A stretch of 64,000 nt of DNA, taken from Sinohyriopsis cumingii (Eukaryota > Mollusca > Bivalvia > Unionida > Unionidae). The translations under genes and the position numbers were made by a program. The notes under the pieces were generated by a model, which worked only from the letters and a program-made list of their open reading frames with translations, was not told the DNA's origin and did not search any database. Positions 1-64,000 of this stretch are shown in pieces. The DNA lies in the NCBI GenBank assembly GCA_028554795.2, contig CM068838.1, positions 92,400,974 through 92,464,973 of the forward strand. Reading direction: 5' to 3'. Numbering within the stretch: position 1 is the first letter of the stretch; every line of letters starts with the position of its first letter.

Positions 1-1076
1 GTTACTTGACATGAATAAATAACCTAAAACGGTACTTGAAAATTACTTACAAGGTGCTCTCAACAGACTTCAAGTATGGTGCAAGGAAAACAGTATGATC
101 ATAAATACAGAAAAAATGAAAGCCCTACTAGTTACAACACAACAAAAATGAGCAAGGTGAGATAGCGATAAACTCCAGGTTCTATTTGACAATGTGAGCC
201 TTACTATGACCTATCATTATAAAATTCTTGGTGTATTCATAGATAACAATCTTACTTGGTCTATTCACATTAAACATGTTTCAAAAAAGGTTAATTCTTA
301 TATCTGGCTACTGAGGAAAATCAAAACATATTCCTCTTTAGTATAGGGTCATCTTTTATGAAAGTTATATTTAGCCATAGCAGGGCTCTTGTAATGTAAT
401 TTGGGTTAATACCTTTAATTCAAGCACAACAACACTTTTAAGACTCCAAAATAGGGCAATTTTCAGGATGCAATTAATAAGATAAAGGTTTTAACAACAC
501 ATAAATGAATATGTCTTAGAAATGCCAAATTGATGTATAAAGTATCCAGAAAAGCCATTCCTGTCTATCTAAGCAATATCTTTCACCAAAGAGATGCTGA
601 TGGTACTCCAAATTTAAGGTCCATTAGAAGTAAAAATTACATTATACTAAAGGCCAAATATGGAATTCTTTTCAATATACTGTTCCAGTGGTATGGAACA
701 ACATTCCCAGTGACATAAGGCAGGCTCCTAGCATCTCTTCTTTTCATAATCAGTGTCTTAAATGGATGAAATCTTTAGACAACTGAACAGTTCTAGTACA
801 ATAAATACCACCTGCTTTTCTGTGATTTTGCATCATTTTCACAGTTGAAATTTTCAATGCAGGATGATATTTTATATTTTGTATATGTTTATGTGTTCAC
901 AGATGCCAGTGCATGTGTTCCAGGTTTGATAATTTGACTTTTGAAATCACTTAGTTATTTAATGTGAAGCCAAATTCATCATATTGTATATACTGTATAT
1001 ATTGTACATAACAGATAGAAGGCCTCAAGGTAGATTAGTTCTGTAACTAATTGAGTTACCTTCTCTAAATAAAGTC

Positions 1077-1109
<33 letters not shown>
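1..1109 (+). mobile_element. Decayed non-LTR retrotransposon (LINE), 3' part with reverse-transcriptase remnant
   Basis: Conceptual translation with frame shifts gives the C-terminal part of a LINE reverse transcriptase. Around 75-150 it reads like the region after the catalytic core (LQVWCKENSMIINTEKMKAL). Around 210-340 the motif KILGVFIDNNLTW, then HIKHVSKKVNSYIWLLRK, is typical of the RT thumb region in jockey/CR1/L2-like elements. More same-family text follows to about 715, then a non-coding 3' tail ending in (ATT)n at about 1078-1109. Stops and frame breaks show it is dead. The 5' part lies outside the window or is lost. The exact clade cannot be assigned by eye. Confidence 0.8.
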
Positions 1110-1350
1110 TTATAAGAGGACAAAGATCTCAGGCATTTAAGTGAAGAAGAGAAAATCTGATGACAACAGGTGCCCTTTGTTATAAAATAAGTGATATGTA
1201 TCCATATTAAATGTTTCTTTTAATGAGGTCTTGCAGGGTTCAAAATTAGTGTAGTACATTTCCTGTCATAGTGGTAGACTTCATAATTTCAACAGTCCAA
1301 AGACTTGCAAAACTTTAGTTGTTGCCAGTCAGTTTATTTCAGGGAGGTCT
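1110..1350. other. Unassigned AT-rich sequence
   Basis: Between the LINE tail and a SINE. No open frame, RNA or repeat structure that I can support. Confidence 0.4.
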
Positions 1351-1351
1351 A

Positions 1352-1612
1352 ATGTGTGTGTGTGTGATCTGGATTTTTAATGTAGCTTTAACAATTTTTC
1401 AGTCATATCGCTACTATTTCTGCAGTGTGACAGTTTATAGTGATGTCTAGCACAGGGGCATCATTCCGCAGACATGTAGCATGATGTCCCACCCAGTCAC
1501 ATTATTCTGGCACCAGGCTGACCAGTCCTAAAACTAAACTCTTAATACTGAGCACCAAGTCAGGCAGCTGTTAGTACCATTTTTGTAAGTCTTTGGTATG
1601 ACTCGACTGGGG
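1352..1612 (-). mobile_element. SINE family B copy, head truncated
   Basis: The plus strand starts with a (GT)n run, then a GGATTTTTAATGTAGCTTTA tail and the conserved body with GACACCAGGCC-like and GTACCATTTTT-like blocks shared with about nine other copies here. The tRNA-like head is missing, so the copy is truncated at its 5' end (high-coordinate side). Orientation is minus, with the (CA)n tail at the low-coordinate end. Confidence 0.75.
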
Positions 1613-2126
1613 ATGGGGAGGTCTAATGAAGATTAAGTAGAATTAGCAAATTTTTAAATTCACTAATCCTTTTGACTATAAAGAAATGTACAGGTTGTTA
1701 AATTTAACACCTGATTTGTCAAATCATACTTAATGTACATATACAAAAATGCCTTCATGTCCAAATGTTTGTTATAAATTAAAACAATAAATAAATAATA
1801 ATAAAAAATATCTTTGTGTTATATAATTCTATGATCTTGTTTTATTCACATTTTGCTATTATTTTTAAAAATGGACAGGTATTTTAATTTTACAAGTGGA
1901 TATATTTTCCTTTAAAATTGGCCCTCAACTTATACTTTCCATCAACTTAGCCCCCTCCCCTGCAAAGAGGATGGGATCTGCATGTTAAAACATTTCTGAA
2001 ATTGTTCAACCAAAATCATAATAAAACAGCTGCTGACACAAATGGAAAAAGTAAATGCAACATCTCATTTGCTGCTAATGAGGGCATACAAAAGCCTGGT
2101 GCATTGTCTCCTAGTGACAAACATTA

Positions 2127-2759
2127 TTAACACATTAACCCCTAGCGATGACTTTATGGGGCAGGAGGTGGTAGCCTACTGCCAAGCTCTGTAGCGTCAT
2201 GGTCATGCAAGATACACTAAAGTGGGTGGTATTATAGAAAGGTAGACAGATGTAGCTCTACAATGATACCAAATAATCTGGAATATCTAGCTGCACTACA
2301 AAATAGAGATAGAAAAACCTCATTTTTTGGACCCAACTTATTTTACCCGAAATTTGTCCGTGGTCGGAATCTGATTTTGTGTCCGGATTTTAGACTTTTT
2401 GGTCTCAGATCTAAGGCCAACTGGTATGAACTGCAAACAGACAGATGAGCCTTTGCAAAAAGTAGGATAAGATGGGCATTTGGAACAAAGAGTGGTCTCC
2501 ATACAAAAATAATGGCTTCATTTAGCAACAAAAAAAAAACAAACAAAAAAACCAAAAATTCCAACTTTTACCCTTCTGCTCATGCGCGAGTCAAATAGCC
2601 AAAGAAAATCGATGTTTCTAACACCACTAGGCAGTATGTTATAGAAAGATGACCAGGGATTTTGTGTTTTCAAGTATATTCAGAAATAGCTTTCAAAATG
2701 TGCTTCCTACTTGATTTTTAGGCAAAAATGACAAAAAGCTCCAGGGGTTAATGTGTTAA
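2127..2759. mobile_element. piggyBac-like non-autonomous transposon
   Basis: The left end reads TTAACACATTAACCCCT. The right end is its exact reverse complement, AGGGGTTAATGTGTTAA. TTAA at each extreme is the duplication typical of piggyBac-superfamily insertion, leaving CACATTAACCCCT as the terminal inverted repeat. The roughly 630-bp interior has no transposase frame, so the element would depend on an enzyme supplied elsewhere. The superfamily call rests on the TTAA duplication and the CA-CCC type end. Confidence 0.75.
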
Positions 2760-2843
2760 TAGTCAGGACTTTGTCACATCAACTTACATGAACATCATAA
2801 GAGTCAAACATTTCATTTAGTTGCAATTAATAAAGTAGGAAAA

Positions 2844-3355
2844 CAGTGGGGACAGTCCTGATAAAAGAAAGGAAAGCTGAATGTACTATGTCCAGTGGAG
2901 ACAGTCCAGATAAAGTGAGGGAAAGCTGAATGTTCTGTGTCCTGTGGGAACAGTCCTGATAAAGTAAGGGAAAGCTGAATGTTCTATGTCCAGTGGGGAC
3001 AGTCCTGATAAAGTAAGGGAAAGCTGAATGCTCTATGTCCAGTGGGGACAGTCCTGATAGAGTGAGGGAACGCTGAATTTTCTATTTCCAGTGGGGACAG
3101 TCCTGAGAAAGTGAGGGACAGCTGAATGTTCTATGTCCAGTGGGGATAGTCCTGAGAAAGTGAGGATAGCTGAATGTTCTATGTCCAATGGGGACAGTCC
3201 TGATAAAGTGAGGGAAAGCTGAATGTTCTATATCCAGTGGTGACAGTCCTGATAGAGTGATGGAAAGCTGAATGTTCTATGTCCGGTGGGGACAGTCCTG
3301 ATAAAGTGAGGGAAAGGTGAATGTTCTATTTCCAGTTGGGACAGTCCTGATAAAG
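2844..3355. repeat. Minisatellite, 49-bp unit, about 10 copies
   Basis: ACAGTCCTGATAAAGTGAGG recurs every 49 bp (for example at 2950 and 2999) with point variants. No coding sense is apparent. Confidence 0.9.
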
Positions 3356-3612
3356 TGAGAAGGTGTACATTTCATTTCAAAATGAGTACGGATCTGATAA
3401 AGTGAGAAAATGTACACTACATGTTAAAAGGGTACAGTCCTGATAAAGCGATAAAATGGGTACACTACATGTCAGAAGGGTACGGCCCTCAAAGTGAGAA
3501 AATGGGTACACTACATGTCAAATGGGTACAGTCCTGATAAAGTGAAAAAATGGGTACACTACATGTCAAATGGGTACAGTCCTGATAATGTGAGAAAAAG
3601 GTGTACATTTTA
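3356..3612. repeat. Diverged continuation of the 49-bp array (about 47 bp, 5 copies)
   Basis: It keeps the core CAGTCCTGATAAAGTGA, but the other half is replaced by a GGGTACACTACATGTCAAA block. The array therefore changes unit type part-way along. Confidence 0.8.
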
Positions 3613-3745
3613 TGTCCAGAGGATATGCTACTGTCCTTATTACAAACATTAAGAATATAATTTAATGACCTTCAGTGAAAATACATAAGATAACAAGGTC
3701 AAAGTTAGGTGTTGAAAATCAAAATATTACTTAGCATTTAATCTT

Positions 3746-4282
3746 ACATGGTTGATCTGGTGTTTATTACAGTTGTTGATCTGGTATTTATTATAGTTGT
3801 TGATGTGGTGTTTATTACAGTTCTTGATCTGGTGTTTATTACAGTTCTTGATCTGGTGTTTATTAAAGTTACTTATCTGGTGTTTATTACAGTTGTGAAT
3901 CTGGTGTTTATTACAGTTGTTGATCTAGTATTACATTTGTTGATCTGGTATTTATTACAGTTGTTGATCTGGTGTTTATTACAACTGTTGATCTGGTGAT
4001 ATTACAGTTGTTGATCTGATGTTTAGTACAGTTGTTGATCTGGCATTACAGATGTTGAGCTGGTGTTTATTACAGTTGTTGATCTGGTCAGATCAAAGTT
4101 GTTTATCTGGTCTTGTTACAGTTGTTGATATGGTGTTTATTACAGTTGTTGATTTGGTGTTTATTACAGTTGTTGATCTGGTGTTTATTACAGTTGTTGA
4201 TCTGGTATTTATTACAGTTGTTAATATGGTGTTCATTACAGTTGTTGATCTGGCGTTTATTACAGCTGCTGATCTGGTTTCA
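3746..4282. repeat. Minisatellite, 24-bp unit, about 22 copies
   Basis: The unit is based on GTTGTTGATCTGGTGTTTAT. As 24 is a multiple of three, open frames run through it on both strands (VVDLVFIT on plus). These are judged to be repeat artefacts. Confidence 0.9.
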
Positions 4283-4734
4283 CTGCCTTTAGTTTTCATT
4301 GAAAAATCTGCAATTAACTTTAATACAATTCAATTTAGCTGTTCATAAAATCTTAACTTTCTGATTTAGACAATAATTTCAACATATATAAAATCTTCAC
4401 TTATCAAATTAAATTTCAAAAAATGTGTATGAAATTGTGTTAATGTGAAATCTGAAGAAGTCGAAATTGCAAGATGACAGATACCTGTATATAGTTTTGT
4501 GCTGTAAATGACTATGAAGCAAATCACTGAATAAAAACATGGAGATACAATTTTTAGTTGCTGACCTAGATAAACTAGAAATGCATTCCTGGAACTGTAC
4601 ATTGCAGAAATGACCATGCAAAGCTTAACACACTATAGTATCACTATACACTGTTGCTGTGAAAAATAAAAATTCCTCTAAATTTTAGCTGACAAAAATT
4701 ATATCACATACTGTTATTTCATTTTCATTTTGAC

Positions 4735-5046
4735 CGCTCCAGTGGCCAAAGTTTTTAGAGCGATGCATGAAGTCATGGGTTCAAACTCCAGCCAAGTCAT
4801 ACCAAAGACTTATAAAAATGGTACTAGCAGCTGCCTCACCTGACGCTCAGCAATAAGAGGTTAGTGTTAGAACAGGGCAGCCTGGTGTCAGGATAATGTG
4901 ACTGGGTTGATCATCAAGCTACCTGTCTACGGCATGATACCACAGTGCTAGACATCACTGTAAACTGCCACAATGCAGATATCGTAGCGATATGACTGAA
5001 AATTTGTTAAAACTATGTTAAAAATCCAAATCACACACACACACAC
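4735..5046 (+). mobile_element. SINE family B, near full-length
   Basis: A degenerate tRNA-like head (CCAGTGGCCAAAG as box A region, GGGTTCAAACTCC as box B) leads into the common body (CATACCAAAGACTTATAAAA, then GTGTCAGGATAATGTGACTG). The tail is TTAAAAATCCAAATCACACA with (CA)n. The head indicates descent from a tRNA and RNA polymerase III transcription. It is not a functional tRNA gene. Confidence 0.8.
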
Positions 5047-5450
5047 TTTTGTGTATATGATATATTTAATGTGAAAAAATCTGACACTTATATTAGGAAA
5101 TCTTATAAACCCTGGTAAGCTCAGTGCTTTGGTATTCAGGAAATACATTTTCATTTCTAATATTTGTATTAAATCTGCTAAACATTGTGATAAAGCAATG
5201 TTATACACAACTGCAGCATATCACTTTCCTCCTGCTAAATAAAGTGTACTAGCTGCCAATGCTAAAAATGACAAAGGTCAGATAAGATGAAGGCAATGTA
5301 ACAGGAACAGTTGCAAAATGCAATGAATCCTCAGCACATGTGGCTTCGTAAAGAGAATAGTCATGTGGCATAGTTCAGAGTGGTCTAAATGCATGCAACG
5401 AGTCATTTTGTTGTGTCTTGAGCTCATACAAAAATTATAATTGCTAATAT
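5047..5450. other. Unassigned sequence
   Basis: AT-rich DNA between two SINE copies. I see no supported gene. Confidence 0.4.
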
Positions 5451-5486
5451 ACATACATACACACATACACACACACACACACACAC
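5451..5486. repeat. (CA)n microsatellite
   Basis: A CATACA/CACACA run directly upstream of a SINE head. Confidence 0.9.
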
Positions 5487-5696
5487 TCTCTGGTGGCCTA
5501 GTGGTTAGAACATCTGCCTTGGAAGCGGGAGGTCGTGGGTTCAAAAACTGACCAAGTCATACCAAAGACTTACAAAAATGGTACAAACTGCTGCCTCGCT
5601 AGGCACTCAGCATTAAGAGGTTAGTGTTAGGACTGGTCAGCCTGGTGTCAGGATAATGTGACTGGGTGGGACATCATGCTACATGTCTGCGTCATG
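5487..5696 (+). mobile_element. SINE family B, left part (interrupted by an insertion)
   Basis: It has a well preserved tRNA-like head (GGTGGCCTAGTGGTTAGAAC, then GTCGTGGGTTCAAA) and body up to CTACATGTCTGCGTCATG. The sequence then breaks off. The missing part of the family resumes at 6516 with GTCATGATGCCCCAGTGCTA. Confidence 0.85.
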
Positions 5697-6515
5697 GGTT
5701 TGGTCTCACCAGAGCACATCCCATTTGAGCGCTGTTCAGTGAGGCGCTAAAAAATTTCTTTTTCTCATTAGGGCTAATCCCATTACTAGAATGCATTCAC
5801 AATAGGGTGCGGAGAAAAAAATTAAGTTCAACAAGATTGAATTGCCATCATGTTTGATGTTATATATATATAATAATATGTACAAAAACAGCGGTAATTG
5901 TGATTAGAAAATAATTACTAGACAGAAACCAGAGAACCATCAATACACAATTTTATACAACTCTTATACCTTACACTGGTTTATCCTTTTTTGTACGCAA
6001 ATAAACAAGTAGATAAAAAATGTAATGCAAATTAAAATATATAAAGTGGTCATTCCTAGCACAAACACGATATTACATGAATAAAATAATATACATACAT
6101 ACATAACATAAACACAATACTGTAATAGACTGGTCCTTGGTCAAGATCACTATAATTTAGGGGCCATGATATAGAAACCAGTCGCAAGACTTAGTCTCTG
6201 AAGAAGGAAGTATATATCATAAAGAAATATACCGGGAAGGAAAACAAAGAGACCAGCTCCAGGGACAGTTTGAGTATGACACATTGTAAAATAATAAAAT
6301 GCAAAGATCAATGAGCAACCCATGAAAGAGAATAATAAATACTTGGTTTCTTCAAAATTCTTTTGACTTTTTCGCGCTCTAGTGATACTAGTTCTTTGCG
6401 CTCTAACGGGATGCGCCCTAATAAGATTAGCTCTAGTAGGACAAAAATATTTTTTGCGCTCTAGTGTGATAACCTCTAATGGTTTGCACTCTAATGAGAC
6501 GTTAGACGTTACCGT
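5697..6515. mobile_element. Non-autonomous long-inverted-repeat (foldback-like) transposon inside a SINE
   Basis: These 819 bp separate two halves of one SINE B copy and are bounded by a duplicated GTCATG (5691-5696 and 6516-6521). The outer 110-150 bp on each side are imperfect inverted repeats built from short subrepeats like CATTAGAGCGC and CACTAGAGCGC. On the left they run through about 5703-5820, on the right through about 6365-6505. No transposase is encoded. I cannot name the superfamily. Confidence 0.75.
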
Positions 6516-6616
6516 GTCATGATGCCCCAGTGCTAGACATCACAATAAACTGCCACAATGCAGACATCGTAGAGATATGACTGAAAAATTGTTAAAGCTA
6601 GGTTAAAAATCCTAAC

Positions 6617-6652
<36 letters not shown>

Positions 6653-6655
6653 TTT
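6516..6655 (+). mobile_element. SINE family B, right part
   Basis: It continues the copy begun at 5487: GCTAGACATCACAATAAACTGCC, the GATATGACTGAAAAATTGTT block, and a tail with a (CA)n run at about 6616-6650. Confidence 0.85.
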
Positions 6656-6729
6656 ATTGTCCATGTGGCCCATGGCGCTTTATATGTTGGACTACCATGA
6701 TATTGTTGATCAATAAAAGCAACAGTCAT

Positions 6730-6957
6730 GCTGTTGTTGCTATGGCTTAACACCATTTTTCAGCACATGCTATACATGATGTACAGTAAAACTGCTGGAG
6801 GAAGAACCCTGAAAACCCCCTCATTCGAACCACTGATCAATGGCAAGCTTTCTCACATACCCATATAGACTGAGCCTGAGGCTCGAACCCATGCTGACAG
6901 CGGTGAGATGGCAGTTATCATTAAGGTGAGCACTTTAGACCACTAGACTTATGCCAT
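6730..6957 (-). mobile_element. SINE family A copy, diverged
   Basis: In reverse orientation it shows the family's GTTGTTG tail, CACCATTTTTCAGCACA, GGCAAGCTTTCTCACATACC, and a tRNA-Leu/Ser-like head with GAGGCTCGAACCCATGC (box B, reversed) and CTTTAGACCACTAGA (box A, reversed). Confidence 0.75.
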
Positions 6958-8162
6958 TATCAAACAAGAATCTGCTTTCATATACAATCCACCCACAGAA
7001 TTATATTCCAAACTTAAACAGAGTCGGATAAAAATGGTATTGAATAGAAAGGAAAACGAAAACACTTTTACAATGATATTAATATTGCATTGGGACAGAC
7101 GTAACGATGAAAGCAGGTAGAGTGGGGTGGTGGGGTGTCCCAGCTATGGAAAAATATGAAAATAATTTGGAACATAATTAAAGAAAGAAAAACAAAAAAG
7201 ACAGCATTCATTCTGAAAATTTAATGGCATTTTCATTTAAACCCTGGGGAGAAATTAGGGAAAACACCCTTGTTTGTGAGCCTGTAATGTGTTTACTGAT
7301 GGTTCCTTTGACAAAAGCTATTAATTTAAGCCTTATGAAATTCCAATAAGAAATAATCCAATCTCCTGATATTGAAAATTCAGCTTTACTCTGCTCTAGT
7401 CTTCACACTGTGTATGTAAATCGAACCATTCATACAGAAAGATCAAATCACATCTGAATGAATCAACCCGGTTGTGATAAATCCATTTAGCTTGTCAAAG
7501 CTTTTAGCCAGGACATCTCAATCTTTCAGCAGGTTCTAATTAAATACTTGCTACAAGGCCTTGTTGTTATCTAAAACAATGGGTAACCTTGAGGAGTACA
7601 ACAGTGGCATAGAGTGATCAATGAGGTAATATCTACACTGTAAATAAAACTACCTTTCCTTGTTTAAGAGAATATCAAATAACAATGCTGCTGTTTTGTA
7701 AATATTGTTAACGGTAAAGCAGACATACGTTTGTATTTAAAGCAAGTTAAGAGTGATACTGATCTGTTGAAGTTTTTGTAGCATAGGTGTAAATTTTGAA
7801 GTGGACAGGTATTCAGTCTTTCCTGCTTGCCTTTAATAATCAATTGACTGTTCTTGTAGAACATTAGTAATGGACAGGCAAGGTGCTTGCTCACATTTTG
7901 CAAACCTTAATTAAAGTTTTCAATTTGTAATAGGTTAAAGAAAAACCCTTCAAAATCTTTTATTGGAGTTTTAATGAAGGATGGTTGAAATTTTGCCCCA
8001 TTTTGTAAATTTATTACATTATTTATCACTGCCCTTCACTGTTCCCATATTTTTTTGACACCTGGTGCAGTAATGCTGTGATGTCATCTAGATCAATGAT
8101 AAAATTGTAATACATGAAATACATTACCAATTACTATACCAAACAATTGACAAGGTGAATCA
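6958..8162. other. Unassigned non-coding sequence
   Basis: About 1.2 kb without a supported exon or repeat. The short minus-strand frame at 7664-7903 has no coding character. Confidence 0.4.
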
Positions 8163-8815
8163 AACTGACATTTAGTATTCCAAACTGCTATTTAGTGTTC
8201 CAAACTGATATTTAGTGTTCCAAACTGATATTTAGTATTCCAAACTGATATTTAGTATTCCAAACTGATGTATTCCAAACTGATATTCATTATTCCAAAC
8301 TGATATTTAGTATTCCAAACCAATATTTAGTATTCCAAACTGATATTTAGTATTCCAAACTGATGTATTCCAAACTGGTATTTAGTATTACAAACCAATA
8401 TTTACTATTCCAAACTGATATTTAGTATTTGAAACTGATATTTAGTATTCCAAACTGATGTATTCCAAACTGATATTTAGTATTCCAAACCAATATTTAC
8501 TATTCCAAACTGATATTTAGTATTCCAAACTGATGTATTCCAAACTGGTATTTAGTATTACAAACCAATATTTACTATTCCAAACTGATATTTAGTATCT
8601 GAAACTGATATTTAGTATTCCAAACTGATATTTTGTATTCCAAACTGATGTATTCCAAATTGGTATTTAGTATTCCAAACTGATATTCAGTATTCCAAAC
8701 TGATATTCAGTATTCCAAACTGATATTTAGTATTCCAAACTGATATTTAGTATTTCAAACTTTTGTATTCCAAACTGATATTTAGTATTCCAAACTGATG
8801 TATTCCAAATGTTTG
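8163..8815. repeat. Minisatellite, 20-bp unit, about 33 copies
   Basis: The unit CAAACTGATATTTAGTATTC recurs with point changes. A shortened form, CAAACTGATGTATTC, punctuates it several times, giving a loose higher-order rhythm. Confidence 0.92.
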
Positions 8816-9068
8816 TGCAAAGAGCTACATGGGTGGCTGTAAACATCATGCAAAATTAAAGAAAACCTATTTATGACACTATATTCACATGATACAAGTC
8901 AAAACGGAACCAAAGAAATAGTTCTGATTAAATCAGTTATGTAGAGAGATAGATGATTACATTTTATCCAATACATGAGTTATTGCTTATAATAATCTTC
9001 TGAGTTTCTTGACTTCAAATATCTTTATACTCCACATTGCTAGCACATTAACTAACAGAAATACTTGA

Positions 9069-9245
9069 TCATAAGGTCCAACTGCAAACTCCTTAGATCT
9101 CATTCTTCCAACATAATGAACCAGCATATCTGTCTTTGTAGTTTGTTAGGAATATTCAGCAAAACAAACCACTTAGAGCCTGATCAACCAGTGCATTATG
9201 AGATGCAAGTAAGGGTCTATGTTGTTTGCAGTTGGAGCTGACTTA
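9069..9245. mobile_element. Palindromic interspersed element, copy 1
   Basis: It contains GGTCCAACTGCAAAC and CATAATGAACCAGCATATCT, then the opposite-sense GTGCATTATGAGATGC and GGGTCTATGTTGTTTGCAGT. The arms pair with each other. The same modules occur near 17.7, 19.4, 22.4, 41.6 and 57.6 kb. Its right end, GGAGCTGACTTATAAG, runs directly into the adjoining 33-bp array. Confidence 0.65.
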
Positions 9246-9463
9246 TAAGTGAGTATATATGGTAACATAGCTGACTTATAAGTGAGTATATATGGTAACA
9301 TAGCTGGCTTATAAGTGAGTATATATGGTAACATAGGTGGCTTATAAGTGAGTATATATGGTAACATAGCTGACTTATAAGTGAGTATATATGGTAACAT
9401 AGCTGACTTATAAGTGAGTATATATGGTAACATAGCTGGCTTATAAGTGAGTATATATGGTAA
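9235..9463. repeat. Minisatellite, 33-bp unit, 7 copies
   Basis: GCTGACTTATAAGTGAGTAT and the following ATATGGTAACATA repeat almost perfectly. The first unit is also the right end of the palindromic element before it. Confidence 0.93.
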
Positions 9464-9504
9464 CCCTGCTTAATCTGATAGTGCTTACTCTATATCCAAT
9501 ATTG

Positions 9505-10095
9505 CTTAGAATTGTAACTTGACACTACATCTAACTCTGGAGACACTGTGTCTCATTTGACACTATATCTAACTTTGGTGACACTGTATCTCATTTGACA
9601 CAATATCTAACTTTGGTGACACTGTATCTTATTTTTGTGACACTAGCTAACTTTACACTATATCTAACTTTGGTGACACTATCTCATTTGATATAATATC
9701 TAACTTTGCTGACACTATCTTATTTTTGTGACACTAGCTAACTTGACACTATATATAACTTTGGGGACACTGTATCTCATTTGAAACAATATCTAATTTT
9801 GCTGGCACTGTAACTTATTTTTGTGACACTAGCTAACTTGACATTATATCTAACTTTGGTGACACTGGATTTCATTTGACACTATATCTAACTTTGCTGA
9901 TGTCATATTTTATTTTGTGACACTAACAAACTTGACACTGTATTTAGCATTGGTGACACTGTATATAACACTGACGACACTGACAATGTATCTAACATTG
10001 GTGATACTGTATCTAACATTGGTAACACTGACACTGTATCTAAAATGGTGACACTGTTAACATTATTGATACTGTAACTTTGCTGACATGTATCT
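9505..10095. repeat. Degenerate minisatellite, about 38-bp unit
   Basis: Repeats of AACTTTGGTGACACTGTATC with ATTTGACACTATATCT. The spacing becomes irregular towards the right. Confidence 0.85.
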
Positions 10096-10261
10096 AATCT
10101 TGCAGTTGCTGTATTTTCTTTCTTCTACTACATCTTACGTAACTTACAGTTTAAGACTGAACTTTTTACAGTATTGTATCATAACCCTGCTTCTGCTGCA
10201 TTTTTCTGTTTTCTCTACTATAAAGCATTACTCAGCATTTCATGTATTACTTGATGTTACT

Positions 10262-10855
10262 CCAGTCTTGGAAATGTTACTGTCTATTGACCATTGCAGA
10301 TCAGTAAGGTTTGGTGTCAAGTACTGTCTATTGACCATTGCAGATCAGTAAGGTTTGGTGTCAAGTACTGTCTATTGAATATTGCAGATCAGTAAGGTTT
10401 GGTGTCAAGTACTGTCTATTGACTATTGCAGATCAGTAAGGCTTGGTGTCAAGTACTGTCTATTGACCATTGCAGATCGGTAAGGTTTGGTGTCGAGTAC
10501 TGTCTATTGACCATTGCAGATCAGGTATAGCAAGGTTTGGTGTCAAGTACTGTCTAATGACTTGGAAATGTTACTGTCTATTGACCATTGCAGGTCAGTT
10601 ATAGTAAGGTTTGGTGTCAAGTACTGTCTAATGACTTGGAAATGTTACTGTCTATTGACCATTGCAGGTCAGTTATAGTAAGGTTTGGTGTCAAGTACTG
10701 TCTAATGACTTAGAAATGTTACTGTCTATTGACCATTGCAGGTCAGTTATAGTAAGGTTTGGTGTCAAGTACTGTCTAATGACTTGGAAATGTTACTGTC
10801 TATTGACCACTGCAGATCAGTTATAGTAAGGTTTGGTGTCAAGTACTGTCTAATG
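10262..10855. repeat. Minisatellite with two unit lengths (44 bp, then 74 bp)
   Basis: The first part repeats TTGACCATTGCAGATCAGTA plus AGGTTTGGTGTCAAGTACTG about every 44 bp. From about 10550 an added TGACTTGGAAATGTTACTGT stretches the unit to 74 bp. Confidence 0.9.
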
Positions 10856-11119
10856 AACGAGGGACACAATCACACTAATCTTGCCTTCTTCCATTGTATA
10901 TATCCTTAATTATGTCTCCTGTATTTTTTCTACTTCAAGCAACATCAGTGCCTTAATTTTGCTTTCACTCTGAGTAGAGTAAATTACATCAGTGTTAATT
11001 AGCCCATATAAAAACTCATAATATATAAAATATAGCTGACTTCAACCACTGGATTGACCTTTTCACATTCCCACATACCATATTTAGTTATATAAAATTG
11101 GTTTGTAAAAAAAACTCAC

Positions 11120-12322
11120 CATTATTTGAAAGGACTGTAGCACTGTATTGATGGACTGCAGCAGATCGTGTTCTGTGGCAGCATGCTCAGAGGGAATAGG
11201 TGTAATTTCTATCATTTTCAATTCAACTTCACATGTTAAGTGACCTCTGTCTTTCAAGCCAGAAGTGTCACCAGGGCACTCATGTGAAATTACATTATCT
11301 AAGGAAGCCAATTTTGTGTTCCTTTGTGACAGGTCACTCTTGTTCTCCTCTATTTCTGTCGAATACTCACTCTCCTCTTTTAATTCATCTATGCTGTCAA
11401 AGGAAGCACTTTTCCTGACTAGAGCTAGGTCCTCAAATGTGTCATCAAAATCACTGCAAATCTTTTGAATTTCAGTCACATGGCTAAAGGATACACTCTT
11501 TTTGACAACTTTTCTTTTAGCAGTTAAAGTGGCACCAGTGCTCAAACAATTTTGTCCATTCTCTTCAATAACACCATCAAGGAGATCCAATGCATCCTCG
11601 ATGGCTGCCATGCCGTTAGGGGACATGGGCCTTTTATTGAGTGATGAGGGTGTTTCATTTGGTGACAAAGGTCTAGCATTTTGAGATAAAACCCTTGCCA
11701 TTGGAGACATGGACTGCCCACTGGGGGACATTGGTCGGCCATTCTGGAGCCCTGAGGGTCCATTTTTGGTGCCAAAGGAAATGTTAGCTGACCAGGAGTT
11801 AGCACTGACAGGTAAAGAAGAGACTTCCTTATAGTAATCCACAATTTTCTCACTGAATGTCACAGAGGGACTGAAGGGAGATGCATCTGAGATTTGGTTT
11901 GATAAAGAAATGGGGGACATCTTTTTCAGAATCCCTTTTGGTATCATATGGAAGTCTCCTTGACCTGGCGGAGAAGCATATCCACTGTCCACGCTAGAAT
12001 ATATTTCATGTGGCTGAAGTTTTAATTTCAATGGACGTGGCCCAAAGAGGGGCTCTACTGTATCTTCCTGTGCTAATGCAAATATCTTTTCATCATCAAT
12101 CTCCCTCCTCAACGGGACAAACAGATTGTCATCCACAACTAAAATCAGTTCCTTTTCATTTTGCATTTTTGCAGAAGAGTTTGGTAGTGGATGAACTCCA
12201 TTTACAAATTTGTTTTTTTTCTTGGCACTGTAAAACGGCTGTGACAGCTGTTTCATTAAGCTTGGTCTCTTCTTTTGCTTTACTTTCAATGATGAAAACT
12301 CCTTTTTCTTGGGCTTTGGCAT
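11120..12322 (-). CDS. First coding exon of an unrecognised basic, Ser/Pro-rich protein with PP1-docking-like motifs
   Basis: This is the only strong gene piece in the window. It holds 401 codons from ATG (12322) to a consensus donor, ATG|GTGAGT, at 11120/11119, leaving a phase-0 intron. An in-frame TAA at 12341-12343 supports the start. The protein opens with a lysine-rich segment (residues 1-38). KGILKK at 129-134 matches the [GS]IL[RK] SILK motif known from PP1 inhibitor-2. SVTF lies at 153-156. Residues 197-237 hold repeated Met/Leu-Ser-Pro sites. KKSVSF at 274-279 fits the PP1 RVxF motif. An acidic region follows (287-330). No enzymatic domain, signal peptide or membrane segment is visible. 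The rest of the gene must lie downstream (lower coordinates); no following exon was recognised in 1-11119. PP1 binding is inferred from short motifs only. An intracellular, probably nuclear or scaffold, role is a guess. Confidence 0.8.
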
Positions 12323-12340
12323 TTTTCTTTTTACGATTCC

Positions 12341-12346
12341 TTACAT
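12341..12346 (-). promoter_or_regulatory. Start-stop upstream ORF (ATGTAA)
   Basis: On the minus strand, ATG at 12346-12344 is followed at once by TAA. It lies in frame with and about 20 nt upstream of the main ATG. If this stretch is 5' UTR, the minimal uORF could lower translation of the 401-codon exon. Whether it is transcribed is not known from sequence. Confidence 0.4.
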
Positions 12347-15300
12347 ATGCCTCATTAAAAGCAAACAGAAAGCATTCTTTTACAAATTTAGGGAAATAAA
12401 AAAGTAATTGATATCAGAATAATCATTCAACTTCCTATATGGTCTTTGATTAGTTAGATTTAACTCCAGGAATATGCGAATAAATTAATTCCTTATCTTG
12501 TATTATTCATGAACCAACTGACAACAAAACACAACTCTGCAAATACTCTCTGATGATCAATATTGCGAATCTCCCATCAATTCCAAATAGAAGTCCATCG
12601 ATTCCAATAAAAGACCATCAATTCCAATAAAAGTCCAATGAAAACTTGCATTCTCTCCAGATAATTTCTTGATGAAATCATTAACAGAATCTGTTAAAAA
12701 GTCACTTGATAAAGTCATTGGTAATAAAGACTGAAAGGAATCTGTTTGTACTAGTTAACTGACACTTGTCAGTTTCTACCAGATGACCAACAGTAATAAG
12801 TAATAATATACATAACACACATCACTGACCACATGATTAGCTGCTCCATAAATGTCATTTAATCTGAGGAGTGAGGACAGTTATAGAAGAAGATACTACT
12901 TCTAGGGTACACAAAAACATATATTAAGGTCACCTTACAGGTCAGTGGGTGTTCACTGATGGACAGTTGTCTAACATGTTCAACATATACTAGTCTTTGT
13001 ACAGTACTACTCAATTGTAAGATTAACAAGTCTTGTGTAAGTATATATCTGACCACAGTTTTATCTATACAAATGTTCAGACATGCCATACATCAAACAA
13101 AGCATTATTTCTTCTTTCTATAATACGTCCTCGCTGTAATGATGACCATCAACACAGCCTTGTAACATTCTTGACGGTTTACCTCTTGCTGATGTAATTC
13201 CTCTTTATTTGTATATTTCCACAATAAAAAAACTACAATAATTATTTCACAAATATAAGTAGGCCAGGAATGTAAAGTATGAAAGACTGTTTGGTCTTAT
13301 TTTGCATATAAATACCTCATATTGGTATTGTGATTGATAATCCTCAATAAATACCTTGTATTAGCACACTGGCTGATAACCCTCTATAATCCATAGAGGA
13401 CTATTATCCAGTCCTTGTCATATCAATCAAATCAACAAGAGGAATCTTTAATGCTGAATTCCACATGGTACTTGTCTAGCACACAAATCCTTAAAATGAC
13501 GCTAATCCAAGGAATTTGTCCAAGATGGCCTACACACCGTTTATTTACAGAACAAGTCTAAAACTCATGGACTGTTTATAGAATATTGTTCCAAACAGAG
13601 TTGCTGACATATATAATAAGTAATAACTAGTTGTTCATTAGTCTAGTTTATCAATAGAACATAAACATGTTTTTGATGACAGGTAGATCTTCAACGATAA
13701 ATGCTTACTAAAATTCACCTGTATGTTTGGAGTCCTTTCAAAGCCATCCATCGAACAGTATCAGTTAACTTAACACAAAACCTGCATGTCTATCACCATA
13801 AATGTAAATTAAACATTCACAAAGGTAAGGCGTCTGTGGCTCCAATACTTCAATGCAAAGAGATCAGCCAAGCTTAGCCATTAAAAATCCCAACTGAAAT
13901 TCCATTGTAAAATCTGAAAATATTTTATAAACCACATCATGAAAGTGGAAGGTGCCCCTTGTATCGATATACCTTCCTTATGATAGTGCTTGACTAGCTA
14001 CACACTAAACTGACAGGTAGTTGATTGATTGAAATATTTCCTTCCGGCAAGAATCCATAGCTGATCATCCCATCAATATTGACTACATCATGACACTGAC
14101 TTTCCTATAGGTATATATTAACTACAGTTATACATGCAATTAAATCAATAATCTTGATACTATTTACATGGTCACAGTGCTTTCCAATAATTATAATTTT
14201 CATTTCAAATCTATAAGATATATATTAAAAAATCAGTCCAGCTGCTCTTTAACCTAGTCTTAAGTGCACACACTTTATAGAGATTCAAATCCTGAGTATA
14301 AAATGAAGTTATGTCACTGGATGAGTTTTCTGGAGATAAAAACAGCAGGTCAAAATAATAACAGTTCAATTAACATGTCAAAGTTTTGGTTTGCCATGAA
14401 CTTTAGCTGACATATTTACCATGGCCTGTAAGTATTTATCACTAGTTCAACACAGACGTGTACACAGACATGTACACAGGGATGTGTATTTTTGCCAGCA
14501 AGATTCTGTATGTTGTCCTTCCTCAGGAAATCAAGATCTCCTTCACCTGAGAGCTTACTAAAATAATCAACACTTCAAGTAAGCAGTTCAAGGAATAATC
14601 AAAAGGTGTGAAAATAATTCAAACTTTCATTGTTTTTTTACCTGTGTGAAAATTACAAGTAGTTAAACAGGTTATGCAAGGTGATAACTTGCACCTTTTT
14701 ATCTGGTAAGTGTACATTTCGCATAAGTATCATGTTCACGTTTGGTGACTTACAGTATCTGTTTTGAATGATCTCCACGATCCTAGAAATCTTCTTAAAA
14801 CCGTTATTTGAGCAAGGCAAATGCTACCAGTCCATAATGGGAAATTAATAATGCTATCACAGAAAAGAACAATCAGGTGTTTACATAACGTTACACCTAC
14901 ATTTGACAAAGTAGTGTTATGAGTGATAAGCAGTCACTAATTAGTACAAAGACATTATTATGTCATTCATTCAGAGGTTAAGAAGTACAGTACAGTGAGT
15001 CATTTTCATATGTTAACTTTTCATGCACCTCACTCAGGGGAAAATAAATCTTGCAAGCATGTCTAAAAATGATTGTGTCAATGCTTTTCAAATTCTTTTC
15101 ACTCCAAACTAATTAGCATGCCAAAATGTTGTTTTTCTAACAATCATTTTCATTGATAACTATGATGAACTCATGACTGCCATTGTCATGTCAAATGTCA
15201 TACCCGTGAGTAAAAAATATAAAAAAAATAATTTTTCTCCAAATTCACTATTAGCTGTAGTTGTGTTCCCATTAGTAATGATTCAGTCCAAAATGGAGGT

Positions 15301-15500
15301 TGGAAACAGCCTGTGAACAATCACATGTAATCCATTGCTGCACTTAACAAATTGTACAGATGAAATCACCTCCCTTAATGTCCATACCTGGAAGGGTGGT
15401 ATCAGATATTTAACCAAAGCTTTACGCTGAACAATCTGTGAGGCTTTTCATTCCCACTTTTCCCTTCCAGTAAATAAAATAAAACCTTGGGGGTATCCCA
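12347..15500. other. Mostly unique DNA upstream of the minus-strand exon
   Basis: About 3 kb without large repeats. It would hold the 5' UTR and promoter of the exon at 11120-12322, but I cannot place a TATA box or start site. A three-copy 24-bp repeat (CATCAATTCCAATAAAAG-like) sits at about 12574-12640. Confidence 0.4.
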
Positions 15501-16590
15501 TTATGCTCCACTCCATTGACAATTATTATATATCAAAATGATGTATGCTCTTGTCTTGTTCAACAACTCACTGAGTCATGGGCAATTGTTAGATCTATCT
15601 ATACACTGGAAAAACTTGCTATATCTCACCAACAACCTCAACCTTCCCCACCAATTTTGTAAGCATATGTCTATTTCACAAAGCCTTATGTCTCCTCCTA
15701 AAACGGTCAAACCTCAGTTCACACGGAACAAAAGATGTTCCAGTAAATCAGCTGTTAAAAGCCTATCAGATCTCCAATATGTTAAATTATTAAACACACG
15801 TGTGAAGCATATTACCATCACACTAATGTATCGTAAATTTATTTTTCTCTTTTCTTTGTATTATAGCAGAATTAAAGGAAAGGTGTTCATTGTCATTAGA
15901 AATCTAGTGAATTGTGAACAGCATGTATTAAAATATTTACATAGGTCAATTTACTGAAGAACTTATAACAGCTATCTTAGATACTAAGCTGAAAGGGAAG
16001 TTGTTGTAATAGATTATGTTTAGCACTAATGCTCTGGAAATTCAACGCAAAATAGTCTATTATCAAGGCAACTTCAAATCATTAGACAGAAAATTATGCA
16101 AAACCGAAGACATTTACAAACTTTAAGCTATTGTTATCAATGTACAGAGGTAAGAACATGTATACTGCTAAATCGTGATCACACAAGCATGTACTTTTTA
16201 AAGTTTGATCAAAGTCAAATGAGAAGTAATCCATCCAGAGTGGTACCAGATGACTAAGCAGACTGAACTTGTACAAAATCTTGATGATATAAGACCATGT
16301 TCCAAGTCTGATTCAAGCTGGATCAGAAAGTATGACCTCTAGAATGGTTGCAATTGTTGAAAGATGACACAGGATGCAGAATGGAAACGGTGCCATATAC
16401 GGTGTGCTCACTTGGTCTTACAACCCCAGGTTAAGAAAATCTCATCCTAAATTGCAAACTCTGACTGAATTTTACATAAAGTCCAAGTAACTTCATGTCA
16501 TGTTACGGTTGTGCCCATATCAACAAAACAGTGACCCTTGACATTTCTCACTTCAAAGTATTCTGTACTCTATTCACACAGTCATCTTCA
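15501..16590. other. Unassigned non-coding sequence
   Basis: It includes a 139-codon plus-strand frame (15538-15957) with no recognisable family, no splice support and ordinary AT-rich composition. I do not call it a gene. Confidence 0.35.
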
Positions 16591-16605
16591 GCTTACTTTA
16601 ATATG

Positions 16606-16761
16606 TTGTTGTTGTTGTTGTGGAGTTTAACGCCATTTTTCAGCACACCCCAGGAAGAACCACTGACCCACAAGAAGCTACTGGCAAGCTTTCTCACATA
16701 CGCACATTGGCAGAATCCTAGACTCGAACCCGCTTTAGACCACTTGGCCACTTGGGGCCCA
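16606..16761 (-). mobile_element. SINE family A copy with internal deletions and 12-bp target duplication
   Basis: Reverse-oriented: a (TTG)n tail, TTTAACGCCATTTTTCAGCA, a shortened body, GCAAGCTTTCTCACATACGC, ACTCGAACCCG and TAGACCACTTGGCCAC. It is flanked by a perfect TACTTTAATATG duplication at 16594-16605 and 16762-16773. Parts of the body are missing compared with copies at 18651 and 21110. Confidence 0.88.
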
Positions 16762-16904
16762 TACTTTAATATGAAAAACTTCTGCATATAATTCATTTGA
16801 GTATATGTCTAGTTTGAACTCAGTTCCTGTTGTTACATTTATGCCCATAGTGACAAAACTAGTTCAGTGACCACCAACATTTCTCATCTTAAAGTGTGTG
16901 CATG

Positions 16905-17168
16905 TGTTTGATGATTTGGATTTTTAACATAGCTTTAACTTCTTTTTTTTGCTATATCACTATGATGTCTGCAGTGTGGCAGTTTATAGTGCTGTCTAGA
17001 ACTGGGGCATCATGCCGCAGACATGTAGCATGATGTCTCACCCAGTCACATTGTTCTGACACCAGGCCAACCAGTCCTAACACTAACCTCTTAATGACTC
17101 GGCTGGGGTTCAAAAACCTGCAACCTCCCATATTCGAGGTGGATGCTCTAACCAGTAGGCCACCTGAG
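16905..17168 (-). mobile_element. SINE family B copy with internal deletion
   Basis: It shows a GGATTTTTAACATAGCTTTA tail, the CATCATGCCGCAGACATGTA block and ACACCAGGCC. A gap after CCTCTTAATG removes the ATGGTAC block. The head follows, with GGGTTCAAAAACCTGC and CTAACCAGTAGGCCAC. Confidence 0.85.
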
Positions 17169-17640
17169 TGCTTATGTGTAGCATGTTAAATTCACAGTAG
17201 GAAAATGTATTAAATCACATACAAAAATCAGACATCCTCCAGTAATAACAAGAGCACATTTCAAACAACTTTGGCATGCAGGTTTACTTGACTTGACAAG
17301 CATATTAATTTGTCTTTATTTAGTTCATAAGATCATGGATGACTTCCCTTTATACTTTTTTCAAACACATGGACAACAGCCGATTTGGATGGAATAGTAA
17401 ATGTGCAGTGAAGCAATGGCAATAATGGGAAAAATGATCTCACAGTTGGCCTTAAATTTAATGGCCCGTGAAACTACCACACTGGGAGTTTGAAGAAGTT
17501 CTTCTTTCCAAATCATTGAGTTAATTTGTGCTGGAAGAGAAGTGCCATTTGAATAATGACAGTTTGAACAAGCTAGCCATCATCCTTTAAAACGTAAATT
17601 TAAAATGCAGGAAATGTTAATGTACCATAAATACTTGTGA
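17169..17640. other. Unassigned non-coding sequence
   Basis: No supported gene or repeat. Confidence 0.35.
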
Positions 17641-17649
17641 ACAACTTAA

Positions 17650-17832
17650 AGCTTAATCCAAACTGTATAGACCCAGATGTCTCTGCATGATGCACTTGCA
17701 GGTACAGGTCTTTGCAGTTTGTTGGCAGAAATCAATAGAATAAACAAAATAGACCCCAATAATGCTGGCACATTATGCAATCTGGGTCTATGTTGCTTGC
17801 AGTTGGACCAAAATTTCAAACAAGAATATATG
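17650..17832. mobile_element. Palindromic interspersed element, copy 2
   Basis: TAGACCCAGAT at 17668-17678 is the exact inverse of ATCTGGGTCTA at 17780-17790. The outer arms AAACTGTATAG and CTATGTTGCTTGCAGTTGG are related to other copies. GCTGGCACATTATGCA matches the copy at 19.4 kb. The right end leads directly into the 19-bp array. Confidence 0.7.
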
Positions 17833-18190
17833 GTACTTAACATGTCATATGGTACATAACATGCTATATGGTACATAATATGTCATATGGTACATATCAT
17901 GTCATAAGTTACATAACATGTCATATGGTACATAACATGTCATATGGTACATAACATGTCATATGGCATATAACATGTCATATGGTACATAACATGTCAT
18001 ATGGTACATGTCATATGGCACATAACATCTCATATGGTACATAACATGTCATATGGTACATAACATGTCTTATGGTACATAACATGTCATATGGCACATA
18101 ACATCTCATATGGTACATAACATGTCATATGGTACATAACATGTCATATGGTACATAACATGTCTTATGGTACATAACATGTCATATGAG
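17828..18190. repeat. Minisatellite, 19-bp unit, about 18 copies
   Basis: The unit ATGGTACATAACATGTCAT contains the palindrome ACATGT and, at unit junctions, CATATG. Confidence 0.93.
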
Positions 18191-18638
18191 CTGAAGTCAA
18201 GTTTGTTTTAAAGGCAGTGTATGCACTTAAATTGAATGAACCTGTAATTCATCACAACTTAATAGTCATTCTTGTACCTTGTGTAGGTTCATATCTTCTG
18301 AACTCACTGCAGCAAAAGTAATGTTTAACCCTCTGCATGCCAAATTTGTATAAACCTATCAATGTGGCCTTTGGTTCAGCATATGTGGATAGCTGTCATG
18401 TTACAATATATCACTAAGCATAACATTTTGATAAATTTAGTGTCAAACAAATTTTTCCATCAATATTATTTTTATTAAAATTTTGTGGTTAAAAGTTCAT
18501 TGTTACTGTAAGCATAATTTTGATTCCTGGTAGATCAGTAATTCCCAAAAATTTGGTATATCTATCTTTGCTTAATTTTGATAATGCAACAATATTGCAA
18601 TTTACAATACCTACCAATAATCAACAGTAACCTCATCT
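18191..18638. other. Unassigned sequence with a TTAACCCTCTGCATGCC element end
   Basis: TTAACCCTCTGCATGCC near 18327 resembles one end of a piggyBac-type element, but no matching right end is visible. Otherwise nothing is supported. Confidence 0.3.
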
Positions 18639-18650
18639 ACACCTATTTTG

Positions 18651-18901
18651 CGGGGGGACCTGAGTGGCCGAGTGGTCTAAAGCGCTCTCCGTTACGGATC
18701 ACTGTCATTTTACCTCTGTCTGCGTGGGTTTGAGTCTCAGATTCAGCCAATGTGGGTATGTGAGAAAGCTTCCCAGTAGCTTCTCGTGGGTCAGTGGTTC
18801 TTTCCAGGGTTTTCCCAGGTTCTTCCTCCACCATTAATACTGGCCGCCATATATAGCCTATCATGTGCTGAAAAATGGCGTTAAACCCTACAACAACAAC
18901 A
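18651..18901 (+). mobile_element. SINE family A, full-length, perfect 12-bp target duplication
   Basis: The tRNA-Leu/Ser-like head has box A in TGGCCGAGTGGTCTAAAGCG and box B in GCGTGGGTTTGAGTC, separated by a long variable region. The body includes CAATGTGGGTATGTGAGAAA and CCTCCACCATTAATACTGG. It ends TGAAAAATGGCGTTAAACCC and (AAC)n. ACACCTATTTTG flanks both sides (18639-18650, 18902-18913), which argues for a fairly recent LINE-mediated insertion. Confidence 0.93.
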
Positions 18902-18913
18902 ACACCTATTTTG

Positions 18914-19340
18914 TCTGAATTTCATGCTCACTGAGTTTGCATTGAAGCCCAAAATACAATAAATTCATTCCTACTGCTGATATATCTTCTTCTTGTGCTT
19001 TTCACTACTGCCATCAGACTACAGGTTTCAGCATCACAAACATAAGAGATGTCATCAATTCATTTAAACAACATGAGGTGATTACAACCCCAACCAGGTT
19101 GAGAACCAATGAGATCTTAAGAAAATAAACTGTCGCTTAATAAACAAGGTAATTTTATTTACTAGTTTTTTTTCTTCTTCAAATCTCTGTAGATCATGTA
19201 ATAATTATACAGCTCAATGATGATCCCATGTTATGATTTGGTGATCAAAGAACTCACGCTGACAAACTGTAAACAACATGTCACTTATTACACAACCTGA
19301 ACTTGCTGCATGCAGATTTTCTTTTGAATTACCATTTGAT
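18914..19340. other. Unassigned non-coding sequence
   Basis: Nothing supported. Confidence 0.35.
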
Positions 19341-19343
19341 TGA

Positions 19344-19605
19344 TGTTAACATCAAAGACCTTGATTCTGGGGGCAAACAAAGCACACCCAGATAGAAGTA
19401 GTCTACTATTATACAATCTATACTCACTTCTAGTTCAATGGCAAGCCACCGTGACCCTGTTCTGCTGTTGTGATGGCAGATCAGGATCTATGTTGTTTGT
19501 TCTACTGGTTTCTCCAAACACATTGCATAGACCCAAATCTGCTGGCACATTATGTGATGGGAGATCTATGTTCAGTTTGCAGTTGGACTATACTTATGTG
19601 CAGGT
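19344..19605. mobile_element. Palindromic interspersed element, copy 3
   Basis: It carries GCAGATCAGGATCTATGTTG, GCATAGACCCAAATCTGCTG, GCTGGCACATTATGTGATGG and CAGTTTGCAGTTGGAC, the modules of the other copies. A tandem array begins about 200 bp to the right. Confidence 0.6.
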
Positions 19606-19802
19606 AAATATCATGAAACAATTTATTTTTTGGAGTCTTTTGAGAAAAGTAGGGAGCTATAATTTACTTAAGTTATTGATGATTGTGTGGACTGTTGGTA
19701 TTATCAACCTATGAGATCTTGTTGAACATAAAACTTACAGGAAATTTTGTTTGAAATCCTATGGAGATATGATCACTAATCATTCTGCCAAAATGAAAAT
19801 GC

Positions 19803-20378
19803 CATGAACTGATGGTGGTACTGTACTGTACTCATAGACTGATGGAGGTACTTATTGTACTCATCATGGATTGATGGAGATAATGTACTGTATTCACATC
19901 ATGGATTGATGGAGATAATGTACTGTATTCACATCATGGATTGATGGAGATACTGTACTGTACTCATATCATGGATTGATGGAGGTATGTACTGTACTCA
20001 TATCATGGATTGATGGAGGTATGTACTGTACTCATATCATGAATTGATGGAGATAATGTACTGTATTCACATCATGGATTGATGGAGATACTGTACTGTA
20101 CTCATATCATGGATTGATGGAGGTATGTACTGTACTCATATCATGAATTGATGGAGATAATGTACTGTATTCACATCATGGATTCATGAAGGTACTGTAC
20201 CGTACTCACTTCATGGATTGATGGAGGTACTGTACTATACTAATATCATGGACTGATTGAGGTACTGTATGACACATCATGGACTGATTGAGGTACTGTA
20301 TGACACATCATGGACTGATGGAGGTACTGTATGACACATCATGGACTGATGGAGGTACTGTATGACACATCATGGACT
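19803..20378. repeat. Minisatellite, about 35-bp unit, about 16 copies
   Basis: Units contain CATGGATTGATGGAGATAAT and a GTACTGTA core. The last four copies form a distinct subtype with GTACTGTATGACACATCATG. Confidence 0.9.
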
Positions 20379-20756
20379 GTATGTATTGCAGGACAAAGCA
20401 AGAACTACATACCCTTACCATTGTCATGGTGGGCATAGCAAGCAATAATTTAATTAGATTATAATAAATGAAAGATGCCTGGATTAAAGATGAGTGAACA
20501 GATGGACAGAGGAAAAATATATCCCTTCTTTCTTTCCTTTTCTTGGACTGACAAGAAAATATACATACTGTCCTGGGTAAGGACAGAATAATGTGTGCAC
20601 TTTTATTGAGGCTGACTGTATCAAATTTGTGAAAAACTAAAACAATTGAATTTTACGGGAAAATTATGAAACTGACTTTGCAAATTTTTTAAAAACATTT
20701 TTAAACATAGATCTTTAAAATAAAAAAATTATACAAACAATAAAAATAGTAACAAC
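20379..20756. other. Unassigned AT-rich sequence
   Basis: Nothing supported. Confidence 0.35.
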
Positions 20757-20875
20757 ATCAATAATAATAACAATAATAATAATAATAATAATTATAATAA
20801 CAAACTTTACTGAGAGAAGACTAAATTTTAGTCAGCAAACCAATCTTTTGCACAAAGCCTTCTATAATAACATGT
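20757..20875 (-). mobile_element. LINE 3' tail, reverse orientation
   Basis: On the minus strand it reads AGAAGGC, GATTGGTT, ACTAAAATTTAGTCTTCTCT, then TAAAGTTTG and (TTA)n. The order and wording match the tails at 1005-1109 and 51945-52157. It is 5' truncated. Confidence 0.55.
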
Positions 20876-20966
20876 ATATATCTGCATATTTTACAAGTTG
20901 TGGTGTCTTTAGACAGCAATGTTATTCTAAAAACTAGACAACAGACTGTATCATTATAAAAGATGT

Positions 20967-21512
20967 ACAAGGCAATTCAGATTAGCAGATACAGGACTGA
21001 TACAAATATCTGCAGTGTACCTATACAAGGCAATACAGATGAGTACAAACAGGACTGATACAAAAATCAGCAGTGTCCCTGTACAAGGCAATTCAGATTA
21101 GAAGATACACATGGGGCCCCGAGTGGCCGAGTGGTCTAAAGCACTCTTCGTTACTGATCACTTCCATCTCACCTCTGTCTGCGCTTGTTCAAGTCTCAGA
21201 TTCAGCCAATGTGGGTACGTGAGAAAGCTTGCCAGTAGCTTCTCATGGGTCAGTGGTTCTTTCCGAGGTTTTCCTGGGTTCTTCCTCCACCATTAATACT
21301 GGCCGCCATGTATAGCCTATTGTGTGCAGAAAAATGGCATTAAACCCCACAACAACAACAACAACAACATTAGCAGATACAGGACTGATACAAATATCTG
21401 CAGTGTACCCATACAAGGAAATACAGATGAGTAGGTACAGGATTGATATAAAAGTCTGCAGTGTACCTGAAAAGGCAATACAGATGAGTACATACAGGAT
21501 TGATATACAGTA
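20967..21512. repeat. Minisatellite, about 58-bp unit, about 5 copies, split by a SINE
   Basis: Units with TACAAGGCAATACAGATGAG and CAGGACTGATACAAATATCT lie on both sides of the SINE at 21110-21368. Confidence 0.85.
21110..21368 (+). mobile_element. SINE family A, full-length, inserted in a minisatellite
   Basis: Same layout as the copy at 18651: GAGTGGCCGAGTGGTCTAAA, GTTCAAGTCTCAG, GAGAAAGCTTGCCAGTAGC, ACTGGCCGCCATGTATAGCC and (AAC)n. The flanks ATTAGAAGATACA (21097-21109) and ATTAGCAGATACA (21369-21381) form a 12/13 target duplication within the array unit. Confidence 0.92.
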
Positions 21513-22320
21513 CATGAAAGTACATAGTTTACACCAAATATATCATTGTTTCTGTCATTGTTGATGAAGATACTTCTTAAAACCATTTGATGAGCCATAT
21601 GTTAGATGCATGGGATTACCAGTCTGCCTACAGAAGAAAAACCAAAGTCTTCTTATAAAATTCAGAAGTTTGTTTACCCTCCCCCCAATACATGCGTTTT
21701 CAGTGGGCTGACCTTCCATGTTTCTCAGTGATGATCATAGCACTTTTCCCCCCATGGTTAATAACAACCAAAAAGAATAAACATACAAAAAATAATGAAA
21801 ACAAAAAAAAATCAACAAATGGATCGCATTAAAAATATGTAATGTTCTGAGAAGAAAAAGAAGACCCATCTACACAAATTTGAAAAGCAGTACAATGGGA
21901 AACAGATATCGGGGGGAATTTTTGTTTGTGATGATACAACTTTTACAATTTTGCCATTCTTTATTCTTGTGTGCATCTACAATGAGTAAAGTAAGAGATT
22001 TATTTCTTTTCTATAATAATTTATTTAATTAGCTTAACTCCATTTTAAATGAATCAATTTTTGAAGACACTGGAAGAAGAAACAAAAAGCTAATATATCT
22101 TGTTGTTTGTGATTTATCTTACCACATACATGTGTACATTTTCCACAAATTTGACATTACTTGTAAGATCATTCATGAATTGACCTGAGTAAGGGTTTGT
22201 ACTCAAATAACCCCTTTTTAAAGTAGAGTTCTCAAGTGATGGATTTGCCACCTCATGAAAATGTATGACTACATCCATCTCAGTTGCCTAAAGTACCATC
22301 TGTATTGGCCTATAAGTCAT
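21513..22320. other. Unassigned AT-rich sequence
   Basis: No supported gene or repeat. Confidence 0.35.
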
Positions 22321-22324
22321 GTCC

Positions 22325-22520
22325 AACTCCAAACAACATAGATCCTGATTTGCCATCACATCATGTTTTGGTAGATGAGAATCAGTGTTGTTTGTTTTAC
22401 TGATTAATCCCAACAAATTGCAATGACTCAGACCTACCAGCACCTTATGCAAAGGCATATCTGGGTCTGTAGAGTCTGCACATGGAGCTGACTTACAAAC
22501 AAGTACAGATGGTATCTTGA
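22325..22520. mobile_element. Palindromic interspersed element, copy 4
   Basis: CCAACTCCAAACAACATAGA, then GAATCAGTGTTGTTTGTTTT, then ACCAGCACCTTATGC and CATATCTGGGTCTG. It ends GGAGCTGACTTACAAACAAG, very like the right end of the copy at 9.2 kb. The 52-bp array starts at once. Confidence 0.65.
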
Positions 22521-22524
22521 GGAG

Positions 22525-23255
22525 TTTGAATGTAAGTCTTTGGTCAACAAATCTTGTCCTTATTTTTGATGAATAGCTTGATTATAAGTCTATGGTTAAC
22601 AAATCATGTCCTTATTTTTTATGAATATCTTGAATATAAGTCTATGGTTAACAAATCTTGTCCTTATTTTTGATGAATAGCTTGATTATAAGTCTATGGT
22701 TAACAAATCATGTCCTTATTTTTTATGAATATCTTGAATATAAGTCTATGGTTAACAAATCTTGTCCTTATTTTTGATGAATAGCTTGATTATAAATCTG
22801 TGGTTAACAAATCATGTCCTTATTTATGACGAATAACTCGAATATAAGTCTATGGTTAACAAATCATGTCCTTATTTATGACGAATAACTCGAATATAAG
22901 TCTATGGTTAACAAATCTTGTCCTTATTTTTGATGAATAGCTTGATTATAAATCTGTGGTTAACAAATCATGTCCTTATTTATGACGAATAACTCGAATA
23001 TAGGTCTATGGTTAACAAATCATGTCCTTATTTTTGATGAATAGCTTGAATATAAGTCTATGGTTAACAAATCTTGTCCTTATTTTGATGAATAGCTTGA
23101 AAATAAGTCTATGAGTAACAAATCATGACCTTATTTTTGATGAATAGCTTGAATATAAGTCTATGAGTAACAAATCATGTCCTTATTTTTGATGAATAGC
23201 TTGAATATAAGTCTATGATTAACAAATTATGTCCTTATTTATAATAAGTAGCTGT
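22525..23255. repeat. Minisatellite, 52-bp unit, with 104-bp dimer phase
   Basis: TCTATGGTTAACAAATC recurs every 52 bp. TTGATTATAA recurs at 22578, 22682 and 22786, spaced 104 bp, alternating with TTGAATATAA. Part of the array is therefore a dimeric higher-order repeat. Confidence 0.9.
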
Positions 23256-23994
23256 TAGATGCATCGTGAAAACTGCAACTTGTATAAATTTCCTCCATGT
23301 TGCAAGGACAATGGCCACATCTGTGACTAAATACAGGTGTTTTTGAATGAAAAATTAAAACATCATAATGCGGCAATATGAAAATTAAATAAAACTTTCT
23401 AATGACAAGTATGAACCTGGTCTAGACATCACCTTCCCATAGAGACCATTTATCAATCCTCTTGAGAAGCCCAGATTGCTTGCACATACCTACCACCTGC
23501 TAAATGGGACCAGTAAATACTGTTTTTCAATCCCCTAGACCCTTGAGTAATGTATGCAGCAATCAATGAATATATTAAGTGACTGTTTACTTATGCATAG
23601 TCTGAATTATCTCATTCTGTCTGTCTGTCTGTCTTTTCATCTATATATCACCTTATAAGCTTTATAATTTCTTTAAAATCCACTTACATGACTTACCTAT
23701 ATATCAAGACCACCTGTCTATAAAGACCAATTTTGTGTGGCTCCTGAAGGGTCATTACACATGTTTGACTATATAATAATTTTATGTTAAAATAGTATAT
23801 GCACTTTACAACATAATAATTTGGACTGCCAGTTTCTACATAAAGTTCCCATCTTTACATGGGGCAAGTCAGTCTCACAATCTACAATATAAGTATTAGT
23901 TGCTGATGTGTGGATTAGCAACCAGTCTAAGATATGACTTATCAGCTGATGGTATGGATCTGGAAAAGTGCTGACATAGAAATAAATATAATAA
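23256..23994. other. Unassigned non-coding sequence
   Basis: It holds a short (CTGT)n near 23617. No gene seen. Confidence 0.35.
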
Positions 23995-25020
23995 AAACAA
24001 GAGCCCAATGTGGACCTGAGATTGCTTACCTGGCTGACAACTCACAAACAAATGCAAGAGTAGTTGCCAAGGGATATGGGTCAGTAAGATGATTTCTGTT
24101 TAAGTTTCTCCACAGCTATTGACTGCATAGGTTATGAAAACAATTGTTGAATGTTTTCCATTTTTGTATTTTATCATCTATATTTGATACCACATTGGCA
24201 TAATTCATCCAATATTAATGATGGTCCAAATGTAAAGATGCTTTGTGTGAAGTTGGTTCAATTCTATCCATCATTTCTTTTCTTGAAAAAAAGATTGTGT
24301 AAAGATTTTGCAAGGTTTATTGACACCAATCATATCTGATGGTAGAAAAGTATCATTTGTGACGTCTTAAAAGCATTCAAACTCGAACACTTTGTCAAAT
24401 TCTGTTAAATGGTTATCAAGAAGAAGGTATTTAATAATGTATGTTTATAGTAACAGAAGCCATATTGGATGGTAGACTGGCATCACTTCTATAAATTTAA
24501 AAGTCCTTCATTCCTGAATGCTTTTTGTCAAATCTGATCAGAGTCCATTCAGTGTTTTCTGTGAAGTCTTTTAAAGGATTTCCATTTCCAGTAACAGAAG
24601 CCATATTGGATGGTAGACTGACATCACTTCTATAAAATTAAAAGCACTTCATGCCAGAATGCTTTCTGTCAAATCTGATGAGAGTCCATTCTGTGAAGTC
24701 TTTTGAAGGATTTATATTTCCAGTAACAGAAGCCATATTAGATGGTAAAGCAGAATCTTTCTGAAAGCCCTAAATACTAGCAAGCTGAGCAGTATCCTAT
24801 TAACAGGTTTTTTTTTTATTTAAAAATATTTCTATTTTCAGTAACAGTGTCCATATTTGAGGACAGGTCAGTGTCATTTCATAAAAGTTAAAGATCTTCG
24901 TACCTGTATATCAAAGTTTGTTCAAGTGGTTTTGGAAATGAATTCGTGAAAGGAGATTTCCTGGTGGTGGCGGTGTCAGGACTCCATGCCTTCTGTCTCA
25001 CCCTGATTTTAGAAAACCCC
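23995..25020 (+). repeat. Dispersed molluscan-type repeat with about 135-bp internal units
   Basis: It starts AACAAGAGCCCAATGTGGAC with TGCTTACCTGG, a beginning I associate with abundant molluscan interspersed repeats. Inside, CAGAAGCCATATTGGATGGT recurs at about 24457, 24597 and 24728 with CTTTTTGTCAAATCTGAT-like text between. It closes near CTGGTGGTGGCGGTGTCAGG. It may be a non-autonomous Helitron-like element; ends were not defined. Confidence 0.55.
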
Positions 25021-25530
25021 AAGACTGTTCTATCAAATCTATTTACTATTAAAAAATAACCCAATGCTTCTTATCATTAATCTTCAATTTGCCTTAGCTA
25101 AAAGTGTTTTACTTTTTTCATTTTCCACCATTAATCCCCACACTTAATTGATATTATTAGTTTGGTGACCAAATTATTCAGACTTGGTAATCTCGAATTT
25201 GAATTGCCACTAAAATTGTCAATTATGTTGCCCTACTGCTACTAAAGTCTGCAGGTACTTGGAGCATAAAAAAAATTCCATTGGGTGTGGTAACCTGTTT
25301 TATGGTCCATTATAATAAAATGACTAATCAATGAGAAAGAAAGTAATTTCCTAAGAAATAAAACTTCATGCTTTATACAATCTTTATAAACTAAATGCCT
25401 CTGATTTAAAGAACTTAGAAAAATGAGGCCACCATGCTATTGTGGGTCTCAGCAGATGTTTTACTAACAACCCCTATTAAACCTTATTAGTGTTGTCAGT
25501 TATGTGTCATGTTTCAATGGCTCAAACTTG
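25021..25530. other. Unassigned non-coding sequence
   Basis: Nothing supported. Confidence 0.35.
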
Positions 25531-25534
25531 TGCT

Positions 25535-25802
25535 ACCTGTAGACAGGTATCTGTAAACAGGTGCCCCAGAGCTCCCTGACTCCAGGAAATCTGTTATATA
25601 TCCTACAGGTGAATAACATTCAATTCTTGAACAGTTCTATTCAGCCAAGTTGACTATTGATGTGAATTTTTGTGTAACTTCTACCTGTGGACACCTGTCC
25701 TAGAACCCTTGGATTCCAGAGAATCTCATTACATATGCTGCCAAGTGTGTAGCATTTCATTTGGAAGTGGCTTTATTCAGCCAAATTGACCATAGACCAG
25801 TT
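25535..25802. repeat. Two diverged direct copies, about 130 bp each
   Basis: The halves share an ACAGGTGCCCCAGAGC-like block, TCCAGGAAATCT/TCCAGAGAATCT, AACATTCAATT/AGCATTTCATT and TATTCAGCCAAGTTGAC/TATTCAGCCAAATTGAC. Confidence 0.6.
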
Positions 25803-26389
25803 TTTATTCAAGTGTAAAGCTTCTTGAAAGCAATAGATATCTTGTAGAAATATTTTGAAGTCATTGTTCTTTAGTAGGAAATACTGTGACATGCTCCATC
25901 AGTTCACAACTCCATCTGCTCCTAAACTGCTGGATGGATATCCATCAGACTTCATACAAAGGTTGCACATGTAATGGTCATCTGGGAGAATAGTACATAT
26001 ATATATTGTTTGAGCCATACCCTTGGAGGGGTCAGATGTCAAATATACACAAATTACAGTCACAGTGTGTATAATGTATATATTTTATCTGACTAAACTC
26101 TAAACCTGTTTAAAAGCATGAGGATACACCATGTAGAGTGAAACCCCTCAAAACCAAACCTCATTATACTAGAATCCCTCCAAGACTAAAACATAATTTT
26201 CAGTTCTGAATTTTCCCTTCTTTAATATGATCAATTTTTTCCCCAGTAAACCAAAATCCCTTGGCTGTGAATACTGAAAAAAAAATCCCAAATTTCAATT
26301 TTACTCTCTAAAAAACACCCAGAAATCTAAAACTCAATTCAAACTTGGAATTTTTTATAACTCATGAATTGCAACATTGCTATCATTAA

Positions 26390-26390
<1 letters not shown>
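25803..26390. other. Unassigned non-coding sequence
   Basis: Nothing supported. Confidence 0.35.
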
Positions 26391-26421
<31 letters not shown>

Positions 26422-26602
26422 GGATTTTTAATGTAGCTTAAACATAGCATCACTGACCAGCCCTAACTCTAACTTTTAAAACCAAGTGCCAGGCAAGACA
26501 GCTGCAGGTACCATTTTTTTAAAAAGTCGGCCAGGGTTTGAACCTGTGACCTCCCGCATCCAAAGCGGACGCACTAACCACTAGGCCACTGGAGCAGCCT
26601 AT
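26391..26602 (-). mobile_element. SINE family B copy, large internal deletion
   Basis: A (GT)n run at 26391-26418, GGATTTTTAATGTAGCTTAA, then a direct jump to GACCAGCCCTAACTCTAAC. The head is good: GGGTTTGAACCTGTGACCTC and CTAACCACTAGGCCACTGG. Confidence 0.85.
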
Positions 26603-26778
26603 CATTAGCTTTTATCAACAAAATTATCCAAATAAAAGGGAAATCAAATGACATAAACAGCAAGTAAAATCAACATCATCAAAATTCAACTTAAATTCCT
26701 GAAAATATGCATTTGTATTGAGAAATAAGACAATATATCCAAACACAAATTATGTGGTGCCTAATCCCTTCCCATGCT

Positions 26779-28365
26779 CTAACGCTATTCCAGGAATACT
26801 GTGAAGAGTAAATTATGTTACTGTCCCATGTTAAGTAATGTCTTCTAATGGTAATCCAGGAATACTGTGATGAGTAAATTATGTTACTGTCTCATGTTAA
26901 GTAATGTCTTCTAATGGTAATCCAGGAATACTGTGATGAGTACATTATGTTACTGTCTCATGTTAAGTAATGTCTTCCAATGGTAATCCAGGAATACTGT
27001 GATGAGTAAATTATGTTACTGTCTCATGTTAAGTAATGTCTTCTAATGCTAATCCAGGAATACTGTGATGAGTACATTATGTTACTGTCTCATGTTAAGT
27101 AATGTCTTCTAATGCTAATCCAGGAATACTGTGATGAGCAAATTATGTTACTGTCTCATGTTAAGTAATGTCTTCCAATGGTAATCCAGGAATACTGTGA
27201 TGAGTAAATTATGTTACTGTCTCATGTTAAGTAATGTCTTCCAATGGTAATCCAGGAATACTGTGAAGAGTAAATTATGTTACTGTCTCATGTTAAGTAA
27301 TGTCTTCTAATGGTAATCCAGGAATACTGTGATGAGTAAATTATGTTACTGTCCCATGTTAAGTAATGTCTTCTAATGGTAATCCAGGAATACTGTGATG
27401 AGTAAATTATGTTACTGTCCCATGTTAAGTAATGTCTTCCAATGGTAATCCAGGAATACTGTGATGAGTAAATTATGTTACTGTCTCATGTTAAGTAATG
27501 TCTTCTAATGGTAATCCAGGAATACTGTGATGAGTACATTATGTTACTGTCTCATGTTAAGTAATGTCTTCCAATGGTAATCCAGGAATACTGTGATGAG
27601 TAAATTATGTTACTGTCTCATGTTAAGTAATGTCTTCTAATGCTATTCCAGGAATACTGTGATGAGTAAATTATGTTACTGTCTCATGTTAAGTAATGTC
27701 TTCCAATGGTAATCCAGGAATACTGTGATGAGTAAATTATGTTACTGTCTCATGTTAAGTAATGTCTTCCAATGGTAATCCAGGAATACTGTGAAGAGTA
27801 AATTATGTTACTGTCTCATGTTAAGTAATGTCTTCTAATGGTAATCCAGGAATACTGTGATGAGTAAATTATGTTACTGTCCCATGTTAAGTAATGTCTT
27901 CCAATGGTAATCCAGGAATACTGTGATGAGTAAATTATGTTACTGTCCCATGTTAAGTAATGTCTTCCAATGGTAATCCAGGAATACTGTGAAGAGTAAA
28001 TTATGTTACTGTCTCATGTTAAGTAATGTCTTCTAATGCTAATCCAGGAATACTGTGATGAGTAAATTATGTTACTGTCTCATGTTAAGTAATGTCTTCT
28101 AATGGTAATCCAGGAATACTGTGATGAGTACATCATGTTACTGTCTCATGTTAAGTAATGTCTTCCAATGGTAATCCAGGAATACTGTGATGAGTAAATT
28201 ATGTTACTGTCTCATGTTAAGTAATGTCTTCTAATGGTAATCCAGGAATACTGTGATGGGTAAATTATGTTACTATCTCATGTTAAGTAATGTCTTCTAA
28301 TGGTAATCCACGAATACTGTGATGAGTAAATTATGTTACTGACCCATGTTAAGTAATGTACGCTA
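26779..28365. repeat. 66-bp minisatellite, 24 copies
   Basis: CCAGGAATACTGTGATGAGT recurs every 66 bp (for example 26790 and 26856) with few variants: GATGAG/GAAGAG, CTCATG/CCCATG, TCTAATGG/TCCAATGG, TAAATT/TACATT. Variant markers in part of the array repeat 528 bp (8 units) apart. All reading frames are closed. Confidence 0.95.
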
Positions 28366-30560
28366 ATGCTAATCCAGTTACAAGTATGAAGAGCACATAT
28401 AATATGATTGTCCAGTGTTTAATGCTCCACTAATGCTATTCAATTAGTGTGGAGAGTACATTATATGACTGTCCAGTGTTTAGTGCTCAACTAATGCTAT
28501 TCCAGTAGTGTGGAGAGTACATTATATGACTGTCAAGTGTTTATTGCTCCACTAATGCTATTCCAATAGTGACAAGAGTATATTATATGACTGTCCAATG
28601 TTTAATGCTCCACTAATGCTATTCAATTAGTGTGGAGAGTACATTATATGACTGTCAAGTGTTTAGTGCTCAACTAATGCTATTCCAATAGTTACAATAG
28701 TATATTATATGACTGTCCAGTGTTTAATGATCCACTAAGGCTATTCAAATAGTGCCAGGAGTACATTATATGATTGTCCAGTGTTTAATGCTCCAATAAT
28801 GCTATTCAAATAGTGACAGGAGTACATTATATGACTGTCCAGTGTTTAATGCTCCACTAGTTTCTATTCAAATAGTGTGGAGAGTACATTATATGACTGT
28901 CTCATGTTTAATGCTCCACTAATTTATATTCCAATAGTGACAAGAGTATATTATATGACTGTCCAGTTTTTAATGCCCCACTAATGCTATTCCAATAGTG
29001 ATAAGAGTATATTATATGACTATCCAGTTTTTTAATGCTCCACTAATGGTATGGAGAGTACATTATATGACTGTCCAGTGTTTAATGCTCCACTAAGGCT
29101 ATTTAAATAGTGACAGGAGTACATTATATGATTGTCCAGTGTTTAATGCTCCAATAATTTCTATTCCAATAGTGACAAGAGTATATTATATGACAGTCCA
29201 GTGTTTAATGCTTCACTAATTCACTAATACAATTCCAATAGTGATGAGTATATAATATGACTGTCCAGTGTTTAATGCTCCACTAATTTCTATTCCAATA
29301 GTGCAGAGAGTACATTATATGACTGTCCAGTGTTTAATGCTTCACTAATTTCTATTCCAATAGTGCAGAGAGTACATTATATGACTGTCCAGTGTTTAAT
29401 GCTTCACTAATTCACTAATACAATTCCAATAGTGATGAGTATATAATATGACTGTCCAGTGTTTAATGCTCCACTAATTTCTATTCCAATAGTGCAGAGA
29501 GTACCTTATATGACTGTCCAGTGTTTAATGCTTCACTAATGCACTAATACTATTCCAATAGTGACAAGAGTATATTATATGACTGTCCAGTGCTTAATGC
29601 TCCACTAATGCTATTCCAATAGTGACAAGAGTATATTATATGACTGTCCAGTGCTTAATGCTCCACTAATGCTATTCCAATAGTGACAAGAGTATATTAT
29701 ATGACTGTCCAATGTTTAATGCTCCACTAATGCACTAATACTATTCCAATAGTGACAAGAGTATATTATATGACTGTCCAGTGCTTAATGCTCCACTAAT
29801 GCTATTCCAATAGTGACAAGAGTATATTATATGACTGTCCAATGTTTAATGCTCCACTAATGGTATGGAGAGTACATTATATGACTTCCAGTGTATAGTG
29901 CTCCACTAATGCTATTCCATTAGTGTGGGGATTACATTATATGACTGTCCAGTGTATAGTGCTCCACAAATGCTATTTCATTAGTGTGGAGATTACATTA
30001 TATGACCTCCAGTGTATAGTGCTCCACCAATGCTATTCCATTAGTGTGGAGATTACATTATATGATTGTCCAATGTTTAATCCTCCACTAATGCTATTCC
30101 AATAGTGACAGGAGTATATTATTATATAATTGTCCTGTGTTTAATGCTCCACTAATGCTATTCCAATAGTGTGGAGAGTATATTATATGACTTCCAGTGT
30201 TTGATGCTCTGCTAATGGTATTCCAATAGTCAAAAGAGTACATTATATGATCGTCCAGATTTAATCCTCCACTAATAGTGACAAGAGTATATTATTATAT
30301 GATTGTCCTGTGTTTAATGCTCCACTAGTGCTATTCCAGTAGTGTGGCAAGTACATTATATGACTGTCCAGTGTTTAATGCTCCACTAATGCTATTCCAA
30401 TAGTGACTAGAGTATATCATATGATTGTCCATTAGTGTGTAAATTACATTATATGACTGTCCAGTGTATAGTGCTCCACTAATGGTATGGAGAGTACATT
30501 ATATGACTGTTCAGTCCAATGCTATTCCAATAGTACAGTGAGGAGTACATTTATATGCCA
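28366..30560. repeat. About 61-bp minisatellite, about 35 copies, each with a dyad
   Basis: Units contain TTATATGACTGTCCAGTGTT, TAATGCTCCACTAATGCTAT and TCCAATAGTGACAAGAGTAT. They can be aligned with the preceding 66-bp unit (AATGCTATTCCA, AGAGTA-ATTAT, ACTGTCC, GTTTAATG). Several units contain an inverted pair such as CACTAATG...CATTAGTG. Confidence 0.93.
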
Positions 30561-30634
30561 GTCCCATGTTTAATTTACCCCACCCACCCACCCACAGGTT
30601 GGTGATGGTTGACTCTGAGGATAATTAACCAAAA

Positions 30635-31090
30635 TGTGTTAATGACCTTGACCTTTGAGGTAAACCTACTATGCAGAAAATATTTTCTCATCAGGTTTAC
30701 TATGACCTTTATCATTGACCTTTCCAGGATAGAATCTACCGGTTTGTTTCTTACCATAAATGCAAACCATCCAAAGTTTCGTCAAGGAAATTATTTCATA
30801 ACAAAAATTGTTCTGTAAAACCCATTTTCTTTTTGAGTAACAATGACCTAGAATATTTGACCCCAAAAATAAACTGGCCTCTTCCTTATATTAAGTGCAA
30901 AACCTCCAAAAATTTTGGTCAAGGTTAATGATCTAAAACTAAAATTGTTATGCAAAAAACATTTTTTCTGCTTTTTGTCATTGTACCAGACTTAATGACG
31001 TTTCAACCCCAGAAATCAATAGGCTTCATTCTAACCATTCATAAGCCATTCAGAACATTGTTGAAGAAAATTCATCCAGAGCTCTAATTT
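30635..31090 (+). repeat. Dispersed repeat with about 100-bp units carrying GACCTTGACCTTTGA
   Basis: TGACCTTGACCTTTGAGG at about 30648 is followed at intervals by TGACCTTTATCATTGACC, GAGTAACAATGACCTAG and related text (TTGACCCCAAAAATAAACTGG, CCCCAGAAATCAATAGG). I recall this pattern as widespread in molluscs. No coding content. Confidence 0.6.
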
Positions 31091-32130
31091 ATACAACCGA
31101 AGAGGTGAAGTTCAAATCCTACCTTGAGATGAGCCCAGATCAAATGATAATTTGTGTCCCTGTGCAAAACACTTTATGAAATTTCCTCACACAACAAATC
31201 TACTTGTATTGCCATGTCAAAGTAAATATGGATACGGAATCCAAAGAAAACCATATACTGTATGCGTGTTTACCTGCCTCATTTAGAGGGAATTCTTGTG
31301 GGTTTTTTTACTTTATAAATTGATTCATGTTTTACATTGAGTGACAATCATTAATACATTCATATATTAAAAGATGAAAGAAATTCTATCAGAATATTAT
31401 CACTTTATCTATGTTTCCTCATTTCATAAAATGGCATTATATTTTCAAAATAAAGAATAATAGATTTTACTGAAAATTCAAGTATGCAGGCTCATCTCAG
31501 TACTTTCCAATTACCAAAAGCAATACATTTTCAGGTTATTTGTTTGTTTTATATGCTATGATATCGTCTGCCGGTGGTTACCTTTCTCATGTGCCAAAAA
31601 ACCGGCAGAACTAAATATGTTTTATGTTAATTAACGCATACAACATGACCATAAATCAGTCCTGTCATCCACAACAATTTAACGTAATTAGTACAACACA
31701 CCAGGTAAACTTTTTTTTGTCTTGCAAAATATAACTGCTGACCCAAATGCATGATGCATATATGCTGTCAGAAGAAGATGAATTGTGTACCACGTGTAAA
31801 ATTAACTTCTATAATAGCTCATTGTCTAGCGTAATTTACTTCTATACAGTGACACAAACAATGTCTGACAAAAAAGTATAGCATAAAGACACCTTTGTTT
31901 CAGAAATGACATTTGGATTGAAAACTATGGAAGTACAAGAAAAAAATATTGTTTGTAAAACATGAAAAACATTGTGGACCAAATCTGTTCAAGTAAAAAC
32001 AAATTATAAAATCTAATTAGCGCATTCCTTTATCTATACAAACATGTACATTAAGCTTAATCCATCTACCTCATGGAAATTTATTCTAAATTGAGCTACA
32101 AAAGATTCTGTTTTAAAAAATGTTGAAAAA
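31091..32130. other. Unassigned sequence with one GC-rich hairpin
   Basis: About 1 kb of AT-rich DNA. CTGCCGGT at about 31568 pairs with ACCGGCAG at about 31600 across a 25-nt loop. No gene. Confidence 0.35.
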
Positions 32131-32131
32131 G

Positions 32132-32134
<3 letters not shown>

Positions 32135-32226
<92 letters not shown>
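32135..32226. repeat. (AT)n microsatellite, about 92 bp
   Basis: An uninterrupted AT dinucleotide run, self-complementary and likely cruciform-prone. Confidence 0.97.
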
Positions 32227-32229
<3 letters not shown>

Positions 32230-32717
32230 TTTTAAATCCACAACAAACTGGTATAATAACCTAATATTTTAATTAGGTCATCTGTATATGAATCAAATAC
32301 AAGCTTCAAGTTTCATTTGTCCATCTCAAGTGGGTTTTTGCTGCATTATTATCAACAAGGTTTTGCCATAGTATTCCTAATCCAAACAGTTCAAAAACAT
32401 GAACAATAAATAAAATAATTGCTGTAATGGACTGAAAATGTGACTTGGGTCTGCTACTCTGGATCATATTAAAGTGTGTAAAATTTCATGACTCCAAGCA
32501 GTGTTTTTATTTTGCTGTCATACTAAAATGCTTTCTGAATGGCTGAACAGATTATGAACAATACAAGGATCAATGACAGAAAAACAATATGGTCCTTTCT
32601 GTTATCACAATGTTGACATAAAATGATAGATTTGTTCCTGGAACAAAAATGTCCCCTGTGTCTGAAATGATGTAAATTAAAATGTTAGCCTGAGGTTTCT
32701 CTGACCTATCACACCTG
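32227..32717. other. Unassigned non-coding sequence
   Basis: Nothing supported. Confidence 0.35.
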
Positions 32718-32866
32718 ATTTTTAGCTATTTTCACATTTATGCTAGCTATTTTTAGCTATTTTCACATTTATGCTAGCTATTTTTAGCTATTTTCATATG
32801 TATGCTAGCTATTTTTTTTAGCTATTTTCACATTTATGCTATTTTTAGCTATTTTCACATTTACAT
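32718..32866. repeat. Short tandem repeat, about 32-bp unit
   Basis: TTTTAGCTATTTTCACATTT with ATGCTAGC repeated about five times. Confidence 0.85.
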
Positions 32867-33165
32867 TAGGGAGTGCATCAAAATATCTAAAATGGGATGG
32901 GAAGGATCAGCTGAAACTCAGACTATCAACATGTGTGGATGTACCTACAAGATTGTCATATCACAACATCAGCCATATAGTGGGTGCGTAAAAATTTGTC
33001 TGAGTTTGATCAGCGCATAAATATTTTAAGTTACAGTCTGTCACAAAATTTTGGATCAAAGACTATATCAATTTAAAATCTAACAGTGTATTATAGCCAA
33101 CAATTTTTTTTTTTTTAAATTAAAGTTTTATTGTACTTGCCCTGCAAAGTACATGCATTGCTTTA

Positions 33166-34692
33166 GTAAGTAATGTATGTTGTATGTAAGTAATGTATGT
33201 TGTATGTAAGTAATGTATGTTGTATGTAATGTATGTTGTAAGTAATATATGTTGTATGTAAGTAATGTATGTTGCAAGTAATGTATGTTGTATGTAAGTA
33301 ATGTATGTTGTATGTAAGTAATGTATGTTATGTAAGTAATGTATGTTGTATGTAAGTAATGTATGTTGTATGTAAGTAATGTATGTTGTAAGTAATTTAT
33401 GTTGTATGTAATGTATGTTGTATGTAAGTAATGTATGTTGTATGTAAGTAATGTATGTTGTATGTAAGTAATTTATGTTGTATGTAAGTAATGTATGTTG
33501 CAAGTAATGTATGTTGTATGTAAGTAATGTATGTTGTAAGTAATGTATGTTGTACATAAGTAATGTATGTTGTATGTAAGTAATATATGTTGTATGTAAG
33601 TAATGTATGTTGCAAGTAATGTATGTTGTATGTAAGTAATGTATGTTGTAAGTAATGTATGTTGTATGTAAGTAATGTATGTTGTATGTAAGTAATTTAT
33701 GTTGTATGTAATGTATGTTGTATGTAAGTAATGTATGTTGTATGTAAGTAATATATGTTGTATGTAAGTAATGTATGTTGTACATAAGTAATGCATGTTG
33801 TATGTAAGTAATATATGTTGTATGTAAGTAATGTATGTTGCAAGTAATGTATGTTGTATGTAAGTAATGTATGTTGTAAGTAATGTATGTTGTACATAAG
33901 TAATGTATGTTGTATGTAAGTAATGTATGTTGTATGTAAGTAATGTATGTTGTATGTAAGTAATGTATGTTGTATGTAAGTAATTTATGTTGTATGTAAT
34001 GCATGTTGTATGTAAGTAATATATGTTGTATGTAAGTAATGTATGTTGCAAGTAATGTATGTTGTATGTAAGTAATGTATGTTGTATGTAATGTATGTTG
34101 TAAGTAATGTATGTTGTATGTAAGTAATGTATGTTGTATGTAAGTAATGTATGTTGTATGTAAGTAATGTATGTTGTATGTAATGTATGTTGTAAGTAAT
34201 GTATGTTGTATGTAAGTAATGTATGTTGTATGTAATGTATGTTGTATGTAAGTAATATATGTTGTATGTAAGTAATGTATGTTGCAAGTAATGTATGTTG
34301 TATGTAAGTAATGTATGTTGTATGTAAGTAATGTATGTTGCAAGTAATGTATGTTGTATGTAAGTAATGTATGTTGTATGTAAGTAATGTATGTTGTATG
34401 TAAGTAATTTATGTTGTATGTAATGCATGTTGTATGTAAGTAATATATGTTGTATGTAAGTAATGTATGTTGCAAGTAATGTATGTTGTATGTAAGTAAT
34501 GTATGTTGTATGTAATGTATGTTGTAAGTAATGTATGTTGTATGTAAGTAATGTATGTTGTATGTAAGTAATGTATGTTGTAAGTAATGTATGTTGTATG
34601 TAAGTAATGTATGTTGTATGTAAGTAATGTATGTTGTATGTAAGTAATGTATGTTGTAAGTAATGTATGTTGTACATAAGTAATGTATGTTG
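33166..34692. repeat. Minisatellite, 20-bp and 16-bp units, about 80 copies, GTAAGT in most units
   Basis: The main unit is AAGTAATGTATGTTGTATGT. Shortened 16-bp forms lose TATG or AAGT. The minus strand stays open for up to 451 codons of a Thr/Tyr/His/Ile/Leu repeat. I read this as a composition artefact because the frame drifts with unit length. Confidence 0.95.
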
Positions 34693-35317
34693 ATTGATAT
34701 GGAGAATATCTACACATGTTTTACTTTTTATTATCTGGGTTACCATGTGATATAAAAACTAATTCCAGCTTGAGAAAATGTCAACTACAAACACTATGTA
34801 CAATACACTACTTGTGCAAAAAGTCTATAATGTTTATCACTGGATCTTTTAGCTTTACATATCAATGAGTTAATTTTATCAGTAAATGTCATCACCTTGA
34901 TTCTTCAAAAGAAATAAGACCTGATGTGTCAATGTTTTCCACTGAAATGGAGATGGAGTAGGACATCAATGGAAATATATGATAATTGATTTTAAAATGC
35001 TGATTGTTACACATGCATTCAAGTATACCATGATAAGTAATACAAGGAGATTTTGTGTTGTATGCAAGAACAAAATTTCTCTTTCTTTATTTAATTTATG
35101 CCTTTTTAAGAGAGTAACTATTTTTGAAAAGTCAGTAAATACATGCATATGCAATTAAAAAAATAAAACTTATGCGTTATAAAACAAACAGAAGGTGCTG
35201 AAGCTCTTAAATGGTTAAAAATATTATTTGCAAATCTAAAATACATCCATATCTTCTCTGCTTTTATTCTTTTTAACTACTGAAAATTGAAATCATTTTA
35301 GATATTTCTGGAAAATC
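34693..35317. other. Unassigned AT-rich sequence
   Basis: Nothing supported. Confidence 0.35.
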
Positions 35318-35935
35318 TAACTCCAGGTGTGTTTGAGTAGAAATCAGAACTCTGTGTATCTTGAGTAGAAATCAGAGCTCTGTTTATGTTGGGATAGAAA
35401 TCAGAACTCTGTGGTGTATGTTGGGATAGAAATCAGAGCTCTGTGCAAGTTTGGATAGAAACCAGAGCTATGTGTATGTTGGGATAGAAATCAGAATTCT
35501 GTGTTATGTTGGGATAGAAATCAGAACTCTGCATGTTCGGATAGAAATCAGAATTCTGTATGTTTGGATAGAAATCAGAACTCTGTGGTGTATGTTTGGA
35601 TAGAAATCAGAGCTATGTGGTGTATGTTGGGCTAAAATTCAGAGCTCTGTGCATGTTGGGATAGAAATCAGAACTCTGTGGTGTATGCTGGGAAAGAAAT
35701 CAGAGCTATGTGGTGTATGTTGGGATAGAAATCAGAGTTCTGTGCATGTTGGAATAGAAATCAGAAATCAGAGCTCTGTGCATGTTGGGATATAAATCAG
35801 AACTCTGTATGTTGGGATAGAAATCAGAGCTCTGTGTATGTTGGGATAGAAATCAGAACTCTGTGTATGTAGGGATAGAAACGAGTATATGTATGTCTGA
35901 CTAGAAATCGGAGGTCTAAGAATGAGTAGAAACCA
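35318..35935. repeat. Irregular minisatellite, about 29-37-bp unit
   Basis: GGGATAGAAATCAGAGCTCT with GTGTATGTT spacers of varying length, about 18 copies. Many units hold the palindrome AGAGCTCT. Confidence 0.9.
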
Positions 35936-36187
35936 GAGGTACAAGTATGTTGAGTATATTATAGAAACATATTCAAAAAGTAAAGTGCAGAAGAAACATC
36001 AAAAAGTTGGTCTTCGAGACATTGAACCTGACGTCATGTGTGACTTTTACCAATTTACCTGGAAATTCCCACATTTAATCAGGGTTCCCATTAAAAAGAT
36101 AATTATTTCATGATCTCAGGAAAGTGGGGTGGAGGGTAGCAGGAGAGTTGTCTAAAAATTGTGTATGCTTTAGAATAAAAGTGTCAC

Positions 36188-36345
36188 TCAGTCCGGTGTC
36201 CTAGTCAGGTTAGAGTGTCTGCCTCGGATGCAGTAAGCTGTGGTTTCGAACCCTGGCTGAGTCATAGCAAAGACATAAAAATGGTATTAACAGCTGTCTT
36301 GCTTGGCTACGTTAAAAATCCAAATCACTCACACTCACCCACTCT
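36188..36345 (+). mobile_element. SINE family B, large internal deletion
   Basis: The head has AGGTTAGAGTGTCTGCC and GTTTCGAACCCTGG. The body is CATAGCAAAGACATAAAAATGG, then a jump to the tail TTAAAAATCCAAATCACTCA. Confidence 0.85.
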
Positions 36346-36935
36346 CTCAGAAGTACATGCACAAAGCCATATTATCCTATTCCTAAGCATGCCCCAAATC
36401 TCAATGGAAAATCCAAACTATTAATTTCCTCTTATAATGAAAAGCCCATCCTTGCAAAACTTCCTCTGGTTTTTTTTCTTTCTTTGATTTCTAAAGGTGT
36501 ATTCATCCTGATTTAGACCCATTATAAAAAAGGATCACTCAAATTTATATCTGACTTGAGTTACTACAATGAGGCTTCATTCATGAGTGAATTTCTCATT
36601 ATTTTCAGCAGCAGTGGCAAATCATGTCAGATTACCCATTACCTAGTTTCTGGCAAAATAGCATCTCCGATTACAGTTCAACCCGCTTCTGACAAAAACA
36701 TATCAGATTAACCTTTACCTCACTTCTGTCAAAATAAAATCTGAGATTACACAATTAAATAATTTCTGCACCTAAACATGACATCAGCAGTGACTTCCTG
36801 GTACTGTTGTTGTATTTACACCACACTGGGTTCCACTATGTAATATATTAGGCCTTTCTTTTAATCCATGGATGGGAGTTAATGATGCTCAGATTTATCA
36901 AAACATGCAAAATTTTGATTCTCTATTATGTACTC
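36346..36935. other. Unassigned non-coding sequence
   Basis: Loose repeats of TCTGACAAAA-A and CAGATTAC around 36600-36770. No gene. Confidence 0.35.
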
Positions 36936-37190
36936 TGTGTGTGCGTCTGTGTGTGTGTATGTGTGTGTGATTTAGATTTTTAATCTAGATTATCAAAAAA
37001 TTCAGTCATAGCACTACAATGTTGGCAGTGTAGCAGTTTATTGTGATCTCTAAGCACTGGAGCATCATGCTGCAGAAGCATGATGTCCCAGTCACATTAT
37101 CATGACACCAGGCCGACCAGTCCTAACACTAACCTCATAATGCTGAGTGCTAGTTAGGCAGCTGTTAGTACCATTTTTATAAGTCTTGGT
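36936..37190 (-). mobile_element. SINE family B copy, head truncated
   Basis: A (GT)n run, GATTTAGATTTTTAATCTAG, the GCATCATGCTGCAGAAGCAT block, ACACCAGGCCGACCAGTCCT and GTTAGTACCATTTTTATAAG. No tRNA-like head. Confidence 0.85.
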
Positions 37191-37894
37191 CATGACCCTC
37201 TATCATGTACTGAAATAATGCTGAAACATTCTTTTTAACAACATGATAAAAGATCAAATTTTCTCAGTATTTAATTAGCAACTTAAATGTATCACTGCCC
37301 ATCACAATTTCCATATCTTTTGCCATCCACAGCAGTAGCAATGTGATGACATTAACTGGCCAATTATGAGAAGCCTACCATGGATATTCAAAACCTTTGT
37401 AAATTTCTGACTGACCCTACCATGAAATTATACTTCAGACAATAAACCCTCAGAGGGACTAATTCTCTACCATGAAATTATACTTAGACAATAGTCCCTC
37501 AGAAGGACTAATTCTCTACCTGCAGTAAAGACTTTGTAGGAATCCTAGATTGGCCTGTTTCTTATTTTCAACTGCAGCATATTGAAACCATATCTAACAT
37601 TCTTGAGAAACTCCAGGATACCAAATTAGGAATAAAAAAATATTTTCTTACATCCAAGTTAACATGTTTATATGATACCTCACTGTCCATTTAAAAATTG
37701 TTTTGTCTGAACTTGGACCAATGTTTATGGTTTAGACCATGTCAATTAGCTATTACTACATGCTATGTTTTATTCAATCTGTAAGTGACATTTCTGGAGA
37801 CAAAAATGTATTATCATTCAAGTTATTCTTCAGATATGTCCATAAACTTAGTTAAACCATTCAATACTTATGATATCATGATCACATGCCAATA
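37191..37894. other. Unassigned sequence with a two-copy tandem repeat
   Basis: ACCATGAAATTATACTT recurs at about 37419 and 37470 with GGACTAATTCTCTACC. Otherwise nothing. Confidence 0.4.
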
Positions 37895-38072
37895 CAGTAA
37901 AACCTGTCTTGAGAGATCACTGCTGTGAGAGACTACCTGTTTTGAGAGACCAGGATCTCCATGCATTGATTTATTGATTATATAGTGTTATGACCAGTTA
38001 TGAAAGACCACCTGTCTTGAGAGACCATTATATTTTGCCTGAAGGGGTGGTCTTACAAGACAGGTTCTATTG
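37895..38072. mobile_element. Short MITE, Tc1/mariner-like ends
   Basis: The left end CAGTAAAACCTGTCTTG and the inverted right end CAATAGAACCTGTCTTG match at 15 of 17 positions. The left flank is TA and the right flank is CA, possibly a decayed TA duplication. Internal TTGAGAGACCA repeats. At about 178 bp it is too short to code. Confidence 0.6.
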
Positions 38073-38942
38073 CATAAATGAAACCAGGACTCCAGACATT
38101 TAATTTTAAATTTAATGTCCAGGTTTTATCGACTTGTTCACTGAAAAGCAACTAAATACAAAATGTGGTCAAAATTAACTTGTATATGTAAAAATCACTG
38201 CTCAACCAAAGTCCAAGTATATGGTGGTTTAGGTCTGGAAAGTGCAAGCAATCAGTTCTGACTTGACCACAAGGTAAATTAGGTCTAGATTTTGAAACTC
38301 CTTCACAAATGTAACGTCTTGTTACTTTTGGGATCTGCACCATTTACACTCAAAACCAATTAAATATTGCACAATGCAATGAAAATCCACATCAATACCA
38401 CCACTGATGTAAGAAGAGAAGCAATAACAAGATTTTCAGGATGGCCACATTTGTTTTTGCCATTTTGGAGGTCTGACTAGTACCATTTTTGATTAATGGA
38501 AGAACGAAATATATTTGCAATAGGTGCATCACAATGTGTCCAGTTCACTACAATGTGATTGGCAGGGCCATAAAAAGTGAAGCAAGTGGGAAACAAAATC
38601 ATGAGAACAGGCATTAGAGGTCATAAAATCAATTTATCACTGGTTAAGTTATGGTGTGAAAACCAACCAGGAACCTTGTAAATACTACGAAACACTGGCA
38701 ACTGAAATCATTTTAAATCACATCAGAACAGGTATAAAGCCACACACAAATCTGGTTGAATAGCCATTATTTGGAAACATTATGGAATCTAAAGTCACAA
38801 GGATGGGTATTCAGGGGGCACAACTCCTGTAAATAATGTTGTGGTCTACTCAAAATCAAACTCCATCTTGGTCTCATCCATATAAAGCAACAAAGTTAAG
38901 TTCAGCTGAAATTCAATGAACTGTCATAAATTTGCACCTGTA
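38073..38942. other. Unassigned non-coding sequence
   Basis: Nothing supported. A 63-codon minus frame at 38152-38343 is not convincing. Confidence 0.35.
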
Positions 38943-39040
38943 ATAGATATCACTATAAACTGTCACACTCCAGACATCATAGCAATATGACTAAAATTGT
39001 TAAAGCAATGTTAAAAATCCCACAATATACACACATTACT
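38943..39040 (+). mobile_element. SINE family B, 3' fragment
   Basis: ATCACTATAAACTGTCACAC, GCAATATGACTAAAATTGTT and GTTAAAAATCCCACA with a short CA tail match the last third of the family. Confidence 0.75.
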
Positions 39041-39289
39041 TGAGGGCTTGGCCAAAGTTTTAAAATGGGGTCCTAATTATGATATATACCAATAGAAAAG
39101 CTTGTGAAAAGACTAATAATTATGTAAAGCTTCCACTAAACCTGGCTTGACAAAAATAAAAGTGGTAACATCAAGCCAGATGCATATCAATTAATGACTT
39201 CAAGGTAATTTGGACAAATCTTTTGATACTATGTAAAATGAGTGAATTACATAAACTTAAAATTTAATACTGACAATCACGGAAATGTT

Positions 39290-39462
39290 TTGGAGTCATT
39301 GTCAATGGAGGCCCTTATATTTATAAATATTTTGGAGTTCTCTATGGACCCCTTTATATTTTATAAATATTTTGGAGTCCTTTATATATTATAAATATTC
39401 TGGTGTTCTCCTCCATGGAGTGCTTTATATTTTATAAATATTTCGGAGTCCTTTATATTTTA
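39290..39462. repeat. Short irregular tandem repeat
   Basis: TATAAATATTTTGGAGT with CCTTTATATTTTATAA recurs about five times. Confidence 0.75.
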
Positions 39463-39849
39463 TGATGATCGCTGGGCAAAAATGGAAACATGTTTTACAC
39501 CTTTTTTTATTTAATAAATACATGCTCTCAGAAAAGCTGATTATTCATCTCCCTAGCAGATTTTTAATCCCAGCACTACATTTAATGTTGCCTTAACTTC
39601 ACTGTGCAACGTTTACACCATATTGGCGTGTATATAATTAAAAACTGAAGTACATTTGATGTCTGACGAATCCCAGCGAACAAAACAAATGATATATGAT
39701 CAAGAGGTTAGTTAAAACTGATGACATTGAAATTTCAATGCACATTTTCTTTGGGGAAGATTTTCAAAAAATGTTTTCATATGATCCCGCTTATATATCG
39801 TAATATTATTCTTTGGACCCCAAGCATTGCGTTATAATGGGTCTTACAT
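39463..39849. other. Unassigned non-coding sequence
   Basis: Nothing supported. Confidence 0.35.
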
Positions 39850-40700
39850 GTAACTACAACTAGACTCCATGCAATTACATCCAATATATCTGCTGCCAGT
39901 CTGTTACCATACACTGTATAAACAGCTAGGAATATGGTATTTATAATAAGACTCCATGCAATTAACTCCAATATAACTGCTGCCACTCTGTTAACATACA
40001 CAGTATCAACAGTTAGGAATACAGTAATTGTAATTAGACTCCAGGCAATTAACACCAATATAAGTTCTGCCATTTTGTGAACATATAATGTATCAACAGT
40101 TAAGCATATGACAGTTATAATTAGACTAGGTAATTATCTCCAATATAAATACTGTCAGACTATGGAAACACTGTATAAACAATTACCTCCAATACATGTA
40201 TATGCTTTGCCCATACACAGTATATACAGTCAAGCACATGGTAATTACAATCAGACTTCAAGCAATTAACTACAATATAAATATTGTGAGTCTGTAACCA
40301 TACACAGTGTAAACAGTTAAGCACATGGTAATTACAATCAGACTTCAAGCAATTAACTACAATATAAATATTGTGAGTCTGTAACCATACAAAGTATAAA
40401 GAGTTAAACATACAGTAATTACAACTAGAAATACAAAATAAAAGTTGTCAGTATGTGACTGTACACAGTATAAGCAGTTAAATATATGGTAATTGCAATC
40501 TGACTCCAAGCAAATAAACACAACATAAATGTTTTCAGTCTGTAACCATACACAATATAAATAGTTATGCATATGATAATTACAGACTACAAGTAATTAA
40601 ATACAATATAAATGCTGTCAATATGTCAATGTACACAGTATAAACAGTTAAGCTTATAGTAATTACAATCACACCCAAAGCAATTAAACACCAATTATAA
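39850..40700. repeat. Degenerate tandem repeat, about 87-bp unit, 9-10 copies
   Basis: Units contain CATACACAGTATAAACAGTT, GGTAATTACAATCAGACT and AAGCAATTAA. Two adjacent units near 40240-40390 are almost identical; others are diverged. Confidence 0.85.
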
Positions 40701-40861
40701 ATACCAATGGTGTAACAGGTAGGAAAAAAATAATCCAATTAAAAACCTACAACCAAATGATGGATGACTAATGACTCTTGCAGTACTGACTCTCAAGATC
40801 GTACTCAGGACCCATGAAGCGAACAGCTAGTGTTCTATTAAATCTTTCAGAGTCTTAATAT

Positions 40862-41008
40862 CTGCTATACTGACATACTGCAATAATGAACCACTGCTGT
40901 ACTGACCCATTGCTATATTGACCTAATGCTGCCTGACCTACTGCTATACTGACCTAGTACTACATTTACTGACTGCTATATTGATCTATTGCTCTATTTA
41001 CCCACTGC
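40862..41008. repeat. Degenerate tandem repeat, about 20-bp unit
   Basis: Variants of ACTGCTATACTGACCTA in irregular series. Confidence 0.65.
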
Positions 41009-41555
41009 ATGAGTATTATATGTTATCAAAGTGAACAGGTGGTTACCAAAGTGCATTTCCATTAGTTATGCCATGTGAAAATATATAACTTTGGTGATGA
41101 AAACAAACTCCATTTAAACTCCATGCCATTTGCTACAATCTATCATTTGCATGACATTCTGGGGAAACATTCTTTGTAGAACTGTTACTGAATGACTTTG
41201 ATATGGGGAATACATTCTCAGTAGATTTGTTACTGAATGGTTGCACTTTGGTATTATATTATTGAAGATTTTTTACTGAATGACTCTGAGAGATGGCAAT
41301 TTACTGTGAATGCTACCAGACAACTCTTGACTCTTCATAAAAATCCTCATCCATCAGATTTGTTTGTAAAAAATTAGGAAATCTTGCAGGGTCACAGTCC
41401 AATCTTGACAAAATAAATTCTACAGGCTTAAATAGATAAACTTTGAGATATGGTGTCAGGTTTCATGTTAAGGGCTCATCTACATTACTGTATTTGGTAC
41501 CACTATTAACTGTGTATTGACTTTGTTCATTAGTGTAAAATTCCCAAAGAACTGT
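41009..41555. other. Unassigned non-coding sequence
   Basis: Weak direct repeats (GTTACTGAATGA). No gene. Confidence 0.35.
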
Positions 41556-41559
41556 AAGC

Positions 41560-42005
41560 ATCATTCACCCAGATTTGTGACTGCATTTAGCACTGGCAGA
41601 TCAGAAGCTACGTACCTCTTTTAAAATTTCAAGCAGAATTCCAACAGGATAGACCCTGGATCTCAGTCTGCATTTTCCACTGGCCTATCAGATCCAATGT
41701 ACTCCTCTTAAAATTCCAATCAAAACAAACAGCATAGACCCAGATCTGTCATTGCACTGTGCACTGGTATATAAGCATCTATGTGCTACTCTTGAAATCA
41801 CAAGAAGAACAAACAACATTGACCCTGATATGCCATCACAATTTTATACTGGCAGATCCATGTCTGTGTGCTCTTCAAATCCCAAGCTGAACAAACAACA
41901 TAGACCCTAAACTGACATTGCAATTATTATGGCCAGATCAAGGTCTATATGCCTCTCTTAAACTGTAAAGTAGAACAAAGCAGATAGATCATGTTCTGCC
42001 TTTGC
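41560..42005. repeat. Palindromic element, tandem form (copy 5), about 85-bp unit, 5 copies
   Basis: AACAAACAACATAGACCCTA, CATAGACCCAGATCTGTCAT and GGCAGATC-type inverse text recur. These are the same modules as the dispersed palindromic copies, here repeated head to tail. Confidence 0.65.
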
Positions 42006-42695
42006 ATGTTACATGTGATGGATTTAGATGCACTTTATGATCTTCATTTCAGATGCACTCACACTCAACTGTCTGCATTTTTATTTATGATTTAAGTTTT
42101 CCTACCTCAATGCAGTTGCTAATGACAAACCCATCTTTGACTTAAAAATTTGTTATGGTTGCCCTTAAATTATCATTAAAAACTACTGAATACATTATTT
42201 AATAATCAACACAACACTCCTACAACAGGTGACTGATTTTGATGCATTTGGAAACTCCTCTAGACCATCTATCAAAACAAGTTAGTTGACAGGTGCCCCT
42301 AATTATGATTAATTTATTTCTCAGACAAGCTACTCTTCAAAGGTGAAAATAAATTGAAAACATGCATGTTTATGTTTATTTTATTAAAGAGGCATAATTA
42401 AGTTTGAGGGCAAAGAAAAATCCACATGTTAACAATCTGCAGTACCACTGGTCATTCACTGACACATTTGTATTATCACAACATTTTGGCCCCACCAAGT
42501 ACAGAAACATTTTGAAATTTCAAAAAGTTTGTAATATGAAATTTCCACATTCAACTCTCCATCAAATTTACGTGGCATACTAAAATTTCATTTTTTTCCC
42601 TTTCTTTATTTCCTTTAACATATGTTCTCCTTTATTAAAATATGATAGTTGGATTCCATAACCAATGACCAAGTTAATACAAGCTATTGTAATAA
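42006..42695. other. Unassigned non-coding sequence
   Basis: Nothing supported. Confidence 0.35.
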
Positions 42696-43022
42696 AGTGT
42701 GTGTGTGTGTGTCTGTGATTTTTAAGATAGCTTTAACAATTTTAGTCATATCACTACAATGTCTGCAGTGTGATAGTCTATAGTGATGTCGAGCAATGGG
42801 ACATCATGCCAAAGACATGTGGCATCATGTCCCACCCAGTCACATTATCCTGACACCAGGCCGACCAGTCCTAACACAAACCTCTTGATGCTGAGCACCA
42901 AGCGATGCAGTTGTTAGTACCATTTTTAAGAAGTCTTTAGTATGACTTGGCCAGGGTTCAAACCCATGACCTCCCTCATCTGAGATGAATGCTCTAACCA
43001 CTTAGACCACCAGACTGGACTG
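42696..43022 (-). mobile_element. SINE family B, full-length
   Basis: A (GT)n run, TTTTTAAGATAGCTTTAACA, all body blocks, and a head with GGGTTCAAACCCATGACCTC and TCTAACCACTTAGACCACC. One of the two most complete minus-oriented copies. Confidence 0.9.
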
Positions 43023-43984
43023 TGAAACAGCATGAAAGAAAACAAAATTGGGTGTATGTTTGGGAGGGAGGGGGAAATACACCAAAACTATTAGTCAAAC
43101 ATAAAACATGGTGTAATAATTTTATTTTATATAAATTAAATATATGTGTTCACATGATCATAGCTATGTTTTTAATTTAGTCATATAATAATGTTTTAAA
43201 AAGGAAATAAAGATATACATACTACTAAACTTCATTTTGTTTTATTTCAGCCAACACCACTGTCATATATTTTGATAGACTATTTCAGGTACAATGATTT
43301 TCAAACAAGTGTTTCAGCTAATCGGTATTAACAGTTCTGAATCTAGTTTTTTTAAAAACTTTTTACTGATAATCAATAGATAACCAGGGATTTGTACCTA
43401 CCCTATATTCCACCTGGATCAGCATAAAGGATTTTTTAAAATTATGACACACCAGTCATTTTGAGAGAGAAAGAGAGAAAGTCACTCATAGAGGGATTTA
43501 TATCGATTTGTTCATGAGGTTAAAAGTGGTACTACACTGATTCAGAATAGCATTATACTGAAGAATATTATTTAAAGCAAGGGATAATTGTGCACAAAAT
43601 AAAAATATTATCAATTAATATTATGCCAATCATAAAAATAGGGTGAAATTCTGAGTGGCATCTCCATATCATCTTGTTTAATGCTAAAAATGGAGGAATG
43701 CTTACTGCCATCAAGGGCTTCTTGAATTGTAATACTGGACAGAACATTTTTCAGTGTCAAGACTGGCCTCAATAGAATGCTTCCCTTGTGGGTTCCTGGA
43801 TATAGAATAAACCTGATAAGCCCCCCAGCATCTGGAAAGATGTAGCTAATGGAGTTAATATGTTTGCTGTGGGATGGGTCCTGTGAGGGTGGTCCACCTG
43901 AGAAGACCTCAGACTTTCAAAACAAGTCCTGTTAATGATAAAACAATTGTGAACCCTTGTATCAGGGATTTTGCCCCTTTCAGT
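43023..43984. other. Unassigned non-coding sequence
   Basis: Nothing supported. Confidence 0.35.
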
Positions 43985-44895
43985 CTGATGTGTATTTTGT
44001 AAACCTTGTAAGTCTGATCTGTATTTTGTGACCTTGTAAGTCTGATCTGTATTTTGTAGGCCTTGTAAGTCTGATCTGTAGTTTGTAATCCTTGTAAGTC
44101 TAATCTCTAGTTTGTAGGCCTTGTAAGTCTGACCTGTATTTTGTAGGCCTTGTAAGTCCGATCTATATTTTTTAGGCTTTTTAAGTCTGATCTGTATTTT
44201 GTAGGCCATGTAAGTCTGATCTGTATTTTGTAGGCATTGAAAGTCTTAGCTGTATTTTGTAGGCCTTGTAAGTCTGATCTTTATTTTGTAGGCCATGTAA
44301 GTCTGATCTGTATTTTGTAGGCCTTGTAAGTCTGATCTGTATTTTGTAGGCCTTGTAAGTTTGACCTGTATTTTGTAGGCCTTGTAAGTCTGATCTGTAT
44401 TTTGTAGGCCTTGTAAGTTTTATCTGCATTTTGTAGGCCTTGTAAGTCTTATCTGTATTTTGTAGGCCTTGTAAGTCTGATCTGTATTTTGTAGGCCTTG
44501 TAAGTCTGATCTGTATTTTGTAGGCCTTGTAAGTCTGATCTGAACTTTGTAGGCCTTGTAAGTCCTATCTGTATTTTGTAGACCTTGTAAGTCTGATCTG
44601 TATTTTGCATGCCTATTAAGTCTGATCTGTATTTTGCAAGCCTTGTGAGCCTGATCTGTAGTTTGTAGGCCTTGTACGTCTGATCTGTATTTTGTAGGCC
44701 TTGTAAATCTGATCTGTATTTTGTATGCCTATTAAGTCTGATCTGTATTTTTGTAGGCCTTGTGAGCCTGATCTTTAGTTTGTCAGCCTTGTACATCTGA
44801 TCTGTAGTTTGTAGGCCTTGTATATCTAGGCCTTGTAAGTCTGATCTATAATTTGTGGACATTGTAAATCTCATCTGTATTTTGTAGGCTTTGTA
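43985..44895. repeat. Minisatellite, 29-bp unit, about 31 copies
   Basis: The unit contains GTAAGTCTGATCTGTATTTT and GTAGGCCTT. Minus-strand frames of 80-160 codons run through it as artefacts, because three 29-bp units make 87 bp, a multiple of three. Some units near 44600-44860 are diverged. Confidence 0.93.
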
Positions 44896-45606
44896 ACAAT
44901 CATACCAACCTGAACCTAAAACGATATAACAATGCCAAAACAAATATGATCAAAGTGTCATGATCAATCTAACCGTGATACCTAAGCAATGTAATTGATT
45001 GATATGTCAACTGCCTGTCCCACAATTAAACAAGGTTGAGGTCAGATAATGGACTGAATGATCTGTTACTGACCAGTGGTCCAAAGTGGTCAATTACAGA
45101 ATGACAAACCAATGAGTGATTCATAGATCAAAGTGACTGTCATGTCCTGAAAACATTTGTTTTATTCATTGAATGTAACGAAAGATGTGAAAGAAACAAT
45201 AAAATGAGTATGTAGAGAAAAGATAATTATAGACACCAGGGTAAAGTAGCCCAAAATTAAAGCAGCCCAAAATTAAGGTGAGTACACAACTGATTGAGAG
45301 AAAAGAATGAAACATGTGTGATATGAAAGGAATTGTTCCATAGATCTGTACATCTAATGTCCATACTATACAACAATGTCATACAACTCAATATAAATTG
45401 CTTCTTTCTTACAACAGAAAAAGGAATAAATTTCTGAATCTTCTAGGGGTGATTGTGAAAACAAAATTGAATAAAATATCAAACTGACCACCTTGTTTAA
45501 TGCTTGTAATGAAATTTTATTACTGACCAGCAAATGTGTGGAAAATGTCTATAAAGAGATCAGATCTCCAATTCCAAAATATTACAGCTAATTGATACTG
45601 TCAAAT
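44896..45606. other. Unassigned non-coding sequence
   Basis: Nothing supported. Confidence 0.35.
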
Positions 45607-45830
45607 AAAATATATAGAAATCAATATTGGGCAAGTAAAATACACATAAATCAATAGTGGGCAAATAAAATACACAGAAATCAATACTGGGCAAGTAAAA
45701 TACACAGAAATCAATATTGGGCAAGTAAAATACACAGAAATCAATATTGCACAAGCAAAATACACAGAAATCAATATTGGGCAAGTAAAATACACAGAAA
45801 TCAATATTGGGCAAGTAAAATACACATACA
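45607..45830. repeat. Minisatellite, 30-bp unit, about 7-8 copies
   Basis: GGGCAAGTAAAATACACAGA with AATCAATATT, near-perfect. Confidence 0.93.
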
Positions 45831-46600
45831 TATTTCTTTCTTTTTAGATACAATAAACCCTGCATATTTTTTAATATCTTTTTTGTTCTAATTATTGCAG
45901 TCTTACAGACTCTGGGGATACAGTCAAACCTGTCACCAGCAGCCAGATCAGTCTTTGCACTTTTTATTCCGTTTTTCAGTTTCTGACAAGTTTTTTTACA
46001 CCATGAGCATGATCATGAATGTTGATTTGTAAACCACCAGCACAGCAGGACCTTTAAGGACTTTTAACTTTATTGTGACAGTAAACAGAGATGGTGTAGT
46101 GAAGAAAAGAAAGGTAAATAAATTTTAGAACTGAAAGACAGATATGCTCTTGGATGAAAACTTTAAATTAATTATAGAAAAAAGAATGCTATTTAAATAT
46201 ATCTACTTTCTTTTACATTTCATTGATATTTCTTTTCTTTTTGTTCATGACAATATGTATGTTTTGGAAAATATTTCAGGACAATACAGTCTGCTTTCCC
46301 TGCTGCCATCAAAGACTTCTTGGGACAACAGTGAATAAGAGTAAACCAGATGGAGACCAGACTGTCCTCAATTTGGAATTATTTACAGCGGGTATTTCAA
46401 TAATGGCTGGTTAAGTGATAGTTTATTCTGGGTGGACAAATTTACTTTGTACTTACCTGTCTGGAAAAGTGTATTTGTATAGATTTGTCAATCCTGACCT
46501 AGAAATGTGTTTATGGAACACATGTACCCTACCACAGTGCCTGAAATGACCTAAGTGTGAAACAAAAACCAGTGTAGAAACACAATTATGCACCCTACGA
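45831..46600. other. Unassigned non-coding sequence
   Basis: An acceptor-like TTTTGGAAAATATTTCAG precedes a short plus-strand frame near 46280, without further support. Confidence 0.3.
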
Positions 46601-46659
46601 TTGCCTTTATGGGTCAAACAAATAATAGTGTTCATAAGGGAATTTTAACTAACACAGGG

Positions 46660-46853
46660 TTTGTTGGTTTTAACAACACTTTTAACACATTACTGGCTTT
46701 ATCATGCAGAGGAAATGAAGCAAAGTGCCTTTCCCATGGACACATTAAGGCAACTGACCCTGACTGGCCTTAGCAGGATTTGAACTTGTGACCCCTGGAT
46801 TAGAGTTCACTGCTAACTCACAACTGTGCTAGCTACCAGGCTGGCCAAAGTAA
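46660..46853 (-). mobile_element. SINE family C (tRNA-like head)
   Basis: On the minus strand the head reads GTAGCTAGCACAGTTGTGAG (box A region) and CACAAGTTCAAATCCTGC (box B). The following GTGTCCATGGGAAAGGCACT block is of a kind common in invertebrate SINEs. Only one copy in the window; it is not a functional tRNA gene. Confidence 0.55.
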
Positions 46854-46863
46854 TGTGGGCATT

Positions 46864-46913
46864 GTATGTATGTATGTATGTATGTATGTATGTATATATA
46901 TATGCACACTTTA

Positions 46914-46944
<31 letters not shown>

Positions 46945-46978
46945 TGTATGTATGTATGTATGTATGTATGTATATATG
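46864..46978. repeat. (GTAT)n microsatellite in two blocks
   Basis: GTAT tetranucleotide runs separated by ATATATGCACACTTTAATAT. The same ATGCACACTTTAAT follows the second block, so the locus is a duplicated microsatellite plus flank. Confidence 0.9.
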
Positions 46979-48747
46979 CACACTTTAATTTGCTGACCAA
47001 AAAAAATCATAAAATATAAGAAAACTGACCTTAATGAAGTCAAACTTGAAACCTTAGTAATTCACAATGAAACAGCAATCTCTCTGTAGAAATATGTGAT
47101 ATTCAATTTGAAAACAAATGAAGAATGAACGGTATTTGAAAATTCAGCTGACAACTTTTGTTGATTATATTACCTCATGAATGTCAGATAGTACCAATGT
47201 TTATCAATACTTGGAAACACAATTTTCCCAACATTCATCATGATCTAAGTATGCAATTCTATAAATGTAACTTTCTCTTCAACATAACCGTTAGACTCCT
47301 GAGATGAATAAAAAATGATGGAAAATAAATGCTTCTCTAGACATAAGTAAATACAGAATTAAACCCAAAAGACTGGCTGACATACAGACAGTGATAACTA
47401 TATGCATTTGCACATTCATGGACAGGCATTCATAAAATAATGTTAAGGACACTGTCATACAAACTACCTGTAACAGAGGACTGACCTCTGCTAAGTTAAA
47501 GGTCAAACGAGTGGTCCTTTGCTTTCAACTGTAAACTTCTATGAATAAATCTGATGAGTAAGTGAATGAAAACTGAGACAAAACATCTTTCCATGCACAA
47601 AAATGAAATATTTTAAAGACCTACACATGCAGGCAATGGATATAATATACTTGTTTTATCACTGATCGATAATGATAAAAGTAGAATTTTTATTTTTTTA
47701 CTTACTTGTTAGAAAGGGGAGATAATGTCACCAAAGGCAGAGAATGTCAGACTCACTAGCTTCCCTTTGAAAAACAATCTTATTTGTAACCCATTGCGCT
47801 CTCTCTCTCTCTCATACACACACACACACACACGCAGATCCAATAAAAAGTTTGCATCTTTATAAAGAAAACAATGGAGGAATATGAAGCAAGTTATATC
47901 ATAATTTTTCTGAGATTAGTACTGCATTGCATATAAAATCTAATGATCTATAATTTCGAGAGCTTTTGATTTGCAAGATTACTGTCAATAGATTTACAAG
48001 GAAATTCCATTTGGTTTAATAATTAGTAGAGTTACCATATGATTTTTTTGGATATTATTCATTATATTCTCATTTTTATTGATTACAAATTCCTGCAACC
48101 AGTCTGAAGGTCATCAGTCATATATTTCAATCAATGTAGGAAGCATCCTTGTATAAAACTGTATTTCATATAACACAATATGATATCATCATCTCTTGAG
48201 GATAGAGCAGAATCTCTCCCATGTTTTAACATTTCACTGTAGATTATAGTTTCTGAAGTAATACAATATACAGATCATCTCTAAATGTCAAATGTCATAT
48301 AATATTTAATAATACTAGGTGATTGTTTCATTTCTCATTATATATATGTATACACACACACACACACACTGGACTGCTATGTAATCAACAGCTATGATGA
48401 TTTTATTATTGGTAAATCAGTAAATAAATATATACATTGACCTTCAAGGTATTATATGTCTTTTTTTATGCTCCATATTAAAATGCATTTAATTTCAGTT
48501 TAAATCACATGACTGTGTGAAATGATCGATAAACAGACACCATGTTGATTTCAGGTTATGCAAGGGGAGTTACTCTAATATCATGGTAATACTGAAAAAA
48601 TATCATAATGATGGTATATATTTGTTCTAATGTTGGAAACTTGATGTTTATGTTGTACAAAGTGTAAATGAACTTGAAAAATGGATGCTATTTCCATGGC
48701 AGCCATTCCGCAACCTGTCCCATTGAAAAGAAATGCATAAGAGAGAA
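46979..48747. other. Unassigned non-coding sequence with small microsatellites
   Basis: (CT)n/(CA)n at about 47800-47833 and (CA)n at about 48352-48369. No gene. Confidence 0.35.
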
Positions 48748-48852
48748 TTAAAGAAATGCATCGGTAACAGAGAGTACAGCCAGGATTGTCGCTGAGAATG
48801 GACCACCAACATAAGCATGAAAGTACACGTCGACCACAGACTGTCTAAATGA
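48748..48852 (-). CDS. Weak candidate terminal exon (34 codons plus stop)
   Basis: On the minus strand, sequence after an AG at 48854-48853 opens in phase 0 as SFRQSVVDVYFHAYVGGPFS and continues to LSVTDAFL and TAA. The segment has noticeably more GC and CpG than its surroundings. Its phase fits the phase-0 donor of the candidate exon at 52192-52277. The acceptor's pyrimidine tract is poor and I know no homologue, so this may be a chance frame. Confidence 0.25.
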   Translation of the reverse strand, partial: SFRQSVVDVYFHAYVGGPFSATILAVLSVTDAFL

Positions 48853-49503
48853 CTCCCATTATTCCAATGAAAAGTAATAAATCGTGTACAACATATTTTA
48901 TAGTCAATACAAGTCAAATCCGAAAACCACCAGAAAACAACAACCATCCATATTTCACATTTTGACTCCTATTTGCTACCATAGATTTTATCTCTTGGTT
49001 CTTGACAAACATGATAATGTGATATATTTTCTATACATGTTATTCTGCATGCTGTCACAAAACACTCACAATATGGAATAATGAAACTGTACAGACTGGT
49101 GACACAGTACTAAATAAAAACAGTACAGTAATCAACAAGGAAGGTGCAACCAACAGCATAAAGCAACATCATCAAAAAATACAGTAATCTACAAGGAAAG
49201 TGCAACCGACAGAATAAAGCAATATCAACTAATGGTACAGTTTACAATAGGACCTTAAAAATGGTGCTAAATATTGACTCCTCTATCAAATATGTGTTCT
49301 TTCTTCAGACTTTAAGTGTAACAAGATCTCAAATATTTGACAGTAATTTGTACCAGGTACTCATGGCTTTTCATGTGGGCAAAATTCAGGAGAATACAGG
49401 TAAACAATCATGACTACCTCATGCAGATTTACTTCACAAGCTCTTGCTTGTTTATCAACAAACTCAAAATAGTATATATGTACAAAGGCAAAATTTATGA
49501 CAT
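48853..49503. other. Unassigned non-coding sequence
   Basis: A two-copy repeat of AATCAACAAGGAAGGTGCAA / AATCTACAAGGAAAGTGCAA near 49131-49210. Otherwise nothing. Confidence 0.4.
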
Positions 49504-49724
49504 ACATTAAAAACAAAGATCACTTTATTCCACAATATCTGTCCTCTATACATTAAAAACAAAGATCACTTTATTCCACAATACCTGTCCTCTACTATAC
49601 ACTAAAAACAAAGATCACTTGATTCCACAATACCTGTCCTCTATACACTAAAATCAAAGATCACTTTATTCCACAATACCTGTCCTCTATACACTAAAAT
49701 CAAAGATCACTTTATTCCACAATT
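49504..49724. repeat. Minisatellite, about 46-50-bp unit, 5 copies
   Basis: ACAAAGATCACTTTATTCCA with CAATACCTGTCCTCTA. Confidence 0.92.
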
Positions 49725-49827
49725 CCGCATTTGGCATTAGAATGGAGGCATCCCCAGTCCTAATCAGATTATCTATAAATGAATTAATACACCTTCAAAA
49801 ATCCAAGGAAACAGAGGGAAGACTTTT

Positions 49828-49992
49828 TATCATAAGAAATAATTATAGTCTTTTTCCATGATTATAAGAGATAATTACGGTATTTTTCCCATGACTGTAA
49901 GAGATAATTACAGTGTTTTTCCCATGACTATAAGAGATAATTACAGTATTTTTTCCATGACAATAAGAGATAATTACAGCAATTTCCCATGA
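49828..49992. repeat. Minisatellite, about 33-bp unit, 5 copies
   Basis: AAGAGATAATTACAGTATTT with TTCCCATGACTAT. Confidence 0.9.
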
Positions 49993-50089
49993 TAAAACCA
50001 GTGGGCCAGTCAAACAAATTTTTCAAAAAGTCATGTTTGCGCTTATCATGACACAGAAGAAAATTGTAAATATTTTCTAAAACAATTTT

Positions 50090-50345
50090 AAGACTGGGCT
50101 TATTATTAGATCAATATGGTAATAGCTTTAAAGTTCCCAATTTGACTGGGCTTATTATTAGATCAATATGGTAATAGCTGTTAAGTTCCCAATTGGACAC
50201 ATTGACTTTACTGGGCTTATTATTAGATCAATATAGTAATAGCTTTTAAGCTCCCAATTGGACACAATGACTTTACCGGGCTTATTATTAGATCAATATG
50301 GTAATAGCTTTTAAGTTCCCAATTGGACACAATGACTTTACTGGG
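50090..50345. repeat. Minisatellite, about 65-bp unit, 4 copies
   Basis: CTGGGCTTATTATTAGATCA, ATATGGTAATAGCTTTTAAG and CCCAATTGGACACA. Confidence 0.92.
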
Positions 50346-51756
50346 TGAAAAAAATGGGAATTTACCCGAAAGACCATCACATCTAAGAATCATGTGAAAA
50401 CATTCAAATTTTGAGGCAATCAGGAATGTTCATACTTGTGCAGAATTATAAAATAAATAATAAAATAACTATAAATAAGCTTTGTTTACTGATGGCTTTG
50501 TTTTCAACAAGTAACATTAGCTGTTATCAGCTATTCTGGCCACAAACAACAGTCCTAACAGGCAAAGCTGAGGCAAAGTAACTTTCTCAAGGTCACTCTA
50601 AACAGCCCATCAGCACTTTTTCCAAATATACAACAGAACTGGACGTCACCATAGCACATGAAAAAATAATCCAACTACTTTTATTGGAAGATTAATTTAT
50701 GTTTAATAAGTATTGTTTACCTTTACAAAGAGTCATGTTATAAATTTTTTTTAATATTTGGAGCAATTTGATTTTATGAATTAAATTGATTTTCTTCAGT
50801 GTAGCCATAGTGGCAAAAAATGAACAACAAGGGACAAGTGCTCAGATTCACTTTAAAGCTGAATTTCATTGACTATTACATAGATTTTGAGGGAGTTCTA
50901 AAACCAGCCCAATAATGCTATAGATTTCCTATGTCTGTTTACAGAATGTCCATTGAAAAGCTTATAGTGGGCAAAATTATATTTTATACTAAAGATCAAG
51001 ATACCTGACTTTAACCAGACTGAAAGTGGACAAGGTGCACCTGACTGGGCAATCAATTACATTTGTCCACAAGACTGTGTACTTGGGATGGTGACACTGA
51101 AGGTTCATTATAAACAAAAAAATAAAAAACACTTTAAAGCAGTTATGAAAAAGTTTAACCAAAACTTAAAAAAAAAGACTGTTGATCTAATGTGCACTTG
51201 AAATAAATCCATAAAATTCTTTGGTAGTTAAGGAAGAAAACTGAGATCCATCATATACAGGTACAGACAGAAGAACAGACAGGTTATACCATTAACCACC
51301 ATTATAGAACAAAGTGTACACACAAAAAACAATGGTTACAGTATAGACCACTTCCAAAGAATAGGGTGACCAGACATAAGAACAGACAGATAATAATTAC
51401 ACTATAGACAACTTTTATAATTCTAAAATCAGCAAACATATAAGGTTCAAAATGCAATACTTACAATGAAAGTATTACCAAGACATTAAGGAATATTCTT
51501 GAGAAAGGCTAAATTGATGCATATGGTGTCTACAAAATTATCTGTCCCTGTTTACCTGAACTCTGTTTAAAAGCAAAGATAATTTACTGGTACTCCAAAT
51601 CAAGATCATTAAAAGGCTTTTTTTCTCTCAAAATATCCAAGCCAAAAAAGAAGCTATTCAAGACTAGCTTTCAATGTTCAGGTGGTATTATTAGTAATAC
51701 CATTCCTCATGCAATTAAGTCAGCTTTCAATGTTCAGGTGATCTTATTAGTAATAA
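50346..51756. other. Unassigned non-coding sequence
   Basis: It includes a two-copy CTAGCTTTCAATGTTCAGGT / CAGCTTTCAATGTTCAGGTG repeat near 51665-51740. No gene. Confidence 0.35.
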
Positions 51757-51930
51757 AATTTATGTGTGTGTGTGTGTGTGTGTGTGTCTGTGTGTGTGTT
51801 TGTATGTGTGTATTTGTGTGTGTTTGTGTGTGTGTTTGTGTGTGTGTGGTGGGTGTGTATTTTGTGTGTGGGTGTGTTTGTGTGTTCGTATGTGTGTGTT
51901 ATGTGTGATATGTGTGTATATGTGTCTGTG
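51757..51930. repeat. (GT)n-rich microsatellite, imperfect
   Basis: About 170 bp of TG repeats interrupted by TTTG and TATG. Open frames on both strands are artefacts. Confidence 0.95.
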
Positions 51931-51944
51931 AACATATTAACTAG

Positions 51945-52025
51945 CTGTATTATATACTTTATGCACATAACAGAGGGCCTTAAGGTAGATTAGTTATCAT
52001 TTGTAACTGAGTCAACCTCTGAAAA

Positions 52026-52079
<54 letters not shown>

Positions 52080-52102
52080 CATTATTATTAATTTATTATT
52101 AA

Positions 52103-52157
<55 letters not shown>
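51945..52157 (+). mobile_element. LINE 3' tail with long (ATT)n
   Basis: CATAACAGAGGGCCTTAAGG and TAGATTAGTT...GTAACTGAGT match the tail of the LINE at 1-1109 (CATAACAGATAGAAGGCCTC, TAGATTAGTT). A roughly 130-bp ATT run follows. It is a 5'-truncated insertion. Confidence 0.75.
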
Positions 52158-52191
52158 GAATAGTGTAGATGGAAAAAAATAACTGTCTTAC

Positions 52192-52277
52192 CCTAGTTGC
52201 TGTTACATTTCCCTCACACTCTGCATACTGGCATTTAGGACTTTCTGTCCCCTCATGGTCACCTTGAGAGCTTACAT
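52192..52277 (-). CDS. Candidate internal coding exon B (86 bp)
   Basis: Borders on the minus strand: TTATCTTTTTTCTCAG acceptor (AG at 52279-52278) and AGG|GTAAGA donor (52192/52191). It is open in the frame VSSQGDHEGTESPKCQYAEC EGNVTATR, entering in phase 1 and leaving in phase 0. The peptide has a Cys-x4-Cys pair but too little sequence for a domain call. The entry phase fits the donor of candidate exon A at 55731-55835. The (ATT)n tail of a LINE ends only about 35 bp past the donor. Confidence 0.5.
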
Positions 52278-52279
52278 CT

Positions 52280-52630
52280 GAGAAAAAAGATAAAATAAAA
52301 TTTTTTGGTCTCATACAATAAACCACTACCAGTTTTACACAAATACTGAGAAAATAAATAGAAAAAATCCAATTCTTGTAGATTTTATCTGATATAACTA
52401 AACAATCAAGATGCTGATTCAATGAAATCTTCACAGTGCAAATATAAAATTCACTACCAATTGTTTCTTGAAGGTAAGGTAAAGATAAATTATCTTATCA
52501 ACTGGAGTAAAACTGTCAGCCTTATGAGGGTAGTGTCCCAGTCTCATCCTGCTTGCTACTATATGTATGTGAGTTTGTACTGAATAGAAAAAGTACCTTT
52601 AAATGACAGAGAAAGCAGGTGGAGGTTGGT
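52280..52630. other. Intron or intergenic DNA, nothing seen
   Basis: No features beyond the acceptor region of candidate exon B. Confidence 0.3.
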
Positions 52631-52631
52631 G

Positions 52632-52957
52632 ATTGTGTGTGTGATTTTGACTTTTAAGGTAGCTTTAAGAAAAAATCAGTTAAATCACTATGATGTCTGC
52701 AGTGTGGCAGTTTATAGTGATGTCTAGCACTGGGGCATCATGCCACAGACATGTAGCATGATGTCCCACACAGTCACATTATTCTGACACCAGGCTAAAC
52801 AGTCCTAACACTAACCTCTTAATGCTGAGGGCCAAGTAAGGCAGATGCTAGTATCATTTTTATAAGTCTTTGCTATGATGTGGCTGGGGTTCAAACCCGC
52901 AGCATCCCACATCTGAGGCAGACACTATAACCACTAGGCCAGTGGAGCAGTCTCGTG
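52632..52957 (-). mobile_element. SINE family B, full-length
   Basis: A short (GT)n run, TTAAGGTAGCTTTAAG, GCATCATGCCACAGACATGT, GACACCAGGCTAAACAGTCC, and a head with GGTTCAAACCCGCAGC and ATAACCACTAGGCCAGTGG. Confidence 0.9.
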
Positions 52958-53555
52958 GTGGAGTTTGGTTTGGAGAGGCAAGTAAAGGTTGGGAAAGATA
53001 TAAAAAAAATAACTTAAAAGAAGCATTTCCATAAGGATAAGCTGAGAATTTATGGTTTATTGGGTGTAATCACTAATTCTTGATAACTGCAGAATACTTT
53101 TATCTGGGTGATTTACCTGTACTGCAGAGTGGGAAGTGCACAGTCTACAAAGAAGACAGTTGATGACCCAAAGAGGCAAAAGGAAGAGCGAGAAAGAGAA
53201 GGAAAAGAAATATGGCAATGCTGACCTATCACCAACAGTGATTTGGAAAAGACCGGAAGCAACCAGGTGATGCTGACATGGCAGCAGTTTTAGTTCAACT
53301 AGTCACTCAGTTATATGATGAGATCTGTTTTATTGGTATAACAGAATTGCTAACTGAATTTTGCATAGATTTTGTAACTATTTCTAAGAGAAAGGGATTA
53401 ATTCAAATGTCATGCTCAATTTCATTTTGTTTATATAATAGATTAAATTATTATATTTTACATATGTTTTTTTTTGTTGTTATATTCTATACCCCTGGTC
53501 AAATCTCTGTTATTTCATTAATTTCATATTTTATTTTATTGTGTACTTGATCTGA
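52958..53555. other. Unassigned non-coding sequence
   Basis: No supported gene. The 90-codon plus frame at 53278 lacks splice or family support. Confidence 0.35.
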
Positions 53556-54232
53556 GCAATAACACTGTGGTGGATCATCTTCTAGATAACGATAACCAAA
53601 GCAATAACACCATGGTGGATCATCTTCAAGATAATGATAACCAAAGCAATAACACCATGGTGGATCATCTTCAAGATAACGATAACCAAAGCAATAACAC
53701 CATGGTGGATCATCTTCTAGATAACGATAACCAAAGCAATAACACTGTGGTGGATCATCTTCTAGATAATGATAACCAAAGTAATAACACTGTGGTGGAT
53801 CATCTTCTAGATAATGATAACCAAAGCAATAACACCACGGTGAGTCATCTTCTAGATAATGATAACCAAAGCAATAACACTGTGGTGGGTCATCTTCTAG
53901 ATAATGATAACCAAAGCAATAACACTGTGGTAGATCATCTTCTAGATAATGATAACCAAAGCAATAACACTGTGGTGGATCGTCTTCTAGATAATGATAA
54001 CCAAAGCAATAACACCATGGTGGATCATCTTTTAGATAATGATAACCAAAGCAATAACACTGTGGTGGATCATCTTCTAGATAATGATAACCAAAGCAAT
54101 AACACCATGGTGGATCATCTTCTAGATAATGATAACCAAAGCAATAACACCATGGTGGATCATCTTTTAGATAATGATAACCAAAGCAATAACACTGTGG
54201 TGGATCATCTTCTAGATAACAATAACCATAGC
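53556..54232. repeat. 45-bp minisatellite, 15 copies, open on both strands
   Basis: GTGGTGGATCATCTTCTAGA, TAATGATAACCAAAGCAATA and ACACT repeat with few changes. As 45 is divisible by three, the plus strand reads NDNQSNNTVVDHLLD and the minus strand reads DDPPQCYCFGYHYLE over more than 240 codons each. I treat both as non-coding. Confidence 0.95.
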
Positions 54233-54439
54233 ACCACAAGGAGTGTGAGATTACACATCATCATCCCACCTCTGACAAACTTATCTGAATTATATGCACC
54301 AGCCAATACTGCCAGATGTGAAATACATGTCAACAGCACTCCCTCCATTATATGTAATACACATTTTTATTTTGCTATAAAGAACATGTTTCATAATACA
54401 GTCAAAACATTTAGTGGTGCATTTGGGACACATCACATC

Positions 54440-54690
54440 TGACATATTCACACCAAGTCTACATGGCCTATTCTGGCAGTCACACACCTCTGACATATTC
54501 ACACCAAGTCTACACAGTATATTCTGGTAGTCACACACCTTTGACATATATTCACACCAAGTCTACACAGTATATTCTGGTAGTCACACACCTCTGACAT
54601 ATATTCACACCAAGTCTACACAGTATATTCTGGTAGTCACACACCTCTGACATATATTCACACAATGCCTACAGGGTCTACTCTGGTAGT
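54440..54690. repeat. Minisatellite, about 55-60-bp unit, about 5 copies
   Basis: CTCTGACATATATTCACACC, AAGTCTACACAGTATATTCT and GGTAGTCACACAC. Confidence 0.92.
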
Positions 54691-55284
54691 CACACACTTG
54701 CTTGATTCATGTTAAATTTTTTTTTAAAAATTCACCAAAACTCAACCAAATACACAAATATGACATCCTACCTTTATCCTTTACTAAATCCCTTGCCTAT
54801 TCAGAAAATTCTTCCCTTTTAATAAAATAAGTGGGGGTAATCCCCCCCCCCACCTCGAATTTGCCATTCTAGAATAGACCCCATATTTAATGACACACTT
54901 GAATGACAAGAGTTATTCATACACTGTCTAGAGACACTAATGTAAGTGATGCAAGATCTGACAGGTATTTTTTGAGAATTTCAAGCTTGGGAGTCCCATC
55001 AAGAGCTTAGATTCCACCATGAGCCTTGATGTTAGCTATAGAGTACTTTCAACAAAATGGCATATTATATGCCTGCACTGTGTTTCAAAGTCCTCTGTGT
55101 AGATCATGTTTTTGTAAATGGTAGGGAACAAGAGTTATTGCACAGAAACAAAACTGGTCACAGACCGATTTTCCCACAATTGTTTTAGTTGAGGGAGCTG
55201 GGGACTTGATCCAAGACATACAGTATCTAGTGACATACTTGTGTCATCTCAAGTTTAGAGAGATATTCATACAGGATAAAGTAA
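54691..55284. other. Unassigned non-coding sequence
   Basis: Nothing supported. Confidence 0.35.
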
Positions 55285-55562
55285 CATACTTGTGTGACAC
55301 AAGATCTGATATATTGTAACACTATACCTTGTGACACAAGATCTGATATATTGTAACACTATACCTTGTGACACAAGATCTGATATATTTTAACACTATA
55401 CCTTGTGACACAAGATCTGATATATTGTAACACTATACCTTGTGACACAAGATCTGATATATTTTAACACTATACCTTGTGACACAAGATAGGATATATA
55501 TTAACACTATACCTTTTGACACAAAATTTGATATATATTTACACAATATCTAGTGACACAAA
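55285..55562. repeat. Minisatellite, 37-bp unit, about 7 copies
   Basis: TTGTGACACAAGATCTGATA with TATTGTAACACTATACC. TTGTGACACAA is itself nearly palindromic. Confidence 0.93.
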
Positions 55563-55730
55563 ATCTTATATCTTAGTTTCAATCTCCTCTGACAAGCCAG
55601 AATTCACACTATATCGATTGTGACATGCTTGTGGACTACTGTGTCTACACTATTTTAAAGTCAGTAAATATATAACATTGCAAATGTAATACTTAATTGT
55701 ATTTATACTTTTTTCGAACATGTACTTTAC

Positions 55731-55835
55731 CTGGAAGAAATATTCCGGGAAGTGTCAGGTTGGATGAAAGACTTGACACAGAGTCATTTCTCTTCAGAGA
55801 CCCTGATCCCTGTTTGAACCATATCATTAATGGCT
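55731..55835 (-). CDS. Candidate internal coding exon A (105 bp)
   Basis: On the minus strand, ATGTTCTTCTCAG acceptor (AG at 55837-55836) and TTCCAG|GTAAAG donor (55731/55730). In between, an open phase-1/phase-1 frame encodes PLMIWFKQGSGSLKRNDSVS SLSSNLTLPGIFLP. It is serine-rich, with KRNDS resembling a basophilic kinase site. Its donor phase matches candidate exon B, making a 60-plus-residue joined reading. No homologue recognised. It could alternatively be part of a longer frame reaching about 55887, upstream of which a TGA lies. Confidence 0.5.
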
Positions 55836-55887
55836 CTGAGAAGAACATATTTTGACAGTCACGGTTCACACTCCTCAACGAACACAG

Positions 55888-57545
55888 TCAATGATCCCTA
55901 TTACCTTTCCACTTCTTTGATAATTTTACAATTACTCAGATCAAATTTCCACTGCATATAATTCTATGTGAACTGGAAATTAATGTGATTTTCTCTTTGA
56001 TTAAACGTTTCATGTACGTGTCTGTCAATAGTATCACACACAGCTTATTTTTCTCAATCTATGCATATGTACAACACGCCGGCTCATGTACATATCAAAA
56101 TCTATATAATTATATATCTGAGATGATTCAAAAGATGTCTGATGAAGGCTTTTCACTCACTGTATGCTGCTTACATACTGTCTAGAAGCAAGAACTGTCA
56201 ACACTTCAATACATGTCATTTACTTTTTCTCTGCAAATATATGTAAGTAAATTAATTCCAAAATTCCTTTTTTTTTCTTCCTGTATGGTGAAACTTTCAA
56301 TTGTTTATGAAACAGGGAAATATATTTTTTTAAAACTCTGCTGCACTGAAAGACTAACTACGATAGAACAGTTGCTATTATGTATTTCAAATTTCCTTGC
56401 ATATCTATTGCATAGTGTTCACATCCCTTGCATAGTGTTCATATCCCTTGCATTGTGTTCTGTCCCAAGAATACATTCCTAGAGCTTTGCATACTTTGCA
56501 AATTTCTTCCAAGCAGTATTCCAGCTAATGTAATTTACAATAGCTAAAAGAAATATAATTTTTATCCATTAACAACGAACAATCAATTATCCCAAATTGC
56601 AGTCAATAGAAGTTATCCTGAACTTTCTGTAGAATCATCTCATCATCTATACTTGTATTTTCTTGTGGTGAATAAACCTTTCTCACAAAAAAAATATTCT
56701 TAACTTTTCGCACCATATATCACCTACAACTCAGAGTGCAGTCCACTTCCACAAATTGATAATGTAAATGATAGACCAGAGTCATAATCTGCGACTAAAG
56801 TGATAAAAGCCAATGACTGCAAAAAAGATAATGCATCAAGGTGAGCAACACATTATATCAATTTATTTCCAGTACAATGAAATTTAGATGTGCTGAATCA
56901 TTACAAATTTAGCGTAAATTCTGCAATACAAGGGTAGTATTGAAATTATTTTCTGATACCCGCACAATATGTGTTATGTAAATTGGGGCAATTAATGATC
57001 TACATCAAGCCTTTTGTTATGGCTATAACACAAACATCAATGAATTACATTACGGCTTTGTTAATCCCACTGCTACTTCAAGCCAATTCATCAATACCAT
57101 TGATCCATAGACTGTTTTTAGGTCATCCCAAACTCATCCATGGCAAAATGCAAAAGAATATTGTAATCCAGTCTAATATTTTCCCAATTTGAAATGAGTC
57201 AATGTGTCAGTATCTCATGAAAAAGGAAGATTTTCTTTCAGAATTATTTTTAGTCTCTGTTCATCTGTATTAATCACATTTCATTTTTCATCAGTTGTTT
57301 TCCATTCCTTTACATTGTAAATGCATATCCACACCACTTGACTTGTACACTTGGAATAATCTGTGTAAAACAAATGAAATAAAAAATAACGATAACTTGA
57401 AATGGAAAGAAATATTACAGAAAAATATGAACACCTATTGAAATGTATCTGCTTGATATGATGAAAACTCAAATACCTGTATTACAGGTATATCAATCAT
57501 AAGCAGGTGGTTGCTCAAAAAACAATATACTGGTATATTTTTGCT
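55888..57545. other. Unassigned sequence
   Basis: Apart from three 20-bp repeats of CATAGTGTTCACATCCCTTG at about 56411-56462, nothing is supported. Confidence 0.35.
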
Positions 57546-57547
57546 TA

Positions 57548-57700
57548 CAAGTTGGATCAAACTGCAAACTGCATAGACACAGATCTGCTGTCACATAATG
57601 TACCAGCATGTCTAGGTCAATGCAATTTGCTTAGATTAGTAAGAAGAGCAAAGAGCATCAAGGTCTCTGTTTTCAGCTGGACCCAACTTGTATGGAGTCT
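57548..57700. mobile_element. Palindromic interspersed element, copy 6
   Basis: TTGGATCAAACTGCAAACTG, CATAGACACAGATCTGCTGT, CATAATGTACCAGCATGTCT and AGCTGGACCCAACTTG share modules with the other copies. Unlike most, it has no array at its right edge. Confidence 0.6.
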
Positions 57701-57986
57701 CCAGAGTAAGCTAATTGCTGCCATTCCATTATTGCCATCTCCACAGGGAAGTATTATTCTATAGACATGTCTGCCAAAGTGCCAAATTAATATGGCAATA
57801 GAAGCTTTTGTATATCATATGACATTGTGTGATGTCATATAACATCAGCATGTGGCAAATTATTACATGCTGGGAAAAGTTCAATAAATCTCGTAGTCAA
57901 GCACAACATCCTGTAGTCAATGGGAAAACTATTGCATACTATAATACAAAAGATCCCTGATGTACAGCCAATCAGAACTGAAGAAT

Positions 57987-58140
57987 CAGGCCCAGCCCTA
58001 GGCAAGGCAAATGAGGCAACCACCTTGGGCCCCATGCTTCTCCACAATGCACTTTTTTTTATTGAGGCCCCATGCTCATTACTTGCTACCTTGGGCTCCA
58101 CATACTGCCCTGGGCCCCACACATCCGAGGGCTGGGCCTG
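57987..58140. mobile_element. hAT-like MITE, 154 bp
   Basis: The ends are perfect inverted repeats, CAGGCCCAGCCCT and AGGGCTGGGCCTG. Flanks TGAAGAAT (57979-57986) and TGAAAAAT (58141-58148) form an 8-bp duplication with one mismatch, as expected for hAT transposons. The interior is GC-rich (CTTGGGCCCC repeats) and non-coding. Confidence 0.85.
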
Positions 58141-58324
58141 TGAAAAATTAATCATGTAACAAAGAAAATATTATTTAGTTGAAGGATTAAAAAATGGCTC
58201 TTTAAACAACATTCATTAAAGTAGTGAATTTCAGGGCAGTTTAACTCAGTATTTCACATTATTTCTGCAAATCTCAAAGAATACACGATCTGTACCCTAA
58301 AAGTATCACATAATAAAATACTGA

Positions 58325-58912
58325 ACATTCTTAGTATACTGCACACCATACAGCAAAAAGTATAGTATACTGATTCATGTATACTGTACACCATACAGCA
58401 AAATGTATAGTATACTGATTCATGTATACTGTACACCATACAGCAAAATGTATAGTATACTGATTCATGTATACTGTACACTGGACTATATAAAGTATAG
58501 TATCGTGATTCATGTATACTGTACACCATACAGCAAAACATATAGTATACCGATTCATGTATACCTTACACCATACAACAAAACATATAGTATAATGATT
58601 CATGTATACTGTACACCATACAACAAAAAGAATAGTATACTGATTCATGTATACTGTACACCATACAACAAAAAGTATAATATGCTCATTCATGTATACT
58701 GTACACCTACAAGAAAAAGTATAGTATGCTCATTCATGTATACTGTACACCATACTGATTCATGTATGCTGTACACCTACAACAAAACATATAGTATACT
58801 GACTCATGTATACTGTACACCATACAGCAAAATGTATAGTATACTGATTTATGTATACTGTATACTGATCTATATAAAGTATAGTATATTGATTCATGTA
58901 TAATGCATTCCA
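58325..58912. repeat. 45-bp minisatellite, about 13 copies
   Basis: TGATTCATGTATACTGTACA, CCATACAGCAAAATGTATAG and TATAC. Open frames occur on both strands as artefacts. Towards the right, units are shortened or altered (ATATAAAGTATAG forms). Confidence 0.93.
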
Positions 58913-61195
58913 CACTGCAAACAACACATACCAAACTACATATCTGATTGGAGATTGGGGTCCATGCTGGCTAAAAAAATTGAACAGCATTAAGACCCCA
59001 ATCTGATGATTTATTTATTATCTACTGTATGATGTGCAGTTATGCAGTTGATGTTAACTTCTCCAAAACTGTACTAAAAGCTTAAATGTGTGACAACTGC
59101 AAATCAGATTTTCAAGTCCTACATTTACTTCATTAAATTTCACCTATACTTGGAAAACTTGCCATTTTTTTCAAATGGAGGAGTATGGTAAATATTTCCC
59201 TGTAATTTTCAATTCTATACATGAAGATGAATCTGGTTCAATACTGTTCACGACTGGACGTATGTACAAACAAAACAGAACACGATCCATCGTAATATTG
59301 ATCTGCTGTAATACTGTTCTGTGGTTCTTTCATACATTGTGAAGTTATTTAAGCCTTGATTTTGTAGTGAAGAATACTCCGGAAAGTACATTAATGAGAT
59401 TTAATGACTTCAGATGAAAGCACTAATACATTATATTACCAACAATCAATAATCCAATTTAGAAGGGTTGAATTCATTCATTCATTTCCAAGACATCTCA
59501 CAGTGTGAAGAAAGTCAGATGAAATTTGGTCAATCTCTCAGTCTCACTCATTGAATTCAATTTCTTACAGATTGATAACAGATTTCTTATGCCTAGATGT
59601 TTCCAGGTGATATCTGATGCAAATGAGCAAGCCGTGTTTTTGGGAAAACCTGTAAATGGAATGTAACAAGAATCACTTCAGTCATGATTGTGTAAATATA
59701 CCACATCATCTGCAACACACCAACATACGGTGAAAGTAAACTTAAAGGAAGCATTGTTTGCATTTCAAATCCGTTCACATGGGTGGCCTGGGAAAAATTC
59801 ATATCAGAAAGAATTTTTAAAAGTCCTCAAAGAATATTTTATCCAGTTAATTCTGAATGTATCACATGCGTACATAAAACTTTAAAAGGATAATAAATGC
59901 TCACTGTGGCTGATTGTACATTAATAAATAACAAGTTACCATCAAAGAAATTATGAACAACCAGTGATCATAATTCTGCCAGGATGTCTGACAGAAAATA
60001 AATAGCCCAATGTAAAGATAACATTACTGTCAATACTGATAAAGTGTACTGGGTACTGCTAAAATAAATGGAGGTGCACCGGAACAATCACCACATAATG
60101 TGGGGCCCAGTGCAAGCCATATCATCTAGGGTCTAAGTACAAAACCTGTATTTTATACATATTCTTGTGTTTACCAGATGCACCAACATCAGCAGGTCTT
60201 GATCCAGAATAAACACCAACTCAGCCTGATAAAGCTGCCCGAGTGACAGATTAAAAAAACACATTTAGCGCCCCCAGCTAACAATTAAGCATTTAACACC
60301 ATATGCAAATTTGTTGATAAAAATTAAACTTGAAGGAATTTCCTGAAGAAACAAATTTCCATTTCAGTAAATTTCTGTAAACTGGTACGGCAATCATGTT
60401 TATTCAGCGTCAACACCATGCTGACAAATGAGTTCAGGAATTACTACTGCCTTACCCAATGAGTCAAGAACAATGGAAACTTTGTGTACAAACATTTCCT
60501 AAATGTAGCCAACCACATATACTGATATTATCTGTTTATAATCAATCACGATGCTGCATTGCAACATGTTTTTTATGTGTTTTTTTTCTTTGTCTAGATG
60601 TCAAAAGTAGAAGTTTTTGTTTGTTTTGTTCAAACCAGTAATTTACCTGCAAACCCCATATTCAATTTTCTTATAAAATTCAACTGCATAGTTTACAACC
60701 TATCAAATTTAAAAGTGCTACTGTCACAAAATTTAGTGCAGGTATTACCTGCCCCTAATTACCTGCCTCTGATATGAATGTGGAAGGAATCTCTCAGTCT
60801 AGAACAAAGAAATGAATAATATAAAGATTACAGTGTAGGCAATTCGTAATATTTAGCAGTGGCCCTCGTGTGACACTACAAGTCAGTGCCTCATGTCTAT
60901 AAATAGAATGTAGCTCCAATGTTGGACAAACAGATAATAATATCGCGGGCCAGTATCAATATTTAAATTATAAAATACTGTACTTAGAGAAAATGAATAA
61001 AGCAAATTAATTTTTAATCATTATAATGAAGCAGTAATGAATATGACATTTTTATAAAAACTTTTCCTTGCTGCCTAATGACCTATACATACGGATGTTC
61101 AGCTAATGCACACAGTCTATTTTAAGATCCATTTAGTATTGCTATCCATTTTTCTGATTTTATTGTTCTTCGAACGATTGTAAAAATATAACTTT
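58913..61195. other. Mostly unique non-coding sequence
   Basis: About 2.3 kb. A minus-strand GCAG|GTAAAT donor-like site sits at 60647/60646 with a short phase-1 frame before it, too weak to call. No repeats of note. Confidence 0.35.
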
Positions 61196-61203
61196 TTCAC
61201 TTT

Positions 61204-61340
61204 TAATAATAATAATAATAATGATAATTCTAATAATAATATAATATTAATAATGCTAATAACAACAATAATAATGATAATACTAGCAACAATACTAATA
61301 ATAATAATAATAAGATAATTATAATAATTACAAACAATAG
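61204..61340. repeat. (AAT)n-rich microsatellite, imperfect
   Basis: AATAAT runs broken by GATAAT and AACAAC. Confidence 0.9.
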
Positions 61341-61812
61341 TAATTTCTTTTCTACTAAGCTCAATTAATGTTAATGGAAAATACAACAGCATAGAAATGC
61401 TGGGTATGAAACATCCCTGTTACTAAATGATATATGCTCGCCACTAGACTCTCCCTACCAAAAGATATGTAAACTTACAGTCTTTCATAAGTGCAGGCCC
61501 TTGAGTCTTTGTATCATGTTTGTGTCATAACAGCAATTAAATGATGAAGTAGCTTAATAATGCTATAACATTGGGAAAACATTTTTTTCACTCTCAGTTA
61601 AAATCATGGTACTTTTCTGAGGGGTGTGGGCATGTAAGATCAAATTTGAAATGGTTAGTTTGTTTTACAGAGTCCATTCAAAATGGGCATAGTTTAAAAA
61701 TATTATTATTAAAATATACATTATTATTATTATCATTCACTTCCAATGATTTACAACTGAATCATACAAAGATCAAATAATAAAAACAACAACAACCACA
61801 ACTATATTTTTA

Positions 61813-61844
<32 letters not shown>

Positions 61845-62229
61845 TATCATCATATATCTTTGCTGAGTAAAACAATGCATAGAGGCAGGAACAGTTAGTC
61901 CAGTTTCCATAACAACACTGTTTCACAACAATTATTGAAATAGTCCTCTTGTACAACACACTCAAGTGAACACTTAGATAAAGATGAAAACAAAAATAAG
62001 GTTCACTGTATCATATGTTTGCCCAAAAGCAATATGGCTAATGGCACAATGCCTGCTGGGTAAATGACATCATACAGTATTTATAGCTGTCTAATCAACC
62101 CTATACATTATGAAATGTCTGAACAATGGATTTGTTCCATATGTATAATCAATTTGGTCATCGATAGAGTGAAAAAACAAATGATTAAAACTGTTGCGTA
62201 AATTACAAGAATAGTACAGTGATTCTAAT
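61341..62229. other. Unassigned sequence with (ATT)n tracts
   Basis: ATT runs at about 61695-61735 and 61812-61845. No gene. Confidence 0.4.
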
Positions 62230-62540
62230 TAGGGATGAACAGGTATGGAAATTTTGCCATGTACCCGACTGGGTTGGTTTTCACAAAGTCGGGCTTCTCC
62301 AATCCCATTTTGTCTGGTTTCCCCACACCCTCTTTTGTTGCCATTTTTGTCAAGCACAAAATGTTTCTTGGATTTAAAAAAAAAAATTATTACCAGCATC
62401 CAGAAAGATGTCAAGGAGCATGGAATTTGATATGGCAAGATCAAATTATAATCTTAAAAACCCAGCCAGGCCAGGTATTTGTGGGTAGTACAAAACCTGA
62501 CTGGGTCTGAGTGGCCAGGTTGGGTGCCTGTCCATTCCTA
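62230..62540. mobile_element. hAT-like MITE, 311 bp
   Basis: The left end TAGGGATGAACAGGTA and the inverted right end TAGGAATGGACAGGCA agree at 13 of 16 positions. Flanks ATTCTAAT (62222-62229) and ATTCCAAT (62541-62548) are an 8-bp duplication with one mismatch. Overlapping short open frames in both directions are not related to transposase. Confidence 0.75.
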
Positions 62541-63247
62541 ATTCCAATGCCATTGCACAATCTTGGGGCATACTTTCTCACCTTTATCCCATGCAAATCA
62601 CTTATAGAAACTAATTATCTTTGGTTGAAATTATAGGCAATTACACTCATATTAATTATCAGAATTTCTTTAAGATGACAAATCAAGCAACACCTACCCC
62701 TTTCTAAATGCCATGCCTTATCTCCTATTGATAATGCAATCTTTTGCCAATTTTACTCCTCATTATTTACTGCTCTATTTTTCTGTCACTAATCAATAAA
62801 ACACAGGGTAGGAATGACCATTTATCTGCTGTTTATTTAATTCTGATTGATGCTACAGTGTATTCATTTGTGTTTATTATCAACAGGGCTATGTTTGCTT
62901 GTTTTTGTAATTAAATATCAGGGCTTTATCAAGCTGGCAGGTGGTTTAGTGTCTAATGCATTGTTGACTGAGACCAACAAAGCAATATTCTAAAGTCAAA
63001 TTCACTTGACTGATTTTCAATGGATAAAAATCATTACACACTTGTATTTAACTAGTGATAGGGCATTGTTGGTTTGGTCATCTGATGAGCTTAGATTTAA
63101 TATTACCAAACAAAAACAAGGAAGTGATGAAAAAGTGTAATCACCTAAATATTTTTGGTATGAGATGGACTTGTATGTATTAATTTCAGTTAATGCAGAT
63201 TTAATTTGTTTATTACAGCACAATTTTTCAATCCAAATCCAAGTTCC
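62541..63247. other. Unassigned non-coding sequence
   Basis: Nothing supported. Confidence 0.35.
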
Positions 63248-63249
63248 TA

Positions 63250-63502
63250 GGGGCCCCAAGTGGCTAAGTGGTCTAAAGTGCACACTGTTACGGATCACTG
63301 CCATCTCACCTCTGTGTGGATTCAAGTCTCAGGCTCAGTCAATGTGGGTATGTGAGAAAGCTTGCCAGTAGCTTTTCATGGGTAGGTTCTTTCCAGGGTT
63401 TTCTCAGGTTCTTCCTCCACCATTTATAATGGCTGCCATGTATAGCTATCTTGTGCTGAAAAATGTTGTTAAACCCTATAACATCAACAGTAACAACAAC
63501 CA
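63250..63502 (+). mobile_element. SINE family A, diverged copy
   Basis: GGCTAAGTGGTCTAAAGTGC (box A), GGATTCAAGTCTCAG (box B), CAATGTGGGTATGTGAGAAA, CTTCCTCCACCATTTATAAT, and an AACAACAACC tail. I found no clear target duplication. Confidence 0.88.
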
Positions 63503-64000
63503 TGTTTCTAATTTGGAAAATTTTAAGGAGGCTGCACAAAGCACATGACTTTTAGATTTTATAATGGACTAAAAATACTCTGCAGGATGAACATTATTTG
63601 GCTAAGGAACGGTGTCATCCAAACAAGTCATATTAGTTTAAAAAAGAAACAAGAAACAACAGACAACACTCCCATGCTTTCTTCAAGCTGGCAGGCTCTT
63701 GGATAGTGAACATTATAAATTAAATGTAGTAATTAAACCTTGTTAAGCATCATTCATAATTCCAATGGACTTGTAGTAAAATTATAAAGATATTTCATTC
63801 CTCGGATGTTTCTTGTGATGAGGACTGTATTTGTGTGGAACAACTGTATGTATTCATGCAACAGGTTGTATACTGTTCCGCTAATTCTTCATTAAATGCA
63901 TGTATTTAAAAAAAAGCAACAGCTTTCTTAATTTTGTGTACTCATACACACAGAGACACCGATGATATTATAATTACTTTCTCTCTCTCTCTCTTTCATA
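63503..64000. other. Unassigned sequence to the window end
   Basis: It ends in a (CT)n run at about 63979-63995. No gene seen. Confidence 0.4.

Follow-up and report, generated by a model that had tools for sequence, protein, structure and literature searches.

Minisatellites probably amplified from an outer arm of a palindromic, foldback/MITE-like element in Sinohyriopsis cumingii

In the window, a 64,000-nucleotide stretch of Sinohyriopsis cumingii contig CM068838.1 (positions 92,400,974 to 92,464,973 of the forward strand), a palindromic element occurs in five dispersed copies, at 9.1, 17.7, 19.4, 22.4 and 57.6 kb, together with a tandem run of related modules, a probable seventh, degraded copy at ~58.91 kb and several adjoining minisatellites (Table 1). 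Pairwise identity among the five dispersed copies is 69–84% over aligned columns (10 pairs). The palindromic modules were detected with a profile whose 15 best matches have E-values of 3.6e-19 to 3.3e-10; this profile was trained on 13 of the same 15 modules, and independent support is provided by self-BLAST. Copies 1 and 5 each have inner arms that match at 83% over 24 nt, those of copy 1 forming the inverted repeat 9074–9097/9216–9239. The 19- and 22-kb copies run in the opposite direction to those at 9, 17 and 57 kb, which places the 22-kb array at the opposite end of the element and contradicts the consistent array-bearing right end described in an earlier note on this DNA.

Table 1. Positions of element copies, modules and adjoining minisatellites in the window
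Feature	Position	Strand	Basis and remarks
Copy 1	9048..9236	+	Module E 2.7e-12 and 2.5e-17; profile trained on these modules
Copy 1, parts	Weak left arm 9048–9076; modules 9077–9151 (+), 9162–9236 (-)		Left arm E 3.2e-06, profile trained on it
Copy 2	17616..17846	+	Profile matches and arm alignment
Copy 2, parts	Left arm 17616–17655; modules 17656–17725 (+), 17739–17807 (-); right arm up to 17846
Copy 3, rearranged	19373..19621	-	Two same-orientation modules and one partial; weak outer arm, right side only
Copy 3, parts	Modules 19440–19503, 19514–19587; partial module 19374–19393
Copy 4, both outer arms present	22287..22522	-	Left/right arm alignment and orientation comparison
Copy 5, without array	57528..57701	+	Module E 3.6e-19; arms E 6.1e-08 and 2.2e-05 (profiles trained on these)
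Degraded seventh copy (probable): partial module plus inner arm box	58908–58970	.	Flanks 45-bp array
About six diverged palindromic modules, direct tandem	41550..42013	+	Starts spaced 80–93 bp
33-bp minisatellite, apparently from right outer arm of copy 1	9236..9464	+	TRF 97% matches, 6.9 copies
19-bp minisatellite, 19 copies	17828..18188	+	TRF and unit print-out
52-bp minisatellite	22526..23240	.	Begins ~4 bp outside copy-4 arm; rank 8/38
35-bp minisatellite	19803..20376	.	216 bp from copy 3; rank 22/38
45-bp minisatellite adjoining degraded copy	58334..58907	.	End placed by eye; TRF end 58940

Six copies of one module set had been claimed from the sequence alone. Related modules are indeed present at all six places by profile and self-BLAST, but the core motif GCTGGCACATTATG is a weak marker of them, and the occurrence near 41.6 kb is a direct tandem run, not a copy with two modules. 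The motif is exact only at 17764 and 19541, and with up to three mismatches it gives 11 matches against 6.7 expected, a count reached by 8 of 100 shuffles; as evidence of copies, the motif search alone did not clearly exceed shuffles and was replaced by the profile. Modules of the tandem run start at 41550, 41643, 41724, 41804 and 41888 (profile E 3.3e-10 or better) and at 41973 (E 0.0039), each scoring best on the plus strand in the profile search. A self-match at 70% (41581–41922/41668–42006) covers the run, which was missed by TRF. The probable seventh copy has profile E-values of 0.18 and 0.22 on its two strands, short of the inclusion threshold. Compared with the other copies, it scored better than all 200 shuffles in three of ten copy/strand comparisons; among the remaining seven, two had 1 and 3 shuffles as good and five had 7 to 57.

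The element is dispersed, multi-copy and non-coding. Four of the five frames of at least 90 aa that overlap copies 1, 3, 4 and 5 lack a Pfam match, and the fifth, which runs through the 9-kb array, has four Pfam matches (E 0.003–0.05), all under the curated cut-offs. Nine ORFs outside the element gave no Pfam match, a PDB search of a 418-aa frame reached a best E-value of 0.38, and ARAGORN (bacterial code) returned no genes. Rfam gave one tRNA-like match just over the gathering threshold. Scans of viral contigs for relatives found nine contigs with a 16-base match for one pattern and no match for a second; BLAST of four copies against these nine contigs produced weak alignments of 15 and 37 columns (E 0.03–0.04), both taken as chance.

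The element extends beyond the ends originally assigned to it, as outer arms of ~30–40 bp. The left and right outer arms are inverted in copies 2, 4 and 5, as in the terminal inverted repeats of a MITE or foldback-type element, and not in copy 1. Those of copy 2 align over 28 columns and those of copy 4 over 34, in both cases better than all of 300 and all of 1000 shuffles; those of copy 5 have 10 bp in common (4/300 and 10/1000 shuffles as good), and between those of copy 1 there is no match (277/1000). Between copies, the left arm of copy 1 matches the left arm of copy 2 (6/1000 shuffles as good), and the right arm of copy 1 matches the right arm of copy 4 over 27 columns (0/300, 0/1000), the left arm of copy 4 (1/1000) and the left arm of copy 2 (3/1000). 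The right arm of copy 3 has no match beyond shuffles among the other eight arms, and neither arm of copy 5 matches arms of other copies significantly. Since the two arms of copy 1 are unmatched with each other, the copy-3 arm is unmatched and the copy-5 arms match only one another, the putative outer arm is well supported only in copies 2 and 4 and on the right side of copy 1. A search of eight tip pairings for target-site duplications revealed no shared word beyond chance, the exact outer ends being uncertain.

The arrays at 9, 17, 22 and 19 kb were confirmed by TRF and lie 0, 21, 40 and 216 bp, respectively, to the right of the module cores. The earlier description of three arrays directly at copy ends and a fourth about 200 bp away is borne out as to the existence of the arrays, but those at 9 and 17 kb begin inside the outer arm and do not adjoin the element from outside. 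At 9 kb, the array unit is the element's own sequence, as had been noted: the first unit is the right outer arm of copy 1 itself, and the arm match with copy 4 bears out the claim that this sequence recurs at the 22-kb end. At 17 kb, the unit corresponds to the final 19 bp of copy 2's right arm (ATATGGTACATAACATGTC), and the array terminates in a 5-bp partial unit, ATATG, which is also how the unit starts; the unit print-out showed no comparable 5-bp partial unit closing the 9-kb or 22-kb array. Unit and phase differ between the 9- and 17-kb arrays. The left arm of copy 2, which is array-free, holds a single-copy version of the 19-bp unit and is what a pre-array state would look like.

Arm origin was scored for 38 of the 39 merged arrays in the window, with only the six array-free arms as reference. 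The 9- and 17-kb arrays took ranks 1 and 2, and the nine best of 8464 scoring windows, all at 121.0 or above, fell inside these two arrays and their arms; the lead is small, the next window scoring 119.5. In a separate per-row shuffle test covering 79 rows of period 12–100, the same two arrays were top among the best 30 of the 79 (2/100 shuffles each), in a ranking where the z-score of one row was undefined. These comparisons support the view that the 9- and 17-kb units are homologous to the element's terminal repeat and that both arrays are amplified element arm. For the 22-kb array, which ranked eighth, an element origin was not demonstrated. The 45-bp array beside the degraded copy ranked third, but its junction was no better than shuffles: 377 of 500 reached the summed score in a test whose sliding control was partly circular, some of its arms being array units, and derivation of this array from the arm was dropped. 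The 19-kb array, ranked 22nd, is probably unrelated to the element, having no similarity to its arms. Amplification from an element end, as first proposed for the 33-, 19- and 52-bp arrays, is supported for the 9- and 17-kb arrays, and only two of the four adjoining arrays are shown to consist of element sequence.

Within arrays, chosen units are 97% (9 kb, first 6 units), 94% (17 kb, 12 chosen units) and 90% (22 kb, first 10 units) alike. As units are 90–97% alike and element copies only 69–84%, amplification or homogenisation of the arrays appears younger than the spread of the element. Gene conversion within arrays could likewise give young-looking units. The merged arrays of the window occupy 16,558 of its 64,000 bases, and 35 of the 39 have no element copy within 50 bp.

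We consider it likely, with a probability of roughly 0.68, that this is an old, non-autonomous foldback/MITE-like element and that tandem amplification of its arm took place in situ, as separate events at 9 and 17 kb. The element would measure ~230 bp, with two ~75-bp palindromic modules placed head to head around a short spacer and an inverted outer arm of ~30–40 bp continuing them on either side. It would have spread by transposition and then decayed; since the eight tip pairings gave no target-site duplication, we infer transposition from the dispersal of the copies and their inverted ends. After insertion, and independently in different copies, a stretch of terminal arm would have been duplicated in tandem in place and then expanded, involving the whole 33-bp arm at 9 kb and the last 19 bp of the arm at 17 kb, and at 41.5 kb the inner module itself may have multiplied in tandem. 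The likely engine would be fork stalling or slippage at the hairpin-forming palindrome, followed by re-alignment on short direct repeats and then by unequal exchange; the terminal ATATG of the 17-kb array is the remnant expected from slippage between 5-bp direct repeats. An active transposase would be unnecessary for array formation. Single-strand folding was better than all 60 shuffles for the copies at 17, 22, 57 and 58 kb and better than 59 of 60 for the 9-kb copy, and no better than shuffles for those at 19 and 41 kb (17 and 43 of 60). Hairpin strength does not predict arrays, as copy 5 folds well yet has none.

Alternatively, the arrays may already have been part of the element when it transposed, as foldback-type arms with internal tandem repeats that later varied by unequal exchange. 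Such arms exist in Tetris, whose tandem repeats are related to arm sequence (PMC4079207), and the 9- and 17-kb units do derive from the arm by the scoring above. However, copies 1 and 2 differ in unit length and phase, the other arm in each of them is array-free, as are the two arms of copy 5, and an arm profile found no match beyond the arrays, all of which makes mobilised arrays unlikely.

A further possibility is that the element merely lies near arrays in an array-rich genome, by chance or through target preference. Element ends occur within 50 bp of an array more often than in permutations (P 0.012; 6 copies, 3/12 ends), and inclusion of the seventh copy gives P 0.0026 (7 copies, 4/14 ends), a value that includes a copy and an array end both set after being seen. 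At 20 and 200 bp there is no significant excess (P 0.21 and 0.25), and none is seen against SINE ends placed by hand from self-BLAST (4/14 versus 4/32 within 50 bp; Fisher 0.18 for ends and 0.09 for copies). The claim of adjacency above chance is therefore sustained moderately within the window and not relative to SINEs, and positional adjacency alone is modest evidence for a link between element and array. A SINE-like repeat at 21113–21369 did insert into a pre-existing array, as target preference would have it. Chance may hold for the arrays at 22, 58 and 19 kb; it cannot account for the 9- and 17-kb arrays, whose units are arm sequence of the element, and as a general explanation it is quite improbable.

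The third alternative, also suggested in the earlier note, is a Helitron/Helentron-type element (HINE, pearl) that carries a satellite-like array and would have the palindromic part as one of its flanks. Oyster HINEs have central tandem arrays, a palindrome in the right flank and no target-site duplications (PMC7492417), and none were found here. Their ~60-bp right flank follows the array; here, none of the ten pairs among five post-array flanks match at a threshold of at most 4/200 shuffles, in a set whose units differ and in which two arrays are not demonstrably the element's. Sequence in common beyond the arrays appeared in three of 45 comparisons (2–3/200 shuffles) against ~0.9 expected, never between two post-array flanks. 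In copies 2 and 4, inverted arms directly flank the palindrome, and the 22-kb array, which is possibly not part of the element, sits at the other end than the 9- and 17-kb arrays. This explanation is not supported and quite improbable, even if flank and orientation tests are weakened by oyster Helitron arrays that, according to a 2025 review (PMC12628747), have the element on one side only and differing array directions.

In situ amplification of the arm would make this locus a compact example: within 10 kb, one element shows an arm without amplification (left side of copy 2), an array of arm length and an array of the arm tip, and the step from mobile-element end to minisatellite is directly readable. 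It is conceivable, if doubtful, that the outer arm is a recurrent nucleation site genome-wide, insertions turning one arm, at either end, into an array of its own unit, and that a decaying element family thereby supplies a sizeable share of the genome's unusually many minisatellites. If copies across the genome bear out the reading of this locus, the frequency with which transposon ends nucleate tandem arrays, and the bases from which they do so, could be measured.

Several known systems resemble the element. Pearl and Cg_HINE elements of bivalves are likewise short and combine a palindrome with an attached satellite-like array; their array is central, with conserved flanks on both sides, constant orientation and 11–12 bp subterminal repeats (PMC7492417), whereas no conserved second flank or constant array end is seen here. 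A microsatellite in the left flank and insertion at TT are further traits of Helentron-type HINE/pearl elements. CMITEs of Acropora corals, likened here by description alone, are MITEs able to form tandem arrays, comparable to the 41.5-kb run, and their proliferation is linked to piggyBac-like transposons (PMC2872659). Closer parallels are found in frogs and flies. Xenopus Xmix MITE/Xstir (Hikosaka and Kawahara 2004), as outlined in PMC9659126 and PMC12628747, comprises tandem repeats derived from a MITE, with MITE, array and MITE-plus-array forms coexisting; the source region is the TIR according to PMC9659126 and may be internal MITE sequence according to PMC12628747, where the reported mechanism is excision of a loop between two nearby elements. 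Tetris of Drosophila virilis is non-autonomous with inverted arms, each comprising a flanking domain, tandem repeats with 37 bp common to that domain, and an inner domain; the repeats (TIR-220) probably arose from part of the arm and are able to grow longer (PMC4079207). Tetris arms are up to 1735 bp long, their 220-bp repeats lie between an outer and an inner domain, and target duplications measure 8–10 bp (PMC4079207), whereas the arms here measure ~60–75 bp in all, with 19–33 bp units at the arm tip and no target duplication found. The conversion of a transposon arm into tandem repeats has already been described in flies and frogs, and the Sinohyriopsis cumingii element would be a further example alongside Tetris TIR-220 and Xenopus Xmix/Xstir.

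All six places at which an earlier note had put a palindromic module were borne out by a module profile and by self-BLAST. The profile was trained on 13 module sequences that are themselves among its matches, so that independent support comes from the self-BLAST; its 15 best matches in the window scan had E-values of 3.6e-19 to 3.3e-10. The five dispersed copies (copies 1 to 5, near 9.1, 17.7, 19.4, 22.4 and 57.6 kb) share 69–84% pairwise identity (aligned columns, 10 pairs). Copies 1, 2 and 4 consist of two modules head to head (+ then -) flanking a spacer, and copy 3 of two same-direction modules and one partial module. The tandem module run near 41.5 kb is absent from the TRF output for the window. 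A degraded piece near 58.9 kb is, on sequence comparison, probably a further copy: against the five copies on two strands, 3 of 10 comparisons beat all 200 shuffles, while 1 and 3 of 200 shuffles were as good in two others and 7 to 57 in the remaining five.

Repeats, module runs and open frame located in the window
Feature	Coordinates	Strand	Remarks
Dispersed SINE-like repeat, five copies	18654-18904, 21113-21369, 63248-63498, 6729-6944, 16604-16763		72-95% alike in matched pieces (self-BLAST)
Second dispersed repeat family, 11 pieces (i)	1353-1612, 4769-5049, 5489-5696, 6514-6640, 16890-17170, 26394-26600		
Second dispersed repeat family, 11 pieces (ii)	36192-36307, 36970-37196, 38933-39038, 42693-43017, 52634-52953		
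Direct tandem of about six modules	41550-42013		Starts 80-93 bp apart; profile, sixth module only E 0.0039
Degraded piece (probable seventh copy)	58908-58970		Same profile scan, E 0.18 and 0.22, below inclusion threshold
418-codon open frame	11084-12340	-	

The five-copy repeat looks like the tRNA-derived mollusc SINEs, a likeness which, in copy 18654-18904, would suggest a molluscan host. Among the pieces of the second family, one spans a tRNA-like Rfam match at 26530-26589, and a short CA/TG array directly abuts one end of each of two. The 418-codon frame, for which Pfam gave no match and PDB none that was significant, is perhaps a host gene exon.

The element is larger than originally described: in copies 2 and 4, inverted sequence extends outward past the GCAGTTGGA box on both sides. 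Outer arms are designated here by the kb position of the copy and by side. The 17L/17R and 22L/22R alignments span 28 and 34 columns, respectively, and neither was equalled in 300 or in 1000 shuffles. Between copies, the shuffles as good per 1000 numbered 0 for 9R/22R and 17R/22R, 1 for 9R/22L, 3 for 9R/17L and 6 for 9L/17L. The arms of copy 5 match each other (10/1000) and none of the other copies' arms in the shuffle test of 36 arm pairs, eight of which had at most 10/1000 shuffles as good. No match was found between 9L and 9R (277/1000), or in the shuffle test between 19R and any other arm. Judged from these alignments, the outer arm, approximately ACTTATAAACAAGTATATATGGTACTTTAACAT as read by eye, is firm in 17L, 17R, 22L, 22R and 9R and weak or lost elsewhere. 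Within-copy arm scores were 35.5 in copy 2 (17611-17846) and 34 in copy 4 (22276-22522), the best between-copy score being 27; those of copies 1 and 5 (14.5 and 20) stayed below it. The greater likeness within copies 2 and 4 hints at arm-to-arm correction or at subfamilies.

Two minisatellites are built from this arm. In array 9236 (arrays are named by their start), the first unit directly follows GCAGTTGG and the unit is the whole 33-bp arm; at E 0.001, a profile of nine arms matched its nine source arms and three units of this array. The unit of array 17828 is the arm's last 19 bp, and its first unit falls within the segment whose inverted counterpart, in the left flank, holds a single copy of it. 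When 38 of the 39 arrays were scored against the six array-free arms only, these two ranked 1 and 2, and the top nine of 8464 windows (scores 121.0-125.5) fell in them or their arm, the next, elsewhere, scoring 119.5. Amplification from the element end, as proposed earlier, is supported for arrays 9236 and 17828, and this support does not clearly extend to the others: array 22526 starts about 4 bp outside the arm and ranks 8 of 38; array 58334 ranks 3, and its junction fails the direct arm test (377/500 shuffles reach the summed score); array 19803 ranks 22.

The idea of a constant "right end" adjoining arrays did not survive. Whole-copy and spacer alignments show the copies at 9, 17 and 57 kb to run one way and those at 22 and 19 kb the opposite way. 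For 17 versus 19, whole-copy scores nearly tie (105.8 forward, 103.9 reverse) and the spacer settles the matter (14 vs 40); for 17 versus 57, spacer scores are equal and the call rests on the whole-copy scores (71.6 vs 63.9). The 9- and 17-kb arrays therefore lie at one end of the element and the 22-kb array at the opposite end.

Placement alone does not carry the claim. With six copies, 3/12 ends have an array no more than 50 bp away (random-placement mean 0.50, P 0.012; better side alone, P 0.0022), and the excess is not significant at 20 bp (P 0.21) or 200 bp (P 0.25). With seven copies the count is 4/14 (mean 0.59, P 0.0026), the seventh copy and an eye-set array end having been chosen post hoc. 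SINE ends, serving as control, gave 4/32, of which two adjoin short CA/TG arrays and two are both sides of one SINE-like repeat within an array; element and SINE ends did not differ significantly (Fisher 0.18 by ends; 0.09 by copies, 4/7 vs 3/16). It is the unit-arm homology that carries the claim, for two arrays only. The window is dense in minisatellites, with 39 merged arrays of period at least 10 covering 16,558 of 64,000 bases, 35 of them having no element copy within 50 bp.

Chosen array units are alike at 0.97, 0.94 and 0.90, against 0.69-0.84 for element copies. The different units and phases, with opposite arms un-amplified, are consistent with independent in-place amplification after insertion. 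Such amplification might proceed by folding of a single strand and by slippage or unequal exchange. Folding beat 60/60 shuffles at 17, 22, 57 and 58 kb and 59/60 at 9 kb, and was no better than shuffles for the copies at 19 and 41 kb (60 each); with the built-in fold of the tool, a shorter piece at 22 kb gave 2/200 shuffles. A hairpin would be at most permissive, because copy 5 folds well yet has no array. For minisatellites born in mobile elements, PMC6947457 reviews slippage or unequal exchange between repeats of 5-10 bp as one mechanism. The 17-kb array terminates in the first 5 bp of its unit; the unit print-out shows no 5-bp partial unit at the ends of the 9- and 22-kb arrays. Elsewhere, the SINE-like repeat 21113-21369 sits between arrays 20966-21098 and 21377-21507, whose units of about 58 bp match (0/200 shuffles as good), so this repeat entered an array that was already there; the order inferred at 9 and 17 kb is the opposite.

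Across the 64 kb that the analysis covers, the inverted arms, the dispersal and the lack of recognisable coding sequence are consistent with a non-autonomous foldback/MITE-type element; 8 tip pairings showed no target duplication. Term searches of the literature did not find this element. The suggested Helitron/pearl link was not supported as regards membership of the Helentron-type HINEs, since no conserved flank follows the arrays, in contrast to the description in PMC7492417. Array orientation is also constant there and not in the present copies, a difference that is not decisive because oyster Helitrons with one-sided and differently directed arrays are on record in PMC12628747. Among satellites arising from TIRs, PMC9659126 lists Tetris and Xmix/Xstir, and Xstir is traced to internal MITE sequence in PMC12628747. 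The closest precedent is Tetris, whose repeats, according to PMC4079207, probably derive from a stretch of the arm.
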